Shown here: one piece after another, positions 1-64,000 of the stretch | Position numbering within the stretch: position 1 is the first letter of the stretch | Layout of the letters: each line of letters opens with the position of its first letter | Assembly (NCBI RefSeq): GCF_021155765.1 | Contig: NC_060107.1 | Span: 478,501-542,500 of the forward strand | Direction of reading: 5' to 3' | DNA: 64,000 nt | Source of the DNA: Diprion similis | Taxonomy: Eukaryota > Arthropoda > Insecta > Hymenoptera > Diprionidae | The notes under the pieces: model-generated | What the model saw: the letters and a program-made list of their open reading frames with translations, nothing else | Told to the model about the DNA's origin: nothing | The model's database searches: none | Made by a program: the position numbers and the translations under genes

Positions 1-3000
1 GTTACCAAGGGGCCACTATCGTGCCGCGGCAAGTCGTATCTGTGCGCACCTCATACGCGGTTTCATGTTCGCAATGGGACTCATTGCTGGGCAAAGGTGC
101 TGGATAAGGGAATACACAGCAGCGCAAACTAGGTTCAAACATCACTCGTTTCACCGGCACTGGCATATACACCTCGGGTGAATAGCCCGCGAGTGTTGCA
201 TAGCGTGTAGGCGGTTAGAAGGGTAGTCAGGCATGTATGTGGGCAAACAGCTCAGGTATACTCGTCATATGTGTAATAGCGTCGGCCCGAAACCTACGAA
301 TAATATACCTGCCTAAGTAAGACTTTTCACCCGTGTATTAAAGGATACGCAAACAGGAGAAGAAAAGAGGGGGAAGCGCGATTACAGTAACGGCAAGGAT
401 ACGCCGAGGGAGGGTGGAGGAAGGCATGTAAAACACACGATGCTACCTAATACGAAGCGCATGCATCACAGCTCAAGCGAACACTTGAGTTATAACATTG
501 CCATGGACACTTGCCAGAGTAATATCAAAGTTTAAAGCTGCCCGCGTCGTTGACGCAGACCATCGCGAACCCCCCGCAGCTACACGATGGGGGCTGCCTA
601 CATATCTCGCCCCTATTCCCGTTTCTGTCCCCGCGGCTATCTGCCCGTTCTCTTCCTCCTACAGCAAACTTCTCTCGACTTCACCTCTATAGATCACGAC
701 CATTTAATGCGGCAGTAAGCTTCTGAATGATTAAATCGGTTTAAAAAATCCCTTTTTGGACGGCAGATGTTCAATCTAGATCGACTGTGGATTTCCGGTC
801 CGAAAATACCTATACGGAATGAAATTTCGAAACGACCTCGCAGAATCCTTATGGAAATTGGCTCCCGGTCGAATTTTCAGTATGTTCCGTACATATCCTT
901 CCGATATGATTTCACGTCCCTCTTGAAGCTGAGTAATTCTTAAAAATCGCGTGATCCATAGACAAAGAAATCCATACAACCCCCTTGTGAAGCCGTTTGA
1001 CCGGGAGGATATGTACTATAACATACATAACGACTGGGAACCGATTTCCATATGAAGAAATCTGTGCAGTCCTTTTCCCTACACCCTTCTCATGGGATTA
1101 CTGAAAATCTGGAAGCTAGATAAATTTGACGATAAATTTGCAGCAGCGGATTTTGATTGGGATACTTCATACCTGTGTACTCGGGTATTCAGACGCGTAG
1201 GCGAGTATTATAAACCAGGATCGAGAATTTCTTATTCCGTTCACAAAGCGGTGTAAGATATACGATTACGCGGTCTCGTTGTAATCTTGCGGTAATCTCG
1301 GTGTAGGCTCGCGGTACGCGTTGCATATTTAACGTCGCTCGGGGTAGTTGGGTAGCGACAGTTTTTGGGCCCGTTGGTAGCTACGTTCGTGTTACGAGGT
1401 ACCTGCCTATCTTCAGGGGGAGAAAGGAGGAGGACTTGACCGGTGAGCAGACCCTTGTCCGTTCAACCGGGGCCGAGGGATCGTGCAAGATTCGAATCAC
1501 GCTCGACTAATTAGTCGGGTAGTTGGCCGCTGGATGGTATTATAAATTGCACGTCGCACCCGACGACGTAACATATTTTTATGTCGCCTGGTCAAGGAAA
1601 CCATTGTAAGAAAGGGACTTTGACAAATGGAATGAATACGGAGTCGGTCGTGTCATTATTCTCCGAAAAGCACAAACTCTTAGACTGATCGATGAAACTG
1701 ATTTTAATTTACTCGTCATCGGCAGCTGATGGTGGTTGTATGGTAATTAAGATATTGCAATTTTTCAGCACTTTTCCAATTCGGTCGTTAGTCTTTTCCA
1801 AATTTTTTCGAAAAAACGTTTTCAATACGGATATGGCTCGTTCATTTTGAGTCACGCTGCATTTCTTAAAGCGGGAACATTCGATATGGACACCACGCAA
1901 ACGACAGTATTACGACCTGATATGCGTTTGGAGAAGTCATATCCACGCATTTGGCACGCCGCGCCACCCGGCTGTGGATGAATATATTTGCCATCGCGCT
2001 GAAGCATTTTGCAAGTCTTTATTGCTCGGCTTATTTATTTTTACCAATATTTATGACCGCAACGGGCCGAACGAGCCCACTATAAGCTGGATATAAAATA
2101 ACACCGAATTGCCTGGGAATACGTGTTAGATGCAGCGCCAAAAATGTCATTCTCGATCTGACAAATAACTGACGCCTCGACGTCCCCTATTCCTGCAGTA
2201 ATTTCATTATTCACGTTTGGACATATCGTCATTGGGTATTTTCATTCGAAGAAAAATACGGAAAAGAGGTAAACGAGCAGCCTGCCATCGCTTCCCGTAC
2301 TTCTGAGCCCTTGATCACCACGCCATGATTATACAATTCGCTCCGTTTCGGGCTCGCAAAATATACTCGGTTGGGAATATGAATTTCGAAAGAGGATGTA
2401 TAAGACGCGTATACCAACCAAACCGGCGCTTGGTGGGTTCCTTCGCGTTTCCGACGAGGGGATTGGAAGTTTTGTTAACGGGCCACTTCCGGTGACTACT
2501 TCCGTCTGGCTTAAGAGGTCGCCTCGCGTGATCCTCGAACGTTTCACCGACGACCCCCCAGTCCTCAACTCTACCCCGTGGAAGGAGCTCGCAGATCCGG
2601 ATAAATGATAATAATTGAGGAGTTTAAATACTTCGAAAGGTATACCTGCAATACCATGTCTGCCGCGTTTGAATGGTGAAAAACTCTATAGCGTTGCTTG
2701 TCGATTTTTACGGAGAACTCCGTCAGTTGCCAAAGATTCAAAATAATGGACCCAGATTTCTTTATTTCTATGTATTATATATTAATTTTCGTTGAACAAT
2801 TGTCAAACCACGACGAGAAAAATATGAATAATTGAGACAAATGCATGAACAGATTTGATTGAATAATTTATTACTCCCCAAAGACAGTTTGCCTTACCAA
2901 CGTTTTCAATTAATTTGCATGCTCGTCGCGCGGTTATTTCTTATGCCTGAATTGTCTACCACCGTGTTGCTTCCGATTGAATTTAAATTAATTTTTCTTT

Positions 3001-3152
3001 TCCCCTCAGGCTCCACTTCTTAAGTTTACTTTATTCTTTAGAATCCTTTTGTTAAAATATATGTTGGCTCGCGAGGGTGAAACTTGTGATTTCAATAAAG
3101 GTGTATTTTATTTTAAAGATAAGAACCGATGTACCGAGAGGTTTTCTTGGGT
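1..3152. other. Intergenic, no gene recognised
   Basis: No open reading frame here is longer than about 80 codons and none resembles a family I know. The first 700 bases are somewhat richer in CpG than the rest and could be the promoter or 5' end of a gene to the left, but I see no exon I can support. Short frames at 1709-1900 and 2329-2608 have no recognisable domain. Confidence 0.5.
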
Positions 3153-3277
3153 TGTGTTCCGAAATTAACTGGTAGCCTTAAAAATTCCCTAGGACAGAGA
3201 CAGAGCTAATCACGAACTTGGCGGTGCAAAAGAGATAAAAGATTCATGACAGCACTGAGAATTAATATCGGAACGCA
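3153..3277 (-). mobile_element. 125-bp MITE, copy 1
   Basis: The element begins TGTGTTCCGAAATTA and ends TAATATCGGAACGCA, so its ends are imperfect inverted repeats of about 15 bases. It is the same length as, and similar over its whole length in inverted orientation to, the element at 11269-11393. The best conserved core reads CCCTAGGACAGAGACA, then AGCTA, and further on GAGATAAAAGAT. There is no coding capacity, so it would depend on a transposase supplied elsewhere. I cannot see a clear target duplication, so the superfamily is not assigned. Strand is arbitrary and marks opposite orientation to copy 2. Confidence 0.75.
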
Positions 3278-6200
3278 TCCTTAATAGGCGAGAGGTTATG
3301 GTTAACTGCTACTTGTCACCCGGTCGATTCTAGGGATTTTGTTGTTGTCGGTGAAAGTTGGCTTCAGGGTGCAAGCATGGACGTTAGCCAATCGAAATTA
3401 AGCAAGTTGAATCGCGCGCGTTTGTAGCAGGTCCTTTCAAGAAAACCTCTCGGTGTGCGCAAATTCTTTTTCGTTCTTTTCCCAAGCGTGGCTGTTTCTC
3501 TTCGTTATTTGTAAGATAAATCTTACGGAATGAGGGTTTGCGAGATCTCTCCCGGCACTTTGCACCCCTTCGGCATGTCTGCAACCCTCGGCAAAGACCG
3601 AGCGAGTAAATTTAAAGTATTCAGAGTCAAGATAGACCCGCCGTAAGAGGATCTAAGGAAATGATCCATGGAAGGATCGGGCGGATCCGAGAATATGTCA
3701 TGAAGGTAGGATGCACTCACTTTTCCCTACAGCGTCGTAGTCCGTAGAATGCCAGTTATGACCGTGCCTGGCTGGGCCCGTCTACCTAGTTGAGATTCGG
3801 GTCAGCAAGGGTTTGTCCTGCCCCTGGGGGGTTGCTGGACAAATTATCTCCCTCCCTCATCGCCCCCTCCTCTCGAAAGTCCGACGTCCTAATAGTGGCG
3901 CGACGCGGCGGGACTGCCAACGGAAACATTCCCTGCAGAAATGTAAGTTCAAACGCTTTTCAAACAATTACGCAACCCCCGTCTGCCTCAGGTTTTATCC
4001 CTGCGTTCCACAAGAAAAATTAATCGGTCACGCGAACGATGCCGAGCTTCGATTTTACCAAGTTCATTTCAATTTACTTATTACCGGAAATCCATGTAAA
4101 TAATCTGTATCACGAGTCTCAGCTTCCAAACTATACTTATATTTCGGACCAGGGGTGAAATCCTGGGACATTTGCTGCTACTTAAGAATGACCAAAAGTA
4201 ATCGATTAAATCGATTATTTTTTCCCTATAAATCGAATATGATCGATTATATTTCAAACTCGACTAATCGACTGAGTCGATTATTGTTCCTTCACAATCG
4301 GTTTTTGATTTTTACTACCATGAACGGTGCAATACAATATAAATTTATGTAATTAGACTATCGATTATCATCATTGTCTTATTTACGAAATACATGTCTG
4401 ATATAATAAGTAAAAGATCAATGAATATTTTCACCGGTAATTGAAAAATATTTCGAATCAAACTATAAATTATCAAAAAACTTATCCGCTATTAAGACTA
4501 TATAGTATATATTGAAAGTTACGAAATTTTGGTTTCAAATTCAGCGTTTCAAAAAAATACGAAATAATCGATTAATCGATTTATTTATATCGATTCAATC
4601 GAGATCTTTTCGATTGTTTTTTTTTGTGGACTCGACCAATCGATCCATCGATTATTTTGAGCTTACTATTAGTGGCCTTCGAGTGCTGAGAGTCGAAGCT
4701 GAGTTCCACCGGAAGTCAGATAGGTTGCGTAGATCGAACGGTGACTTCTGGATCACGGAGTCGATCATTGCGACATAATTTTAGGTGTAACTACTCTTGA
4801 CTCGAAACCATGTATAGTAAAGGTAGGAATGGACTGTGTAAAGGATTTGAGCTTCTCTACAGCGGCGGTGATCAATATTGGTGTCTGCGCGAGCAGAGTC
4901 AACAGCTGAATACAAATGATTCACTTATATTTTTAGTTTCTAACTTCGCAGGCTGCGACATCTTTATATGTTTGTATCACCGCATTATCGTTACACGAAT
5001 ATTAATGCTGTCATGCTAATTTCAAAACACTGAAATGTAACAACACCATTCCATTCTCGAGATATTCGAGATTTGGGTTAATTTGTGGATTCAACACGGA
5101 TTCAAGCAAAAAACATTTCAAGAAGAATATGTAGAATTTTCCTGCAGCACTCTCGCGATGAAAATAAATGGTTATTTTACTGAACGTAGTTGGGGCTGAG
5201 CATTAATGGTAAGGACGTACCATCTACGAGAGGCAATTATATACTCGTCTCCAGCTTGATCCGATTCCGTCTGATAGCTGCTGAATTTTTTATCACTTCA
5301 TATTCTTCAACTTTCTCATTGCAGCCTTCGTACCGAGTTCTGCTTTAATGCTCAGTATTATACATGTGTCAGCGTCAGATCCAAGACAAACAACGTTTTC
5401 GAATGAATAATTCATTCGCAATTAGGAACGTGGGAATAGAGTCGATAAAAGTCTGTCCGTTGACTGCTGGCTTGCTCGTAGCGTCGAAAAATCAATTCAA
5501 TACACCATAGCATGTACAGAGAATAAAGTAATCTTGTAGAAATCGTTAGGTTGTCCGCACCTTTGCGGAAAATGCAGCTGCATCCGGGAGCCTGCGATGC
5601 TTAAGCGAATTCGAAATCGAGCCGAAAGTTGAATCAAGTTCGCATCTTGAATACGCGATTGGTTTGAATACCATCTGCACTCTTCGTTTGGCTCCGATGC
5701 CAAAATCGTTTCGAAAATGAGAATCTCGAGCTACACCTTCGCTGATCCCGTTCAAAATTCAAACCCACTCTTGTTGCAGATGGTACACCGATATACAATC
5801 GGCATTTTATGTCGCCAGCTTATACTGTTAACGTATCAACTATGAAACGAAATTGGGATTCTTAACTTAAAATTGAAACACGCTGCTCCATAAACATGCG
5901 TGAATTAATTTTTATTCTTTTCTTGAGTTTCTAATTCGAAAACGGATTAGTTTTTTCACCCTGTTCATATATCTTGTACGTACATAATTTCTAACATAAT
6001 TTCCGTTCGGTGAAATTAACCCGTGTTAAAAGTCTTGCAGAAGGGTTTACTTTCTGGAAATCTTAGGAGATTCGAGTATATTTGAAGAAGTGGATGGAAT
6101 AGGCTGCAGTTTAAAGTTTCAAGCGTTAGAGCGAAACTGGCTTCGTCCTAATAGTCAAAGTTCTCAGTGCTTCCTGGCTTTTATTATTTTATATTATATT

Positions 6201-7077
6201 TCGGGTCTTGTAGCGGCAAGTTTTCTCGAGATAACAGAAAATTGTATCTCTCTACCAGTATACATATACCTATATACGCGTAATATGCATATAGGTTTAA
6301 ACTTAAACAACCGCAGTTAGATTCGAGAAAAGTTTCGTACTCCCTCTGCAAGTACAAATTGTGAATATCTATACATATGCATACATATCTTAATAGGTAT
6401 ATGTATGTCGGTATACATAACATCTACTTGTTTCCAGTCTGAAATTTTAATCCCGCATAATTTATTGTTCCTGCGGTTGGGAGAAAATCAGTGAAGTTTG
6501 TACGTGAGTTCAGGTATCAAATTAGATCTAATTGATGATGATAACGTACGGTGGGTGAGGGTTGGCTAGAATTCAAGCTTTTGTTGGTTACTTTTATCTG
6601 AAAAGTCGACATGCTGTGAATATGTAGAAAAATTCAGAGTATTCGGTTGTCCTGGGTAGATAGTGCGAAAAGTTGGTGCACCTTTTCAGTACTGAAGTAA
6701 CTTTACTTGTTAGCTGACGAAAAAAAAAATTCGCCGACTACGGAATACAAGTTGTATATAATATTATTACGTGTTTATTTTTTTTTCACGTATGTTAATT
6801 ATGTGAAAAGATAAAATCGAAGTGAGCTAGCATGACGTACTTTTTGCGTTATTTGCTCTAAAAGAAGATTATATCATCGCATGAGATGAAAGGGGACTAA
6901 CGGGAATAATAACTGGGATAAGTGAATTATGCATCATTAAACGAGTACGAATGTATTTTGCATCAGAATAGAATGAATAACAATGTATGAGTCTTATTAT
7001 GGATATTTAATTTCATTCTCTTTCTGCGCAAGTTTAAAGTACATACACAGAGTATTTACATAAAAATATACATCTGC
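3278..7077. other. Intergenic, mostly AT-rich
   Basis: No gene is supported. It contains the ATCGAT palindrome cluster (listed separately), a TA-rich alternating purine-pyrimidine stretch around 6250-6420, and scattered poly-T runs near 6720 and 6780. The 3' untranslated region of the URM1 gene, which is on the minus strand and ends at 7078, should lie in the last few hundred bases. Confidence 0.5.
4195..4660. repeat. Two clusters of ATCGAT palindromes
   Basis: Eight ATCGAT palindromes fall in two clusters, about 4198-4290 (three) and 4563-4655 (five). The clusters look like a diverged direct repeat: each starts with TAATCGATTAA followed by another TCGAT and ends with ACTCGAC, then AATCGA, then TCGATTATT. 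ATCGAT is the core of DREF/BEAF-type sites in Drosophila, but a decayed microsatellite or transposon end is equally possible. Confidence 0.5.
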
Positions 7078-8032
7078 TCAACCTCCGTGTAGAGTGGAAA
7101 TGAAAAGAACGGTATCTCTGGGCTTTAATTTGTACTCTCCTTGTCCCTGTAGGCATAAAATAATTTTTACGACTCCGAAATTAATCACTGTGCTTAGAAC
7201 AATGAATTGAAATTTTTTATTTTCACATCACAAATTCGATTTTAATTCCACACTTATCATAATGTTACAATTTTAATCATTGTAATATTTATCTCTGTCA
7301 TGCTCTTCTTTGATCTATTTTTCGAATGAAAAATTAATCTAAACTTTTGTCTAGCTAAAAAAGCTAATTTTATCTGATGTAAAAATTGGAAGGGTTTCAT
7401 AAAACTTTTGCACTGAATTTAAATTTTCCATTTCTGAAACCTATCAAATGTTGCCATAAAATATCTTACCAACAATTCCCAGTCCTCGTCATTGACAAGC
7501 ACGAGAATCCCAGGTCGTCTGTAAAAAATTATTTTGAATTTGGTGTTGCAAACAATATTTAAAAAAGTAATTTGCACGGTTATAAAATATTCACAAATTC
7601 AGTAGTCTCGTCTTGATCTACGTTGCTCGATATAATTGATAATGCAAAGGTACGTACTTATATACTTACACCGTATCGCCAAGTAGAAATAATTCTGGTC
7701 TATCTCTGAGGAGGTTGTCTCGGATCCAAAACAGCAAGAGGCGTAGAGTCCCTGCATAAAATAGAAATTACTGTGAATTCGACGAACAAATGAATATTAC
7801 GTCAGAATGAATTGGACCAAATTTGAGAGGACGGAAACTCACACTCCTTGTCACCTGGCAGGTTGAGCTCATTCTTTTTTTTCTCGAACAGCAACTCGGC
7901 GCCCCCGCTAGTAGGACAAATTTTAAAAATCACATGGATTAGAGGTTATGTCACCGGCTAACCTATTACCAGGTAGTTTCATCTTCACCTAAACTCAACG
8001 GTTATTGATAGATCTTTACCACCGGATGTCAT
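7078..8032 (-). CDS. Urm1: Ubiquitin-related modifier 1 (URM1), five exons
   Basis: Coding exons in transcription order are 7989-8032, 7843-7907, 7670-7751, 7470-7518 and 7078-7146. All borders are GT/AG and phases agree, giving 102 residues, close to the usual 99-101. The protein has the family core (GGAELLF near the start, WIRDNLL, RPELFLLGD, then RPGILVLVNDEDWELL) and ends in TLHGG, the diglycine tail that the E1-like enzyme Uba4/MOCS3 thiocarboxylates. URM1 is a sulphur carrier for 2-thiolation of wobble uridine in Lys, Glu and Gln tRNAs with the Ctu1/Ctu2 enzymes, and is also conjugated to proteins under oxidative stress. The ATG at 8032 is the only start in frame before the first splice donor. 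It lies about 630 bases downstream of the BTB gene on the same strand, with no sign of a shared transcript. Confidence 0.93.
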
Positions 8033-8664
8033 TATGGATCACATGAAAATTATCTGGCAAGCAGCCTCAACGACAGAGTATCTTAGTAAGTTTCGTATCT
8101 TCAATAACAAGGACTAAATTCACGCGGCGGAATAAAGGAGCAACAGCGGCTGAAATGGCTGAATGGATTTCATATTGAATGGCTGGTCCCTCATTCTTTG
8201 TTTTGTAACGCCTGTGGAACTGTCACGCCGCCTGTATCGCCGAGACCGTTGATATAAATACGTTAACCGAGTTGCATATAATACGGCGGATCCCGTTTAA
8301 TCCGACCGCAGATTACTCTGCTTTTCATTAAGCTGTTGACTAATGGTCCAGAAAATGAAGGAAGTAGTGACATCATTTGTGGGTATTAATGTATTTACGT
8401 ATAGTAATATTGAATAATTATAAAATAGTATGTACACACAATTTATATACACAAAATATGTTACCTTTATTAATGAAACTATAATAGAACAGAATCTATG
8501 GTAATCCAGAGGTGGCATTTATAATGCAATACGTCTTAATCAATTCCTGTATCGCGATTAATTCAACAATAGTCAACGCCGTTTCTGGATTATTTACAAT
8601 AAATATACACCTAATTCGAATATGGCAGCAAGAGCGGACACTACATCTGCACTGCAGAAATGTG
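8033..8664. other. Intergenic: URM1 upstream / BTB gene 3' flank
   Basis: Nothing coding is seen. The right part should hold the 3' untranslated region of the long form of the BTB gene and the left part the URM1 promoter, which lacks an obvious TATA box. Confidence 0.45.
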
Positions 8665-9006
8665 TTAACTTTCACTGTGAGTATAATTTGAGCTGTCTTC
8701 AATGTCCAGAGCGCAGGGTACGTATTCCTGGGTAGAATCCTGAAATAGTAACAAACATTTCCTCTCATTTGTTGCCTCTATCAGTATTGAATACACAGTC
8801 ACCCATCATATGCCACACCGCGGAAGATCGGATGAAAAATTGATCCAACGAATACAGTGCAATAACTAATAACTCACCGAACTTACTATTATTTCGGTAC
8901 CTTCTTCCAAGTTGAGCTCGTCTCCGTCATCAGTCGTTAAAATTATCACTGAATCCTCGGGTATCCCGTTTTCGTTGATGTACGTTATCGGTATTTCTGA
9001 AGTTAC
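8665..9006 (-). CDS. Alternative 3' coding exons of the BTB-Pipsqueak gene
   Basis: Two further exons lie downstream of the stop of the main transcript. The first runs from 9006 (after TTCACAG) to a donor at 8887 or, nine bases on, 8878. It reads VTSEIPITYINENG, then EDSVIILTTDDGDE, an acidic, hydrophobic segment. The second, 8665-8739 after TATTTCAG, reads DSTQEYVPCALDIEDSS and stops after HSES. Both are in phase 0 with each other. The last exon of the main form offers no good phase-0 donor, whereas exon 4 (ending 9602, phase 0) does. So these exons probably form an alternative C terminus reached by skipping 9114-9461, replacing the third (C-terminal half) and fourth HTH repeats. This is inferred from phase only. 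Confidence 0.6.
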
Positions 9007-9113
9007 CTGTGAACGTGAAACGGCAACGATGATGTAACGTTTAAACAAATCATTCCGTAGGATTACTTAAATTTTGCGCAAACAACACCAAGAAAACTGG
9101 TATCAATAAATAG

Positions 9114-10910
9114 TTATGGCACGTTACGTGCCTCACAGTACGCAAATTCAGGTTCCTGTTCTTTATGGTCAGACAAATCGTTCAAATCCTCTGATTTGTG
9201 GTTACCCTCCTCGTCTACAGATCGGTTCGGCTTTTTTCCATCTTGCTGTAATCTTCTCCATATGGTTGTTTTCGGGATATGGTAAGTCATCGATGCTGCA
9301 GCCTGTGACATTTTTCCACCCCTGCAAGCAGCCACTGCTTGCTCTAGTCGAGACTTTTTCAAATCTTCGTTTTCAGTTTTCCGTTTTTTCCAGAACGACA
9401 AAGGAAGCTTTCCTTCATCCACCAATCTTGCTTTGTCTCTGAACAAGGTGGTTTTTGGAATCTGAAATGGCAATTTTCTTTGTTACTTGACTGTGAGAGG
9501 AGAGAAGAGACTAATTCTAGCAATATATGGAAAAAGCATTTCTTAATCATTCGTTACTTCCACTGTTGGGTATATTCATTAAGAATCAAAAGCACGCGTA
9601 CTTGAAATTGAAGAGACACTTTTGTGAGATTTTCACCTCTTTCCAAAGCTTTAACTGCGGCTTCTCTCTTATCCGCATCATAAGATTTTTTCATTTCTGT
9701 CCGTTGACCAAGAATCTGGCAACCTTCTTTCTGAATCCTCCGCCATAGCACAGTTTTTGGAATGCTAAATATTTCTGATGCCTGCTGCAAGCTTGAACCC
9801 TCTGTAATTTAATAATTAAAGTAACATAATAACCATAATTTAATTATTCTCTGAACATTACACTCGAAAACAAATTATTTCTGCTCACCCAAAACAGCAT
9901 TTATCGCTGCCTTCATACATTCTGCCGAATACTCATTTCTCGAAGCATTCAGATGGAGTCCTAAGGCTTTAGCTCGCATATACAAAGTAGAGCGCGGTAT
10001 ACCATGACTAGTTGCAGCCTCGACTAAGGTATGCCCTGTTTTGAGATCGTTTATCGCAGCCATGAGCATGTCTTCGCTATAGTCTTTCTTGGACGAATCC
10101 CGTCTCCGCTTCCTTTTGGGACAAGTCATGGCTGTATTACTTTGCTCTATCGGATTATCAACACTTTCAAATTCTTGTTCCAATGTATTGAATTCTTGTT
10201 CTTCAGCCTCGTTAAGCTCGCTGAATGATTCAACCGTCTCCTCGCTGAGATCCTCACCGCAAGTCCCAGTATCACTCTCATCCAAACCATCTATCTGTAA
10301 TGTGGTCAGCGTTTGTTTGTCGTTACAGGGAAATTGAGATGTAAAGTGAAACTCACCTCCATAAGACCTCGTATTTTTAAAGAATGGGCGGTATCGAGCA
10401 GGCTCCCTATATTATCCACAGGTATGCTGACCTCTCCATTGTAAATAAAGTCTACGATAGAGCGAACATCGTTGGCAGATACATCGCTGAGTATGATTGT
10501 AGGTGAATCCTCGTTTACTTGATTTAGAATTTCCTAAAAGTATTTCATTTCGGCATAACGAAGTAACTACGATTGTCAAACTCATATTAGATGTGAAATA
10601 TTTCGTCTCAAGGGAGTTACGACTTGCGTAACGCTGATCAGGAGACACGAAATGTTCAGAGGAAGGGGTTAACGTGGGTTTGTTTACAGAATGCGCTTAG
10701 TACTTGGAACAAGGTGCTACAGGCGGATAATACGATGCGATGTGCATGAATCTTGTGCCCGTCAGCAGAAATGGTAACGTCCACCATGCAATTCTCGTCT
10801 AGTAGCTGACGAACAACGCATGGTACGTGGCTCCCGTAGTCGCTCCATTTGAAACAGTAGCTCTGCGAAATCCCAGGCTGACTCGGAGGAGGACTGGCAG
10901 CCTCGGACAT
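9114..10910 (-). CDS. BTB domain protein with four Pipsqueak-type HTH repeats
   Basis: Exons in order are 10704-10910, 10357-10533, 9889-10294, 9602-9801 and 9114-9461, with all phases agreeing, giving 445 residues. Residues about 18-125 are a BTB/POZ domain: YCFKWSDYGSHV, then VDVTISADGHKIHAHRIVLS, then SDVSANDVRSIVDFIYNGEV. An acidic linker (about 130-180) is followed by a basic patch PKRKRRR at 187, a likely nuclear signal. Four psq helix-turn-helix repeats follow at about 199-240, 247-289, 302-345 and 364-403, each with the hallmark IP(R/K)(S/T)T near its recognition helix. In this family BTB mediates dimerisation and psq repeats bind DNA, often GAGA-like sites, so the protein is probably a nuclear transcription or chromatin factor. 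The ATG at 10910 gives the usual short N-terminus. Four repeats resembles Pipsqueak itself, but the linker is much shorter, so I give no symbol. Confidence 0.88.
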
Positions 10911-11692
10911 GCCGTTTCAAATTCGTTTCGCGTTTCGTTTCGATTCCAATTTTTCGCACGACCTTCGGTCGTTGGAAGTATGCCTAGATTCTTAACACCA
11001 CCGGAACTTGGAACGGAACTACCGACACAGAACTGATAGCAGCGTAGAACCGCCCGAACGATAAAACCCTGACGACCATAAAGACCGCCAAGGAGGATAA
11101 CGGGATTTTCTGAAACGAGCAGACCTCTTGAGGCTACGACTAACTATATGGTGGTGCAAGAGTTGCCTATATTTAGGTGCATTCACGTTTTCAACTCTGA
11201 AGTTAGTAACGTTATCGTAACGAAAGATTGCAAGGAAATAACTATTTTCTTAATTTTACAATATTAGATGCGTTCCGAAATTAGCTCTCGGTGCTGGCAA
11301 CGATCTTTTATCTCTCTTGCGCTGCCGAGTTTGTGACTAGCTTTGTCTCTGTCCTAGGGATTTTATTGCGCTGCTAGATAGTTTCGGAACGCACTCAAAA
11401 TTTCAAGGCACTAGATTTCGAAATATGAGTGTGTTTTGTTTTATTACCTTTTACTGAATAACAGATAATTCTAAAATCGTGGTAAATAACGGTTTTTTCT
11501 CAGCATGAATCGTTACGGTAACGTTACTAACTTCAACATCATTCATCCACCGACTTATTCCCACCACTCTACGGACATAAATTCGTGCATGCGTGTGAAA
11601 GGTTGGAGGTTATGAAATAGAAACATAAACAATCGACCTGTCATTTGGAGCACAGTCTTAAGATTGGATAAATTACGACTTGCGATTGAAAA
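10911..11692. promoter_or_regulatory. Divergent promoter interval (BTB gene / SANT gene)
   Basis: The BTB gene reads leftward from 10910 and the SANT-like gene rightward from 11693, so this 782-base interval must contain both 5' ends. It is interrupted by a MITE (11269-11393). The string CGTAACG(T/A) near 11210-11225 recurs in inverted form near 11515-11530 (GTTACGGTAACGTTAC), which could be a shared protein-binding site. No TATA box is evident on either side. Confidence 0.5.
11269..11393 (+). mobile_element. 125-bp MITE, copy 2, in a divergent promoter
   Basis: It starts TGCGTTCCGAAATTAG and ends TAGTTTCGGAACGCA, with inverted termini of about 15 bases. Its reverse complement aligns along its whole length with the element at 3153-3277, including the core CCCTAGGACAGAGACA. 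The length is exactly the same. Flanks show no convincing target duplication. It has no coding capacity. Confidence 0.78.
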
Positions 11693-12506
11693 ATGAGTGA
11701 AAAACGCGCACGCCAACCGATAGTTCGTTACGTAGGATACGAGGGGAATAACGAGTGGACTAATGATGAGAAAATCCTCTTATTGAAGGGTTTAAAGAAA
11801 TACGGCCATAAAGATGTTCCGAGTATAGCTAAATTGGTGCCAAGCAAATCCCCGATCGCAGTGAAAACGATGATTCTCAACACAATGATGGCTGCACGTC
11901 GTTCTACCAAACCAGGGAGAAAACCGCCTATAAATATGTGGCTGGAACGAACGTCGCTTGACGATACAAACTCGCTGATTCCGCAGGCCTTGAAATTCAT
12001 ATCATTGTTCGAGAGGCATCCTGCTGCTGAAAATTGCGGCGGCTGTGATCTCAGGTAAGCAGACAAGCTTACACCATCGGAGCATTCTTAGACCAATTTT
12101 GATTTAGTTCTTTATTCAGAGCTGCCTATGACTTCGTTTCTCGTATGACACGCAACCAACCTACTGCCGAGCTGTCAACAAATACTAGAAGAATTATTTT
12201 TAAAGCTATTTCCAAGACTGTGAGCAAAATGAGATTGAGCAGTCCAGAGAGCCTATTCCAGTCTATCAATAATGTAACAAAAACAGCGTCGCAAAAGGAT
12301 TACACACGCCATACCGTAAGCCATTTGAGTAATATTCAGTTGTTTGAAACCTCATATCACAGAATTGACCAGGATCTGATCCGCATTTGATTACGACACA
12401 TGTTATTTTCACTTTTCAGAAAACACAATCTAACATCGGACCTCACAAAGTGCTACAGGAGTTGAACAAATTCATGGTACCAACTGAGCAGCTTCGCATG
12501 TCTTGA
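11693..12506 (+). CDS. SANT/Myb-like domain protein, unrecognised
   Basis: Three exons, 11693-12054, 12120-12315 and 12420-12506, join in phase across GT/AG borders to give 214 residues. If exon 2 is not spliced at 12315 (ACC|GTAAGC) the frame runs on to a stop at 12388-12390, so an intron-retaining form of different C terminus is possible. Residues about 19-68 look like a SANT/Myb helix-turn-helix: NEWTNDEKILLLKGLKKYGH, then VPSIAKLVPSKSPIAVK, with the first tryptophan and spaced hydrophobics in place. The rest is basic and lacks a family I recognise; the spliced C terminus is HKVLQELNKFMVPTEQLRMS. A nuclear, chromatin or transcription role is a guess from the SANT motif. I chose the ATG at 11693 because it is followed by a basic N-terminus directly preceding the domain and there is an in-frame block upstream. 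Confidence 0.72.
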
Positions 12507-13608
12507 TTTTAATTCAATCAAGGATTGAACTATTAGGTAGTAATTTTATTCATCCAGGACTATCTCGTCTCACGAGGTTCATGCAGTTTCACCAATTGGT
12601 AATCAGCTAAATTAGATGATAAAAGTTTTTCATGGATTAAATACTGGTTTAATCAACAGAAATATTTTTTATTTGATGTGATAGTTGAACAATTGCGTTG
12701 ATTAGTTTAATAGCTAGGTAATACATACAATATGTGTAATATAGATACAATATTATTTAAAAAAATTTCCTTCGTTACACGAATTATTTATATAACAATG
12801 ATTGAATAAAAATAGTGTACAAGTTCATATGTTTACAATATATGTATAATACATGAAAAGAAATTTCGAATTTTAAAACGATGAAACATCCAACAGTTTT
12901 CAAAACTTTTGCTGGGAAATTGATAACAATTTTATTACTATTTATGGTTTGTGATCGATGGTTGGAAGAGTTATGTACACCATGTAAGGACATAAATTTG
13001 AAAAACTGTGTTGTGTCATAGGCATTTACTAATAACGTTGGACTTTGATCGAATTTAACCCCCTTTTGCCTCAAAGGATTGGTTAAATACGGAACAAAAT
13101 TACGTCATACAGAAATTTCCTCTCATAAGGCACTCCAGTTTTCAAAAATGTGCCCCAGTAATGTGCAAAATATTCTGTTACGATAAAATAAACATGATTA
13201 CAGAACAGAAATTGAATGGTGTAGCATAGTATTCAGTATTCAGATAATTAAAAAGACCGTTAATGTTTTACATTAAAGTCAAGAGTGATAGTTCAAATGA
13301 ATGGGAATGTGAATCGTTTTATAACCTATCGATTATACTTTCACATACATCGCTCAACATCAATGAATCATAAATGCTAAATAGCTTGAAACTTTACATG
13401 AAACATTTAAGAGTCTGGTAGCAACATCATGGAAGAGCAACTGCTTACTGCATGTATCTACATTTTCATACGTCTATTAAATTGTATTTACTGTGTCTTT
13501 CAAATGCATGAATAATTATGTATATTTCTACTGTGAAACTTGAAATGTTGAGCCTTGTTGTTAATTTCAGCGAAAGAAAAATAAGTTGACACCTAAACAA
13601 TGTTATGA
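12507..13608. other. Convergent 3' flanks
   Basis: The SANT-like gene ends at 12506 reading right and ArfGAP1 ends at 13609 reading left, so this AT-rich 1.1 kb holds both 3' untranslated regions. AATAAA on the plus strand at 12805-12810 and its complement TTTATT at about 12929 are candidate polyadenylation signals, but such strings are frequent by chance here. A 96-codon minus-strand frame at 12784-13074 has no recognisable feature. Confidence 0.45.
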
Positions 13609-15857
13609 TTAATCTTTCAATATATTCCATGCATCTTCTTCTAGTTTCGAATTCCAATCTGCGGGCTTATTATTGTCTTCTTCAAAGTCGATTAAAGATT
13701 TCTCTTTGCTATTTGCTTTTTTTGATGCCCGAGGCACTGGCTTTGACCGATCATCCCTGGTGGATTCATTTGATAATTTTGGATTAGTGCTACTTCCCCA
13801 GGAGTCCCAGTCCCGACTAGAAAGCTTAGTCCCTGAAGAACTGCTCCTGAAGAAATTATTTTGCATGTAATATAGAAGTAACAGTGGCTTAGATTTGTCA
13901 CTTAAGAATTTACAAACCAATAATGTCTACTCACTTCATCGTATTTCCAGCAACTAACGATGATTTTTCGGTTGAATATGAACTGCTGGAATAACTGTTT
14001 TGTTGAGTATTTGACGTCTGGTACTGATCATTTGAATCAAACTGTTGATGCTGTTCTGACGAATTTGTTCCACTGATATCTCCCCATCCTCGACGCCCTA
14101 AATCACTGACCTAAACAAATTGAAGTAAAGTAGAAGTGATTGGATGCGTTCGTAGCATTGATCTGAATAAATTATTACAGCTGTAATATTCTTCACAGTT
14201 AAAATAACAAACAAAACTGTAAGCCTTCAAAGGGCGAACATTGTTTCAGCATTGTTGGAAAGACGTCAGGGAAATGAAATAAACTCAGATTTGAATTTCG
14301 TGAATAAAAATTCAGAATAAAGTGTTGAATGTTTGGCAACTTGATTAATTTCCGTTTCTACCTTTGCGGCAAGAGTGTTAACTTGTGCTCCTACATCCTC
14401 CAAAATAGTACCGTCGCGAACCTAGTGAAGTAAACATAAAATCAAACAAACCAAAGTAGTAAACTTAAAGTATCTTCCGGGTAAAAAAATCACAATTATA
14501 AAATAATCAAAATGTTGAGAAGAAAGAATCGAATAAAATGCATAAATTATAATCAGGTGTTTTTATCAAATAAAAAGGAAATGTGGAGTACCTTTTGAGA
14601 AGCCATTCCACCAATCTTAATTGCGTTTTCTGTTGCCTTGGTTGCGATCTTTGCTGCTGAAGATGACATTATCGACCAACCCTGGAAACAAAAGATACGC
14701 TTTCTGATTGTATAAGAGTGAAAGATTAAAAATCAGGTTTTAGAATAGTTCTGCAGAGCTTAAAATAATATCTTACGCTGGCAAGGGATGAGACAGCAGT
14801 ATCAAAAAATTCTTGGGAAGAGCTTCGTGGTGGGGCATCCATTTGGTAACCAAAGCCTCCATACTTTCCTCCTTGGTTTGGCGGTAAGTTTCTGCAAGTG
14901 TGATTTGAAATATTTTGAAAACTTGCGGGTTGAAATATAATTCCCAACAGAACTTATGATTGTTCTTCGTAAAACTGTTTCTTGAATTCATAATTTAGTA
15001 TAGGAAGTACTTGTAAGGTAGTACTGAAATACCATATACTCACTCGGGTCTAGATGCATTTTCATCCTGTTTCCTGGCAAAAAACGATTCAGTTTGAGTT
15101 TTAAAGCTAGCTGTGTTAAAGTTCTGATACGAACTGGAATCTTCACTCTGATATGAGTTTTGCTCGTATCTACTATTATTGTCTTGATACGTTGAACTCC
15201 TTGAAGTCTTGACACCGGAAGAACTTGGGGTCCACGTTTCTCCACGCGCCAATGTTGCTATCTGAATACGTCAGTTTATGATAATTAAGTATGAGAGAAA
15301 TTATTCAATAAAAAAATACTGTCTATGCAAATACAAATTCTAATAGCTGATTAAGTTATAATTTGAATATTTGCATTAAGCCAGTATTTTTTAAATACTA
15401 AAAGATGAAAATTTCATTACCTTGTCTCTGTAGAGAGCTGCAGCATTAGTGTTGTATCGTTGCTGTATAGACATGGAATCATCCCAGTCAGGTTGAGCCT
15501 CGAAGAATTCACGAGCCTTTCTGTTTCCACCAACTTTCATTTTCTCAAGTTCCGAGTCTTTCCATTTGTCCATAGAAACGGAACGCACAAAGGATAAGTG
15601 CACACCAAGGCCTCGGTGCTTGCCGGAACACTCGAGGCAGATCCATATTCCATACGTAACGGAAACCCACTGAGGATTGTGGGCTCCACACTCGAAGCAT
15701 TTCTGTTGTAAGGATAAAATAAACGTTATGATAATAAAGAAATTACCAGCGTCAATGACATGAGGTGTGACATACGTCTGTTGAGGTGAAACCTTACACT
15801 ATTTTCATCGCGGGGTTTTAATTCACCAAGTATTCGTCGTGTTCTCGGGCTCGCCAT
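13609..15857 (-). CDS. ArfGAP1: ADP-ribosylation factor GTPase-activating protein 1
   Basis: Eight exons: 15798-15857, 15421-15702, 15044-15261, 14777-14891, 14592-14681, 14362-14421, 13935-14110 and 13609-13846. All phases agree, giving 412 residues (vertebrate ArfGAP1 is about the same). It starts [20 protein letters not shown]. The ArfGAP zinc finger is CX2CX16CX2C at C22, C25, C42 and C45; the catalytic arginine finger is R50 in [15 protein letters not shown]. Residues about 213-245 ([11 protein letters not shown], then [16 protein letters not shown]) form an ALPS-type amphipathic helix rich in Ser, Thr and Ala that senses curved membrane. The C terminus has the tryptophan motifs DWDSWG and EDAWNILKD, which in this family contact coatomer/clathrin adaptors. 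The protein stimulates GTP hydrolysis on Arf1 at the Golgi and drives COPI uncoating. The small exons 256-275 and 226-255 are in-frame cassettes and could be skipped. Confidence 0.95.
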
Positions 15858-16734
15858 GTCCCTGGGGTCGAGACCTCGTCCCAGAAAACGTTGTGAATTC
15901 GGTCAGTGAACGGATAACGCGGGCACTTTGACTCGAAGGCGACGACAAAGCGACGGGGTATGCATACGAAAAACCGCGAACGTTTTCCGAACTCTGATTT
16001 CAGCTGTTGTGCGATTTACGGCGTGCGTCGTGTCCGACAGATGCTTTTCCCATTCAGAGGTTACCACGGCACAAAGTCACCGAGTCAGCTGTCAGCGTGT
16101 CCGTACTGCGACGACTCGGACAACGAGCATGAGGTGCTGCTCGATTAGAACAGCATAAGACTCCGTTTGCAACAAGAGATGCCCTTTCAACCAATTAGCA
16201 GCTCGGATTTCGGGGATGCGATGAGCGTTGCAATCTCAATGTGAACCAGGCATAACGGCAATGAAAAGAATGTAGGTAACGTGGGATGACGTGGCCGGCG
16301 TAGGTATCCACGGGCAGAAGAGCGTACGGCATTGCTGTCTGTCGGATTTGTCAGAACTTCAGAACTGAGTTTTGGATGAGGCTGCGACATTGCTGCCACG
16401 CACTTGTATCTTGGTCGGTAATGGCCAAGTTACAATTTCAATGAATATGACGTTGATTTTGAAGCGGCTTCGTGACCACGATAAGAAGTCGCTTCGACCC
16501 GGAACTGATTCGAGGTATTGCCAGCAAGGGAACCTGAGTTGATAATTGGGGGCCTACGGTCATAATAGTAAAACACGTGAGTGCAAATTGCTAGACAATG
16601 AGAGCAGTGTGCACTCAATGAATTCCAAGTTGTTACCAGAGCCTCAAGCGAAAGGAAACTTCTGATAGCGGATTAAACTTCTCAAGATTTTTGAGGGTGG
16701 AGTTACAAGCAGAGAGTTTTTGCGAATCGTTTCT
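15858..16734. other. ArfGAP1 upstream region
   Basis: This holds the ArfGAP1 promoter and 5' untranslated sequence, CpG-rich between about 15,860 and 16,150. Plus-strand frames at 15928-16158 and 15960-16148 and a minus-strand frame at 16187-16399 show no domain and no splice support. Between 16,400 and 16,734 nothing is recognised. Confidence 0.5.
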
Positions 16735-17100
16735 AAGTTGAAAAGTTCTTGGCTCCAAAATTTGCGAAAGAAAAAAGTTGAATTTCCGATGCTTTTAGTC
16801 GGCGAAAAATTTCTGGATTTTGGAAAGTGCTGGGATCAATTCTTTGAGGCACTATTCCGACGGAATTTTGCGAGAAAAATCGACTGAGCGCAGTCCCAAT
16901 ACGCTGCGAGCAACGGATCACAAGTTACAGCAAAAAAACCGAAGATTTTCATCGCCATTTCTCTGCTGTTGGTCCGATGGTCTTTTTCATGTGTTTTCTG
17001 AGTTCCTAGTGGTCCAATTACTCTAGAAAGGGTCATACTAATCGATTCCGAGTCGAAAAATTTTCGGCTCCCAAAATCAGGAAAAAACTAAGGCTAACCT
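16735..17100 (+). repeat. Decayed satellite monomer(s), left edge
   Basis: From about 16796 the sequence is a recognisable but mutated copy of the 312-bp satellite: GGCACTATTCCGACG, then CAATACGCTGCGAGCAACG, TCTCTGCTGTTGGTCC and CTCTAGAAAGGGTCATAC are kept with substitutions and small indels between. The preceding bases from about 16735 match the GGCTCC/AAAACTAAGG part of the previous monomer more weakly. It breaks off in GGCTAACC where the LINE fragment begins. Confidence 0.85.
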
Positions 17101-17835
17101 TAGGTGGCTGTTTGCCACCACAAAGATACCAGACATACGCCAGGCATACATGAAAAACGCGCTAGTGCGTCTTAAACGAAATCCAGAAGAAATAGAACAA
17201 AGAAAGCACACCCACGAACATGACACCAGAGCCAGGACACGAGAAAACCTCACACTGTCAAAAACTAAAACAACAATTGGGCACAGACAAGAAGAAGTAA
17301 TTATAAACAAGCTGTATAATGAAATTCCATTAGAAATAAAGCAAAAACGTATACAGGGTTTCAAAAAAAGTATTGGTACTTGGATCTTACAGCAGGGAAG
17401 AATGTACTACAATATACTGACTAACACCTAGAGAACGAGTGAATGAAAAGACTCGATAAAAATGTAGAAGTACTCTAGAGATTTCTAAATGTTTTTTTTT
17501 GTTACACGTGTAAGCAAATTAATGAGTATCAATAACGAATTAGGTATAAATTAGGAAATAAGTATAATGTGATGATTGAATAACAAGTAGAAATAATTAA
17601 TCTGCGTAATATAGTAAATTATCAGGTGCGGATGAGGAAGACTCAAATGCAAACACACATTCACGCAAATAAATTGTAATTTAGGAAATTAAGTGACAAG
17701 TTGTCACTATGTAAAAAAAAGCGACTGCAGCCAGACAAGCATGATAAGATGCTCAGGCTTGAAGAACTGAGAATTATGTGTAAACACAAAGAAAAAATGA
17801 TGTCAATAAATCTGAATCTAAATCTGAATCTGAAT
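17101..17835 (+). mobile_element. LINE-type retrotransposon 3' fragment inserted in satellite
   Basis: Satellite sequence is interrupted exactly at GGCTAACC and resumes at CTAACCCCTTTGG, so about 730 bases were inserted, with CTAACC as a possible 6-bp target duplication. An open frame from 17102 to 17431 ends in a segment typical of the C terminus of CR1/Jockey-like reverse transcriptases: TRARTRENLTLSKTKTT, then INKLYNEIPLEIKQK and FKKSIGTWIL. The fragment then has about 380 bases of non-coding 3' sequence and terminates in a short (AATCTG)n tail, about 17811-17835, as many LINEs do. Everything 5' of this is missing, as expected for 5'-truncated integration. The clade is uncertain. Confidence 0.68.
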
Positions 17836-17838
17836 CTA
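17811..17838 (+). repeat. (AATCTG)n microsatellite tail
   Basis: About four to five imperfect copies of a 6-base unit, AATCTG/AATCTA, form the 3' end of the LINE fragment and abut the resuming satellite. It probably arose at integration rather than as an independent microsatellite. Confidence 0.6.
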
Positions 17839-17949
17839 ACCCCTTTGGATTTTCGGCCGAAATTTCGACGAGTTCGGAAAGTGCTGCGATTATTTTTGAA
17901 AGGCACTATTCCGCCGTAATTTTGCGAGAGGAATCGATTAAGCGCAGTC

Positions 17950-20154
17950 CCAATACGCTGCGAGGTACGCCTGAAAAGTTACAGGCGGAAAACTGCTTAT
18001 TTTAGTGCTCATTTCTCTGCTGTTGGTCCTACGCTCTTTTGCATGTGTTTTTTGAGTTCCTGGGGGTCGATTTACTCTAGAAAGGGTCATACAAATCGAT
18101 TCCGAAACGAGAAATTTTTGGCTCCGAAAATAAGGAAAAAACTAAGGCTAACCCCTTTGGATTTTTGGACAAAATTTCGACAAGTTTGAAAAGTGCTGCG
18201 ATTATTTTTTTCAGGCACTATTCCGACGTAATTTCGCGAGAGGAATCGATTAAGCGCAGTCTTAATACGCTGCGAGCAACGCCTAAGAAGTTATAGGCGA
18301 AAAACTGCTGATTTTTGTGGTCATATCTCTGCTGTTGGTTCTACGCTCTTTTGCATGTGTTTTTTGAGTTCCTGGGGGTCGATTTACTCTAGAAAGGGTC
18401 ATACAAATCGATTCCGGAACGAGAAATTTTCGGCTCTCAAAATGAGGAAAAAACTAAGGCTAACCCCTTTGGATTTTTGGCCAGAATTTCGACGAGTTTG
18501 GAAAGTGCTGCGATTATTTTTTTCAGACACTATTCCGACGTAATTTTGCGAGAGGAATCGATTAAGCGCCGTCCCAATACGCTGCGAGCAACGCCTGAAA
18601 AGTTACAGGCGGAAAACTGCTGATTTTTGTGCTCATTTCTCTGCTGTTGGTCCTACGCTCTTTTGCATGTGTTTTTTGAGTTCCTGGGGGTCGATTTACT
18701 CTGGAAAGGGTCATACAAATCGATTCCGAAACGAGAAATTTTCGGCTCTGAAAATGAGGAAAAAAATAAGGCTAACCCCTTTGGATTTTTGGCCAAAATT
18801 TCGACGAGTTCGAAAAGTGCTGCGATTATTTTTGAAAGGCACTATTCCGACGTAATTTTGCGAGAGGAATCGATTAAGCGCAGTCCCAATACGCTGCGAG
18901 CAACGCCTGAAAAGTTACAGGCGGAAAACTGCTTATTTTAGTGCTCATTTCTCTGCTGTTGGTCCTACGCTCTTTTGCATGTGTTTTTTGAGTTCCTGGG
19001 GGTCGATTTACTCTAGAAAGGGTCATACAAATCGATTCCGAAACGAGAAATTTTTGGCTCCGAAAATGAGGAAAAAACTAAGGCTAACCCCTTTGGATTT
19101 TTGGTCAAAATTTCGACAAGTTTGAAAAGTGCTGCGATTATTTTTTTCAGGCACTATTCCGACGTAATTTCGCGAGAGGAATCGATTAAGCGCAGTCTTA
19201 ATACGCTGCGAGCAACGCCTAAGAAGTTATAGGCGAAAAACTGCTGATTTTTGTGGTCATATCTCTGCTGTTGGTTCTACGCTCTTTTGCATGTGTTTTT
19301 TGAGTTCCTGGGGGTCGATTTACTCGAGAAAGGGTCATACAAATCGATTCCGGAACGAGAAATTTTTGGCTCTCAAAATGAGGAAAAAACTAAGGCTAAC
19401 CCCTTTGGATTTTTGGCCAGAATTTCGACGAGTTTGGAAAGTGCTGCGATTATTTTTTTCAGACACTATTCCGACGTAATTTTGCGAGAGGAATCGATTA
19501 AGCGCAGTCCCAATACGCTGCGAGCAACGCCTGAAAAGTTACAGGCGGAAAACTGCTGATTTTTGTGCTCATTTCTCTGCTGTTGGTCCTACGCTGTTTT
19601 GCATGTGTTTTTTGAGTTCCTGGGGGTCGATTTACTCTGGGAAGGGTCATACAAATCGATTCCGAAACGAGAAATTTTCGGCTCTGAAAATGAGGAAAAA
19701 ACTAAGGCTAACCCCTTTGGATTTTTGGCCAAAATTTCGACGAGTTTGAAAAAGGCTGCGATTATTTTTCTCAGGCACTATTCCGACGTAATTTTGCGAG
19801 GGGAATCGATTAAGCGCAGTCCCAATACGCTGCGAGCAACGCCTGAGAAGTTACAGGCGGAAAACTGCTGATTTTTGTGCTCATTTCTCTGCTGTTGGTC
19901 CTATGCTCTTTTGCATGTGTTTTTTGAGTTCCTGGGGGTCGATTTACTCTAGAAAGGGTCATACAAATCGATTCCGAAACGAGAAATTTTTGGCTCCGAA
20001 AATGAGGAAAAAACTAAGGCTAACCCCTTTGGATTTTTGGTCAAAATTTCGACAAGTTTGAAAAGTGCTGCGATTATTTTTTTCAGGCACTATTCCGACG
20101 TAATTTCGCGAGAGGAATCGATTAGGCGCAGTCTTAATACGCTGCGAGCAACGC
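17950..20154 (+). repeat. Satellite higher-order repeat, 3-mer block
   Basis: Monomers follow a three-type order with a period of 936 bases: one with CTTATTTTAGTGCTC, one with GTGGTCATATCTC, one with TTTTGTGCTCATTTC. Two full cycles are seen (for example matched positions 18355 and 19291, 18627 and 19563), then one extra monomer with TCCTATGCTC before the next block. Confidence 0.8.
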
Positions 20155-22964
20155 CTAAGAAGTTACAGGCGAAAAACTGCTGATTTTTGTAGTCATATCT
20201 CTGCTGTTGGTTCTACGCTCTTTTGCATGTGTTTTTTGAGTTCCTGGGGGTCGATTTACTCTAGAAAGGGTCATACAAATCGATTCCGAAACGAGAAATT
20301 TTCGACTCTCAAAATGAGGAAAAAAACTAAGGCTAACCCCTTTGGATTTTTGGCCAGAATTTCGACGAGTTTGAAAAGTGCTGCGATTATTTTTTTCAGG
20401 CACTATTCCGCCGTAATTTTGCGAGAGGAATCGATTGGGCGCAGTCCCAATACGCTGCGAGCAACGCCTGAGAAGTTACAGGCGGAAAACTGCTGATTTT
20501 TGTGCTCATTTCTCTGCTGTTGGTCCTACGCTCTCTTGCATGTGTTTTTTGAGTTCCTGGGGGTCGATTTACTCTAGAAAGGGTCATACAAATCGATTCC
20601 GAAACGAGAAATTTTCGGCTCTGAAAATGAGGAAAAAACTAAGGCTAACCCCTTTGGATTTTTGGCCAAAATTTCGACGAGTTTGGAAAGTGCTGCGATT
20701 ATTTTTCTCAGGCACTATTCCGACGTAATTTTGCGAGAGGAATCGATTAGGCGCAGTCTTAATACGCTGCGAGCAACGCCTAAGAAGTTACAGGCGGAAA
20801 ACTGCTGATTTTTGTGCTCATTTCTCTGCTGTTGGTCCTACGCTCTTTTGCATGTGTTTTTTGAGTTCCTGGGGGTCGATTTACTCTGGTAAGGGTCATA
20901 CAAATCGATTCCGAAACGAGAAATTTTCGGCTCTGAAAATGAGGAAAAAACTAAGGCTAACCCCTTTGGATTTTTGGCCAAAATCTCGACGAGTTTGAAA
21001 AGTGCTGCAATTATTTTTCTCAGGCACTATTCCGACGTAATTTTGCGAGAGGAATCGATTAAGCGCAGTCCCAATACGCTGCGAGCAACGCCTGAGAAGT
21101 TACAGGCGGAAAACTGCTGATTTTTGTGCTCATTTCTCTGCTGTTGGTCCTACGCTCTTTTGCATGTGTTTTTTGAGTTCCTGGGGGTCGATTTACTCTA
21201 GAAAGGGTCATACAAATCGATTCCGAAACGAGAAATTTTTGGCTCCGAAAATGAGGAAAAAACTAAGGCTAACCCCTTTGGATTTTTGGTCAAAATTTCG
21301 ACAAGTTTGAAAAGTGCTGCGATTATTTTTTTCAGGCACTATTCCGACGTAATTTCGCGAGAGGAATCGATTAGGCGCAGTCTTAATACGCTGCGAGCAA
21401 CGCCTAAGAAGTTACAGGCGAAAAACTGCTGATTTTTGTAGTCATATCTCTGCTGTTGGTTCAACGCTCTTTTGCATGTGTTTTTTGAGTTCCTGGGGGT
21501 CGATTTACTCTAGAAAGGGTCATACAAATCGATTCCGGAACGAGAAATTTTCGGCTCTCAAAATGAGGAAAAAAACTAAGGCTAACCCCTTTGGATTTTT
21601 GGCCAGAATTTCGACGAGTTTGAAAAGTGCTGCGATTATTTTTTTCAGGCACTATTCCGCTGTAATTTTGCGAGAGGAATCGATTAGGCGCAGTCCCAAT
21701 ACGCTGCGAGCAACGCCTGAGAAGTTACAGGCGGAAAACTGCTGATTTTTGTGCTCATTTCTCTGCTGTTGGTCCTACGCTCTTTTGCATGTGTTTTTTG
21801 AGTTCCTGGGGGTCGATTTACTCTGGAAAGGGTCATACAAATCGATTCCGAAACGAGAAATTTTCGGCTCTGTGAATGAGGAAAAAACTAAGGCTAACCC
21901 CTTTGGATTTTTGGTCAAAATTTCGACAAGTTTGAAAAGTGCTGCGATTATTTTTTTCAGGCACTATTCCGACGTAATTTCGCGAGAGGAATCGATTAAG
22001 CGCAGTCTTAATACGCTGCGAGCAACGCCTAAGAAGTTATAGGCGAAAAACTGCTGATTTTTGTGGTCATATCTCTGCTGTTGGTTCTACGCTCTTTTGC
22101 ATGTGTTTTTTGAGTTCCTGGGGGTCGATTTACTCTAGAAAGGGTCATACAAATCGATTCCGGAACGAGAAATTTTTGGCTCTCAAAATGAGGAAAAAAC
22201 TAAGGCTAACCCCTTTGGATTTTTGGCCAGAATTTCGACGAGTTTGGAAAGTGCTGCGATTATTTTTTTCAGACACTATTCCGACGTAATTTTGCGAGAG
22301 GAATCGATTAAGCGCAGTCCCAATACGCTGCGAGCAACGCCTGAAAAGTTACAGGCGGAAAACTGCTGATTTTTGTGCTCATTTCTCTGCTGTTGGTCCT
22401 ACGCTCTTTTGCATGTGTTTTTTGAGTTCCTGGGGGTCGATTTACTCTGGTAAGGGTCATACAAATCGATTCCGAAACGAGAAATTTTCGGCTCTGAAAA
22501 TGAGGAAAAAACTAAGGCTAACCCCTTTGGATTTTTGGCCAAAATTTCGACGAGTTTGAAAAAGGCTGCGATTATTTTTCTCAGGCACTATTCCGACGTA
22601 ATTTTGCGAGAGGAATCGATTAAGCGCAGTCCCAATACGCTGCGAGCAACGCCTGAGAAGTTACAGGCGGAAAACTGCTGATTTTTGTGCTCATTTCTCT
22701 GCTGTTGGTCCTACGCTCTTTTGCATGTGTTTTTTGAGTTCCTGGGAGTCGATTTACTCTAGAAAGGGTCATACAAATCGATTCCGAAACGAGAAATTTT
22801 TGGCTCCGAAAATGAGGAAAAAACTAAGGCTAACCCCTTTGGATTTTTGGTCAAAATTTCGACAAGTTTGAAAAGTGCTGCGATTATTTTTTTCAGGCAC
22901 TATTCCGACGTAATTTCGCGAGAGGAATCGATTAGGCGCAGTCTTAATACGCTGCGAGCAACGC
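20155..22964 (+). repeat. Satellite higher-order repeat, 9-mer copy 1 (2,810 bp)
   Basis: Nine monomers in a fixed order by diagnostic variants: first with TAGTCATATC, second with CTCTCTTGC, two plain, fifth with TAGTCATATC plus GTTCAACGC, sixth plain, seventh with GTGGTCATATC, eighth plain, ninth with CTGGGAGTCG. The same ordered series recurs at 25151-27960. Confidence 0.82.
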
Positions 22965-25150
22965 CTAAGAAGTTACAGGCGAAAAACTGCTGATTTTTGT
23001 AGTCATATCTCTGCTGTTGGTTCTACGCTCTTTTGCATGTGTTTTTTGAGTTCCTGGGGGTCGATTTACTCTAGAAAGGGTCATACAAATCGATTCCGGA
23101 ACGAGAAATTTTCGACTCTCAAAATGAGGAAAAAAACTAAGGCTAACCCCTTTGGATTTTTGGCCAGAATTTCGACGAGTTTGAAAAGTGCTGCGATTAT
23201 TTTTTTCAGGCACTATTCCGCCGTAATTTTGCGAGAGGAATCGATTGGGCGCAGTCCCAATACGCTGCGAGCAACGCCTGAGAAGTTACAGGCGGAAAAC
23301 TGCTGATTTTTGTGCTCATTTCTCTGCTGTTGGTCCTACGCTCTCTTGCATGTGTTTTTTGAGTTCCTGGGGGTCGATTTACTCTAGAAAGGGTCATACA
23401 AATCGATTCCGAAACGAGAAATTTTCGGCTCTGAAAATGAGGAAAAAACTAAGGCTAACCCCTTTGGATTTTTGGCCAAAATTTCGACGAGTTTGAAAAG
23501 TGCTGCGATTATTTTTCTCAGGCACTATTCCGACGTAATTTTGCGAGAGGAATCGATTAGGCGCAGTCTTAATACGCTGCGAGCAACGCCTAAGAAGTTA
23601 CAGGCGGAAAACTGCTGATTTTTGTGCTCATTTCTCTGCTGTTGGTCCTACGCTCTTTTGCATGTGTTTTTTGAGTTCCTGGGGGTCGATTTACTCTGGT
23701 AAGGGTCATACAAATCGATTCCGAAACGAGAAATTTTCGGCTCTGAAAATGAGGAAAAAACTAAGGCTAACCCCTTTGGATTTTTGGCCAAAATTTCGAC
23801 GAGTTTGAAAAGTGCTGCAATTATTTTTCTCAGGCACTATTCCGACGTAATTTTGCGAGAGGAATCGATTAAGCGCAGTCCCAATACGCTGCGAGCAACG
23901 CCTGAGAAGTTACAGGCGGAAAACTGCTGATTTTTGTGCTCATTTCTCTGCTGTTGGTCCTACGCTCTTTTGCATGTGTTTTTTGAGTTCCTGGGGGTCG
24001 ATTTACTCTAGAAAGGGTCATACAAATCGATTCCGAAACGAGAAATTTTTGGCTCCGAAAATGAGGAAAAAACTAAGGCTAACCCCTTTGGATTTTTGGT
24101 CAAAATTTCGACAAGTTTGAAAAGTGCTGCGATTATTTTTTTCAGGCACTATTCTGACGTAATTTCGCGAGAGGAATCGATTAGGCGCAGTCTTAATACG
24201 CTGCGAGCAACGCCTAAGAAGTTACAGGCGAAAAACTGCTGATTTTTGTAGTCATATCTCTGCTGTTGGTTCAACGCTCTTTTGCATGTGTTTTTTGAGT
24301 TCCTGGGGGTCGATTTACTCTGGTAAGGGTCATACAAATCGATTCCGAAACGAGAAATTTTTGGCTCCGAAAATGAGGAAAAAACTAAGGCTAACCCCTT
24401 TGGATTTTTGGTCAAAATTTCGACAAGTTTGAAAAGTGCTGCGATTATTTTTTTCAGGCACTATTCCGACGTAATTTCGCGAGAGGAATCGATTAGGCGC
24501 AGTCTTAATACGCTGCGAGCAACGCCTAAGAAGTTACAGGCGAAAAACTGCTGATTTTTGTAGTCATATCTCTGCTGTTGGTTCAACGCTCTTTTGCATG
24601 TGTTTTTTGAGTTCCTGGGGGTCGATTTACTCTAGAAAGGGTCATACAAATCGATTCCGGAACGAGAAATTTTCGGCTCTCAAAATGAGGAAAAAAACTA
24701 AGGCTAACCCCTTTGGATTTTTGGCCAGAATTTCGACGAGTTTGAAAAGTGCTGCGATTATTTTTTTCAGGCACTATTCCGCTGTAATTTTGCGAGAGGA
24801 ATCGATTAGGCGCAGTCCCAATACGCTGCGAGCAACGCCTGAGAAGTTACAGGCGGAAAACTGCTGATTTTTGTGCTCATTTCTCTGCTGTTGGTCCTAC
24901 GCTCTTTTGCATGTGTTTTTTGAGTTCCTGGGGGTCGATTTACTCTGGAAAGGGTCATTCAAATCGATTCCGAAACGAGAAATTTTCGGCTCTGAAAATG
25001 AGGAAAAAACTAAGGCTAACCCCTTTGGATTTTTGGTCAAAATTTCGACAAGTTTGAAAAGTGCTGCGATTATTTTTTTCAGGCACTATTCCGACGTAAT
25101 TTCGCGAGAGGAATCGATTAGGCGCAGTCTTAATACGCTGCGAGCAACGC
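22965..25150 (+). repeat. Satellite higher-order repeat, rearranged 7-mer (2,186 bp)
   Basis: It begins like the 9-mer for five monomers, then the GTTCAACGC monomer is repeated (near 24270 and 24582), one plain monomer follows, and the GTGGTCATATC, plain and CTGGGAGTCG monomers are absent. The extra monomer is a hybrid of neighbouring types, as expected from unequal exchange. Confidence 0.8.
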
Positions 25151-27960
25151 CTAAGAAGTTACAGGCGAAAAACTGCTGATTTTTGTAGTCATATCTCTGC
25201 TGTTGGTTCTACGCTCTTTTGCATGTGTTTTTTGAGTTCCTGGGGGTCGATTTACTCTAGAAAGGGTCATACAAATCGATTCCGGAACGAGAAATGTTCG
25301 ACTCTCAAAATGAGGAAAAAAACTAAGGCTAACCCCTTTGGATTTTTGGCCAGAATTTCGACGAGTTTGAAAAGTGCTGCGATTATTTTTTTCAGGCACT
25401 ATTCCGCCGTGATTTTGCGAGAGGAATCGATTGGGCGCAGTCCCAATACGCTGCGAGCAACGCCTGAGAAGTTACAGGCGGAAAACTGCTGATTTTTGTG
25501 CTCATTTCTCTGCTGTTGGTCCTACGCTCTCTTGCAAGTTTTTTTTGAGTTCCTGGGGGTCGATTTACTCTAGAAAGGGTCATACAAATCGATTCCGAAA
25601 CGAGAAATTTTCGGCTCTGAAAATGAGGAAAAAACTAAGGCTAACCCCTTTGGATTTTTGGCCAAAATTTCGACGAGTTTGAAAAGTGCTGCGATTATTT
25701 TTCTCAGGCACTATTCCGACGTAATTTTGCGAGAGGAATCGATTAGGCGCAGTCTTAATACGCTGCGAGCAACGCCTAAGAAGTTACAGGCGGAAAACTG
25801 CTGATTTTTGTGCTCATTTCTCTGCTGTTGGTCCTACGCTCTTTTGCATGTGTTTTTTGAGTTCCTGGGGGTCGATTTACTCTGGTAAGGGTCATACAAA
25901 TCGATTCCGAAACGAGAAATTTTCGGCTCTGAAAATGAGGAAAAAACTAAGGCTAACCCCTTTGGATTTTTGGCCAAAATTTCGACGAGTTTGAAAAGTG
26001 CTGCAATTATTTTTCTCAGGCACTATTCCGACGTAATTTTGCGAGAGGAATCGATTAAGCGCAGTCCCAATACGCTGCGAGCAACGCCTGAGAAGTTACA
26101 GGCGGAAAACTGCTGATTTTTGTGCTTATTTCTCTGCTGTTGGTCCTACGCTCTTTTCCATGTGTTTTTTGAGTTCCTGGGGGTCGATTTACTCTAGAAA
26201 GGGTCATACAAATCGATTCCGAAACGAGACATTTTTGGCTCCGAAAATGAGGAAAAAACTAAGGCTAACCCCTTTGGATTTTTGGTCAAAATTTCGACAA
26301 GTTTGAAAAGTGCTGCGATTATTTTTTTCAGGCACTATTCCGACGTAATTTCGCGAGAGGAATCGATTAGGCGCAGTCCTAATACGCTGCGAGCAACGCC
26401 TAAGAAGTTACAGGCGAAAAACTGCTGATTTTTGTAGTCATATCTCTGCTGTTGGTTTAACGCTCTTTTGCATGTGTTTTTTGAGTTCCTGGGGGTCGAT
26501 TTACTCTAGAAAGGGTCATACAAATCGATTCCGGAACGAGAAATTTTCGGCTCTCAAAATGAGGAAAAAAACTAAGGCTAACCCCTTTGGATTTTTGGCC
26601 AAAATTTCGACGAGTTTGAAAAGTGCTGCGATTATTTTTTTCAGGCACTATTCCGCTGTAATTTTGCAAGAGGAATCGATTAGGCGCAGTCCCAATACGC
26701 TGCGAGCAACGCCTGAGAAGTTACAGGCGGAAAACTGCTGATTTTTGTGCTCATTTCTCTGCTGTTGGTCCTACGCTCTTTTGCATGTGTTTTTTGAGTT
26801 CCTGGGGGTCGATTTACTCTGGAAAGGGTCATACAAATCGATTCCGAAACGAGAAATTTTCGGCTCTGAAAATGAGGAAAAAACTAAGGCTAACCCCTTT
26901 GGATTTTTGGTCAAAATTTCGACAAGTTTGAAAAGTGCTGCGATTATTTTTTTCAGGCACTATTCCGACGTAATTTCGCGAGAGGAATCGATTAAGCGCA
27001 GTCTTAATACGCTGCGAGCAACGCCTAAGAAGTTATAGGCGAAAAACTGCTGATTTTTGTGGTCATATCTCTGCTGTTGGTTCTACGCTCTTTTGCATGT
27101 GTTTTTTGAGTTCCTGGGGGTCGATTTACTCTAGAAAGGGTCATACAAATCGATTCCGGAACGAGAAATTTTTGGCTCTCAAAATGAGGAAAAAACTAAG
27201 GCTAACCCCTTTGGATTTTTGGCCAGAATTTCGACGAGTTTGGAAAGTGCTGCGATTATTTTTTTCAGACACTATTCCGACGTAATTTTGCGAGAGGAAT
27301 CGATTAAGCGCAGTCCCAATACGCTGCGAGCAACGCCTGAAAAGTTACAGGCGGAAAACTGCTGATTTTTGTGCTCATTTCTCTGCTGTTGGTCCTACGC
27401 TCTTTTGCATGTGTTTTTTGAGTTCCTGGGGGTCGATTTACTCTGGTTAGGGTCATACAAATCGATTTCGAAACGAGAAATTTTCGGCTCTGAAAATGAG
27501 GAAAAAACTAAGGCTAACCCCTTTGGATTTTTGGCCAAAATTTCGACGAGTTTGAAAAAGGCTGCGATTATTTTTCTCAGGCACTATTCCGACGTAATTT
27601 TGCGAGAGGAATCGATTAAGCGCAGTCCCAATACGCTGCGAGCAACGCCTGAGAAGTTACAGGCGGAAAACTGCTGATTTTTGTGCTCATTTCTCTGCTG
27701 TTGGTCCTACGCTCTTTTGCATGTGTTTTTTGAGTTCCTGGGAGTCGATTTACTCTAGAAAGGGTCATACAAATCGATTCCGAAACGAGAAATTTTTGGC
27801 TCCGAAAATGAGGAAAAAACTAAGGCTAACCCCTTTGGATTTTTGGTCAAAATTTCGACAAGTTTGAAAAGCGCTGCGATTATTTTTTTCAGGCACTATT
27901 CCGACGTAATTTCGCGAGAGGAATCGATTAGGCGCAGTCTTAATACGCTGCGAGCAACGC
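25151..27960 (+). repeat. Satellite higher-order repeat, 9-mer copy 2 (2,810 bp)
   Basis: It matches the 20155-22964 block monomer by monomer, including the CTCTCTTGC variant in the second and CTGGGAGTCG in the ninth. Private changes (CTCTTGCAAG near 25535, TGCTTATTTC near 26125, GTTTAACGC near 26456) show it is not a recent assembly duplicate. Confidence 0.82.
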
Positions 27961-30900
27961 CTAAGAAGTTACAGGCGAAAAACTGCTGATTTTTGTAGTC
28001 ATATCTCTGCTGTTGGTTCTACGCTCTTTTGCATGTGTTTTTTGAGTTCCTGGGGGTCGATTTACTCTAGAAAGGGTCATACAAATCGATTTCGGAACGA
28101 GAAATTTTCGACTCTCAAAATGAGGAAAAAAACTAAGGCTAACCCCTTTGGATTTTTGGCCAGAATTTCGACGAGCTTGAAAAGTGCTGCGATTATTTTT
28201 TTCAGGCACTATTCCGCCGTAATTTTGCGAGAGGAATCGATTGGGCGCAGTCCCAATACGCTGCGAGCAACGCCTAAGAAGTTATAGGCGAAAAACTGCT
28301 GATTTTTGTGGTCATATCTCTGCTGTTGGTTCTACGCTCTTTTGCATGTGTTTTTTGAGTTCCTGGGGGTCGATTTACTCTAGAAAGGGTCATACAAATC
28401 GATTCCGGAACGAGAAATTTTTGGCTCTCAAAATGAGGAAAAAACTAAGGCTAACCTCTTTGGATTTTTGGCCAGAATTTCGACGAGTTTGGAAAGTGCT
28501 GCGATTATTTTTTTCAGACACTATTCCGACGTAATTTTGCGAGAGGAATCGATTAAGCGCAGTCCCAATACGCTGCGAGCAACGCCTGAAAAGTTACAGG
28601 CGGAAAACTGCTGATTTTTGTGCTCATTTCTCTGCTGTTGGTCCTATGCTCTTTTGCATGTGTTTTTTGAGTTCCTGGGGGTCGATTTACTCTGGTAAGG
28701 GTCATACAAATCGATTCCGAAACGAGAAATTTTCGGCTCTGAAAATGAGGAAAAAACTAAGGCTAACCCCTTTGGATTTTTGGCCAAAATTTCGACGAGT
28801 TTGAAAAAGGCTGCGATTATTTTTCTCAGGCACTATTCCGACGTAATTTTGCGAGAGGAATCGATTGGGCGCAGTCCCAATACGCTGCGAGCAACGCCTG
28901 AGAAGTTACAGGCGGAAAACTGCTGATTTTTGTGCTCATTTCTCTGCTGTTGGTCCTACGCTCTTTTGCATGTGTTTTTTGAGTTCCTGGGGGTCGATTT
29001 ACTCCAGTAAGGGTCATACAAATCGATTCCGAAACGAGAAATTTTTGGCTCCGAAAATGAGGAAAAAACTAAGGCTAACCCCTTTGGATTTTTGGTCAAA
29101 ATTTCGACAAGTTTGAAAAGTGCTGCGATTATTTTTTTCAGGCACTATTCCGACGTAATTTCGCGAGAGGAATCGATTAGGCGCAGTCTTAATACGCTGC
29201 GAGCAACGCCTAAGAAGTTACAGGCGAAAAACTGCTGATTTTTGTAGTCATATCTCTGCTGTTGGTTCTACGCTCTTTTGCATGTGTTTTTTGAGTTCCT
29301 GGGGGTCGATTTACTCTAGAAAGGGTCATACAAATCGATTTCGGAACGAGAAATTTTCGACTCTCAAAATGAGGAAAAAAACTAAGGCTAACCCCTTTGG
29401 ATTTTTGGCCAGAATTTCGACGAGCTTGAAAAGTGCTGCGATTATTTTTTTCAGGCACTATTCCGCCGTAATTTTGCGAGAGGAATCGATTGGGCGCAGT
29501 CCCAATACGCTGCGAGCAACGCCTAAGAAGTTATAGGCGAAAAACTGCTGATTTTTGTGGTCATATCTCTGCTGTTGGTTCTACGCTCTTTTGCATGTGT
29601 TTTTTGAGTTCCTGGGGGTCGATTTACTCTAGAAAGGGTCATACAAATCGATTCCGGAACGAGAAATTTTTGGCTCTCAAAATGAGGAAAAAACTAAGGC
29701 TAACCCCTTTGGATTTTTGGCCAGAATTCCGACGAGTTTGGAAAGTGCTGCGATTATTTTTTTCAGACACTATTCCGACGTAATTTTGCGAGAGGAATCG
29801 ATTAAGCGCAGTCCCAATACGCTGCGAGCAACGCCTGAAAAGTTACAGGCGGAAAACTGCTGATTTTTGTGCTCATTTCTCTGCTGTTGGTCCTACGCTC
29901 TTTTGCATGTGTTTTTTGAGTTCCTGGGGGTCGATTTACTCTGGTAAGGGTCATACAAATCGATTCCGAAACGAGAAATTTTCGGCTCTGAAAATGAGGA
30001 AAAAACTAAGGCTAACCCCTTTGGATTTTTTGCCAAAATTTCGACGAGTTTGAAAAAGGCTGCGATTATTTTTCTCAGGCACTATTCCGACGTAATTTTG
30101 CGAGAGGAATCGATTAAGCGCAGTCCCAATACGCTGCGAGCAACGCCTGAGAAGTTACAGGCGGAAAACTGCTGATTTTTGTGCTCATTTCTCTGCTGTT
30201 GGTCCTACGCTCTTTTGCATGTGTTTTTTGAGTTCCTGGGGGTCGATTTACTCTAGAAAGGGTCATACAAATCGATTCCGAAACGAGAAATTTTTGGCTC
30301 CGAAAATGAGGAAAAAACTAAGGCTAACCCCTTTGGATTTTTGGTCAAAATTTCGACAAGTTTGAAAAGTGCTGCGATTATTTTTTTCAGGCACTATTCC
30401 GACGTAATTTCGCGAGAGGAATCGATTAGGCGCAGTCTTAATACGCTGCGAGCAACGCCTAAGAAGTTACAGGCGAAAAACTGCTGATTTTTGTAGTCAT
30501 ATCTCTGCTGTTGGTTCTACGCTCTTTTGCATGTGTTTTTTGAGTTCCTGGGGGTCGATTTACTCTAGAAAGGGTCATACAAATCGATTCCGGAACGAGA
30601 AATTTTCGACTCTCAAAATGAGGAAAAAAACTAAGGCTAACCCTTTTGGATTTTTGGCCAGAATTTCGACGAGCTTGAAAAGTGCTGCGATTATTTTTTT
30701 CAGGCACTATTCCGCCGTAATTTTGCGAGAGGAATCGATTGGGCGCAGTCCCAATACGCTGCGAGCAACGCCTGAGAAGTTACAGGCGGAAAACTGCTGA
30801 TTTTTGTGCTCATTTCTCTGCTGTTGGTCCTACGCTCTCTTGCATGTGTTTTTTGAGTTCCTGGGGGTCGATTTACTCTAGAAAGGGTCATACAAATCGA

Positions 30901-31285
30901 TTCCGAAACGAGAAATTTTCGGCTCTGAAAATGAGGAAAAAACTAAGGCTAACCCCTTTGGATTTTTGGCCAAAATTTCGACGAGTTTGAAAAGTGCTGC
31001 GATTATTTTTCTCAGGCACTATTCCGACGTAATTTTGCGAGAGGAATCGATTAGGCGCAGTCTTAATACGCTGCGAGCAACGCCTAAGAAGTTACAGGCG
31101 GAAAACTGCTGATTTTTGTGCTCATTTTTCTGCTGTTGGTCCTACGCTCTTTTGCATGTGTTTTTTGAGTTCCTGGGGGTCGATTTACTCTGGTAAGGGT
31201 CATACAAATCGATTCCGAAACGAGAAATTTTCGGCTCTGAAAATGAGAAAAAAAATAAGGCTAACCCCTTTGGATTTTTGGTCAA
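27961..31285 (+). repeat. Satellite higher-order repeat, 4-mer block
   Basis: Two copies of a 1,249-base, four-monomer unit (27961-29209 and 29210-30458) share variants such as ACAAATCGATTTCGG and GACGAGCTTG. A third copy starts at 30459 but takes the CTCTCTTGC second monomer of the 9-mer instead, and the array then runs into decayed monomers. The 4-mer looks like a contracted 9-mer (first monomer joined to its seventh to ninth). Confidence 0.8.
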
Positions 31286-31830
31286 AATTTTGACGATTCT
31301 GAAAAGCCCTACGAATAATACCTCGAGGCACTTGTCTGTCGTTATTTCGCAAGAGAAATCGATCAAATGCAGCTCCAATACGCTGCGAGTCACCCATGTA
31401 AAAATACAGCTTAAAAAACGCTTTTTCTGATGTGTTATTTCAGTCCCTTGGGATCTAATCAGTCCAGAGAGGGTCACACTAATCGATTTCAAGACAAAAG
31501 ATATTTTATCCTGTAAAATTCAAGACTAGCCCCCTCGGGTACGTGGTGAAAATTCGAAAAGTTTGAAAAGTTCGAAACAACTCTCTGTCACACCATCTTC
31601 ACGTATTCCTACGACGCGAATTGATTGCTTGCAATTTGAATGCACTGCGAGCAAGCGGGTTACGAGTTACAGCAAGAAAAAACAAACGATAAAGATTTTT
31701 AGCATTTCCCATCGCATGCCATAGATGTCATTTGAGGCTTCTTCATCGTCCAATTAGTCCAAACAGCGTCTATTGAGTCGATTCTCAGAGGAAATAGTTC
31801 TTCCTTCAAATATTCGAAAAAATTGAACTG
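31286..31830 (+). repeat. Decayed satellite monomers, right edge
   Basis: After GGTCAAAATTTTGACG the satellite continues as two increasingly mutated monomers. The first keeps CCAATACGCTGCGAG, GAGAGGGTCACACTAATCGAT; the second keeps only blocks such as CACTGCGAGCAAGCGGG, GAGTTACAGCAAG and CCAATTAGTCCAAACAG. Similarity fades by about 31830. Confidence 0.8.
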
Positions 31831-33342
31831 TTGAGTGTTCCATGCAAATATCCACAAAACTTTGCAACAAATTCACTTTGCTACTGATCTATGTAATTTT
31901 GCGTTTGAAAACAAATGCGCATATTTTTATACCGTTATGAGCGCCGGGTTAATCTGATCAATCATAGACGTGAGTATAAGATTTGAAACAAAAATCCACC
32001 GAACCCCAGATCTTATATTTCTTTGTAGGTTTTTTCAGACAATTGAAAATCTTATATATGCATAATTTGCTGAGATATCGGTTTCCAGTCTCCTGTATTG
32101 ATCATGTGACAATTGCTTCTAATATTTTTCGGCATGACCATATGTATCATCTGGCAAACCTCCATTACTATGAACCCAAGTCAGTTCGAGGTATATCCGA
32201 ATCTAGCACTTTGATTAGTACACACTAATTATTACTCACATAAACAGATTAATTTTGAAGTTCAATTTATTGTTAACATGTAATACATTTTTACATTGTT
32301 CATAATTATGGGCATGCGACGTAAGATTGGTTAATGCTTTGATGTTGAAGCACCTATATTTACGTCTCTATTACCAATCATACGTGGCATATCACCATTT
32401 TCTATCGTTTTCTTAAAAATATAATAAGATTCGTATAATATGTTTATACTTAAGTATAAAGCAACATATATATGTGTTTACTGTTATTATAATAAATACT
32501 TAATATAATTCTCACAAACTTATCCTCGATTACGAACTTAGTAATTGTAATAATAATAATTTTCATGTCCAATATATAAATAAAATGTGGTTTATCCAAT
32601 AACCATTGTACATACTTTACAATAATTTTCCCTCATAATTCGCAAACACGCTAACTCTCATAATAACATATGTCTGTGCAAAGCTAGTACACATTTATCA
32701 CTCTTGCACTCGTTATATTTATTAAGTCTCGGGGATAATAATTAAATTTGTATTTTCGGGCTCGAGTCATAAGGTATTTGCTAATGTCCTCATGCTTTTT
32801 TCAGTTTTTTTGACAGACCAACGCTCTGCGTATATAGAGCTTCACGAAGTTTAGGTCTTATCTGTTTGCAAGTAACTGTCAGCGAATATATATATCAATG
32901 TAGACCTCGAACGTAATCTTCAAGTCTTCATAGATACACGTCCATCGTCTGAATATTGTGGTAAATTTTCTATAAATATTAATAAAATATTCAATTTTTT
33001 CAACGATTATAAAAATTACCTGCAACTCCTAAGCCTTTTAGATGATTAAAGTATCCGGCGAGTTGCAGAAGTTTCGTTTTTTATTTCTAGTCGGTAAAAG
33101 TCAGAAAATTCTCAAGATTGGTCCTTTAAAAAATATTTACATTCTCAGGTTGTCGGTTATTTCCGACGTTTGTCTACGTGAACATGGATTTTGTATTGCA
33201 ACAGTGACAATGAAGGATTTGATGATTAAATGTTTCATTGCCCCCGTTGGCGAAAACATTCATTTAGTAGATATGGCTTTGTCAGTTGATTCTGATTGCA
33301 ATACAAGATCACAACTATTTTCATTAGGTACGAAAGAAATGC
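31831..33342. other. sls 3' untranslated region and flank
   Basis: AT-rich sequence downstream of the sls stop codon on the minus strand. TTTATT at 32718-32723 (AATAAA on the minus strand) is one of several candidate polyadenylation signals, placing the UTR at roughly 0.6 kb. Plus-strand frames at 31983-32228 and 33042-33350 have no domain; the second is antisense to the UTR. Confidence 0.5.
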
Positions 33343-33545
33343 TTATTTAAAGAGTTGATTAGCGTAATGCCATATCCTGAAGAAGTACTCATCCTTCCGT
33401 AGTAGGCGTAATCTTGCATAAGAATGAATATCGGCATCCATATTGTGTTCTCTGAGCCAGGAACTTGTGTTTTCTGTACTATAACTCAGAGAGGCTGTTT
33501 CTCCTCTATCAGTTGCTTCTGCAACTGGTTCGATGACCGACAATT
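33343..33545 (-). CDS. sls: sls last exon, unique C-terminal tail
   Basis: After CTCGCAG the exon completes a Glu codon and encodes 66 more residues: LSVIEPVAEATDRGET at the start, SSWLREHNMDADIHSYA in the middle and DEYFFRIWHYANQLFK at the end, then TAA. It is not an Ig or Fn3 fold. The aromatic end, rich in Trp, Tyr and Phe, looks like a short linear docking peptide, which is inference. Confidence 0.88.
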
Positions 33546-36500
33546 CTGCGAGGGAGGAAGAATTTTATGAAAACAGGTGATATTTTTTGAAAACACTACG
33601 TGATTTTTTTACATAAAAATTGACATCAACAGGCGCTTTACTAAGCAATGGCAAATAGTGTGAAGATAATACATACCAGAAGCAGGTAAGACTTTGAATG
33701 GTTCTTCAGACTCCAATGGCTCGCTGTGACCCACTTCGTTTCTGGCAAAGATTCTGATCAGATACTCATGGTTCTCCTGAAGGTCTTTGATGGTGAGCTT
33801 CTGGATGTCTGCGTTAACTCGTCCAACCTCCATCCACATTGTCTTCTTTACATCTCTAATAGCGATTTTATAACCCTCCAACGGTGCGCCGCCGTCGGAC
33901 TCTGGTCTGCCCCATTCGATGACTATCGTGTTTCCAGCAATTTGCCGGATTTCGAGTGGCGCCGTTGGAGGTGACGGGACAGCTGAAACAGATCATAGCA
34001 TCAGAATACCCGAAAAATAGTATCCCATAACGCAATGTTTCCAGTATTTCCCGGATGGTCCTAATATCGTGACCACTCACTTGCATGTGTTTTCAGAGTA
34101 ACGGCTTCCGATGTTGCCGGTGTACTCAAGCCTATGCTATTTTCAGCAAATACTCTGAACATGAATTCACTCTCTTTGAGATTCTCGATGCAATGTTGAT
34201 GCGTTGTAGCGTCAAGCGTGATTATTTTGCTCCACTTCGCACCCTTACCACTCATTGTTCTCTTCTCGACCACGTAGCCTGCCGAGGAACAAATTCATAG
34301 ATGAACACGTCGTTCCGCAATAAGAGAACCTGATTCTTTTAGTCATCGTTTGAACTCATCATTTACTCTACGTGGTCAAGATCTTACCTGTAAGCTCTGT
34401 TCCTCCTGTGCTGGCTGGTGGCGCCCATGTCAGGGTTGCACTTCGACTAGTTATACCAGTCACTTGTAGGTTCAGCGGGCATGAAGGTGGTGCTGAAAAT
34501 GATGAGATATTTAATTGGTTTATTATTGGTTTAATATATAAAGAAAGAATACAGACAAAGAGCTTAGCTTCGATGGGAGTGTGTTAATATGAGCCAAAGC
34601 ACATAATTAATTATTTAATGTTCAGTATTCAAAGTAATATGAATATAGAACGTCAAATGATACTTGTTCAGGGAAAGGAATTCAATAAAATGATACTATT
34701 CCATGAACTTACTTTTACTTGTTACAACTTTAGTCGTTGGAAATATGCCAAGTAAAGCATACATTGTACTTTCAGTAAGCTTGGTTATTTCTACGTAGAA
34801 AGGAAAGCGAAAAATTAGTAAGCGAAGCGTTTTGTTAAAAAGCATTGTCAAGATAAGAATAATGCGCAGTATCAAGTAGAGCCAGTAATTTTCAATTCTT
34901 CGATGGACTTACTGATGCGTTTACCAGCTGTGATGGGCTCTTCTGGTAAATATGGTGGTCCGCTACCTATACTGTTACGTGCGGTTATTCTAAAGTTGTA
35001 GGAAGTGTCTGTCTTGACATCTGACACGATAATATTTGTCATCTCTCCCTGTGTGCTGCCGATCTTTAAATAGATTTTTTTTTATAATTTGGCTCCCATG
35101 TGCAAATGCTTGGATGATAATGACACTTTGGAATAAAAAGATCACTAAACGTTTCATTTAAGAATATTTACCTTCTGCCATGCTTTCTTAGATACTTCCT
35201 TCATCTCGACAATGTACTCTATGATCGGCGAACCTCCGTCATTCTCTGGTGGCTGCCACTTTATGGTGAAGGAAGTTTTCGTCATTCCCGAGACGTCGAG
35301 AGGTCCTCGGGGTGGTCCTGGTTTTTCTATAGCAATTATATTCAAAAAATTGTAATTTAATCTCATCTTTGAAATGAAATGATAACATGGATATATACAT
35401 ATTCGTTTTTACTTTTTCTACTCACCGAATGAAGGTTTAATCGCGACTGGTTCCGATTCCAGTGGTTCTGACGATCCGACAGGGTTTTTAGCGACAACTC
35501 GGAACAAGTATTCCGAATCTTGCTGCAATTTTTGTATGCAATAAGACTCAGCGTCCTTTTCGACGTCAGATACCTTCATCCACACCATTTTTTCCGGCTC
35601 ACACTTTTCGATCGTGTATTTACTAAGCTCGAGACCTCCGTCATCTGCAGGTGGTTTCCACTCTATGGTGATTTGGTCTTGTCTGATGTCTCGCATTACT
35701 ATGGGACCACGTGGTTTGCTTGGCTTGTCTATTGGATAAATAGTTACACAGAATGGAAATTAAAATGAATTTCTCAGCGTTATATAATTTGAATGAATAA
35801 AAAAAAGTAAAGTACCTATGACTCGGAGGTACATTTCGACGGACGTGCTACCCGCTTCATTGGATGCTGTAACTGTGTAAGTTCCTGTATCTTCTCGTAC
35901 TACTGAATATATCGTGATCGTTGAAGTTGTTTCTTCGTTGTAAACTGAAACTTGTTTCTCTGTGATCGTCTTTCCATTTTTGATCCACGAAATTTGCGGC
36001 TGCGGGAATCCTGCAGCTTCGACATTTATTTTCCACTGGCTTGTTACTCGCAGTTGTTGAGTCGCCAAGGTTTCATCGAAATTCAGGGTAGGAGGCTCCT
36101 GTATTTTAAGTTCACACGTTGTCTCGGCCGTTCCAGCATCGTTTTCAGCTTTAACGGTAAAGGTAGCGCCCGAAGTTTCTGTTGTTTCTTTAATGGTATA
36201 CTTTGCCACCCGATTTTCATACGTGATATTGGCATTCTTAAACGGATTTCCATTTTTCATCCTGTAATGAAAGTTATACAGTCGTCGTCGGTCTTCAAAT
36301 CAATACCGTAGAAGATATTCTGACCCAGTAAATTCAAGTACAGAAAATATGAAAAGCTTTAGTTACCATGTGATCTTAGGTGTTGGAATTCCACCGATTA
36401 CACAGGATAGAGATACGGTTTGCTTCAATCCAGTTGTAACGCTGTTCAGTGGCTCTAAAATTACTGGTGCTTCAGCTGCCACAGGCTTCGCGATCTTCAA

Positions 36501-39500
36501 GTACCTCGTGTTATGGGACGGGTCGCTAGGACCGACAGTGTTCACAGCTGTCACGCGGAACATATATTCCTTATTTGTCACCAGTTCCGTTACCTTGTGG
36601 GTTGTTTCTATGATCTTTTGCGAATTCCTGATCCATCTGTGAATTGTACACCATTGCAATGAAATCATAGAGTTTGAAACTGTAACTCCAAAGTCAAGTT
36701 TTGTGGTTCATATTAAATAACTTACGAGAAGTCATCTCGATCGTGGTACTCGAGAATGTATTCGGTAATCGGAGTGTTTCCATCAAAGTCAGGCGCTTTC
36801 CAGTGAAGAGTTATGCTGTCGTCAGTCACTTCCAGGAGTTCTGGAATACCTGGTGTACTTGGCACCTCTAAGGACACATGTAACAAATTTAAATGTAGAA
36901 TAACGTCGTCTCGACTGAAACTACATCAGCTCGATAATGATGCCTAGTTGCACCTAGGGTAATATTTAAGAATAACATAACTTACGCATAATGATGAGTT
37001 TGATGTCAGTGCTGGCTTCTCCACAGCCATTGGTCAATTTCAATTTGTAATTACCGATATCGTCTTCCTGCACTTTTTTGATGGTCAGAGTTGCTGATTC
37101 ATCATCAGTAGTGGGCGTAATTCGTTTCGATTTGGGAACTACCTTGCCGTTGACTGACCATTCGGTTGTAGGTTTAGGCGTGGCAGTGTATTTGACAGTA
37201 ATATTGACGTCGTCGTCTTTCTTGACACGGTACTCTTTGGGCGCGTCCATGCTTATTTTTGGTGGCGTTTCAACCACTATAATGGAAAGTTTTTGCAAAA
37301 TGTTAACCATCAGATTCTCGAACATTGATACGTTAAACCTATTACAATTCAATATTCAACACTGACCTTCGACTTTCATTTTTGACGATGTTTTCATATT
37401 CATTGCCACCGCACTGTATTCCATAGTATCTTCAATAGTACATTTCTTGACAATCAACTTTTTCACCGTACCCTCGTCTATGATGATATATTTCGGTGAT
37501 TCCTTAATTTCTTTTCCTTTCCTGATTGTAGAAATAGATTATTAATACAACTATACTATCTTGATAACTTAACACGACAGCTAAAGTATGTTGTCTATAA
37601 TAAGGTGACTCACTTGAACCATTTTACCGGTACATTTGGTCTCGAGAGTTCAATAACGAATGGGGCATCTGAATTCAATGGTACCAGTGTAACGTCTGGT
37701 AATCTGGTTATGAAATCTACTCCAGGCTCTTCAACCGTCAATTTTGCTTTCGAAGTTTGTTCACCGACTTGGCAAGAGTATACTCCTGCGTCGGTGAGCT
37801 CTGACTTGTAAATTTTAAGTTTCTGTCTCTTGCCATCGATGGATAGTTGGACGTGTTCGGAAAACTGTAATTCTTCACCGTCCTTGAACCAGCGAACCAA
37901 TGCATCACCTTTAGTTAGTTCAATTTCAAACATAGCTTTTTCTCCTTTAGCTATAGTGACGTCCTGCATTTTGGTGATAATTTCTGGTGGCAGTTCTGAA
38001 ATTTAGAGAAAATTTGATAAATTGATGGTTATTTCACATAAGTACTCGATTAGCTGTAGCCTTACTTGTATTTTAAAATACTAAATTGAAAAATGCCAAT
38101 TACACGGTAAGTTGTAAAAGTCAAATACTTACCAACGACGGTAACTTCTGCTGTGCACTCTTGGTCTAATAAGGAACACGTGTATTCTCCTTCATCGTGC
38201 ACCGAAGTGCTTCTAATCAGAAGTTTCCTTACAGTGCCATCCTTAACAAATTCAAGTTTCTGTTTTTTCGGCTTGAGTGGTTCGCCATCTTTATGCCAGG
38301 TAACTTCAGCCGTTTGTGAAGTTATTTCAACTTCAAGAATCGCTACGTCACGTTCCTTCACCTCGAAGTCTTGGAGTTTCCTTACAAATTCTGGTTTTGT
38401 GGCTGTTTGAAGAATGAGCATTCAATGATCATTAAACTATGCCGTTATGAAAGTGATAGCATGATTTCGATGTATCCATATGGGATTCGTTTTTCACTTA
38501 ATACTAACATGGGGGTATGCCCTTATTCTTACCTCTGATCACCACAGTGCTGGATGTACTCTGTTGTTTGACGGTACACTTGTAAACGCCTTCATCTGTA
38601 GGGCTAGTTTTCTTTATATGTAATCTATGAGACCGTCCTTCCTGGATAATTTCTCTGTGATCCATGCCACTGATTTCCTTTTCATTGTGCCACCAAGTTG
38701 TCGAAACGGTATGTGAAGTTTCGCAAGTAAGTTCAAGCGGTCTATACTCGTCGACTTGAACGTTCTCTTCAAGGTTCTTAGTGAAGATGACTTTGTCAAC
38801 ATCCACGGTGATCTTAGCTCCATGCGATGTTTTTCCAACTGGATTACTGGCGATGCACTTATAATCGCCAGCGTCAACTTCAGAGTCTGCATTCTTAATT
38901 TCAAGGGTGATGTTTTCTCCGTCGTAAGTTTCCTTGACGTTTGAAGATGGTTCCAGGGGCTTGTTATTTCTGAAAAAATAGGCAAAGGTGTTACCGTATC
39001 AATGGAACCTTTGAAACATAATTAATGATAAGCTGAATCATGTACCTCAACCAGGTAATTTCTGGTACAGGATTTCCAGTTACTTTAGCTGTCAATTTAA
39101 CGGAACCCTTCTCGGGAACAGTCTGTTCTTGGAACCGTTCAGTAAACAACGGTGGTTCTGGAGCACCACTTGGAGTTTCTGTGAAATATAATTACAGTGT
39201 CAATCAATTGTCGCTCGGACTGATGAGTTTTAGAATCATAATTCAAGACAAGAAAACAATCCAAGCATTTAAAAGCATACCGTTGCGTGAGATGTGTGGC
39301 GATTTCTCATCTGCTGGATAGATTGCATCTATAGCAGGTGCGGGCTTAAGATCTGCCGAGCTTAGAGCAGCTGTAATGTTAGCTAAGCATTTTATGAGCA
39401 GAAAAATTTACTGTGCATTTGTTATTGAAAACAGAAACATTCAGTGTATTTATGAGCAGTTAAAAATAGGCGATAGATTATTTGATCGAGTCACATGCAA

Positions 39501-42500
39501 TCACTTTACGCTATGATTGTGTTATTGTTGTTTTCATATTTTGGTCTTACCTTCGACTGTTAGCGTTGCACGCGTTTCGGCCGTTCCTCGTTCATTTTTA
39601 GCAATTACAGAGTATTCGCCGGTATCATGCAGCTTCGGTTGGATCAAGGTCAATGTAGTGGTGTCGCCCTCTCGCTTAGCGGTAACTCCCTTCAAAGGTT
39701 TCCCGTCCTTGTACCAAGTAAGCTGTGGTTTTGGATTACCTATGATCTGAGTGAAGAGCACCACTGTTTCCCCTTCGCGAATGACGTAAGGTTTCAACGG
39801 TTCCAAGATTTCAGGTGGTTCTTTTTCACCAGTTTGAACCTATGCAATGTAACGATATAAATACAAAGAATAAATTTTTACGCGGTTTGAATTAATGAGA
39901 TTCCGTTGCAGAAGAGTGGATTATCAAGGTTAATATGGTACCTTCAATGGTATTTCGATAGTTGCTTCTCCCTCTCTATTCTTAGCCACGATTTTATAGC
40001 GACCCTCTTGAGTTTTCTTCACTTTCGTGATCTTCATTACGCTACAATACATGTGCATATCACTTTCGGTGACGACAGTCACATTATCCTTTGTCGTAAT
40101 TTCAGTTTCCTCGTAGTACCAAGTTATTTCCGGTTCGGGGACGGCGACTAAACGGCATTCCAATACCACATCGTCTCCCGTGTTAACACATTTTGCCTTT
40201 GGTTTACGAGAGAAGGTCGGTGGTATACCTTCCAAGATGTCAGCAAGCGAAGATTCCCTGAGGATAAATATATCATTAGTAAAATATTATTTTATCCATT
40301 TATTTTACTTCTTCTACGATTCATTTTCTTGAATCTACCAACATCAACGAGATTCAATAGTAGATTTTGCACTACGTACCTTGAGAGGCTCTTCCTGGAT
40401 AAGCCAGTCATATCTGATCCGTGGTCAGATAACGGTGCTTCAACAATCAGTTCCGTGGTACTTGAAGCGAATCCTGCAGCGTTCTTGGCTACACAAGTAA
40501 ATGTTCCGGCATCTTCAGGGAAGACTTCGCGAATAATGAGGGTCGCGACGTTATCATCGTCGTAGTAAATCTGGAAGTCTGGCGATGGTTTGATAATGGC
40601 TGTTTGACGGAACCACGTGATTTGTGGACGTGGTATTCCTTCCACTTGGCATTCAAATTGAACTGTATAACCATCTGGGGTATGTTTTGGTTGGAGTTTT
40701 TCAATAAATCTCGGTGCAGATGCCTTTTCTCCAGGGCCAGGTTCTGAAAGAATAATTTTGTTTTTGAGAATAAGTGCATGGACCCGAAGCAAAGTGTCGT
40801 AAGTGTTCCCGTTGATACTTATTTAGCTACTTTTTATTTTTATAAGGAACCTTCTCTTATAAGGTTTTCACAAGAAAAGAAATATTGGTCACGAGGTACT
40901 TACTTTCGAAGACTGGTAACTTGTCGATTTTCTCGTGTAGCTTACGCTGAAGATAAATTGTGTACTGTGGTCCGTTAAGAAGATACTGTGCCGGCACCCA
41001 GCCTTTTTCTTCAGTCAAATGCTTTTTAACAAACCACCAGTCCGAATTGGTATGTTCTGTAAAAATAATTCAATGTGTGTCAGAACGAGGATGCTCATAT
41101 TTAACTCCCGTGGCCGATGGATTAGATACATACCAATGATGTAGACTTTCTCTCCTTCGACCAAGTTGATGGCTTCATCGGTTTCAGCAACATATGAGCA
41201 TATTGAGAACATCATGTCTCCGTTCCGGACAACGTATTCCGTTTCATCTGAGAATGTCATATTTGCGTTAGATAATATTAAGACGTGTTGTAAATGGGGA
41301 ATTTCACTTGAATAAAGCACTTTTACAAAAGCACCTGCACTTACCCTCTTCTGATATGTTCCCTTCTTTCGTAATACTTAGAGTTGCTTCTTCTGAAAAC
41401 AAGTGAAAAAGACGTTTCCTAATTACACTTACGTACTCTTAAAGGGTGAAATATCATGCAAATCCCAAGAATCACGTTATTATAACCAGATATGACTTAT
41501 ACCGATATGCTTTTCAATCAGTCGACTACAAATAATTGAATATTGAGTCTTTATTTAATCGTGTTAGATGTACTCACGCATCGTAGGAGTGCCAGCTGTA
41601 TGTTAATAGCAATCTATATGATTTTGTATCATGCTACTGGTTTTCTGTAGCTGCAAGCATTTCTATGTAAGCAGTTGTTCTGAAATAGAGATATTAAATT
41701 GTTCGAACCTTCGTCGTAAGTGGATACACGTCTTCTTGCCTTCAGTTTCAAAGCTAATGATTCGTCTGTTTCCTCATACGAGTATTTTCGATCACGTTTT
41801 AATTTTAGATTGACGTCATTCTCTTCAATTTCTTCAACAGAATAAGGCCTCTGCTTCTTTTTGGTTTTGCGCTTCAGAGGTAAGTTGAATTCATCAACGT
41901 CCAGTTCTTCTATACTATATTCATCCTTGACTTCTTCTTCACTGTCGTCAATAATCTCTTCAATGATCGGCCCACCGTCATCTTCGACTTCTTGCATAAT
42001 ACGAATCGTTTCCTCTCCCGCTTCTTCGGAATATGTGAGTGGACGATGTTTTGGTTTTAGACGAACTTTCCCAGACATTGTGATATCTTCTTCCTCGTAG
42101 GTGTTTAGAGAGATTTTGAATTCTTGTTCAACATCCTCTTTTGTTTTTGTAGTGCGAGGTCTGAAGGTGACATTCTCGACTTCAGTTATCTCCTTAACAT
42201 CTGGTCTGGGTTTTCGCTTTGGCCTTAGTTTACGTAACGTAACATCTTCGTATATTTCTTCGATAGGTTTCGGTAAGGTTTTGGGCGGCCTTCTTTTTAT
42301 AGTAAATTCTTCAACAACTTCTTCTTCGCGTTGTATATTTTCGATTTCTTCAAGTTTGCGTATAGTCAACTCTTCGGCCTCTTCTTCGATAGATTTCTTT
42401 TTAGGCTTCTTGAGAGTTACCTGCTGCGAGACTTCTTCCGTTTCTTTTTGTTGTACATCCTGTGGAACAGGCTTCTTGATCGTGACTTCGTCACTGGCCT

Positions 42501-45500
42501 CCTCTTCCACAGGCTTTTTCTTCGTTTTCTTCTTCAGCGTTACCTGCTGCGAAACTTCTTCAGGTTCTTCTTGTTTCACATCCTCAGGCACAGACTTCTT
42601 GATCGTCACTTCGTCACTAGCCTCCTCTTCCACAGGCTTTTTCTTCGTTTTCTTCTTCAGGGTTACCTGCTGCGAAACTTCTTCAGGTTCTTCTTGTTTC
42701 ACATCCTCAGGCACAGGCTTCTTGATCGTCACTTCGTCACTGGCCTCCTCTTCCACAGGCTTTTTCTTCGTTTTCTTCTTCAGGGTTACCTGCTGCGAAA
42801 CTTCTTCAGGTTCTTCTTGTTTCACATCCTCAGGCACAGGCTTCTTGATCGTCACTTCGTCACTGGCCTCCTCTTCCACAGGCTTTTTCTTCGTTTTCTT
42901 CTTCAGGGTTACCTGCTGCGAAACTTCTTCAGGTTCTTCTTGTTTCACATCCTCAGGCACAGGCTTCTTGATCGTCACTTCGTCACTGGCCTCCTCTTCC
43001 ACAGGCTTTTTCTTCGTTTTCTTCTTCAGGGTTACCTGCTGCGAAACTTCTTCAGGTTCTTCTTGTTTCACATCCTCAGGCACAGGCTTCTTGATCGTCA
43101 CTTCGTCACTGGCCTCCTCTTCCACAGGCTTTTTCTTCGTTTTCTTCTTCAGGGTTACCTGCTGCGAAACTTCTTCAGGTTCTTCTTGTTTCACATCCTC
43201 AGGCACAGGCTTCTTGATCGTCACTTCGTCACTGGCCTCCTCTTCCACAGGCTTTTTCTTCGTTTTCTTCTTCAGGGTTACCTGCTGCGAAACTTCTTCA
43301 GGTTCTTCTTGTTTCACATCCTCAGGCACAGGCTTCTTGATCGTCACTTCGTCACTGGCCTCCTCTTCCACAGGCTTTTTCTTAGTTTTCTTCTTCAGGG
43401 TTACCTGCTGCGAAACTTCTTCAGGTTCTTCTTGTTTCACATCCTCAGGCACAGGCTTCTTGATCGTCACTTCGTCACTGGCCTCTTCTTCCACAGGTTT
43501 TTTCTTTGGCTTCTTCTTCAGAATTACTTCCTGCGAAACTTCTTCAGGTTCTTCCTGTTTCACATCCTCTGGAACAGGCTTCTTGATCGTCACTTCGTCA
43601 CTGGCCTCTTCTTCCACAGGTTTTTTCTTCGGCTTTTTCTTCAGAGTTACTTCCTGCGAAACTTCTTCAGGTTCTTCTCGTTTCACATCCTCTGGAACAG
43701 GCTTCTTGATCGTCACTTCGTCACTGGCCTCTTCTTCCACAGGTTTTTTCTTTGGCTTCTTCTTCAGAATTACTTCCTGCGAAACTTCTTCAGGTTCTTC
43801 CTGTTTCACATCCTCTGGAACAGGCTTCTTGATCGTCACTTCGTCACTGGCCTCTTCTTCCACAGGTTTTTTCTTCGGCTTTTTCTTCAGAGTTACTTCC
43901 TGCGAAACTTCTTCAGGTTCTTCTCGTTTCACATCCTCTGGAACAGGCTTCTTGATCGTCACTTCGTCACTGGCCTCTTCTTCCACAGGTTTTTTCTTTG
44001 GCTTCTTCTTCAGAATTACTTCCTGCGAAACTTCTTCAGGTTCTTCCTGTTTCACATCCTCTGGAACAGGCTTCTTGATCGTCACTTCGTCACTGGCCGC
44101 TTCTTCCACAGGTTTTTTCTTAGGCTTCTTCTTCAGAGTTACTTCCTGCGAAACTTCTTCAGGTTCTTCCTGTTTCACGTCCTCTGGAACAGGTTTCTTG
44201 ATCGTCACTTCGTCACTGGCCTCTTCTTCCACAGGTTTTTTCTTCGGCTTTTTCTTCAGAGTTACTTCCTGCGAAACTTCTTCAGGTTCTTCTCGATTCA
44301 CATCCTCTGGAACAGGCTTCTTGATCGTCACTTCGTCACTGGCCTCTTCTTCCACAGGTTTTTTCTTAGGCTTCTTCTTTAGAATTACTTCCTGCGAAAC
44401 TTCTTCAGGTTCTTCCTGTTTCACGTCCTCTGGAACAGGTTTCTTGATCGTCACTTCGTCACTGGCCTCTTCTTCCACAGGTTTTTTCTTCGGCTTTTTC
44501 TTCAGAGTTACTTCCTGCGAAAGTTCTTCAGGTTCTTCTCGTTTCACATCCTCTGGAACAGGCTTCTTGATCGTCACTTCGTCACTGGCCTCTTCTTCCA
44601 CAGGTTTTTTCTTTGGCTTCTTCTTCAGAATTACTTCCTGCGAAACTTCTTCAGGTTCTTCCTGTTTCACATCCTCTGGAACAGGCTTCTTGATCGTCAC
44701 TTCGTCACTGGCCTCTTCTTCCATAGGTTTTTTCTTTGGCTTCTTCTTCAGAGTTACTTCCTGCGAAACTTCTTCAGGTTCTTCTTGTTTCACGTCCTCT
44801 GGAACAGGTTTCTTGATCGTCACTTCGTCACTGGCCTCTTCTTCCACAGGTTTTTTCTTTGGCTTTTTCTTCAGAGTTACTTCCTGCGAAACTTCTTCAG
44901 GTTCTTCTTGTTTCACATCCTCTGGAACAGGCTTCTTGATCGTCACTTCGTGACTGGCCTCTTCTTCCACAGGTTTTTTCTTCGGCTTCTTCTTCAGAAT
45001 TACTTCCTGCGAAACTTCTTCTGGTTCTTCCTGTTTCACATCCTCTGGAACAGGCTTCTTGATCGTCACTTCGTCACTGGCCTCTTCTTTCACAGGTTTT
45101 TTCTTCGGCTTCTTTTTCAGGGTTACCTCCTGCGAAACTTCTTCAGGTTCTTCCTGTTTCACATCCTCTGGAACAGGCTTCTTGATGGTTATTTCGTCAC
45201 TGACCTCTTCTTCCATAGGTTTTTTCTTCGGCTTCTTCTTCAGAGTAACTTTCGGCGAAACTTCTTCATCTTCTTGTTTTACTTCGTCTTCAGGTCTTTC
45301 ATCATCTACTGGAACTTTTTTCGTTGGTTCAGCCGTATCACCTGGAAGACCTTCTACTTCTTCCTTATCAGGTTTGTTTTTCTGCCAGCCCTTCAACTTG
45401 ATGGTTTCTGGTTCTTCCTCTGGCTTTTCAGAGGTTGGTATTCTAAATGTAACATCTGGTCCTTCCTCTGGGGCATCAGATTTGGGTTTACCTTTTATTA

Positions 45501-48500
45501 GAGGAATCTGTTCAATATCTTGATCTGGCTTTGTTTTCTTTTGCTTTGGATGCTGCCTTTGTTCAGGCTCGGGCTCAAGTTTTGCAGGGTGTTCAATTTC
45601 GTCAGGAACATATTTTTCGATCTGCGGGTGCTCGAAATCAAGTGGATTGAAATCGTCATGTTCTAATGTTGTATGCGGTTTAGGTGTTTCTTTTACAAGG
45701 GTTCCTTCTGTAGGTTCCTCTTTGACAGGTTCTTTCTTTATTTCTTTGATATCTTCAACTATTTTTTCTGGTATCTGTTTCAATTTTATTTTCTCGATTT
45801 CCGGTTCTTCTGATGTTAAAACTTGACCCTTACCGACACGTAGTGGTTGTGGTTCTTCTGACTTTTCCTTTGGTTTCTTCGGTTGACGCTCGTAGACAGA
45901 TTTATCCTCAATCTCTTCTAACGGTACTTTTTTCAATTCTTCAAATTCTTGATCTAATTTCTCCAGGTCTATCTCATTCTTTTCTGTGAATTTGACTTTC
46001 TTTTGTTTTGGTTTTAGCACTTTAAGTGCCTCTTTCGTATTTCTGGACAGAATCCCACATTGAACTGGATTTTCTTCAAGGGTATCAAGTTTTGGTTTTT
46101 GTAATTGGGGCGGATAATCATCTATGAAAGTAATTCGACTACGAAGAAGTATTTTTGGAATGACCACGCCCTTCGATTCCTTCTTTTTGGGTATTGCTGC
46201 CTTTTTCAATTTGATTGTTGCGAATTGTGGCTGCTCATCTTCTGGTCGTAAAAATTTCAGTTTTGTTGGTTGATTTACTTCAGTTCGTTCGATTTTTTGT
46301 GGCACTAATTTTTGCAGCTTTGGAAGCTGAGGTTTCTTTTCAGTCTTTGATCTGGGCTCCCACTGAATCTTCTCCGGCATCGGCTCAAGAACTGGTCTTT
46401 CGTATGGTTCTGGTTCAACCCATTCAATATCCTCTTTTTTCGGAGATGTTTTCTTCTTCTTCTTTTTTAATACTTTTTTTGCCGGAAGCTCTTCGGAAGG
46501 CTCAATGACTTTTTCACCAATAAAGTCGTCTGGTTTTTCCTCAGCGGGCGCCTCAGAAGGTTTTTGTTCTTCTGTTGGCTTTTCAGTTATAACATCCTCA
46601 ACAACTTCAGCAGGCTGCTCCACCTCTGACGCTTTAGATTTCTTGGTTTTCTTGGGCGCTTTCTTGACAGGGACTTCAGTTATCTCGACCTTATCAGGCT
46701 GGTCTTCAACTGGCATCGCTGTTTCTTGGCTCGGTTTTTCGTCTTCGGGTAATTCTTGAGTAGACGTTCCTAGAATAACCTCAGTTGTTTCAATACTTTC
46801 TTTGGGGAAAATGTCTTCCGTGGCTTGTTCTTCTGTCGGCTTTTCATTTGTAACGTCCTCAACAACTTCAGTAGGCTGTTCCACCTCTGATGCTTTAGAT
46901 TTCTTTGTTTTCTTGGGCGCTTTCTTAACGGGCACTTCACTGATCGTGACCTTCTCAGGCTGGTCTTCAATTGGCATCGCTGTTTCTTGGCTCGGTTTTT
47001 CGTCTTCGGGTAATTCTTGAGTAGACGTTCCCAGAACAACCTCAGTTGTTTCAATACTCTCTTTGGGGAAAATGTCTTCCGTGGCTTGTTCTTCTGTCGG
47101 CTTTTCATTTGTAACGTCCTCAACAACTTCAGTAGGCTGTTCCACCTCTGATGCTTTAGATTTCTTTGTTTTCTTGGGCGCTTTCTTAACGGGCACTTCA
47201 CTGATCGTGACTTTCTCAGGCTGGTCTTCAACTGTCATGGCTGTTTCTTGGCTCGGTTTTTCGTCTTTGGGTAATTCTTGAGTAGACGTTCCTAGAATAA
47301 CCTCAGTTGTTTCAATACTTTCTTTAGGGAAAATGTCTTCCGTAGCTTGTTCTTCTGTTGGCTTTTCAGTTGTAACGTCCTGAACAACTTCAGCAGGCTG
47401 CTCCAACTCTGACGCTTTAGATTTTTTCGTTTTCTTGGGCGCTTTCTTGACAGGGACTTCAGTTATCTCGACCTTATCAGGCTGGTCTTCAACTGGCTTG
47501 GCTGTTTCTTGGCTCGGTTTTTCGTCTTCCGGTAATTCTTGGGTAGACGTTCCCAGAACAACCTCAGTTGTTTCAATACTCTCTTTGGGTAAAATGTTTT
47601 CCGTAGCTTGTTCTTCTGTCGGCTTTTCAGTTGTAACGTCCGCAACAACCTCAGCAGGCTGCTCCACCTCTGACGCTTTAGATTTCTTCGTTTTCTTGGG
47701 CGCTTTCTTAACAGGGACTTCATTGATCTCGACCTTGTGGGGCTGCTCTTCAACTGGCTTGGCTGTTTCTTGGTTCGGTTTTTCGCCCTCAGGTAATTCT
47801 TGAGTAGACGTTTCCAGAATAACTTCAGTTGTTTCAATACTCTCTTTGGGTAAAATGGTTTCCGTAGCTTGTTCTTCTGTCGGCTTTTCAGTTGTAACAT
47901 CCTCAACAACTTCAGCAGGCTGCTCTACCTCTGACGCTTTAGATTTCTTCGTTTTCTTGGGCGCTTTCTTAACAGGCACTTCAGTGATCTCGACCTTTTG
48001 GGGCTGGTCTTCAACTGGCTTGGCTGTTCCTTGGCTCGGTTTTTCATCCTCCGGTAATTCATGCGTAGACGAGCCCAGAACAACCTCAGTTGTTTCGATA
48101 CTCTCTTTCGTAAAAATATCCGGCGTAGCTTGTTCTTCTGTTGGTTTTTCAGTTGTAACGTCCTCAACAATCTCAGCAGGCTGCTCTACCTGAGACGCTT
48201 TAGGCTGATTTGTTTTCTTGGGCGCTTTTTTGATAGAAACTTCAGTGATTGTGACCTTATCAGGCTGATCTTCAATTGGAATGGCTGCTTCTTGACTTGG
48301 TTTTTCGTCTTCAGGTAATTCTTGTGTAGACGTCCCAAGGACGACTTCCGTCGTCTCGATACTCTCTTTTGAAAGAATATTCTGTGTAGCTGTCTCTCTG
48401 AAAGGTTCTTCTAGAACCATATCTTGGACAACTTCTGAAGACTGCTTTTCGTTAGAGGTTCTTGGTTTCTTCTTCTTATCAGGAACTTTCATCACCTCTA

Positions 48501-51500
48501 CTTCTGTAATCTGGACGGTCTCATCATCTTCGATAACAGGCTTGGCCTTCTTTTCCGCAGGCTTCTCGATTACGATTTCTTCAACGACTTCATCTGGAAC
48601 GCCATCATCTCGGATAACAGCCTTCTTTTTCTTTATAACCGTTCTTGTCGGCGTCTCCACAATTTCCACAATCTGTTGTTCTTCCATCACTGTGGTCTCC
48701 TCGAGTGGCTTTTCAATAACTTCTTCAATAAACTCCTCAGGCGCACCTTCCTTGGTTGGCTTCTTCTTCTTTTTGATTGTTTTTGTTGTTGGAGTTTCAA
48801 TCGTTTCAATAATCTCTTCTTCCACGACCGTCTTTTTGATTGACTTTTTCTTCGGCGCCTTCTTCACATTTACTTCTGTGATCTGGATGGTCTCCTCATC
48901 TTCGACAATAGGTTTCGCCTTTTCTTCGGCAGGCTTCTCGATTACGATTTCTTCAACGACTTCATCTGGAACTCCATCGTCTCGGACAATAGCCTTCTTT
49001 TTCTTTATAACCTTTCTTGTCGGGGTCTCCACGATTTCCACAATCTGTTGTTCCTCCATCACTGTGGTCTCTTCGAGTGGCTTTTCAATAACTTCTTCAA
49101 TAACCTCCTCAGGCGCACCTTCCTTTGTTGGCTTCTTCTTCTTTTTGATTGTTTTTGTTGTTGGAGTTTCAATCGTTTCAATAATCTCCTCTTCTTCCAC
49201 GACCGTCTTTTTGGTTGGTTTTTTCTTCGGTGCCTTCTTCACATCTACTTCTGTGATCTGGATAGTCTCCTCATCTTCGACAATAGGCTTCGCCTTTTCT
49301 TCAGTGGGCTTCTCGATTACGATTTCTTCAACGACTTCATCTGGAACGCCATCATCTCGGACAACAGCCTTCTTTTTCTTTATCACCTTTCTTGTCGGGG
49401 TTTCCACGATTTCCACAATCTGTTGTTCCTCCATCACTGTGGTCTCCTCGAGTGGCTTCTCAATAACTTCTTCAATAACCTCCTCAGGCGCACCTTCCTT
49501 TGTTGGCTTCTTCTTCTTTTTGATTGTTTTCGTTGTTGGAGTTTCAATCGTTTCAATAATCTCCTCTTCTTCCACGACCGTCTTTTTGGTTGGTTTTTTC
49601 TTCGGTGCCTTCTTCACATCTACTTCTGTGATCTGGATAGTCTCCTCATCTTCGACAATAGGCTTCGCCTTTTCTTCAGTGGGCTTCTCGATTATGATTT
49701 CTTCAACGATTTCGTCTGGAACGCCGTCGTCTCTGACAATAGCTTTCTTTTTCTTTATAACCTTTCTTGTCGGCGTCTCCACGATTTCCACAATCTGTTG
49801 TTCCTCCATCACTATGGTCTCCTCGACTGGTTTCTCAATAACTTCTTCGATAACCTCCTCAGACGCACCTTCCTTTGTTGGCTTCTTCTTCTTTTTGATT
49901 GTTTTTGTTGTTGGAGTTTCAATCGTTTCAATAATCTCCTCTTCTTCCACGACCGTCTTTTTGATTGGTTTTTTCTTCGGTGCCTTCTTCACATCTGCTT
50001 CCGTGATCTGGATGGTCTCCTCATCTTCGACAATAGGCTTTGCCTTTTCTTCAACAGGCTTCTCGATTACGATTTCTTCAACGACTTCATCTGGAACGCC
50101 ATCGTCTTGGACAACAGCCTTCTTTTTCTTTATAACCTTTCTTGTCGGGGTCTCCACGATTTCGACAATCTGTTGTTCCTCCATCACTGTGGTCTCCTCG
50201 AGTGGCTTTTCAATAACTTCTTCGATAACCTCCTCAGGCGCACCTTCTTTGGTTGGCTTCTTCTTCTTTTTGATTGTTTTTGTTGTTGGAGTTTCAATCG
50301 TCTCAATAATCTCTTCTTCTTCCACGACCGTCTTTTTGATTGGTTTTTTCTTCGGCGCCTTCTTCACATCTATTTCTGTAATCTGGAGAGTCTCCTCATC
50401 TTCGACAATAGGCTTTGCCTTTTCTTCAACAGGTTTCTCGATTACGATTTCTTCAACGACTTCATCTGGAACTCCATCGTCTCGGACAATAGCCTTCTTT
50501 TTCTTTATAACCTTTCTTGTCGGGGTCTCCACGATTTCCACAATCTGTTGTTCCTCCATCACTGTGGTCTCCTCGAGTGGTTTCTCGATAACTTCTTCGA
50601 TAACTTCCTCAGGCGCACCTTCTTTGGTTGGCTTTTTCTTCTTTTTGATTGTTTTTGTTGTTGGAGTTTCAATCGTTTCAATAATCTCCTCTTCTTCCAC
50701 GACTGTCTTTTTGGTTGGCTTTTTCTTCCCTGCCTTCTTCACATCTACTTCTGTGATCTGGAGAGTCTCCTCATCTTCGACAATAGGCTTTGCCTTTTCT
50801 TCGGCAGGCTTCTCGATTACGATTTCTTCAACGACTTCATCTGGAACGCCATCGTCTCGGACAATAGCCTTTTTCTTCTTGATAACCTTTCGTGTTGGGG
50901 TTTCTACAATTTCGACAATCTGTTGTTCTTCCATAAGAGTGGTTTCCTCTATTGGTTTCTCAATCACCTCTTCAACTACCTCTTCAGGAGCATCATCTTT
51001 AATTGGCTTCTTTTTTCTTTTGATCGTTTTCCGCGTAGGAGTTTCAATGATTTCAACGATTTCTTCTTCCCCGGTAACAAGTACTTCCACCTGTTGAATA
51101 TGACTCCGTTATTCTCCTGAATTGTTACAATCTTCTAGCCTCTCAATAAGTAGACTTACCTTATGAAGAACCTCCTTAGATTCATCTGAAAAACATCAAT
51201 TATCAATTAATATTACACAAAATCTCGCAACCGCGAATATATGTCGAAATACCCAGCGTCAGATATTCGGGGTTTTTTCATGTTTAAATTTCATACGTCT
51301 ATGTCGTTAATTGACAATCATTTCTCAAGATTGTAGTTTTCGTATAGTGTAAAGTAAAACAACATCACAGTAAATTTGACTTTCAACCGTAGAAAAAATG
51401 CATCGAGAATCGCCGAAAGAATGTTGCCCACAATCACTGCAAACCTTACGTGAAATTTTTTAAAGTGGACAGTCTACGTATTATAATCACTTCCAAATTA

Positions 51501-54500
51501 CGTAACAGTATGTTGCGCAAGCAATGTCGGATGATATTGAAATCCTTACTACAGTAGAACATCGATTATCCGACTCTCGATCATCCGAACCCTCAAATCA
51601 CCCAACGATGACTTAGTTTATCCGAACGCTCAATTATCCGAACGTTAGCGTGAAAGATACATTGTTGCTCGCTGCCACCGCCGTGAGCAACAATGTATTT
51701 TTGCGTGAATCGTCGGCATGCTACGGTGTTAAGCGTGTTAATATAAAAAAAAGCATTCGACTTTTTTCAGGTTTATATAATTCAACGTTAATATATATGT
51801 CAAATTTTAATATATATGTATGTACTGTTTTTATGTTGAAAGGTATTGTTTATGATCTTGTCCTAAAAAACCCATGTTTTGATTATCCTAATTAGTCTCG
51901 GTCCCAATTGGTTCCAATAATCGAGTTTCTACTGTATTAATAAATTCTTGATATCATGTATGTCGAATTTCCAATTGTTCTAGGTTTGTTGATGCGCGCA
52001 TATGATGATCGCTTTGTAAAGATTACACAATCAGAATTAATATATCGTGTATGTCATGTCCCGAAGGTCTTCGCTAGCAAGGTCTGGCCATATAGTTTTG
52101 CTTCCATTATACACATGAATTCAACAGACAAAAATTAAGTGTATTCCAAATGAGTAGATTTGGAAAGTTTTCGATAAGTGTCTTACCTTTGGTTCTCTGA
52201 TCAACGTCTTTGAGTTGTGTTGGTTTTGTGTGTTTCGATTTTTTGTGTGTGAGTGGTATTGTGTCTTCAGGAATCTCAGTTACTGTGGTAACTGGCTTTT
52301 TACCTTCTTCTTCGACAGTTGTTTCTTCAGTAAGGTGTTTTTTATTGCCTTGTGTTACTTTACGACGTTTTTTAGTGATTTTTTTGGGCTTCCCTTCTTC
52401 CGTTACTACTTCAGTTACCCTAACTTCTTCGTGAATTTCTTCAATGATGGATGGTATCTGTCCTTCAGGGAACTGGTCTGAAAGAGGTGTCGTTGTTTCG
52501 TCAACGAGCACTTCGTCAATTGCCCTGACCATAGTGATCGGCTCTTTGCCTTCTTCTTCAACTGTTCTTTCTTCAGTGATTATCGGCCTTTCTTTTCCCC
52601 TTTTTTTTATGGTCTTTTTTAATGTAATCTTCTTTGGTTTCTTGTGAGGTGCGTCTTCTGTGTACTTCGTTGTAATGATATCAACTGATTCTGTAACATC
52701 ATCATCTCGAGGAGCAAATTCGAGAGGTTTGTCGTCGGGCATTTCTAAATCCTTGGGCTCATCGGTTTTTTTCCATGGCTTGAGTTTCACCGGCTCTGCC
52801 TCTTCTTCGGGCTTTTCACCCTGTCGACTCTTGAGTCTTATATCAGGTATTGCTTCAGATTCCTCTTCTTTGGGAATTCCAGGGATAATCGGAATCGATT
52901 CGTTATCTTGCTCTGGTTTTTTCGCAGTACGCTTAGATTTCTTCTTAGCTGGAATCTTGGGCTGCGATTCCTCTTTTTCAGGACTTGAAAGGGCTTCCCT
53001 GTCTTCCAACTCAGGTTGATTGAAATCAATATCGTAAGGTTCGAAAGGAGAGAGTTCCGGCTGATCACGATCTTTGGTACCTTTCGTCTTCTTATCTGGT
53101 TTATCTTTTGTTTTAGGTATCAATTGCACCTCTTCCGGCTGAATGGGTGCTTTTTGGTCGACTTTTTTCAAGGATATCTTTTCGTCCACAATTTCGTCTC
53201 TAGGAGGTACCGTACCTTTCCCAATTTTGAGCCTGTCGGGCTTATCTTCTTCTGCCACGTTTGGCTTGGGCTTGCGCTCATAGATAGATTTATCTTCAAT
53301 TTTTTCCAAGGGAACTTTTTTGAGTTCGTCAAATTCCAAGTCCAACTTTTCTAATTCCGTCAAATCTTTATCATGTGGTTTCCTCTTCTTGTGTTTTATC
53401 TTCTTGAGCTTCAAGGCATCTTCAACATTACGTGAAAGAATACCATTTTGAATGTAATTGGGTTCGATAGTTGCGATCAAGGGATACTGTAGACTTGGTG
53501 GCCACTCGTGATCTATGATGCGACTACGTAATAAAACTTTCGGAAGTTTGACCTTCTGTTTCTCATCTCTTGGTTTTTTAGTAGAAGGCGTCTTTTTCAG
53601 CTTGACTTGGGCGAATAAAGGTACTTCTGGTGCAATGACTTTCGGCTTGAGCGGCTTTTGTTCAGTGATTTCGATCGTCATCAATTGCGGCTTTAGATTC
53701 GCTTTCAGCAACTCCGCATCTACAACCTTATCAGCTGGTATGTTGGCTGACTTTTTGACTTTCTTTTTTGTAATCGGTTTCTGCTTGGCTTTGGGTTCAT
53801 AAACTGAGAGAGGTTGAGTGACATCATCAACCGTATCTTCAGGTAGTTCAACACTTACAACGACTGGTTCTTTGCCTTCTTCTTCAACGGTCATTTCGTT
53901 GACGATCCGTTTACAACCATCTCGCATTATCTTGCTACGCTTTTTGATCACTTTCTTGGGGTGACCATGTTCAGTCACTGTTTCAGTTACCTTAACTTCT
54001 TCATGAATTTCTTCAATTATCTTTGTAGTTTCCTGTTCAGGAGTTGGTTCGAGAAGAGGTGTCGATGTTTCGTCATCGAGGACTTCATCAATTGCGGTAA
54101 CTACAGTATTTGGTTCCTTGCCTTCTTCTTCGACAATCAATTCTTCCGTAATTTGTGGCTTACCTTTGCCTCGTTTTCGAATAATCTTCTTCTTGGTTAT
54201 CCTTTTTAGTGGTTTGTCAGGTGAATCTTCAACGTACTGTGTCGTAATTGTATCAACAGATTCTGTAACATCATCATCCCGAGACATAAATACAAGAGGT
54301 TCGTCATCTGATTTTTCCGCTTTTACAGGCACTTCAGCTTTTTTCCAAGGCTTCAGATTAATGACCTCAGGCTCTTCGTCAGGCTTCGTACCCTGTCGGC
54401 TTTTGAGTACGATGTCAGAAGTTTCTTCAGGTTCTGTTTTCGTCGGAGTGCCGGGAATGATTGGGATTGTCTCGATATCTTGGTCCGATTTCTTTGGAGT

Positions 54501-57500
54501 ACGTTTGGATTTCTTTTTGACTGAGAGCTTGGGTTGAGAGTTATCAATTTCGGGACTTGAGAGACGTTCCCTTTCTTCCATTTCAGGCTTACTAAATTCG
54601 ATATCATAGGGTTCAAAAAGACTGACTTCCGGCTGATCACGATCTTCTGTATTTTCTGTATTTTTGACTGGTTTTTGTTTCCTGTTGGGTACCAATTGCG
54701 ACTCTTCCGTCTGGATGGGTGCTTCTTTATCAACTTTCTTCAAAGATATCTTTTCGTTCTCGATTTCTTCTCTAGCAGGTACATGACCTTTTCTAATCTT
54801 GAGTTTGTCAGGCTCATCTTCTTCCACAAGCTTTGATTTCGGCTTGCGTTTGTAGACAGATTTATCTTCAATTTTTTCCAAAGGAACTTTTTTGAGTTCA
54901 TCGAATTCCAAGTCCAGCTTTTCTAATTCTGTCAGATCTTTATCGGACGGCTTTTTCTTCTTATGTGTTATCTTCTTGAGCTTTAATGCATCTTCAACGT
55001 TACGTGAGAGAATACCATTTTGTATATAATTCGGTTCGATTTGTGTGATTGATGGATACTGGAGAGTTGGAGGCCATTCGTGTGCCACTATACGACTACG
55101 CAACAAAACTCGGGGAAGTTTCCCTTTCTCGCTTTTATCCTGTGGTTTCCGTGAGGTGGGCACTTTTTTCAGTTTGACCTGAGCGAACAAAGGTACTTCT
55201 AGAGAGCTTATTTTGGGCTTCGATGATACTTGTTCTATCATTTCGATTTTCGTAAGTGTTTTGAGTGTTTTCTTCGGGAACTTCTTCAACAGTAGACTGG
55301 ACTCGGAGACGGGAGATGGATCGGAATCATCTGTTTCATTTGCAGGTATTTCAACTACCGTAGTGACTGGAGCTTTTCCTTCTTCTTCGACAGTTACTTC
55401 CTCCGTGACCTGTTGCTTCTTGCCTTTGCGCTTGACAATTCGTTTCTTGACAACCTTGCGAGGTTTGCCTTCGTCAGTGACTTCTTCCGTCACAGTAACT
55501 TGTTCGCGAGTTTCCTCAGGTTCGTTCGGCTTGACTTGTTCTGAAGCGGGTAGTTCCTCGGTTGTTTCGTCGAAAGTAACTTCTTCCACCGGATTTTCAG
55601 TGACGGTCGTTACTGGGGCTTTTCCCTCTTCTTCGACAGTCACTTCCTCCGTGACCTGCTGCTTTTTGCCCTTGCGCTTGATAATGCGTTTCTTGACAAC
55701 CTTGCGAGGTTTACCTTCGTGAGTGACTTCTTCCGCCACGGTGACTTGTTCGCAAGTTTCCTCACGTTCAATCGGCTCGACTTGTTCTGGGGCGGGTAGT
55801 TCCTCGGTTGTTTCATCAAATGTGACTTCTTCCACCGGTTTTTCAGTGACGGTCGTTACTGGGGCTTTGCCCTCTTCTTCAACAGTCACTTCCTCCGTGA
55901 TCTGCTGCTTTTTGCCCTTGCGCTTGGTAATGCGCTTCTTGACAACCTTGCGAGGTTTACCTTCGTGAGTGACTTCTTCCGTCACAGTGACTTGTTCGCG
56001 AGTTTCTTCGCGTTCCATCGGCTCGACTTGTTTTACGGCAGGAAGTTCCTCCGTTGTTTCATCGAAAGCGACTTCTTCCACCGGATTTTCAGTGACGGTA
56101 GTGATTGGAGCTTTTCCCTCTTCTTCGACAGTCACTTCCTCCGTGACCTGCTGCTTTTTGCCCTTGCGCTTGGTGATGCGTTTCTTGAACACCTTGCGAG
56201 GTTTACCTTCGTGAGTGACTTCTTCCGTCACGGTGACTTGTTCGCGAGTTTCCTCACGTTCAATCGGCTTGACTTGTTCTGGAGCGGGTAGTTCCTCGGT
56301 TGTCTCTTCGGAAGTAACTTCTTCAATCGGCTTTTCAGTGACGGTCGTGACTGGAGCTTTTCCCTCTTCTTCGACAGTCACTTCCTCCGTGACCTGCTGC
56401 TTTTTGCCCTTGCGCTTGGTGATGCGTTTCTTGACAACCTTGCGAGGTTTGCCTTCGTCAGTGACTTCTTCCGTCACAGTAACTTGTTCGCGAGTTTCCT
56501 CACGTTCAATCGGCACGACTTGTTCTGGGGCGGGTAGTTCATCGGTTGTTTCATCGAATGTGACTTCTTCCACCGGTTTTTCAGTGATGGTCGTTACTGG
56601 GGCTTTTCCCTCTTCTTCGACAGTCACTTCCTCCGTGATCTGCTGCTTTTTGCCCTTGCGCTTGGTAATGCGTTTCTTGACAACCTTGCGAGGTTTGCCT
56701 TCGTGAGTGACTTCCTCCGTCACGGTGACTTGTTCGCGAGTTTCCTCACGTTCAATCGGCTCGACTTGATATGGAGCGGGTAGTTCCTCGGTTGTTTCAT
56801 CAAAAGTGACTTCTTCCACCGGCTTTTCCGTGACGGTCGTTACCGGGGCTTTTCCCTCTTCTTCGACAGTCACTTCCTCCGTGACGTGCTGCTTTTTGCC
56901 CTTGCGCTTGGTAATGCGCTTCTTGACAACCTTGCGAGGTTTACCTTCGTGAGTGACTTCTTCCGTCACAGTGACTTGTTCGCGAGTTTCCTCACGTTCC
57001 ATCGGCTCAACTTGTTCTGGGGCGGGTAGTTCCTCGGTTGTTTCATCGAATGTCACTTCTTCCACCGGTTTTTCAGTGACGGTCGTTACTGGGGCTTTTC
57101 CGTCTTCTTCGACAGTCACTTCCTCCGTAACCTGCTGCTTTTTGCCCTTGCGCTTGGTGATGCGTTTCTTGACAACCTTGCGAGGTTTGCCTTCGTGAGT
57201 GACTTCCTCCGTCACGGTGACTTGTTCGCGAGTTTCCTCACGTTCAATCGGCTCGACTTGATATGGAGCGGGTAGTTCCTCGGTTGTTTCATCAAAAGTG
57301 ACTTCTTCCACCGGCTTTTCCGTGACGGTCGTTACCGGGGCTTTTCCCTCTTCTTCGACAGTCACTTCCTCCGTGACGTGCTGCTTTTTGCCCTTGCGCT
57401 TGGTAATGCGCTTCTTGACAACCTTGCGAGGTTTACCTTCGTGAGTGACTTCTTCCGTCACAGTGACTTGTTCGCGAGTTTCCTCACGTTCCATCGGCTC

Positions 57501-60500
57501 AACTTGTTCTGGGGCGGGTAGTTCCTCGGTTGTTTCATCGAATGTCACTTCTTCCACCGGTTTTTCAGTGACGGTCGTTACTGGGGCTTTTCCGTCTTCT
57601 TCGACAGTCACTTCCTCCGTAACCTGCTGCTTTTTGCCCTTGCGCTTGGTGATGCGTTTCTTGACAACCTTGCGAGGTTTACCTTCGTGGGTGACTTCTT
57701 CCGTCACGGTAACTTGTTCGCGAGTTTCCTCACGTTCAATCGGCACGACTTGTTCTGGGGCGGGTAGTTCATCGGTTGTTTCATCGAATGTGACTTCTTC
57801 CACCGGTTTTTCAGTGATGGTCGTTACTGGGGCTTTTCCCTCTTCTTCGACAGTCACTTCCTCCGTGATCTGCTGCTTTTTGCCCTTGCGCTTGGTAATG
57901 CGTTTCTTGACAACCTTGCGAGGTTTGCCTTCGTGAGTGACTTCCTCCGTCACGGTGACTTGTTCGCGAGTTTCCTCACGTTCAATCGGCTCGACTTGAT
58001 ATGGAGCGGGTAGTTCCTCGGTTGTTTCATCAAAAGTGACTTCTTCCACCGGCTTTTCCGTGACGGTCGTTACCGGGGCTTTTCCCTCTTCTTCGACAGT
58101 CACTTCCTCCGTGACGTGCTGCTTTTTGCCCTTGCGCTTGGTAATGCGCTTCTTGACAACCTTGCGAGGTTTACCTTCGTGAGTGACTTCTTCCGTCACA
58201 GTGACTTGTTCGCGAGTTTCCTCACGTTCAATCGGCTCAACTTGTTCTGGGGCGGGTAGTTCCTCGGTTGTTTCATCGAATGTCACTTCTTCCACCGGTT
58301 TTTCAGTGACAGTCGTTACTGGGGCTTTTCCGTCTTCTTCGACAGTCACTTCCTCCGTAACCTGCTGCTTTTTGCCCTCGCGCTTGGTGATGCGTTTCTT
58401 GACAACCTTGCGAGGTTTACCTTCGTGGGTGACTTCTTCCGTCACGGTAACTTGTTCGCGAGTTTCCTCACGTTCAATTGGCTTGACTTGTTCTGGAGCG
58501 GCTAGTTCCTCGGTGGTCTCTTCGAAAGTAACTTCTTCAATCGGCTTTTCAGTGACGGTAGTGACTGGAGCTTTTCCCTCTTCTTCGACAGTCACTTCTT
58601 CCGTGACCTGCTGCTTTTTGCCCTTGCGCTTGGTGATGCGTTTCTTGACAACCTTGCGAGGTTTACCTTCGTGAGTAACTTCTTCCGTCACAGTGACTTG
58701 TTCGCGAGTTTCCTCACGTTCGATCGGCTCAACTTGTTCTGGAGCCGGTAGTTCCTCGGTTGTCTCTTCGAAAGTAACTTCTTCCACCGGCTTTTCAGTG
58801 ACGGTCGTGACTGGAGCTTTACCCTCTTCTTCGACTGTCACTACCTCCGTGACCTGTTGCTTTTTGCCTTTGCGCTTGACAATTCGTTTCTTCACAACCT
58901 TGCGAGGTTGACCTTCGTGAGTGACTTCTTCCGTCACGGTGACTTGTTCGCGAGTTTCCTCACGTACAATCGGCTCGACTTGTTCTGGAGCCGGTAGTTC
59001 CTCGGTTGTCTCTTCGAAAGTAACTTCTTCCACCGGTTTTTCAGTGACGGTTGTTACTGGGGCTTTTCCGTCTTCTTCGATAGTCACTTCTTCCGTGACC
59101 TGCTGCTTTTTGCCCTTGCGCTTGGTAATTCGTTTCTTGACAACTTTGCGAGGTTTACCTTCGTCAGTGACTTCTTCCGTCACGGTGACTTGTTCGCGAG
59201 TTTCCTCACGTACAATCGGCTCGACTTGTTCTGGAGCCGGTAGTTCCTCGGTTGTCTCTTCGAAAGTAACTTCTTCCACTGGCTTCTCAGTGACGGTCGT
59301 GACTGGAGCTTTTCCCTCTTCTTCGACAGTCACTTCTTCCGTGACCTGTTGCTTTTTGCCTTTGCGCTTGACAATTCGTTTCTTGACAACCTTGCGAGGT
59401 TTGCCTTCGTGAGTAACTTCTTCCGTCACGGTGACTTGTTCGCGAGTTTCCTCACGTACAATCGGCTCGACTTGTTCTGGAGCCGGTAGATCCTCGGTTG
59501 TCTCTTCGAAAGTAACTTCTTCCACTGGCTTTTCAGTGACGGTCGTGACTGGAGCTTTTCCCTCTTCTTCGACAGTCACTTCCTCCGTGACCTGTTGCTT
59601 TTTGCCTTTGCGCTTGACAATTCGTTTCTTGACAACCTTGCGAGGTTTGCCTTCGTGAGTAACTTCTTCCGTCACGGTGACTTGTTCGCGAGTTTCCTCA
59701 CGTTTAATCGGCTCAACTTGTTCTGGGGCGGGTAGTTCCTCGGTTGTTTCATCGAATGTCACTTCTTCCACCGGTTTTTCAGTGACGGTCGTTACTGGGG
59801 CTTTTCCGTCTTCTTCGACTGTCACTACCTCCGTGACCTGTTGCTTTTTGCCTTTGCGCTTGACAATTCGTTTCTTGACAACCTTGCGAGGTTTGCCTTC
59901 GTGAGTAACTTCTTCCGTCACGGTGACTTGTTCGCGAGTTTCCTCACATTCAATCGGCTCGACTTGTTCTGAGGCAGGTAGTTCCTCGGTTATTCCATCG
60001 AACGTGACTTCTTCCACCGGTTTTTCAGTGACGGTTGTTACTGGGGCTTTTCCGTCTTCTTCGATAGTCACTTCTTCCGTGACCTGCTGCTTTTTGCCCT
60101 TGCGCTTGGTAATTCGATTCTTGACAACTTTGCGAGGTTTACCTTCGTCAGTGACTTCTTCCGTCACGGTGACTTGTTCGCGAGTTTCCTCACGTACAAT
60201 CGGCTCGACTTGTTCTGGAGCCGGTAGTTCCTCGGTTGTCTCTTCGAAAGTAACTTCTTCCACTGGCTTCTCAGTGACGGTCGTGACTGGAGCTTTTCCC
60301 TCTTCTTCGACAGTCACTTCCTCCGTGACCTGTTGCTTTTTGCCTTTGCGCTTGACAATTCGTTTCTTGACAACCTTGCGAGGTTTGCCTTCGTGAGTAA
60401 CTTCTTCCGTCACGGTGACTTGTTCGCGAGTTTCCTCACGTACAATCGGCTCGACTTGTTCTGGAGCCGGTAGATCCTCGGTTGTCTCTTCGAAAGTAAC

Positions 60501-63500
60501 TTCTTCCACTGGCTTCTCAGTGACGGTCGTGACTGGAACTTTTCCGTCTTCTTCAATAGTCACTTCTTCCGTGACCTGCTGCTTTTTGCCCTTGCGCTTG
60601 GTAATTCGTTTCTTGACAACTTTGCGAGGTTTACCTTCGTCAGTGACTTCTTCCGTCACGGTGACTTGTTCGCGAGTTTCCTCACGTACAATCGGCTCGA
60701 CTTGTTCTGGAGCCGGTAGTTCCTCGGTTGTCTCTTCGAAAGTAACTTCTTCCACTGGCTTCTCAGTGACGGTCGTGACTGGAGCTTTTCCCTCTTCTTC
60801 GACAGTCACTTCTTCCATGACCTGTTGCTTTTTGCCTTTGCGCTTGACAATTCGTTTCTTGACAACCTTGCGAGGTTTGCCTTCGTGAGTAACTTCTTCC
60901 GTCACGGTGACTTGTTCGCGAGTTACCTCACGTACAATCGGCTCGACTTGTTCTGGAGCCGGTAGATCCTCGGTTGTCTCTTCGAAAGTAACTTCTTCCA
61001 CTGGCTTCTCAGTGACGGTCGTGACTGGAGCTTTTCCCTCTTCTTCGACAGTCACTTCCTCCGTGACCTGTTGCTTTTTGCCTTTGCGCTTGACAATTCG
61101 TTTCTTGACAACCTTGCGAGGTTTGCCTTCGTGAGTAACTTCTTCCATCACGGTGACTTGTTCGCGAGTTTCCTCACGTACAATCGGCTCGACTTGTTCT
61201 GGAGCCGGTAGTTCCTCGGTTGTCTCTTCGAAAGTAACTTCTTCCACTGGCTTCTCAGTGACGGTCGTGACTGGAGCTTTTCCCTCTTCTTCGACAGTCA
61301 CTTCCTCCGTGACCTGTTGCTTTTTGCCTTTGCGCTTGACAATTCGTTTCTTGACAACCTTGCGAGGTTTGCCTTCGTGAGTAACTTCTTCCGTCACGGT
61401 GACTTGTTCGCGAGTTTCCTCACGTACAATCGGCTCGACTTGTTCTGGAGCCGGTAGTTCCTCGGTTGTCTCTTCGAAAGTAACTTCTTCCACTGGCTTC
61501 TCAGTGACGGTCGTGACTGGAGCTTTTCCCTCTTCTTCGACAGTCACTTCTTCCATGACCTGTTGCTTTTTGCCTTTGCGCTTGACAATTCGTTTCTTGA
61601 CAACCTTGCGAGGTTTGCCTTCGTGAGTAACTTCTTCCGTCACGGTGACTTGTTCGCGAGTTTCCTCACGTACAATCGGCTCGACTTGTTCTGGAGCCGG
61701 TAGATCCTCGGTTGTCTCTTCGAAAGTAACTTCTTCCACTGGCTTCTCAGTGACGGTCGTGACTGGAGCTTTTCCCTCTTCTTCGACAGTCACTTCCTCC
61801 GTGACCTGTTGCTTTTTGCCTTTGCGCTTGACAATTCGTTTCTTGACAACCTTGCGAGGTTTGCCTTCGTGAGTAACTTCTTCCATCACGGTGACTTGTT
61901 CGCGAGTTTCCTCACGTTTAATCGGCTCAACTTGTTCTGGGGCGGGTAGTTCCTCGGTTGTTTCATCGAATGTCACTTCTTCCACCGGTTTTTCAGTGAC
62001 GGTCGTTACTGGGGCTTTTCCGTCTTCTTCGACTGTCACTACCTCCGTGACCTGTTGCTTTTTGCCTTTGCGCTTGACAATTCGTTTCTTCACAACCTTG
62101 CGAGGTTGACCTTCGTGAGTGACTTCTTCCGTCACGGTGACTTGTTCGCGAGTTTCCTCACATTCAATCGGCTCGACTTGTTCTGAGGCAGGTAGTTCCT
62201 CGGTTATTCCATCGAACGTGACTTCTTCCACCGGTTTTTCAGTGACGGTTGTTACTGGGGCTTTTCCGTCTTCTTCGATAGTCACTTCTTCCGTGACCTG
62301 CTGCTTTTTGCCCTTGCGCTTGGTAATTCGTTTCTTGACAACTTTGCGAGGTTTACCTTCGTCAGTGACTTCTTCCGTCACGGTGACTTGTTCGCGAGTT
62401 TCCTCACGTACAATCGGCTCGACTTGTTCTGGAGCCGGTAGTTCCTCGGTTGTCTCTTCGAAAGTAACTTCTTCCACTGGCTTCTCAGTGACGGTCGTGA
62501 CTGGAGCTTTTCCCTCTTCTTCGACAGTCACTTTCTCCGTGACCTGTTGCTTTTTGCCTTTGCGCTTGACAATTCGTTTCTTGACAACCTTGCGAGGTTT
62601 GCCTTCGTGAGTAACTTCTTCCGTCACGGTGACTTGTTCGCGAGTTTCCTCACGTACAATCGGCTCGACTTGTTCTGGAGCCGGTAGATCCTCGGTTGTC
62701 TCTTCGAAAGTAACTTCTTCCACTGGCTTCTCAGTGACGGTCGTGACTGGAGCTTTTCCCTCTTCTTCGACAGTCACTTCCTCCGTGACCTGTTGCTTTT
62801 TGCCTTTGCGCTTGACAATTCGTTTCTTGACAACCTTGCGAGGTTTGCCTTCGTGAGTAACTTCTTCCGTCACGGTGATTTGTTTGCGAGTTTCCTCACG
62901 TACAATCGGCTCGACTTGTTCTGGAGCCGGTAGTTCCTCGGTTGTCTCTTCGAAAGTAACTTCTTCCACCGGCTTCTCAGTGACGGTCGTGACTGGAGCT
63001 TTTCCCTCTTCTTCGACTGTCACTTCCTCCGTGACCTGTTGCTTTTTGCCTTTGCGCTTGACAATTCGTTTCTTGACAACCTTGCGAGGTTTGCCTTTGT
63101 GAGTGACTTCTTCCGTCACGGTGACTTGTTCGCGAGTTTCCTCACGTTCAATCGGCACGACTTGTTCTGTGGCGGGTAGTTCATCGGTTGTTTCATCGAA
63201 TGTGACTTCTTCCACCGGTTTTTCAGTGATGGTCGTTACTGGGGCTTTTCCCTCTTCTTCGACAGTCACTTCCTCCGTGATCTGCTGCTTTTTGCCCTTG
63301 CGCTTGGTAATGCGTTTCTTGACAACCTTGCGAGGTTTGCCTTCGTGAGTGACTTCTTCCGTCACGGTGACTTGTTCGCGAGTTTCCTCACGTTCAATCG
63401 GCTCGACTTGATATGGAGCGGGTAGTTCCTCGGTTGTTTCATCAAAAGTGACTTCTTCCACCGGCTTTTCCGTGACGGTCGTTACCGGGGCTTTTCCCTC

Positions 63501-64000
63501 TTCTTCGACAGTCACTTCCTCCGTGACCTGCTGCTTTTTGCCCTTGCGCTTGGTGATGCGTTTCTTGACAACTTTGCGAGGTTTACCTTCGTCAGTGACT
63601 TCTTCCGTCACGGTGACTTGTTCGCGAGTTTCCTCACGTACAATCGGCTCGACTTGTTCTGGAGCCGGTAGTTCCTTGGTTGTCTCTTTGAAAGTAACTT
63701 CTTCCACCGGTTTTTCAGTGATGGTCGTTACTGGGGCTTTTCCCTCTTCTTCGACAGTCACTTCCTCCGTGATCTGCTGGTTTTTGCCCTTGCGCTTGGT
63801 AATGCGTTTCTTGATAACCTTGCGAGGTTTGCCTTCGTGAGTGACTTCTTCCGTCACGGTGACTTGTTCGCGAGTTTCCTCACGTTCAATCGGCTCGACT
63901 TGATATGGAGCGAGTAGTTCCTCGGTTGTTTCATCAAAAGTGACTTCTTCCACCGGCTTTTCCGTGACGGTCGTTACTGGGGCTTTTCCGTCTTCTTCGA
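33343..64000 (-). CDS. sls: Sallimus (insect titin), 3' part, partial at right edge
   Basis: Twenty-seven coding exons (about 8,870 codons) run from beyond 64000 to a TAA at 33343-33345. Joined in phase they give: PEVK-type giant exon 52187-64000+, microexon 51160-51185, giant exon 41709-51090, mini exon 41345-41392, SH3 (41134-41247 plus 40904-41056), nine Ig, Fn3, two Ig, four Fn3 and a unique tail. An SH3 after the PEVK region and five C-terminal Fn3 domains, with no kinase, are the layout of Drosophila sallimus/D-titin and exclude projectin and stretchin. The protein links the Z-disc to thick filaments in striated muscle; the PEVK part is the elastic spring and sets passive stiffness. Most module introns are phase 1, so exons can be skipped without frameshift. 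The N-terminal kettin part lies outside the window. The donor of the 9.4-kb exon (GAAG|GTTCGA, 41709) is weak and least certain. Confidence 0.94.
33677..35728 (-). CDS. sls: sls Fn3 domains 2-5 and linker exon
   Basis: Exons 35426-35728 (one whole Fn3), 35172-35326 plus 34913-35063 (one Fn3), linker 34713-34790, 34388-34492 plus 34081-34278 (one Fn3) and 33677-33982 (one Fn3). Each domain shows the Fn3 signature: an early W (TIEWKPP, TIKWQPPENDGG, LTWAPPASTGG, VIEWGRPESDGG), a late tyrosine-rich strand (SEYLFRVVAKN, SYNFRITARN, EFMFRVFAENSIG, EYLIRIFARNEVG) and a GPP or SPP linker. Two domains are whole-exon and two are split by a phase-0 or phase-1 intron. Confidence 0.92.
34713..34790 (-). 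CDS. sls: sls interdomain linker exon (78 nt)
   Basis: It is bounded by CTACGTAG and GTAAGTTC and is open in phase 1 to phase 1, encoding ITKLTESTMYALLGIF and PTTKVVTSK between Fn3 domains 3 and 4. It belongs to no fold. Because it is symmetric, transcripts may include or skip it. Confidence 0.65.
35816..36867 (-). CDS. sls: sls Fn3 domain 1 and the Ig pair following it
   Basis: Exons 36726-36867, 36367-36636 and 35816-36261. They encode one Fn3 (ITLHWKAPDFDGNTPITEY, then EYMFRVTAVNTVGPSDPS) and two Ig domains, the first split within ITW|MKNG and showing TFTVKAENDAGT, the second with ISWIKNG and DTGTYTVTASNEAGS. Introns are phase 2 inside domains and phase 1 between them, as in other Ig/Fn3 giant proteins. 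Confidence 0.92.
36986..40743 (-). CDS. sls: sls block of nine Ig domains
   Basis: Exons in order: 40380-40743, 39942-40257, 39551-39839, linker 39281-39370, 39046-39178, 38533-38969, 38133-38402, 37614-37995, 37367-37521 and 36986-37276. The Ig hallmarks are a central W (ITWFRQ, ITWYYEE, LTWYKDG, ITWLR, TTWWHNE, VTWHKDG, VRWFKDG, VKWFK, TEWSVNG) and the DxGxYxC-type turn (EDAGTFTCVAKN, DTGEYSVIAKN, DAGDYKCIASN, DEGVYKCTV, DEGEYTCSL, DAGVYSCQV). Several lack one cysteine, as is usual for titin I-set domains. The domains around 37.4-38.8 kb resemble the obscurin/titin-type I-set with DGxxxKLxI. Confidence 0.93.
39281..39370 (-). CDS. sls: sls interdomain linker exon (90 nt)
   Basis: Open in phase 1 to phase 1 between CATTACAG and GTATGC. 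It encodes ALSSADLKPAPAIDAIYPAD and then EKSPHISRN, a Pro/Ala-rich linker between Ig 3 and Ig 4. Symmetric, so it can be skipped without frameshift. Confidence 0.7.
40904..41247 (-). CDS. sls: sls SH3 domain, split over two exons
   Basis: Exons 41134-41247 and 40904-41056. Together they read ICSYVAETDEAINLVEGEKV, YIIEHTNSDWWFVKKHLTEE and KGWVPAQYLL, with the SH3 landmarks: the ALYDY-like start (SYVAE), the acidic RT-loop region, the WW pair and the closing GWVPAQYL. SH3 domains bind proline-rich peptides; in Drosophila titin one sits at this place, next to the PEVK region. It is followed by a basic stretch QRKLHEKIDKLPVFE before the first Ig. Confidence 0.92.
41345..41392 (-). CDS. sls: sls mini exon (48 nt)
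   Basis: Bounded by GTTTTCAG and GTAAGTG and open phase 1 to phase 1, encoding EATLSITKEGNISEE just before the SH3 domain. Confidence 0.75.
41578..41595 (-). CDS. sls: Candidate sls microexon (18 nt)
   Basis: Between AACATACAG and a strong donor GTGAGT lie 18 bases that are open phase 1 to phase 1 and would add about six residues (GTPTM plus split codons) between the giant exon and the mini exon. The borders and phase fit, but so short a match could be chance. Confidence 0.35.
41709..51090 (-). CDS. sls: sls giant PEVK exon 2 (9.4 kb)
   Basis: One uninterrupted coding exon of 9,382 bases, starting in phase 0 after TTCAACAG (VEVLVTGEEEIVEIIETP) and leaving in phase 1. In order it holds seven 125-residue repeats, seven 87-residue repeats, a non-repeated module, about 23 repeats of 41 residues, and a divergent acidic end (for example DDGGPIIEEIIDDSEEEV). 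Lys, Glu, Val, Pro and Thr dominate and there is no predicted fold, as for the elastic PEVK spring of titins. An exon of this size without an intron is unusual for the gene family outside such repeat arrays. Confidence 0.9.
42400..45250 (-). repeat. sls: 123-bp (41-residue) coding repeats, about 23 copies
   Basis: Unit consensus: KKKPVEEEASDEVTIKKPVP followed by EDVKQEEPEEVSQEVTLK. Two subfamilies exist. The C-terminal eight or so (42,480-43,480) have KTKKKP and SQQVTL and are almost identical in DNA. The others have KPKKKP and SQEV and partly alternate between two forms (VILK with KREEP, VTLK with KQEEP), making a 246-bp dimer. Confidence 0.93.
45250..46560 (-). CDS. sls: sls non-repeat module, copy 3
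   Basis: A segment of about 430 residues between the 87- and 41-residue arrays. It shares with the two modules of the upstream giant exon the series IKLKK, ILLRSRI, PP.LQ.P, GILSRN, LEKLD.EFEELKKVPLEEIE and DKSVYER, then DQDIEQIPLI and EPETIKLKGW. It is less similar to those two than they are to each other. Its conservation suggests a binding or anchoring function rather than only elasticity (inference). Confidence 0.8.
46560..48440 (-). repeat. sls: 261-bp (87-residue) coding repeats, seven copies
   Basis: Each unit reads like KVEITEVPVKKAPKKTKKSK, then ASEVEQPAEVVEDVTTEKPT, EEQATEDIFPKESIETTEV and LGTSTQELPEDEKPSQETA. Matched landmarks are 261 bases apart (for example 46802 and 47063). Confidence 0.92.
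48440..51090 (-). repeat. sls: 375-bp (125-residue) coding repeats, seven copies
   Basis: Each unit joins two related halves: VVEEEEIIETIETPTTKTIK then KKKKPTKEGAPEEVIEEVIE, and VMEEQQIVEIVETPTRKVIK then KKKAIVRDDGVPDEVVEE, followed by KPIVEDEETIQITEVDVKKA. The halves (I/VETPT.K.IKKKK, EEV.EE..IEKP) show that the unit is itself an old duplication. One copy is a codon shorter (372 bp). Confidence 0.92.
51160..51185 (-). CDS. sls: sls microexon between the giant exons (26 nt)
   Basis: GTTTTTCAG precedes and GTAAGTC follows 26 bases encoding DESKEVLHK (first codon split). It changes phase from 1 to 0, which is exactly what is needed to join the upstream exon (donor AAAG|GTAAG at 52187, phase 1) to the downstream one (phase 0 at 51090), so it cannot be skipped without a frameshift. 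Confidence 0.82.
51552..51934 (+). mobile_element. pogo/Tigger-like MITE in sls intron (383 bp)
   Basis: The element starts CAGTAGAACATCGATTATCC and ends in GATTAT-like AATAATCGAGTTTCTACTG, so its termini are inverted repeats, and it is flanked on both sides by TA. The CAGTAG start, the ATTATCCGA motifs repeated inside and the TA duplication are typical of the pogo/Tigger group. It encodes no transposase. Orientation is arbitrary. It lies in the 1.0-kb intron between microexon and giant exon 1. Confidence 0.8.
52187..64000 (-). CDS. sls: sls giant PEVK exon 1 (at least 11.8 kb), continues beyond window
   Basis: The reading frame is open from the window edge to a donor at 52187 (AAAG|GTAAG), more than 3,930 codons in one exon. 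From the edge to about 55,340 it is tandem 82-residue repeats; then come two copies of a module of about 520 residues that contain conserved, non-repeat blocks. Composition is Glu, Lys, Val, Thr and Pro-rich with alternating acidic and basic stretches (EREETREQVTVTEEV against RKVVKKRITKRKGKK), suggesting a charge-paired elastic polymer. The 3' end ends in a basic segment (HKKSKHTKPTQLKDVDQRTK). Confidence 0.92.
52250..55340 (-). repeat. sls: Tandem duplication of a ~1.57-kb coding module
   Basis: Two copies, about 53,800-55,340 and 52,250-53,770, offset by 1,572 bases (matched landmarks 55093 and 53521). Each reads EVPLFAQVKLKK, LLRSRI, WPP.LQYP, IEPNYIQNGILSRNVEDALK, LTELEKLDLEFDELKKVPLE, KIEDKS, PFEPYDI or LFEPYDI, IPIIPG, LKPWKK, RDDDVTESVD and IIEEIHEEV. 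The GILSRNVEDALKLKK block is identical between them. A third, more distant copy is in the other giant exon. Confidence 0.88.
55340..64000 (-). repeat. sls: 246-bp (82-residue) coding repeats, about 35 copies
   Basis: Unit: EELPAPEQVEPIEREETREQ, VTVTEEVTHEGKPRKVVKKR, ITKRKGKKQQVTEEVTVEEE and GKAPVTTVTEKPVEEVTFDETT. Copies are exactly 246 bases apart. Diagnostic variants recur at multiples of the unit: the TTGATATGG (YQ) variant at 56767, 57259, 57997, 63409 and 63901, and the GAGGCAGG/GGTTATTCC variant at 59.97 and 62.18 kb. Confidence 0.95.

Follow-up and report, generated by a model that had tools for sequence, protein, structure and literature searches.

A gene-flanked array of a dispersed satellite in Diprion similis, with probable recent block duplications and LINEs that appear specific for one satellite position

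Results

The window analysed here is a stretch of 64,000 nucleotides of Diprion similis contig NC_060107.1 (positions 478,501 to 542,500), and its features are presented in Table 1. A core satellite array of 43 full head-to-tail monomers of 312 or 313 bp each lies between an ArfGAP1-like gene and an sls/titin-like gene, as the initial annotation had placed it. Tandem Repeats Finder gives a period of 312 and 43.1 copies at 17836-31306, and the monomer starts are spaced 312 or 313 bp apart throughout the core, with every join in register. The left edge of the core is a 5'-truncated LINE copy, which opens with the satellite CTAACC and closes in repeats of GAATCT/AAATCT; next comes CTAACCCC, part of the first core monomer. 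Decayed monomers flank the core on both sides; they and the LINE insertion had been missed in the initial annotation.

Table 1. Features of the satellite array and its surroundings, in window positions
Feature	Position	Strand	Basis
Open frame with ArfGap domain, ArfGAP1-like gene, left neighbour	15391..15798	-	PF01412, E=1.3e-33
Decayed monomer left of LINE	16800..17093	+	241 identities, 47 mismatches, 1 gap against consensus
5'-truncated LINE copy, left array boundary	17094..17835	+	Satellite junctions, family comparison
Core satellite array, 43 monomers	17836..31260	+	Tandem Repeats Finder, monomer starts, clustering
Two 3-mer blocks, 936 bp each, 98.5% identical	17836-18771 / 18772-19707	+	Block comparison
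9-mer block A, 2810 bp, m8-m16	20020..22829	+	99.36% identity to block B
7-mer block, 2186 bp, m17-m23	22830..25015	+	Clustering, block comparison
9-mer block B, 2810 bp, m24-m32	25016..27825	+	Block comparison
Two 4-mer blocks, 1249 bp each, m34-m37 / m38-m41, 99.28% identical	28139-29387 / 29388-30636	+	Block comparison
Decayed monomers, right edge of array	31261..31817	+	Comparison with monomer consensus
Open frame with fibronectin III domain, nearest exon of sls/titin-like gene, right neighbour	33609..33992	-	PF00041, E=1.8e-13

The core monomers were assigned to classes by average-linkage clustering with a cut-off of 4 differences, giving the string ABCDBEFGHIJGKBEFGHIJLGKGHIJGKBEFGMENGMEFGHI. 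The longest copied run covers ten monomers, m8-m17 against m24-m33, with 20 differences, while the longest run was 6 in 2000 shuffles of the order and 5 in 500 further shuffles (this test excludes the last partial monomer and the decayed monomers at the edges). Copied multi-monomer blocks are thus present beyond chance, and the monomer order is non-random, with the block order as read from the assembly. This order had been proposed in the initial annotation, and all the blocks named there are present at the lengths given. The 7-mer is also related to the 9-mer as stated there: GHIJLGK beside GHIJGKBEF has one monomer gained and three lost. The further likeness to alpha-satellite higher-order repeats stands for the copied blocks, but no single unit is regularly repeated over the core, which consists of blocks of 3, 9, 7 and 4 monomers; the lag means across the core monomers show partial periods only.

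Two other readings of the monomer were rejected. The halves of a supposed internal 156-bp dimer align at 37.0, compared with a shuffle mean of 32.4 and a maximum of 54, which gives no signal. A tandem coding protein is not seen either: the frames of 103-130 aa in the array arise because 312 is divisible by 3, and stop codons turn up repeatedly along it. The one monomer tested for folding gave z = -0.07, and an Rfam scan of the window gave 0 matches.

The assembly searched comprises 269 Mb with 14 large contigs. It contains 42,220 pattern matches to the 312-bp satellite family, about 4.8% of the assembly, at a minimum of 65 places. Every one of the 14 large contigs has some of these places, and the window's contig has five. 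The family is thus not limited to centromeres; it forms many head-to-tail arrays outside one heterochromatic block, some reaching tens of kb, compared with 13 kb for the core. This agrees with the plainest option of the initial annotation, a dispersed array. Mapping of arrays by a CpG-decay variant identified 2 places only. Across 13 stretches, with the last partial and decayed edge monomers excluded, monomer divergence is 1.5-5.2% within arrays and 6.8-17.8% between them. The nearest neighbour of a monomer comes from the same stretch in 343 of 362 cases, and the remaining 19 come from two stretches of one array on contig C12. In sequence, every array is a group of its own, with monomers more alike within than between arrays, the pattern of concerted evolution. 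The block period varies from array to array, and order comparable to that of the window is found elsewhere at other periods. Block order is not a constant feature of the family, since 8 of 15 array stretches show it weakly or not at all (p>0.05). Carriage of the array inside a transposon was considered and rejected: when pieces of the flanks of 10 arrays were compared, the only match was between the arrays on C2 and at C6:18.5, which have a repeat of about 190 bp in common.

The LINE copy of the window belongs to a family in which 17 of the 20 fetched copies have their 3' end at one position of the monomer, eight in 312-bp and nine in 304-bp arrays; the young copies do so without exception (12/12). 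Such independent copies at one target position are expected of a target-specific LINE. Three fetched copies (L066, L068, L083) lie outside satellite. The family is spread over many contigs, and ten truncated copies begin at nine points of the element; in the analysis of 5' junctions ten of the 20 loci were chosen for satellite upstream, the other ten having no 5' satellite junction in the sequence examined. Contigs with TTAGG ends are present in the assembly; telomere insertion was rejected, as all 32 LINE matches are at least 200 kb away from the contig ends.

A sister family occupies the same satellite site, also with differing 5' ends. Its endonuclease, found at L045, is 46% identical to the window family's own, and its reverse-transcriptase DNA is 65-66% identical. 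Three of the four 5' ends examined are at the satellite site, and among matches on C1-C10 the junctions are at the expected distance in four of seven; a 99%-identical 5' end, at L086, is not in satellite. A third, unrelated-looking insert (L033:6690-7605) also uses the site. This insert has 41 other matches in the assembly.

The LINEs encode a reverse transcriptase, with an RVT_1 domain at L075, and an AP-type endonuclease, whose part sits in frames of 1035-1038 aa. At loci on C4, C5 and C6 the two matches occur together, separated by about 0.45-0.5 kb, so that both enzymes belong to one element, as in a target-specific LINE. When the sister family endonuclease was searched against structures, the 5 matches at E<=1 included neither TRAS1 nor R1. 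The repeat tail and the Baculo_FP ORF1 presumably place the LINEs in the CR1 group rather than R1.

Discussion

The array is best read as a dispersed satellite that lies between genes and has undergone recent in-register duplications of blocks. Very probably it is a non-centromeric part of an abundant, gene-dispersed family, with a locally homogenised core, blocks that are recent duplications and a left-edge LINE from site-specific families. Recombination between copies shifted by whole monomers, such as unequal exchange, would homogenise the core locally, and the apparent higher-order repeats may be recent block duplications not yet scrambled by later exchange. Similar patterns would also result from gene conversion or replication-based duplication.

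A different view, close to one option of the initial annotation, is that the array is a centromere or a latent (neo)centromeric seed and that centromeric recombination has left its mark in the nested order. The core does contain near-identical nested blocks, and in human alpha-satellite the blocks of the higher-order repeats are said to resemble one another much more closely than the monomers do (PMC8122249). However, monomers of the core differ by only about 5%, against about 30% given in that source for alpha-satellite, and the core has neither long regular repetition of one unit nor evidence of a centromere location. It is also short and flanked by genes, its family is dispersed over all the large contigs, and the block periods are private to individual arrays. 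None of the 4 CENP-B-box-like matches in the window lies inside the array. A separate 279-bp satellite is more homogeneous, lies at several contig ends and shows mostly a 6-monomer higher order on one contig, although on C3 its position was not found among the matches listed; judged from such sequence features it is the better centromere candidate. A centromeric role of the array therefore seems highly improbable.

An artefact of assembly seems just as improbable a source of the block order. Assembly of tandem arrays is difficult and the order is the one read from the assembly, but the blocks differ from their copies at 9-20 positions, all joins are in register and other arrays have comparable order with other periods; some collapse of the array in the assembly is conceivable. 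The LINE copies are also very unlikely to have spread inside amplified satellite units instead of by repeated insertion at one site. Some copies do lie near one another within an array, two on C5 (1.805 and 1.812 Mb) and three on C11 near 8.94 Mb, and could have been amplified together, but the nine start points, the division between 312-bp and 304-bp arrays, the many contigs and the use of the site by two other kinds of insert all argue against this. Somewhat less remote, though still unlikely, is an effect of the array on neighbouring genes or a production of small RNAs, as proposed for Drosophila euchromatic satellites. The array is flanked by genes, siRNA from euchromatic 1.688 repeats is linked to dosage compensation (PMC7214746), and satellite transcription is described as frequent in Hymenoptera (PMC2220036); against this, the window has no Rfam match and the arrays are on every large contig, not on a single one.

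The preferred reading, a dispersed satellite, has parallels in Drosophila 1.688 on the X and in Tribolium TCAST1, in which arrays of medium-length monomers likewise lie among genes. For the 1.688 family, homogenisation on a local scale has reportedly been seen. The euchromatic 1.688 repeats are described as short, X-enriched arrays with 73% mean identity (PMC7214746), whereas the present family is on all 14 large contigs in arrays of up to tens of kb. Within the genus, the satellite subfamilies of the sawfly Diprion pini, said to have been reported by Rouleux-Bonnin et al. in 1996, are possibly related to the window's satellite.

From their junctions and domains, the LINEs look like recently active elements specific for one TTAGG-like site of the dispersed satellite. 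Their endonuclease would nick the lower strand at about GGGGTT^AG, and the freed 3' end could then prime reverse transcription on the LINE RNA tail. The satellite would thus offer the LINEs many copies of a landing site, a role that rDNA and telomeres play for other LINEs. TRAS1 of Bombyx, also a sequence-specific LINE with an AP-type endonuclease, cuts TTAGG repeats between T and A (PMC2868851), which resembles the GGTT^AG cut proposed here, but the target of the present LINEs is a satellite away from contig ends. YURE and Utopia, found at U2 snRNA genes and U2-derived satellite, share the insertion in satellite; their lineages have a restriction-like endonuclease, in contrast to the AP type here, and YURE insertion in the gene-derived U2_sat is called occasional (PMC4640811). 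Among the open-licence papers listed in literature searches, none described a LINE specific for a non-genic satellite. We regard as plausible, with about as much to be said for as against it, a wider interpretation from sequence: two recently active sister AP-endonuclease LINE families, probably of the CR1 group, may target a single position in the monomer of this abundant and dispersed satellite, where the site GGTTAGCC (one strand) resembles telomeric TTAGG. Such a telomere-like target inside satellite arrays would have become a safe haven across the genome for LINEs that fall outside the usual target-specific lineages.

The nested block order arose in a short gene-flanked array without sign of a centromere, and such order alone should therefore not be taken to indicate a centromere. 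With the LINEs, one can study how target specificity evolves when the target is a non-genic satellite: there are about 42,000 candidate sites, young and old insertions and two sister families, in arrays whose recombination can remove or retain the insertions.

Results and Discussion

Monomer order and surroundings of the array

According to Tandem Repeats Finder, the satellite in the window forms a single long array, with 43 full monomers (m1-m43) of 312 or 313 bp each. Pairwise differences between these monomers average 16.4 positions. Three runs recur nearly unchanged: m8-m17 and m24-m33 (10 monomers, 20 differences), m5-m11 and m14-m20 (7 monomers, 9 differences), and m31-m37 and m35-m41 (7 monomers, 19 differences). 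The longest run in 2000 shuffles of monomer order was at most 6, compared with the copied run of 10, in agreement with the non-random monomer mix proposed in the initial annotation. The block lengths reported there also hold, with identities of 98.5% for the 3-mers, 99.36% for the 9-mers and 99.28% for the 4-mers, as does the relation of the 7-mer (GHIJLGK, letters denoting monomer variant clusters) to the 9-mer (GHIJGKBEF).

The core is bordered by decayed units; by comparison, the first three core monomers score 370-388 bits. Decayed edges around a homogenised core are what recombination within the array would predict. The array had been placed between ArfGAP1 and sls. The ArfGap and fibronectin III domains are present on the left and right, respectively, and the frames fit these genes, whose names we infer. 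A long stretch of repetitive coding sequence lies beyond the fibronectin III frame.

Coordinates of the array, its neighbours and related repeats (bare positions, window; C, contigs of this assembly; L, individual genomic loci)
Feature	Location	Strand	Details
Open frame, Myb-like DNA-binding domain	11690-12058		Pfam E=5.2e-06
Frame with ArfGap domain	15391-15798	minus	left of array
Decayed satellite unit, left	16800-17093		245.9 bits
LINE copy	17094-17835		5'-truncated
Satellite array	17836-31306		full monomers, 17836-31260
Decayed satellite units, right	31261-31817		122.8 and 36.5 bits
Frame with fibronectin III domain	33609-33992	minus	right of array
Coding tandem repeats, sls/titin-like gene	42406-45279, 46564-48369, 48488-51056, 55366-64000		units of 123, 261, 375, 246 bp, all whole codons
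Sister-family matches with listed junction	C1:4.34, C2:16.72, C5:0.84, C8:15.21 Mb
Third insert	L033:6690-7605 (C8:8356690-8357605)		916 bp; Baculo_FP_2nd frame
Distant endonuclease matches, other LINEs	C2:107058-233443		clustered near C2 start; 23-28% identical; some in open frames of 950 and 974 aa
304-bp monomer subfamily of the satellite	L072, L073, L074, L077, L078, L079, L081, L082, L084
Different tandem repeat, ~190 bp	L031 (C2:9.595 Mb), L040-L041 (C6:18.5 Mb)		adjoins two satellite arrays
279-bp satellite	L048; C1:14.2356-14.2692 Mb; C2:3.5299-3.5648 Mb; C8:1-150 kb; C15		scattered matches in the C8 interval
GCGTCAAATTACGCCGG repeat	L022, L024, L027, L063		starts of C14, C16, C19; inside C19

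A dispersed satellite

The assembly comprises 269 Mb in 60 contigs, and the window corresponds to C3:478501-542500. TTAGG repeats occur at a number of contig ends, C3 having them at both. A 50-mer of the monomer gave 5362 matches at up to 3 mismatches, and a 23-mer around monomer position 1 gave 42,220 at up to 2 mismatches (reversed 23-mer as control, 0 matches). Taking about 308 bp per match, the satellite makes up approximately 4.8% of the assembly. It occupies at least 65 places, a rough lower bound in which some places are supported by one match, with 12 on C1 and 5 on C3 among the matches listed. All 14 large contigs (10.9-28.0 Mb, among 20 contigs sized) carry it.

Divergence was compared for 362 monomers in 13 stretches of 12 arrays, and is 1.5-5.2% within arrays versus 6.8-17.8% between arrays, the window array being the most heterogeneous (5.2%). 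The nearest neighbour lies in the same stretch for 343 monomers; the remaining 19 belong to two stretches of a single C12 array, 2.0% apart. When 15 stretches of 13 arrays were searched for copied runs (p uncorrected), the longest run had p<=0.006 in five (window, C8:8.36, C14:13.7, C8:19.9 and C4:21.81 Mb), p=0.020 and p=0.028 in two others (that of C2 is not fully contiguous), and p>0.05 in eight. The lags of the first five are 16, 8, 17, 10 and 15 monomers, and the mean distance per lag fell under all 300 shuffles for the window and C14 only. From the run statistics and the differing lags it follows that the block order is real, in several arrays though not in all, and private to each.

The initial annotation considered the nested blocks to be either a centromeric or neocentromeric seed or simply a dispersed array. 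The family's dispersal and its array-private block order make the centromeric reading unlikely, and presence on every large contig agrees with the other. The window array is best read as one of many scattered arrays of this satellite, in which blocks have recently been duplicated. A different, 279-bp satellite (15,312 pattern matches) is a better candidate for the centromeric satellite, as a lead rather than proof. C6, C8 and C12 begin with its unit, C8 also ends with it, and it is present in C15 and C17; 10 kb read on C15 consists of it (97% matches), and on C3 it was not found among the matches listed. On C1 a marked variant repeats across 33 kb, with 15 of 20 spacings of 1673-1674 bp, or six monomers, so that the higher order there is mostly a 6-monomer unit of 1674 bp. 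Inspection by eye showed another shared repeat (GCGTCAAATTACGCCGG) in unplaced contigs as well as at the ends of contigs.

LINEs at one satellite site

The LINE copy at the left edge of the array opens with CTAACC of the satellite, contains the terminal part of a LINE reading frame, and terminates in a tail of GAATCT and AAATCT repeats, beyond which comes CTAACCCC, part of the next monomer. It has 32 genome matches, of which 20 loci were examined. In 17 of these, the window copy included, the 3' end adjoins monomer position 1-2 (8 in 312-bp-spaced and 9 in 304-bp-spaced arrays); at L066, L068 and L083 it is not at the satellite site. Among the other 12 matches, six end at a listed junction 24-mer, two more extend to the 3' end outside the on-target count, and four are without the 3' end. 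Twelve copies (L071-L082), all on target, are 99-100% alike across about 700 bp. The window copy is an older one, with 84-94% identity to the remaining copies. The ten truncated copies have nine start points; the one identical pair is split between C3 and C7, where the satellite types differ, and two pairs starting just 1 and 6 bp apart each consist of one old and one young copy. An open 607-aa frame runs to the 5' limit of the stretch read in five of eight copies read in frame, and contains a reverse transcriptase domain (L075, E=7e-41).

The insert at L045:8142 likewise starts right after CTAACC. Baculo_FP domains are present in its ORF1, and it also codes for an AP-type endonuclease. Compared with the endonuclease of the window's family, found at C4, C5 and C6 in frames of 1035-1038 aa, this one shows 46% identity, and the aligned parts of the reverse-transcriptase DNA are 65-66% identical; L045 therefore represents a sister family. 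Three of the four sister-family 5' ends examined (L045, L085, L087) are at the satellite site, and that of L086 is not. An AAA/CTAACCCC junction (slash, boundary) occurs approximately 1490-1510 bp beyond four of seven sister-family reverse-transcriptase matches on C1-C10. A third insert uses the same site as the LINEs, being preceded by AAGG/CTAACC and ending in ...TTC/AACCCC. It has 42 genome matches, several of which have a common 5' start and cluster on C2, C11 and C12.

The insertion position, tails, truncations and domains are the demonstrated part of the mechanism. In the proposed remainder, lower-strand nicking by the LINE endonuclease near GGTT^AG would free a 3' end that primes reverse transcription of the LINE RNA, the 5' truncations would arise where copying stops early, and AACC or CTAACC would become duplicated. 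How the third insert ends speaks for GGGGTT^AG as the position of the lower-strand nick. PMC2868851 reports cleavage by the TRAS1 endonuclease at the T-A junction within TTAGG repeats, a site notably like the putative GGTT^AG. However, none of the 32 matches of the window's LINE is near a contig end. The five hits of the sister-family endonuclease include no TRAS1 or R1 structure. By the account of PMC4640811, the majority of reported target-specific families fall within the early-branching, Tx1 and R1 lineages. Of the two outcomes of this analysis, the LINE is the more surprising: at its left edge the array carries a copy from a family with specificity for one satellite site.
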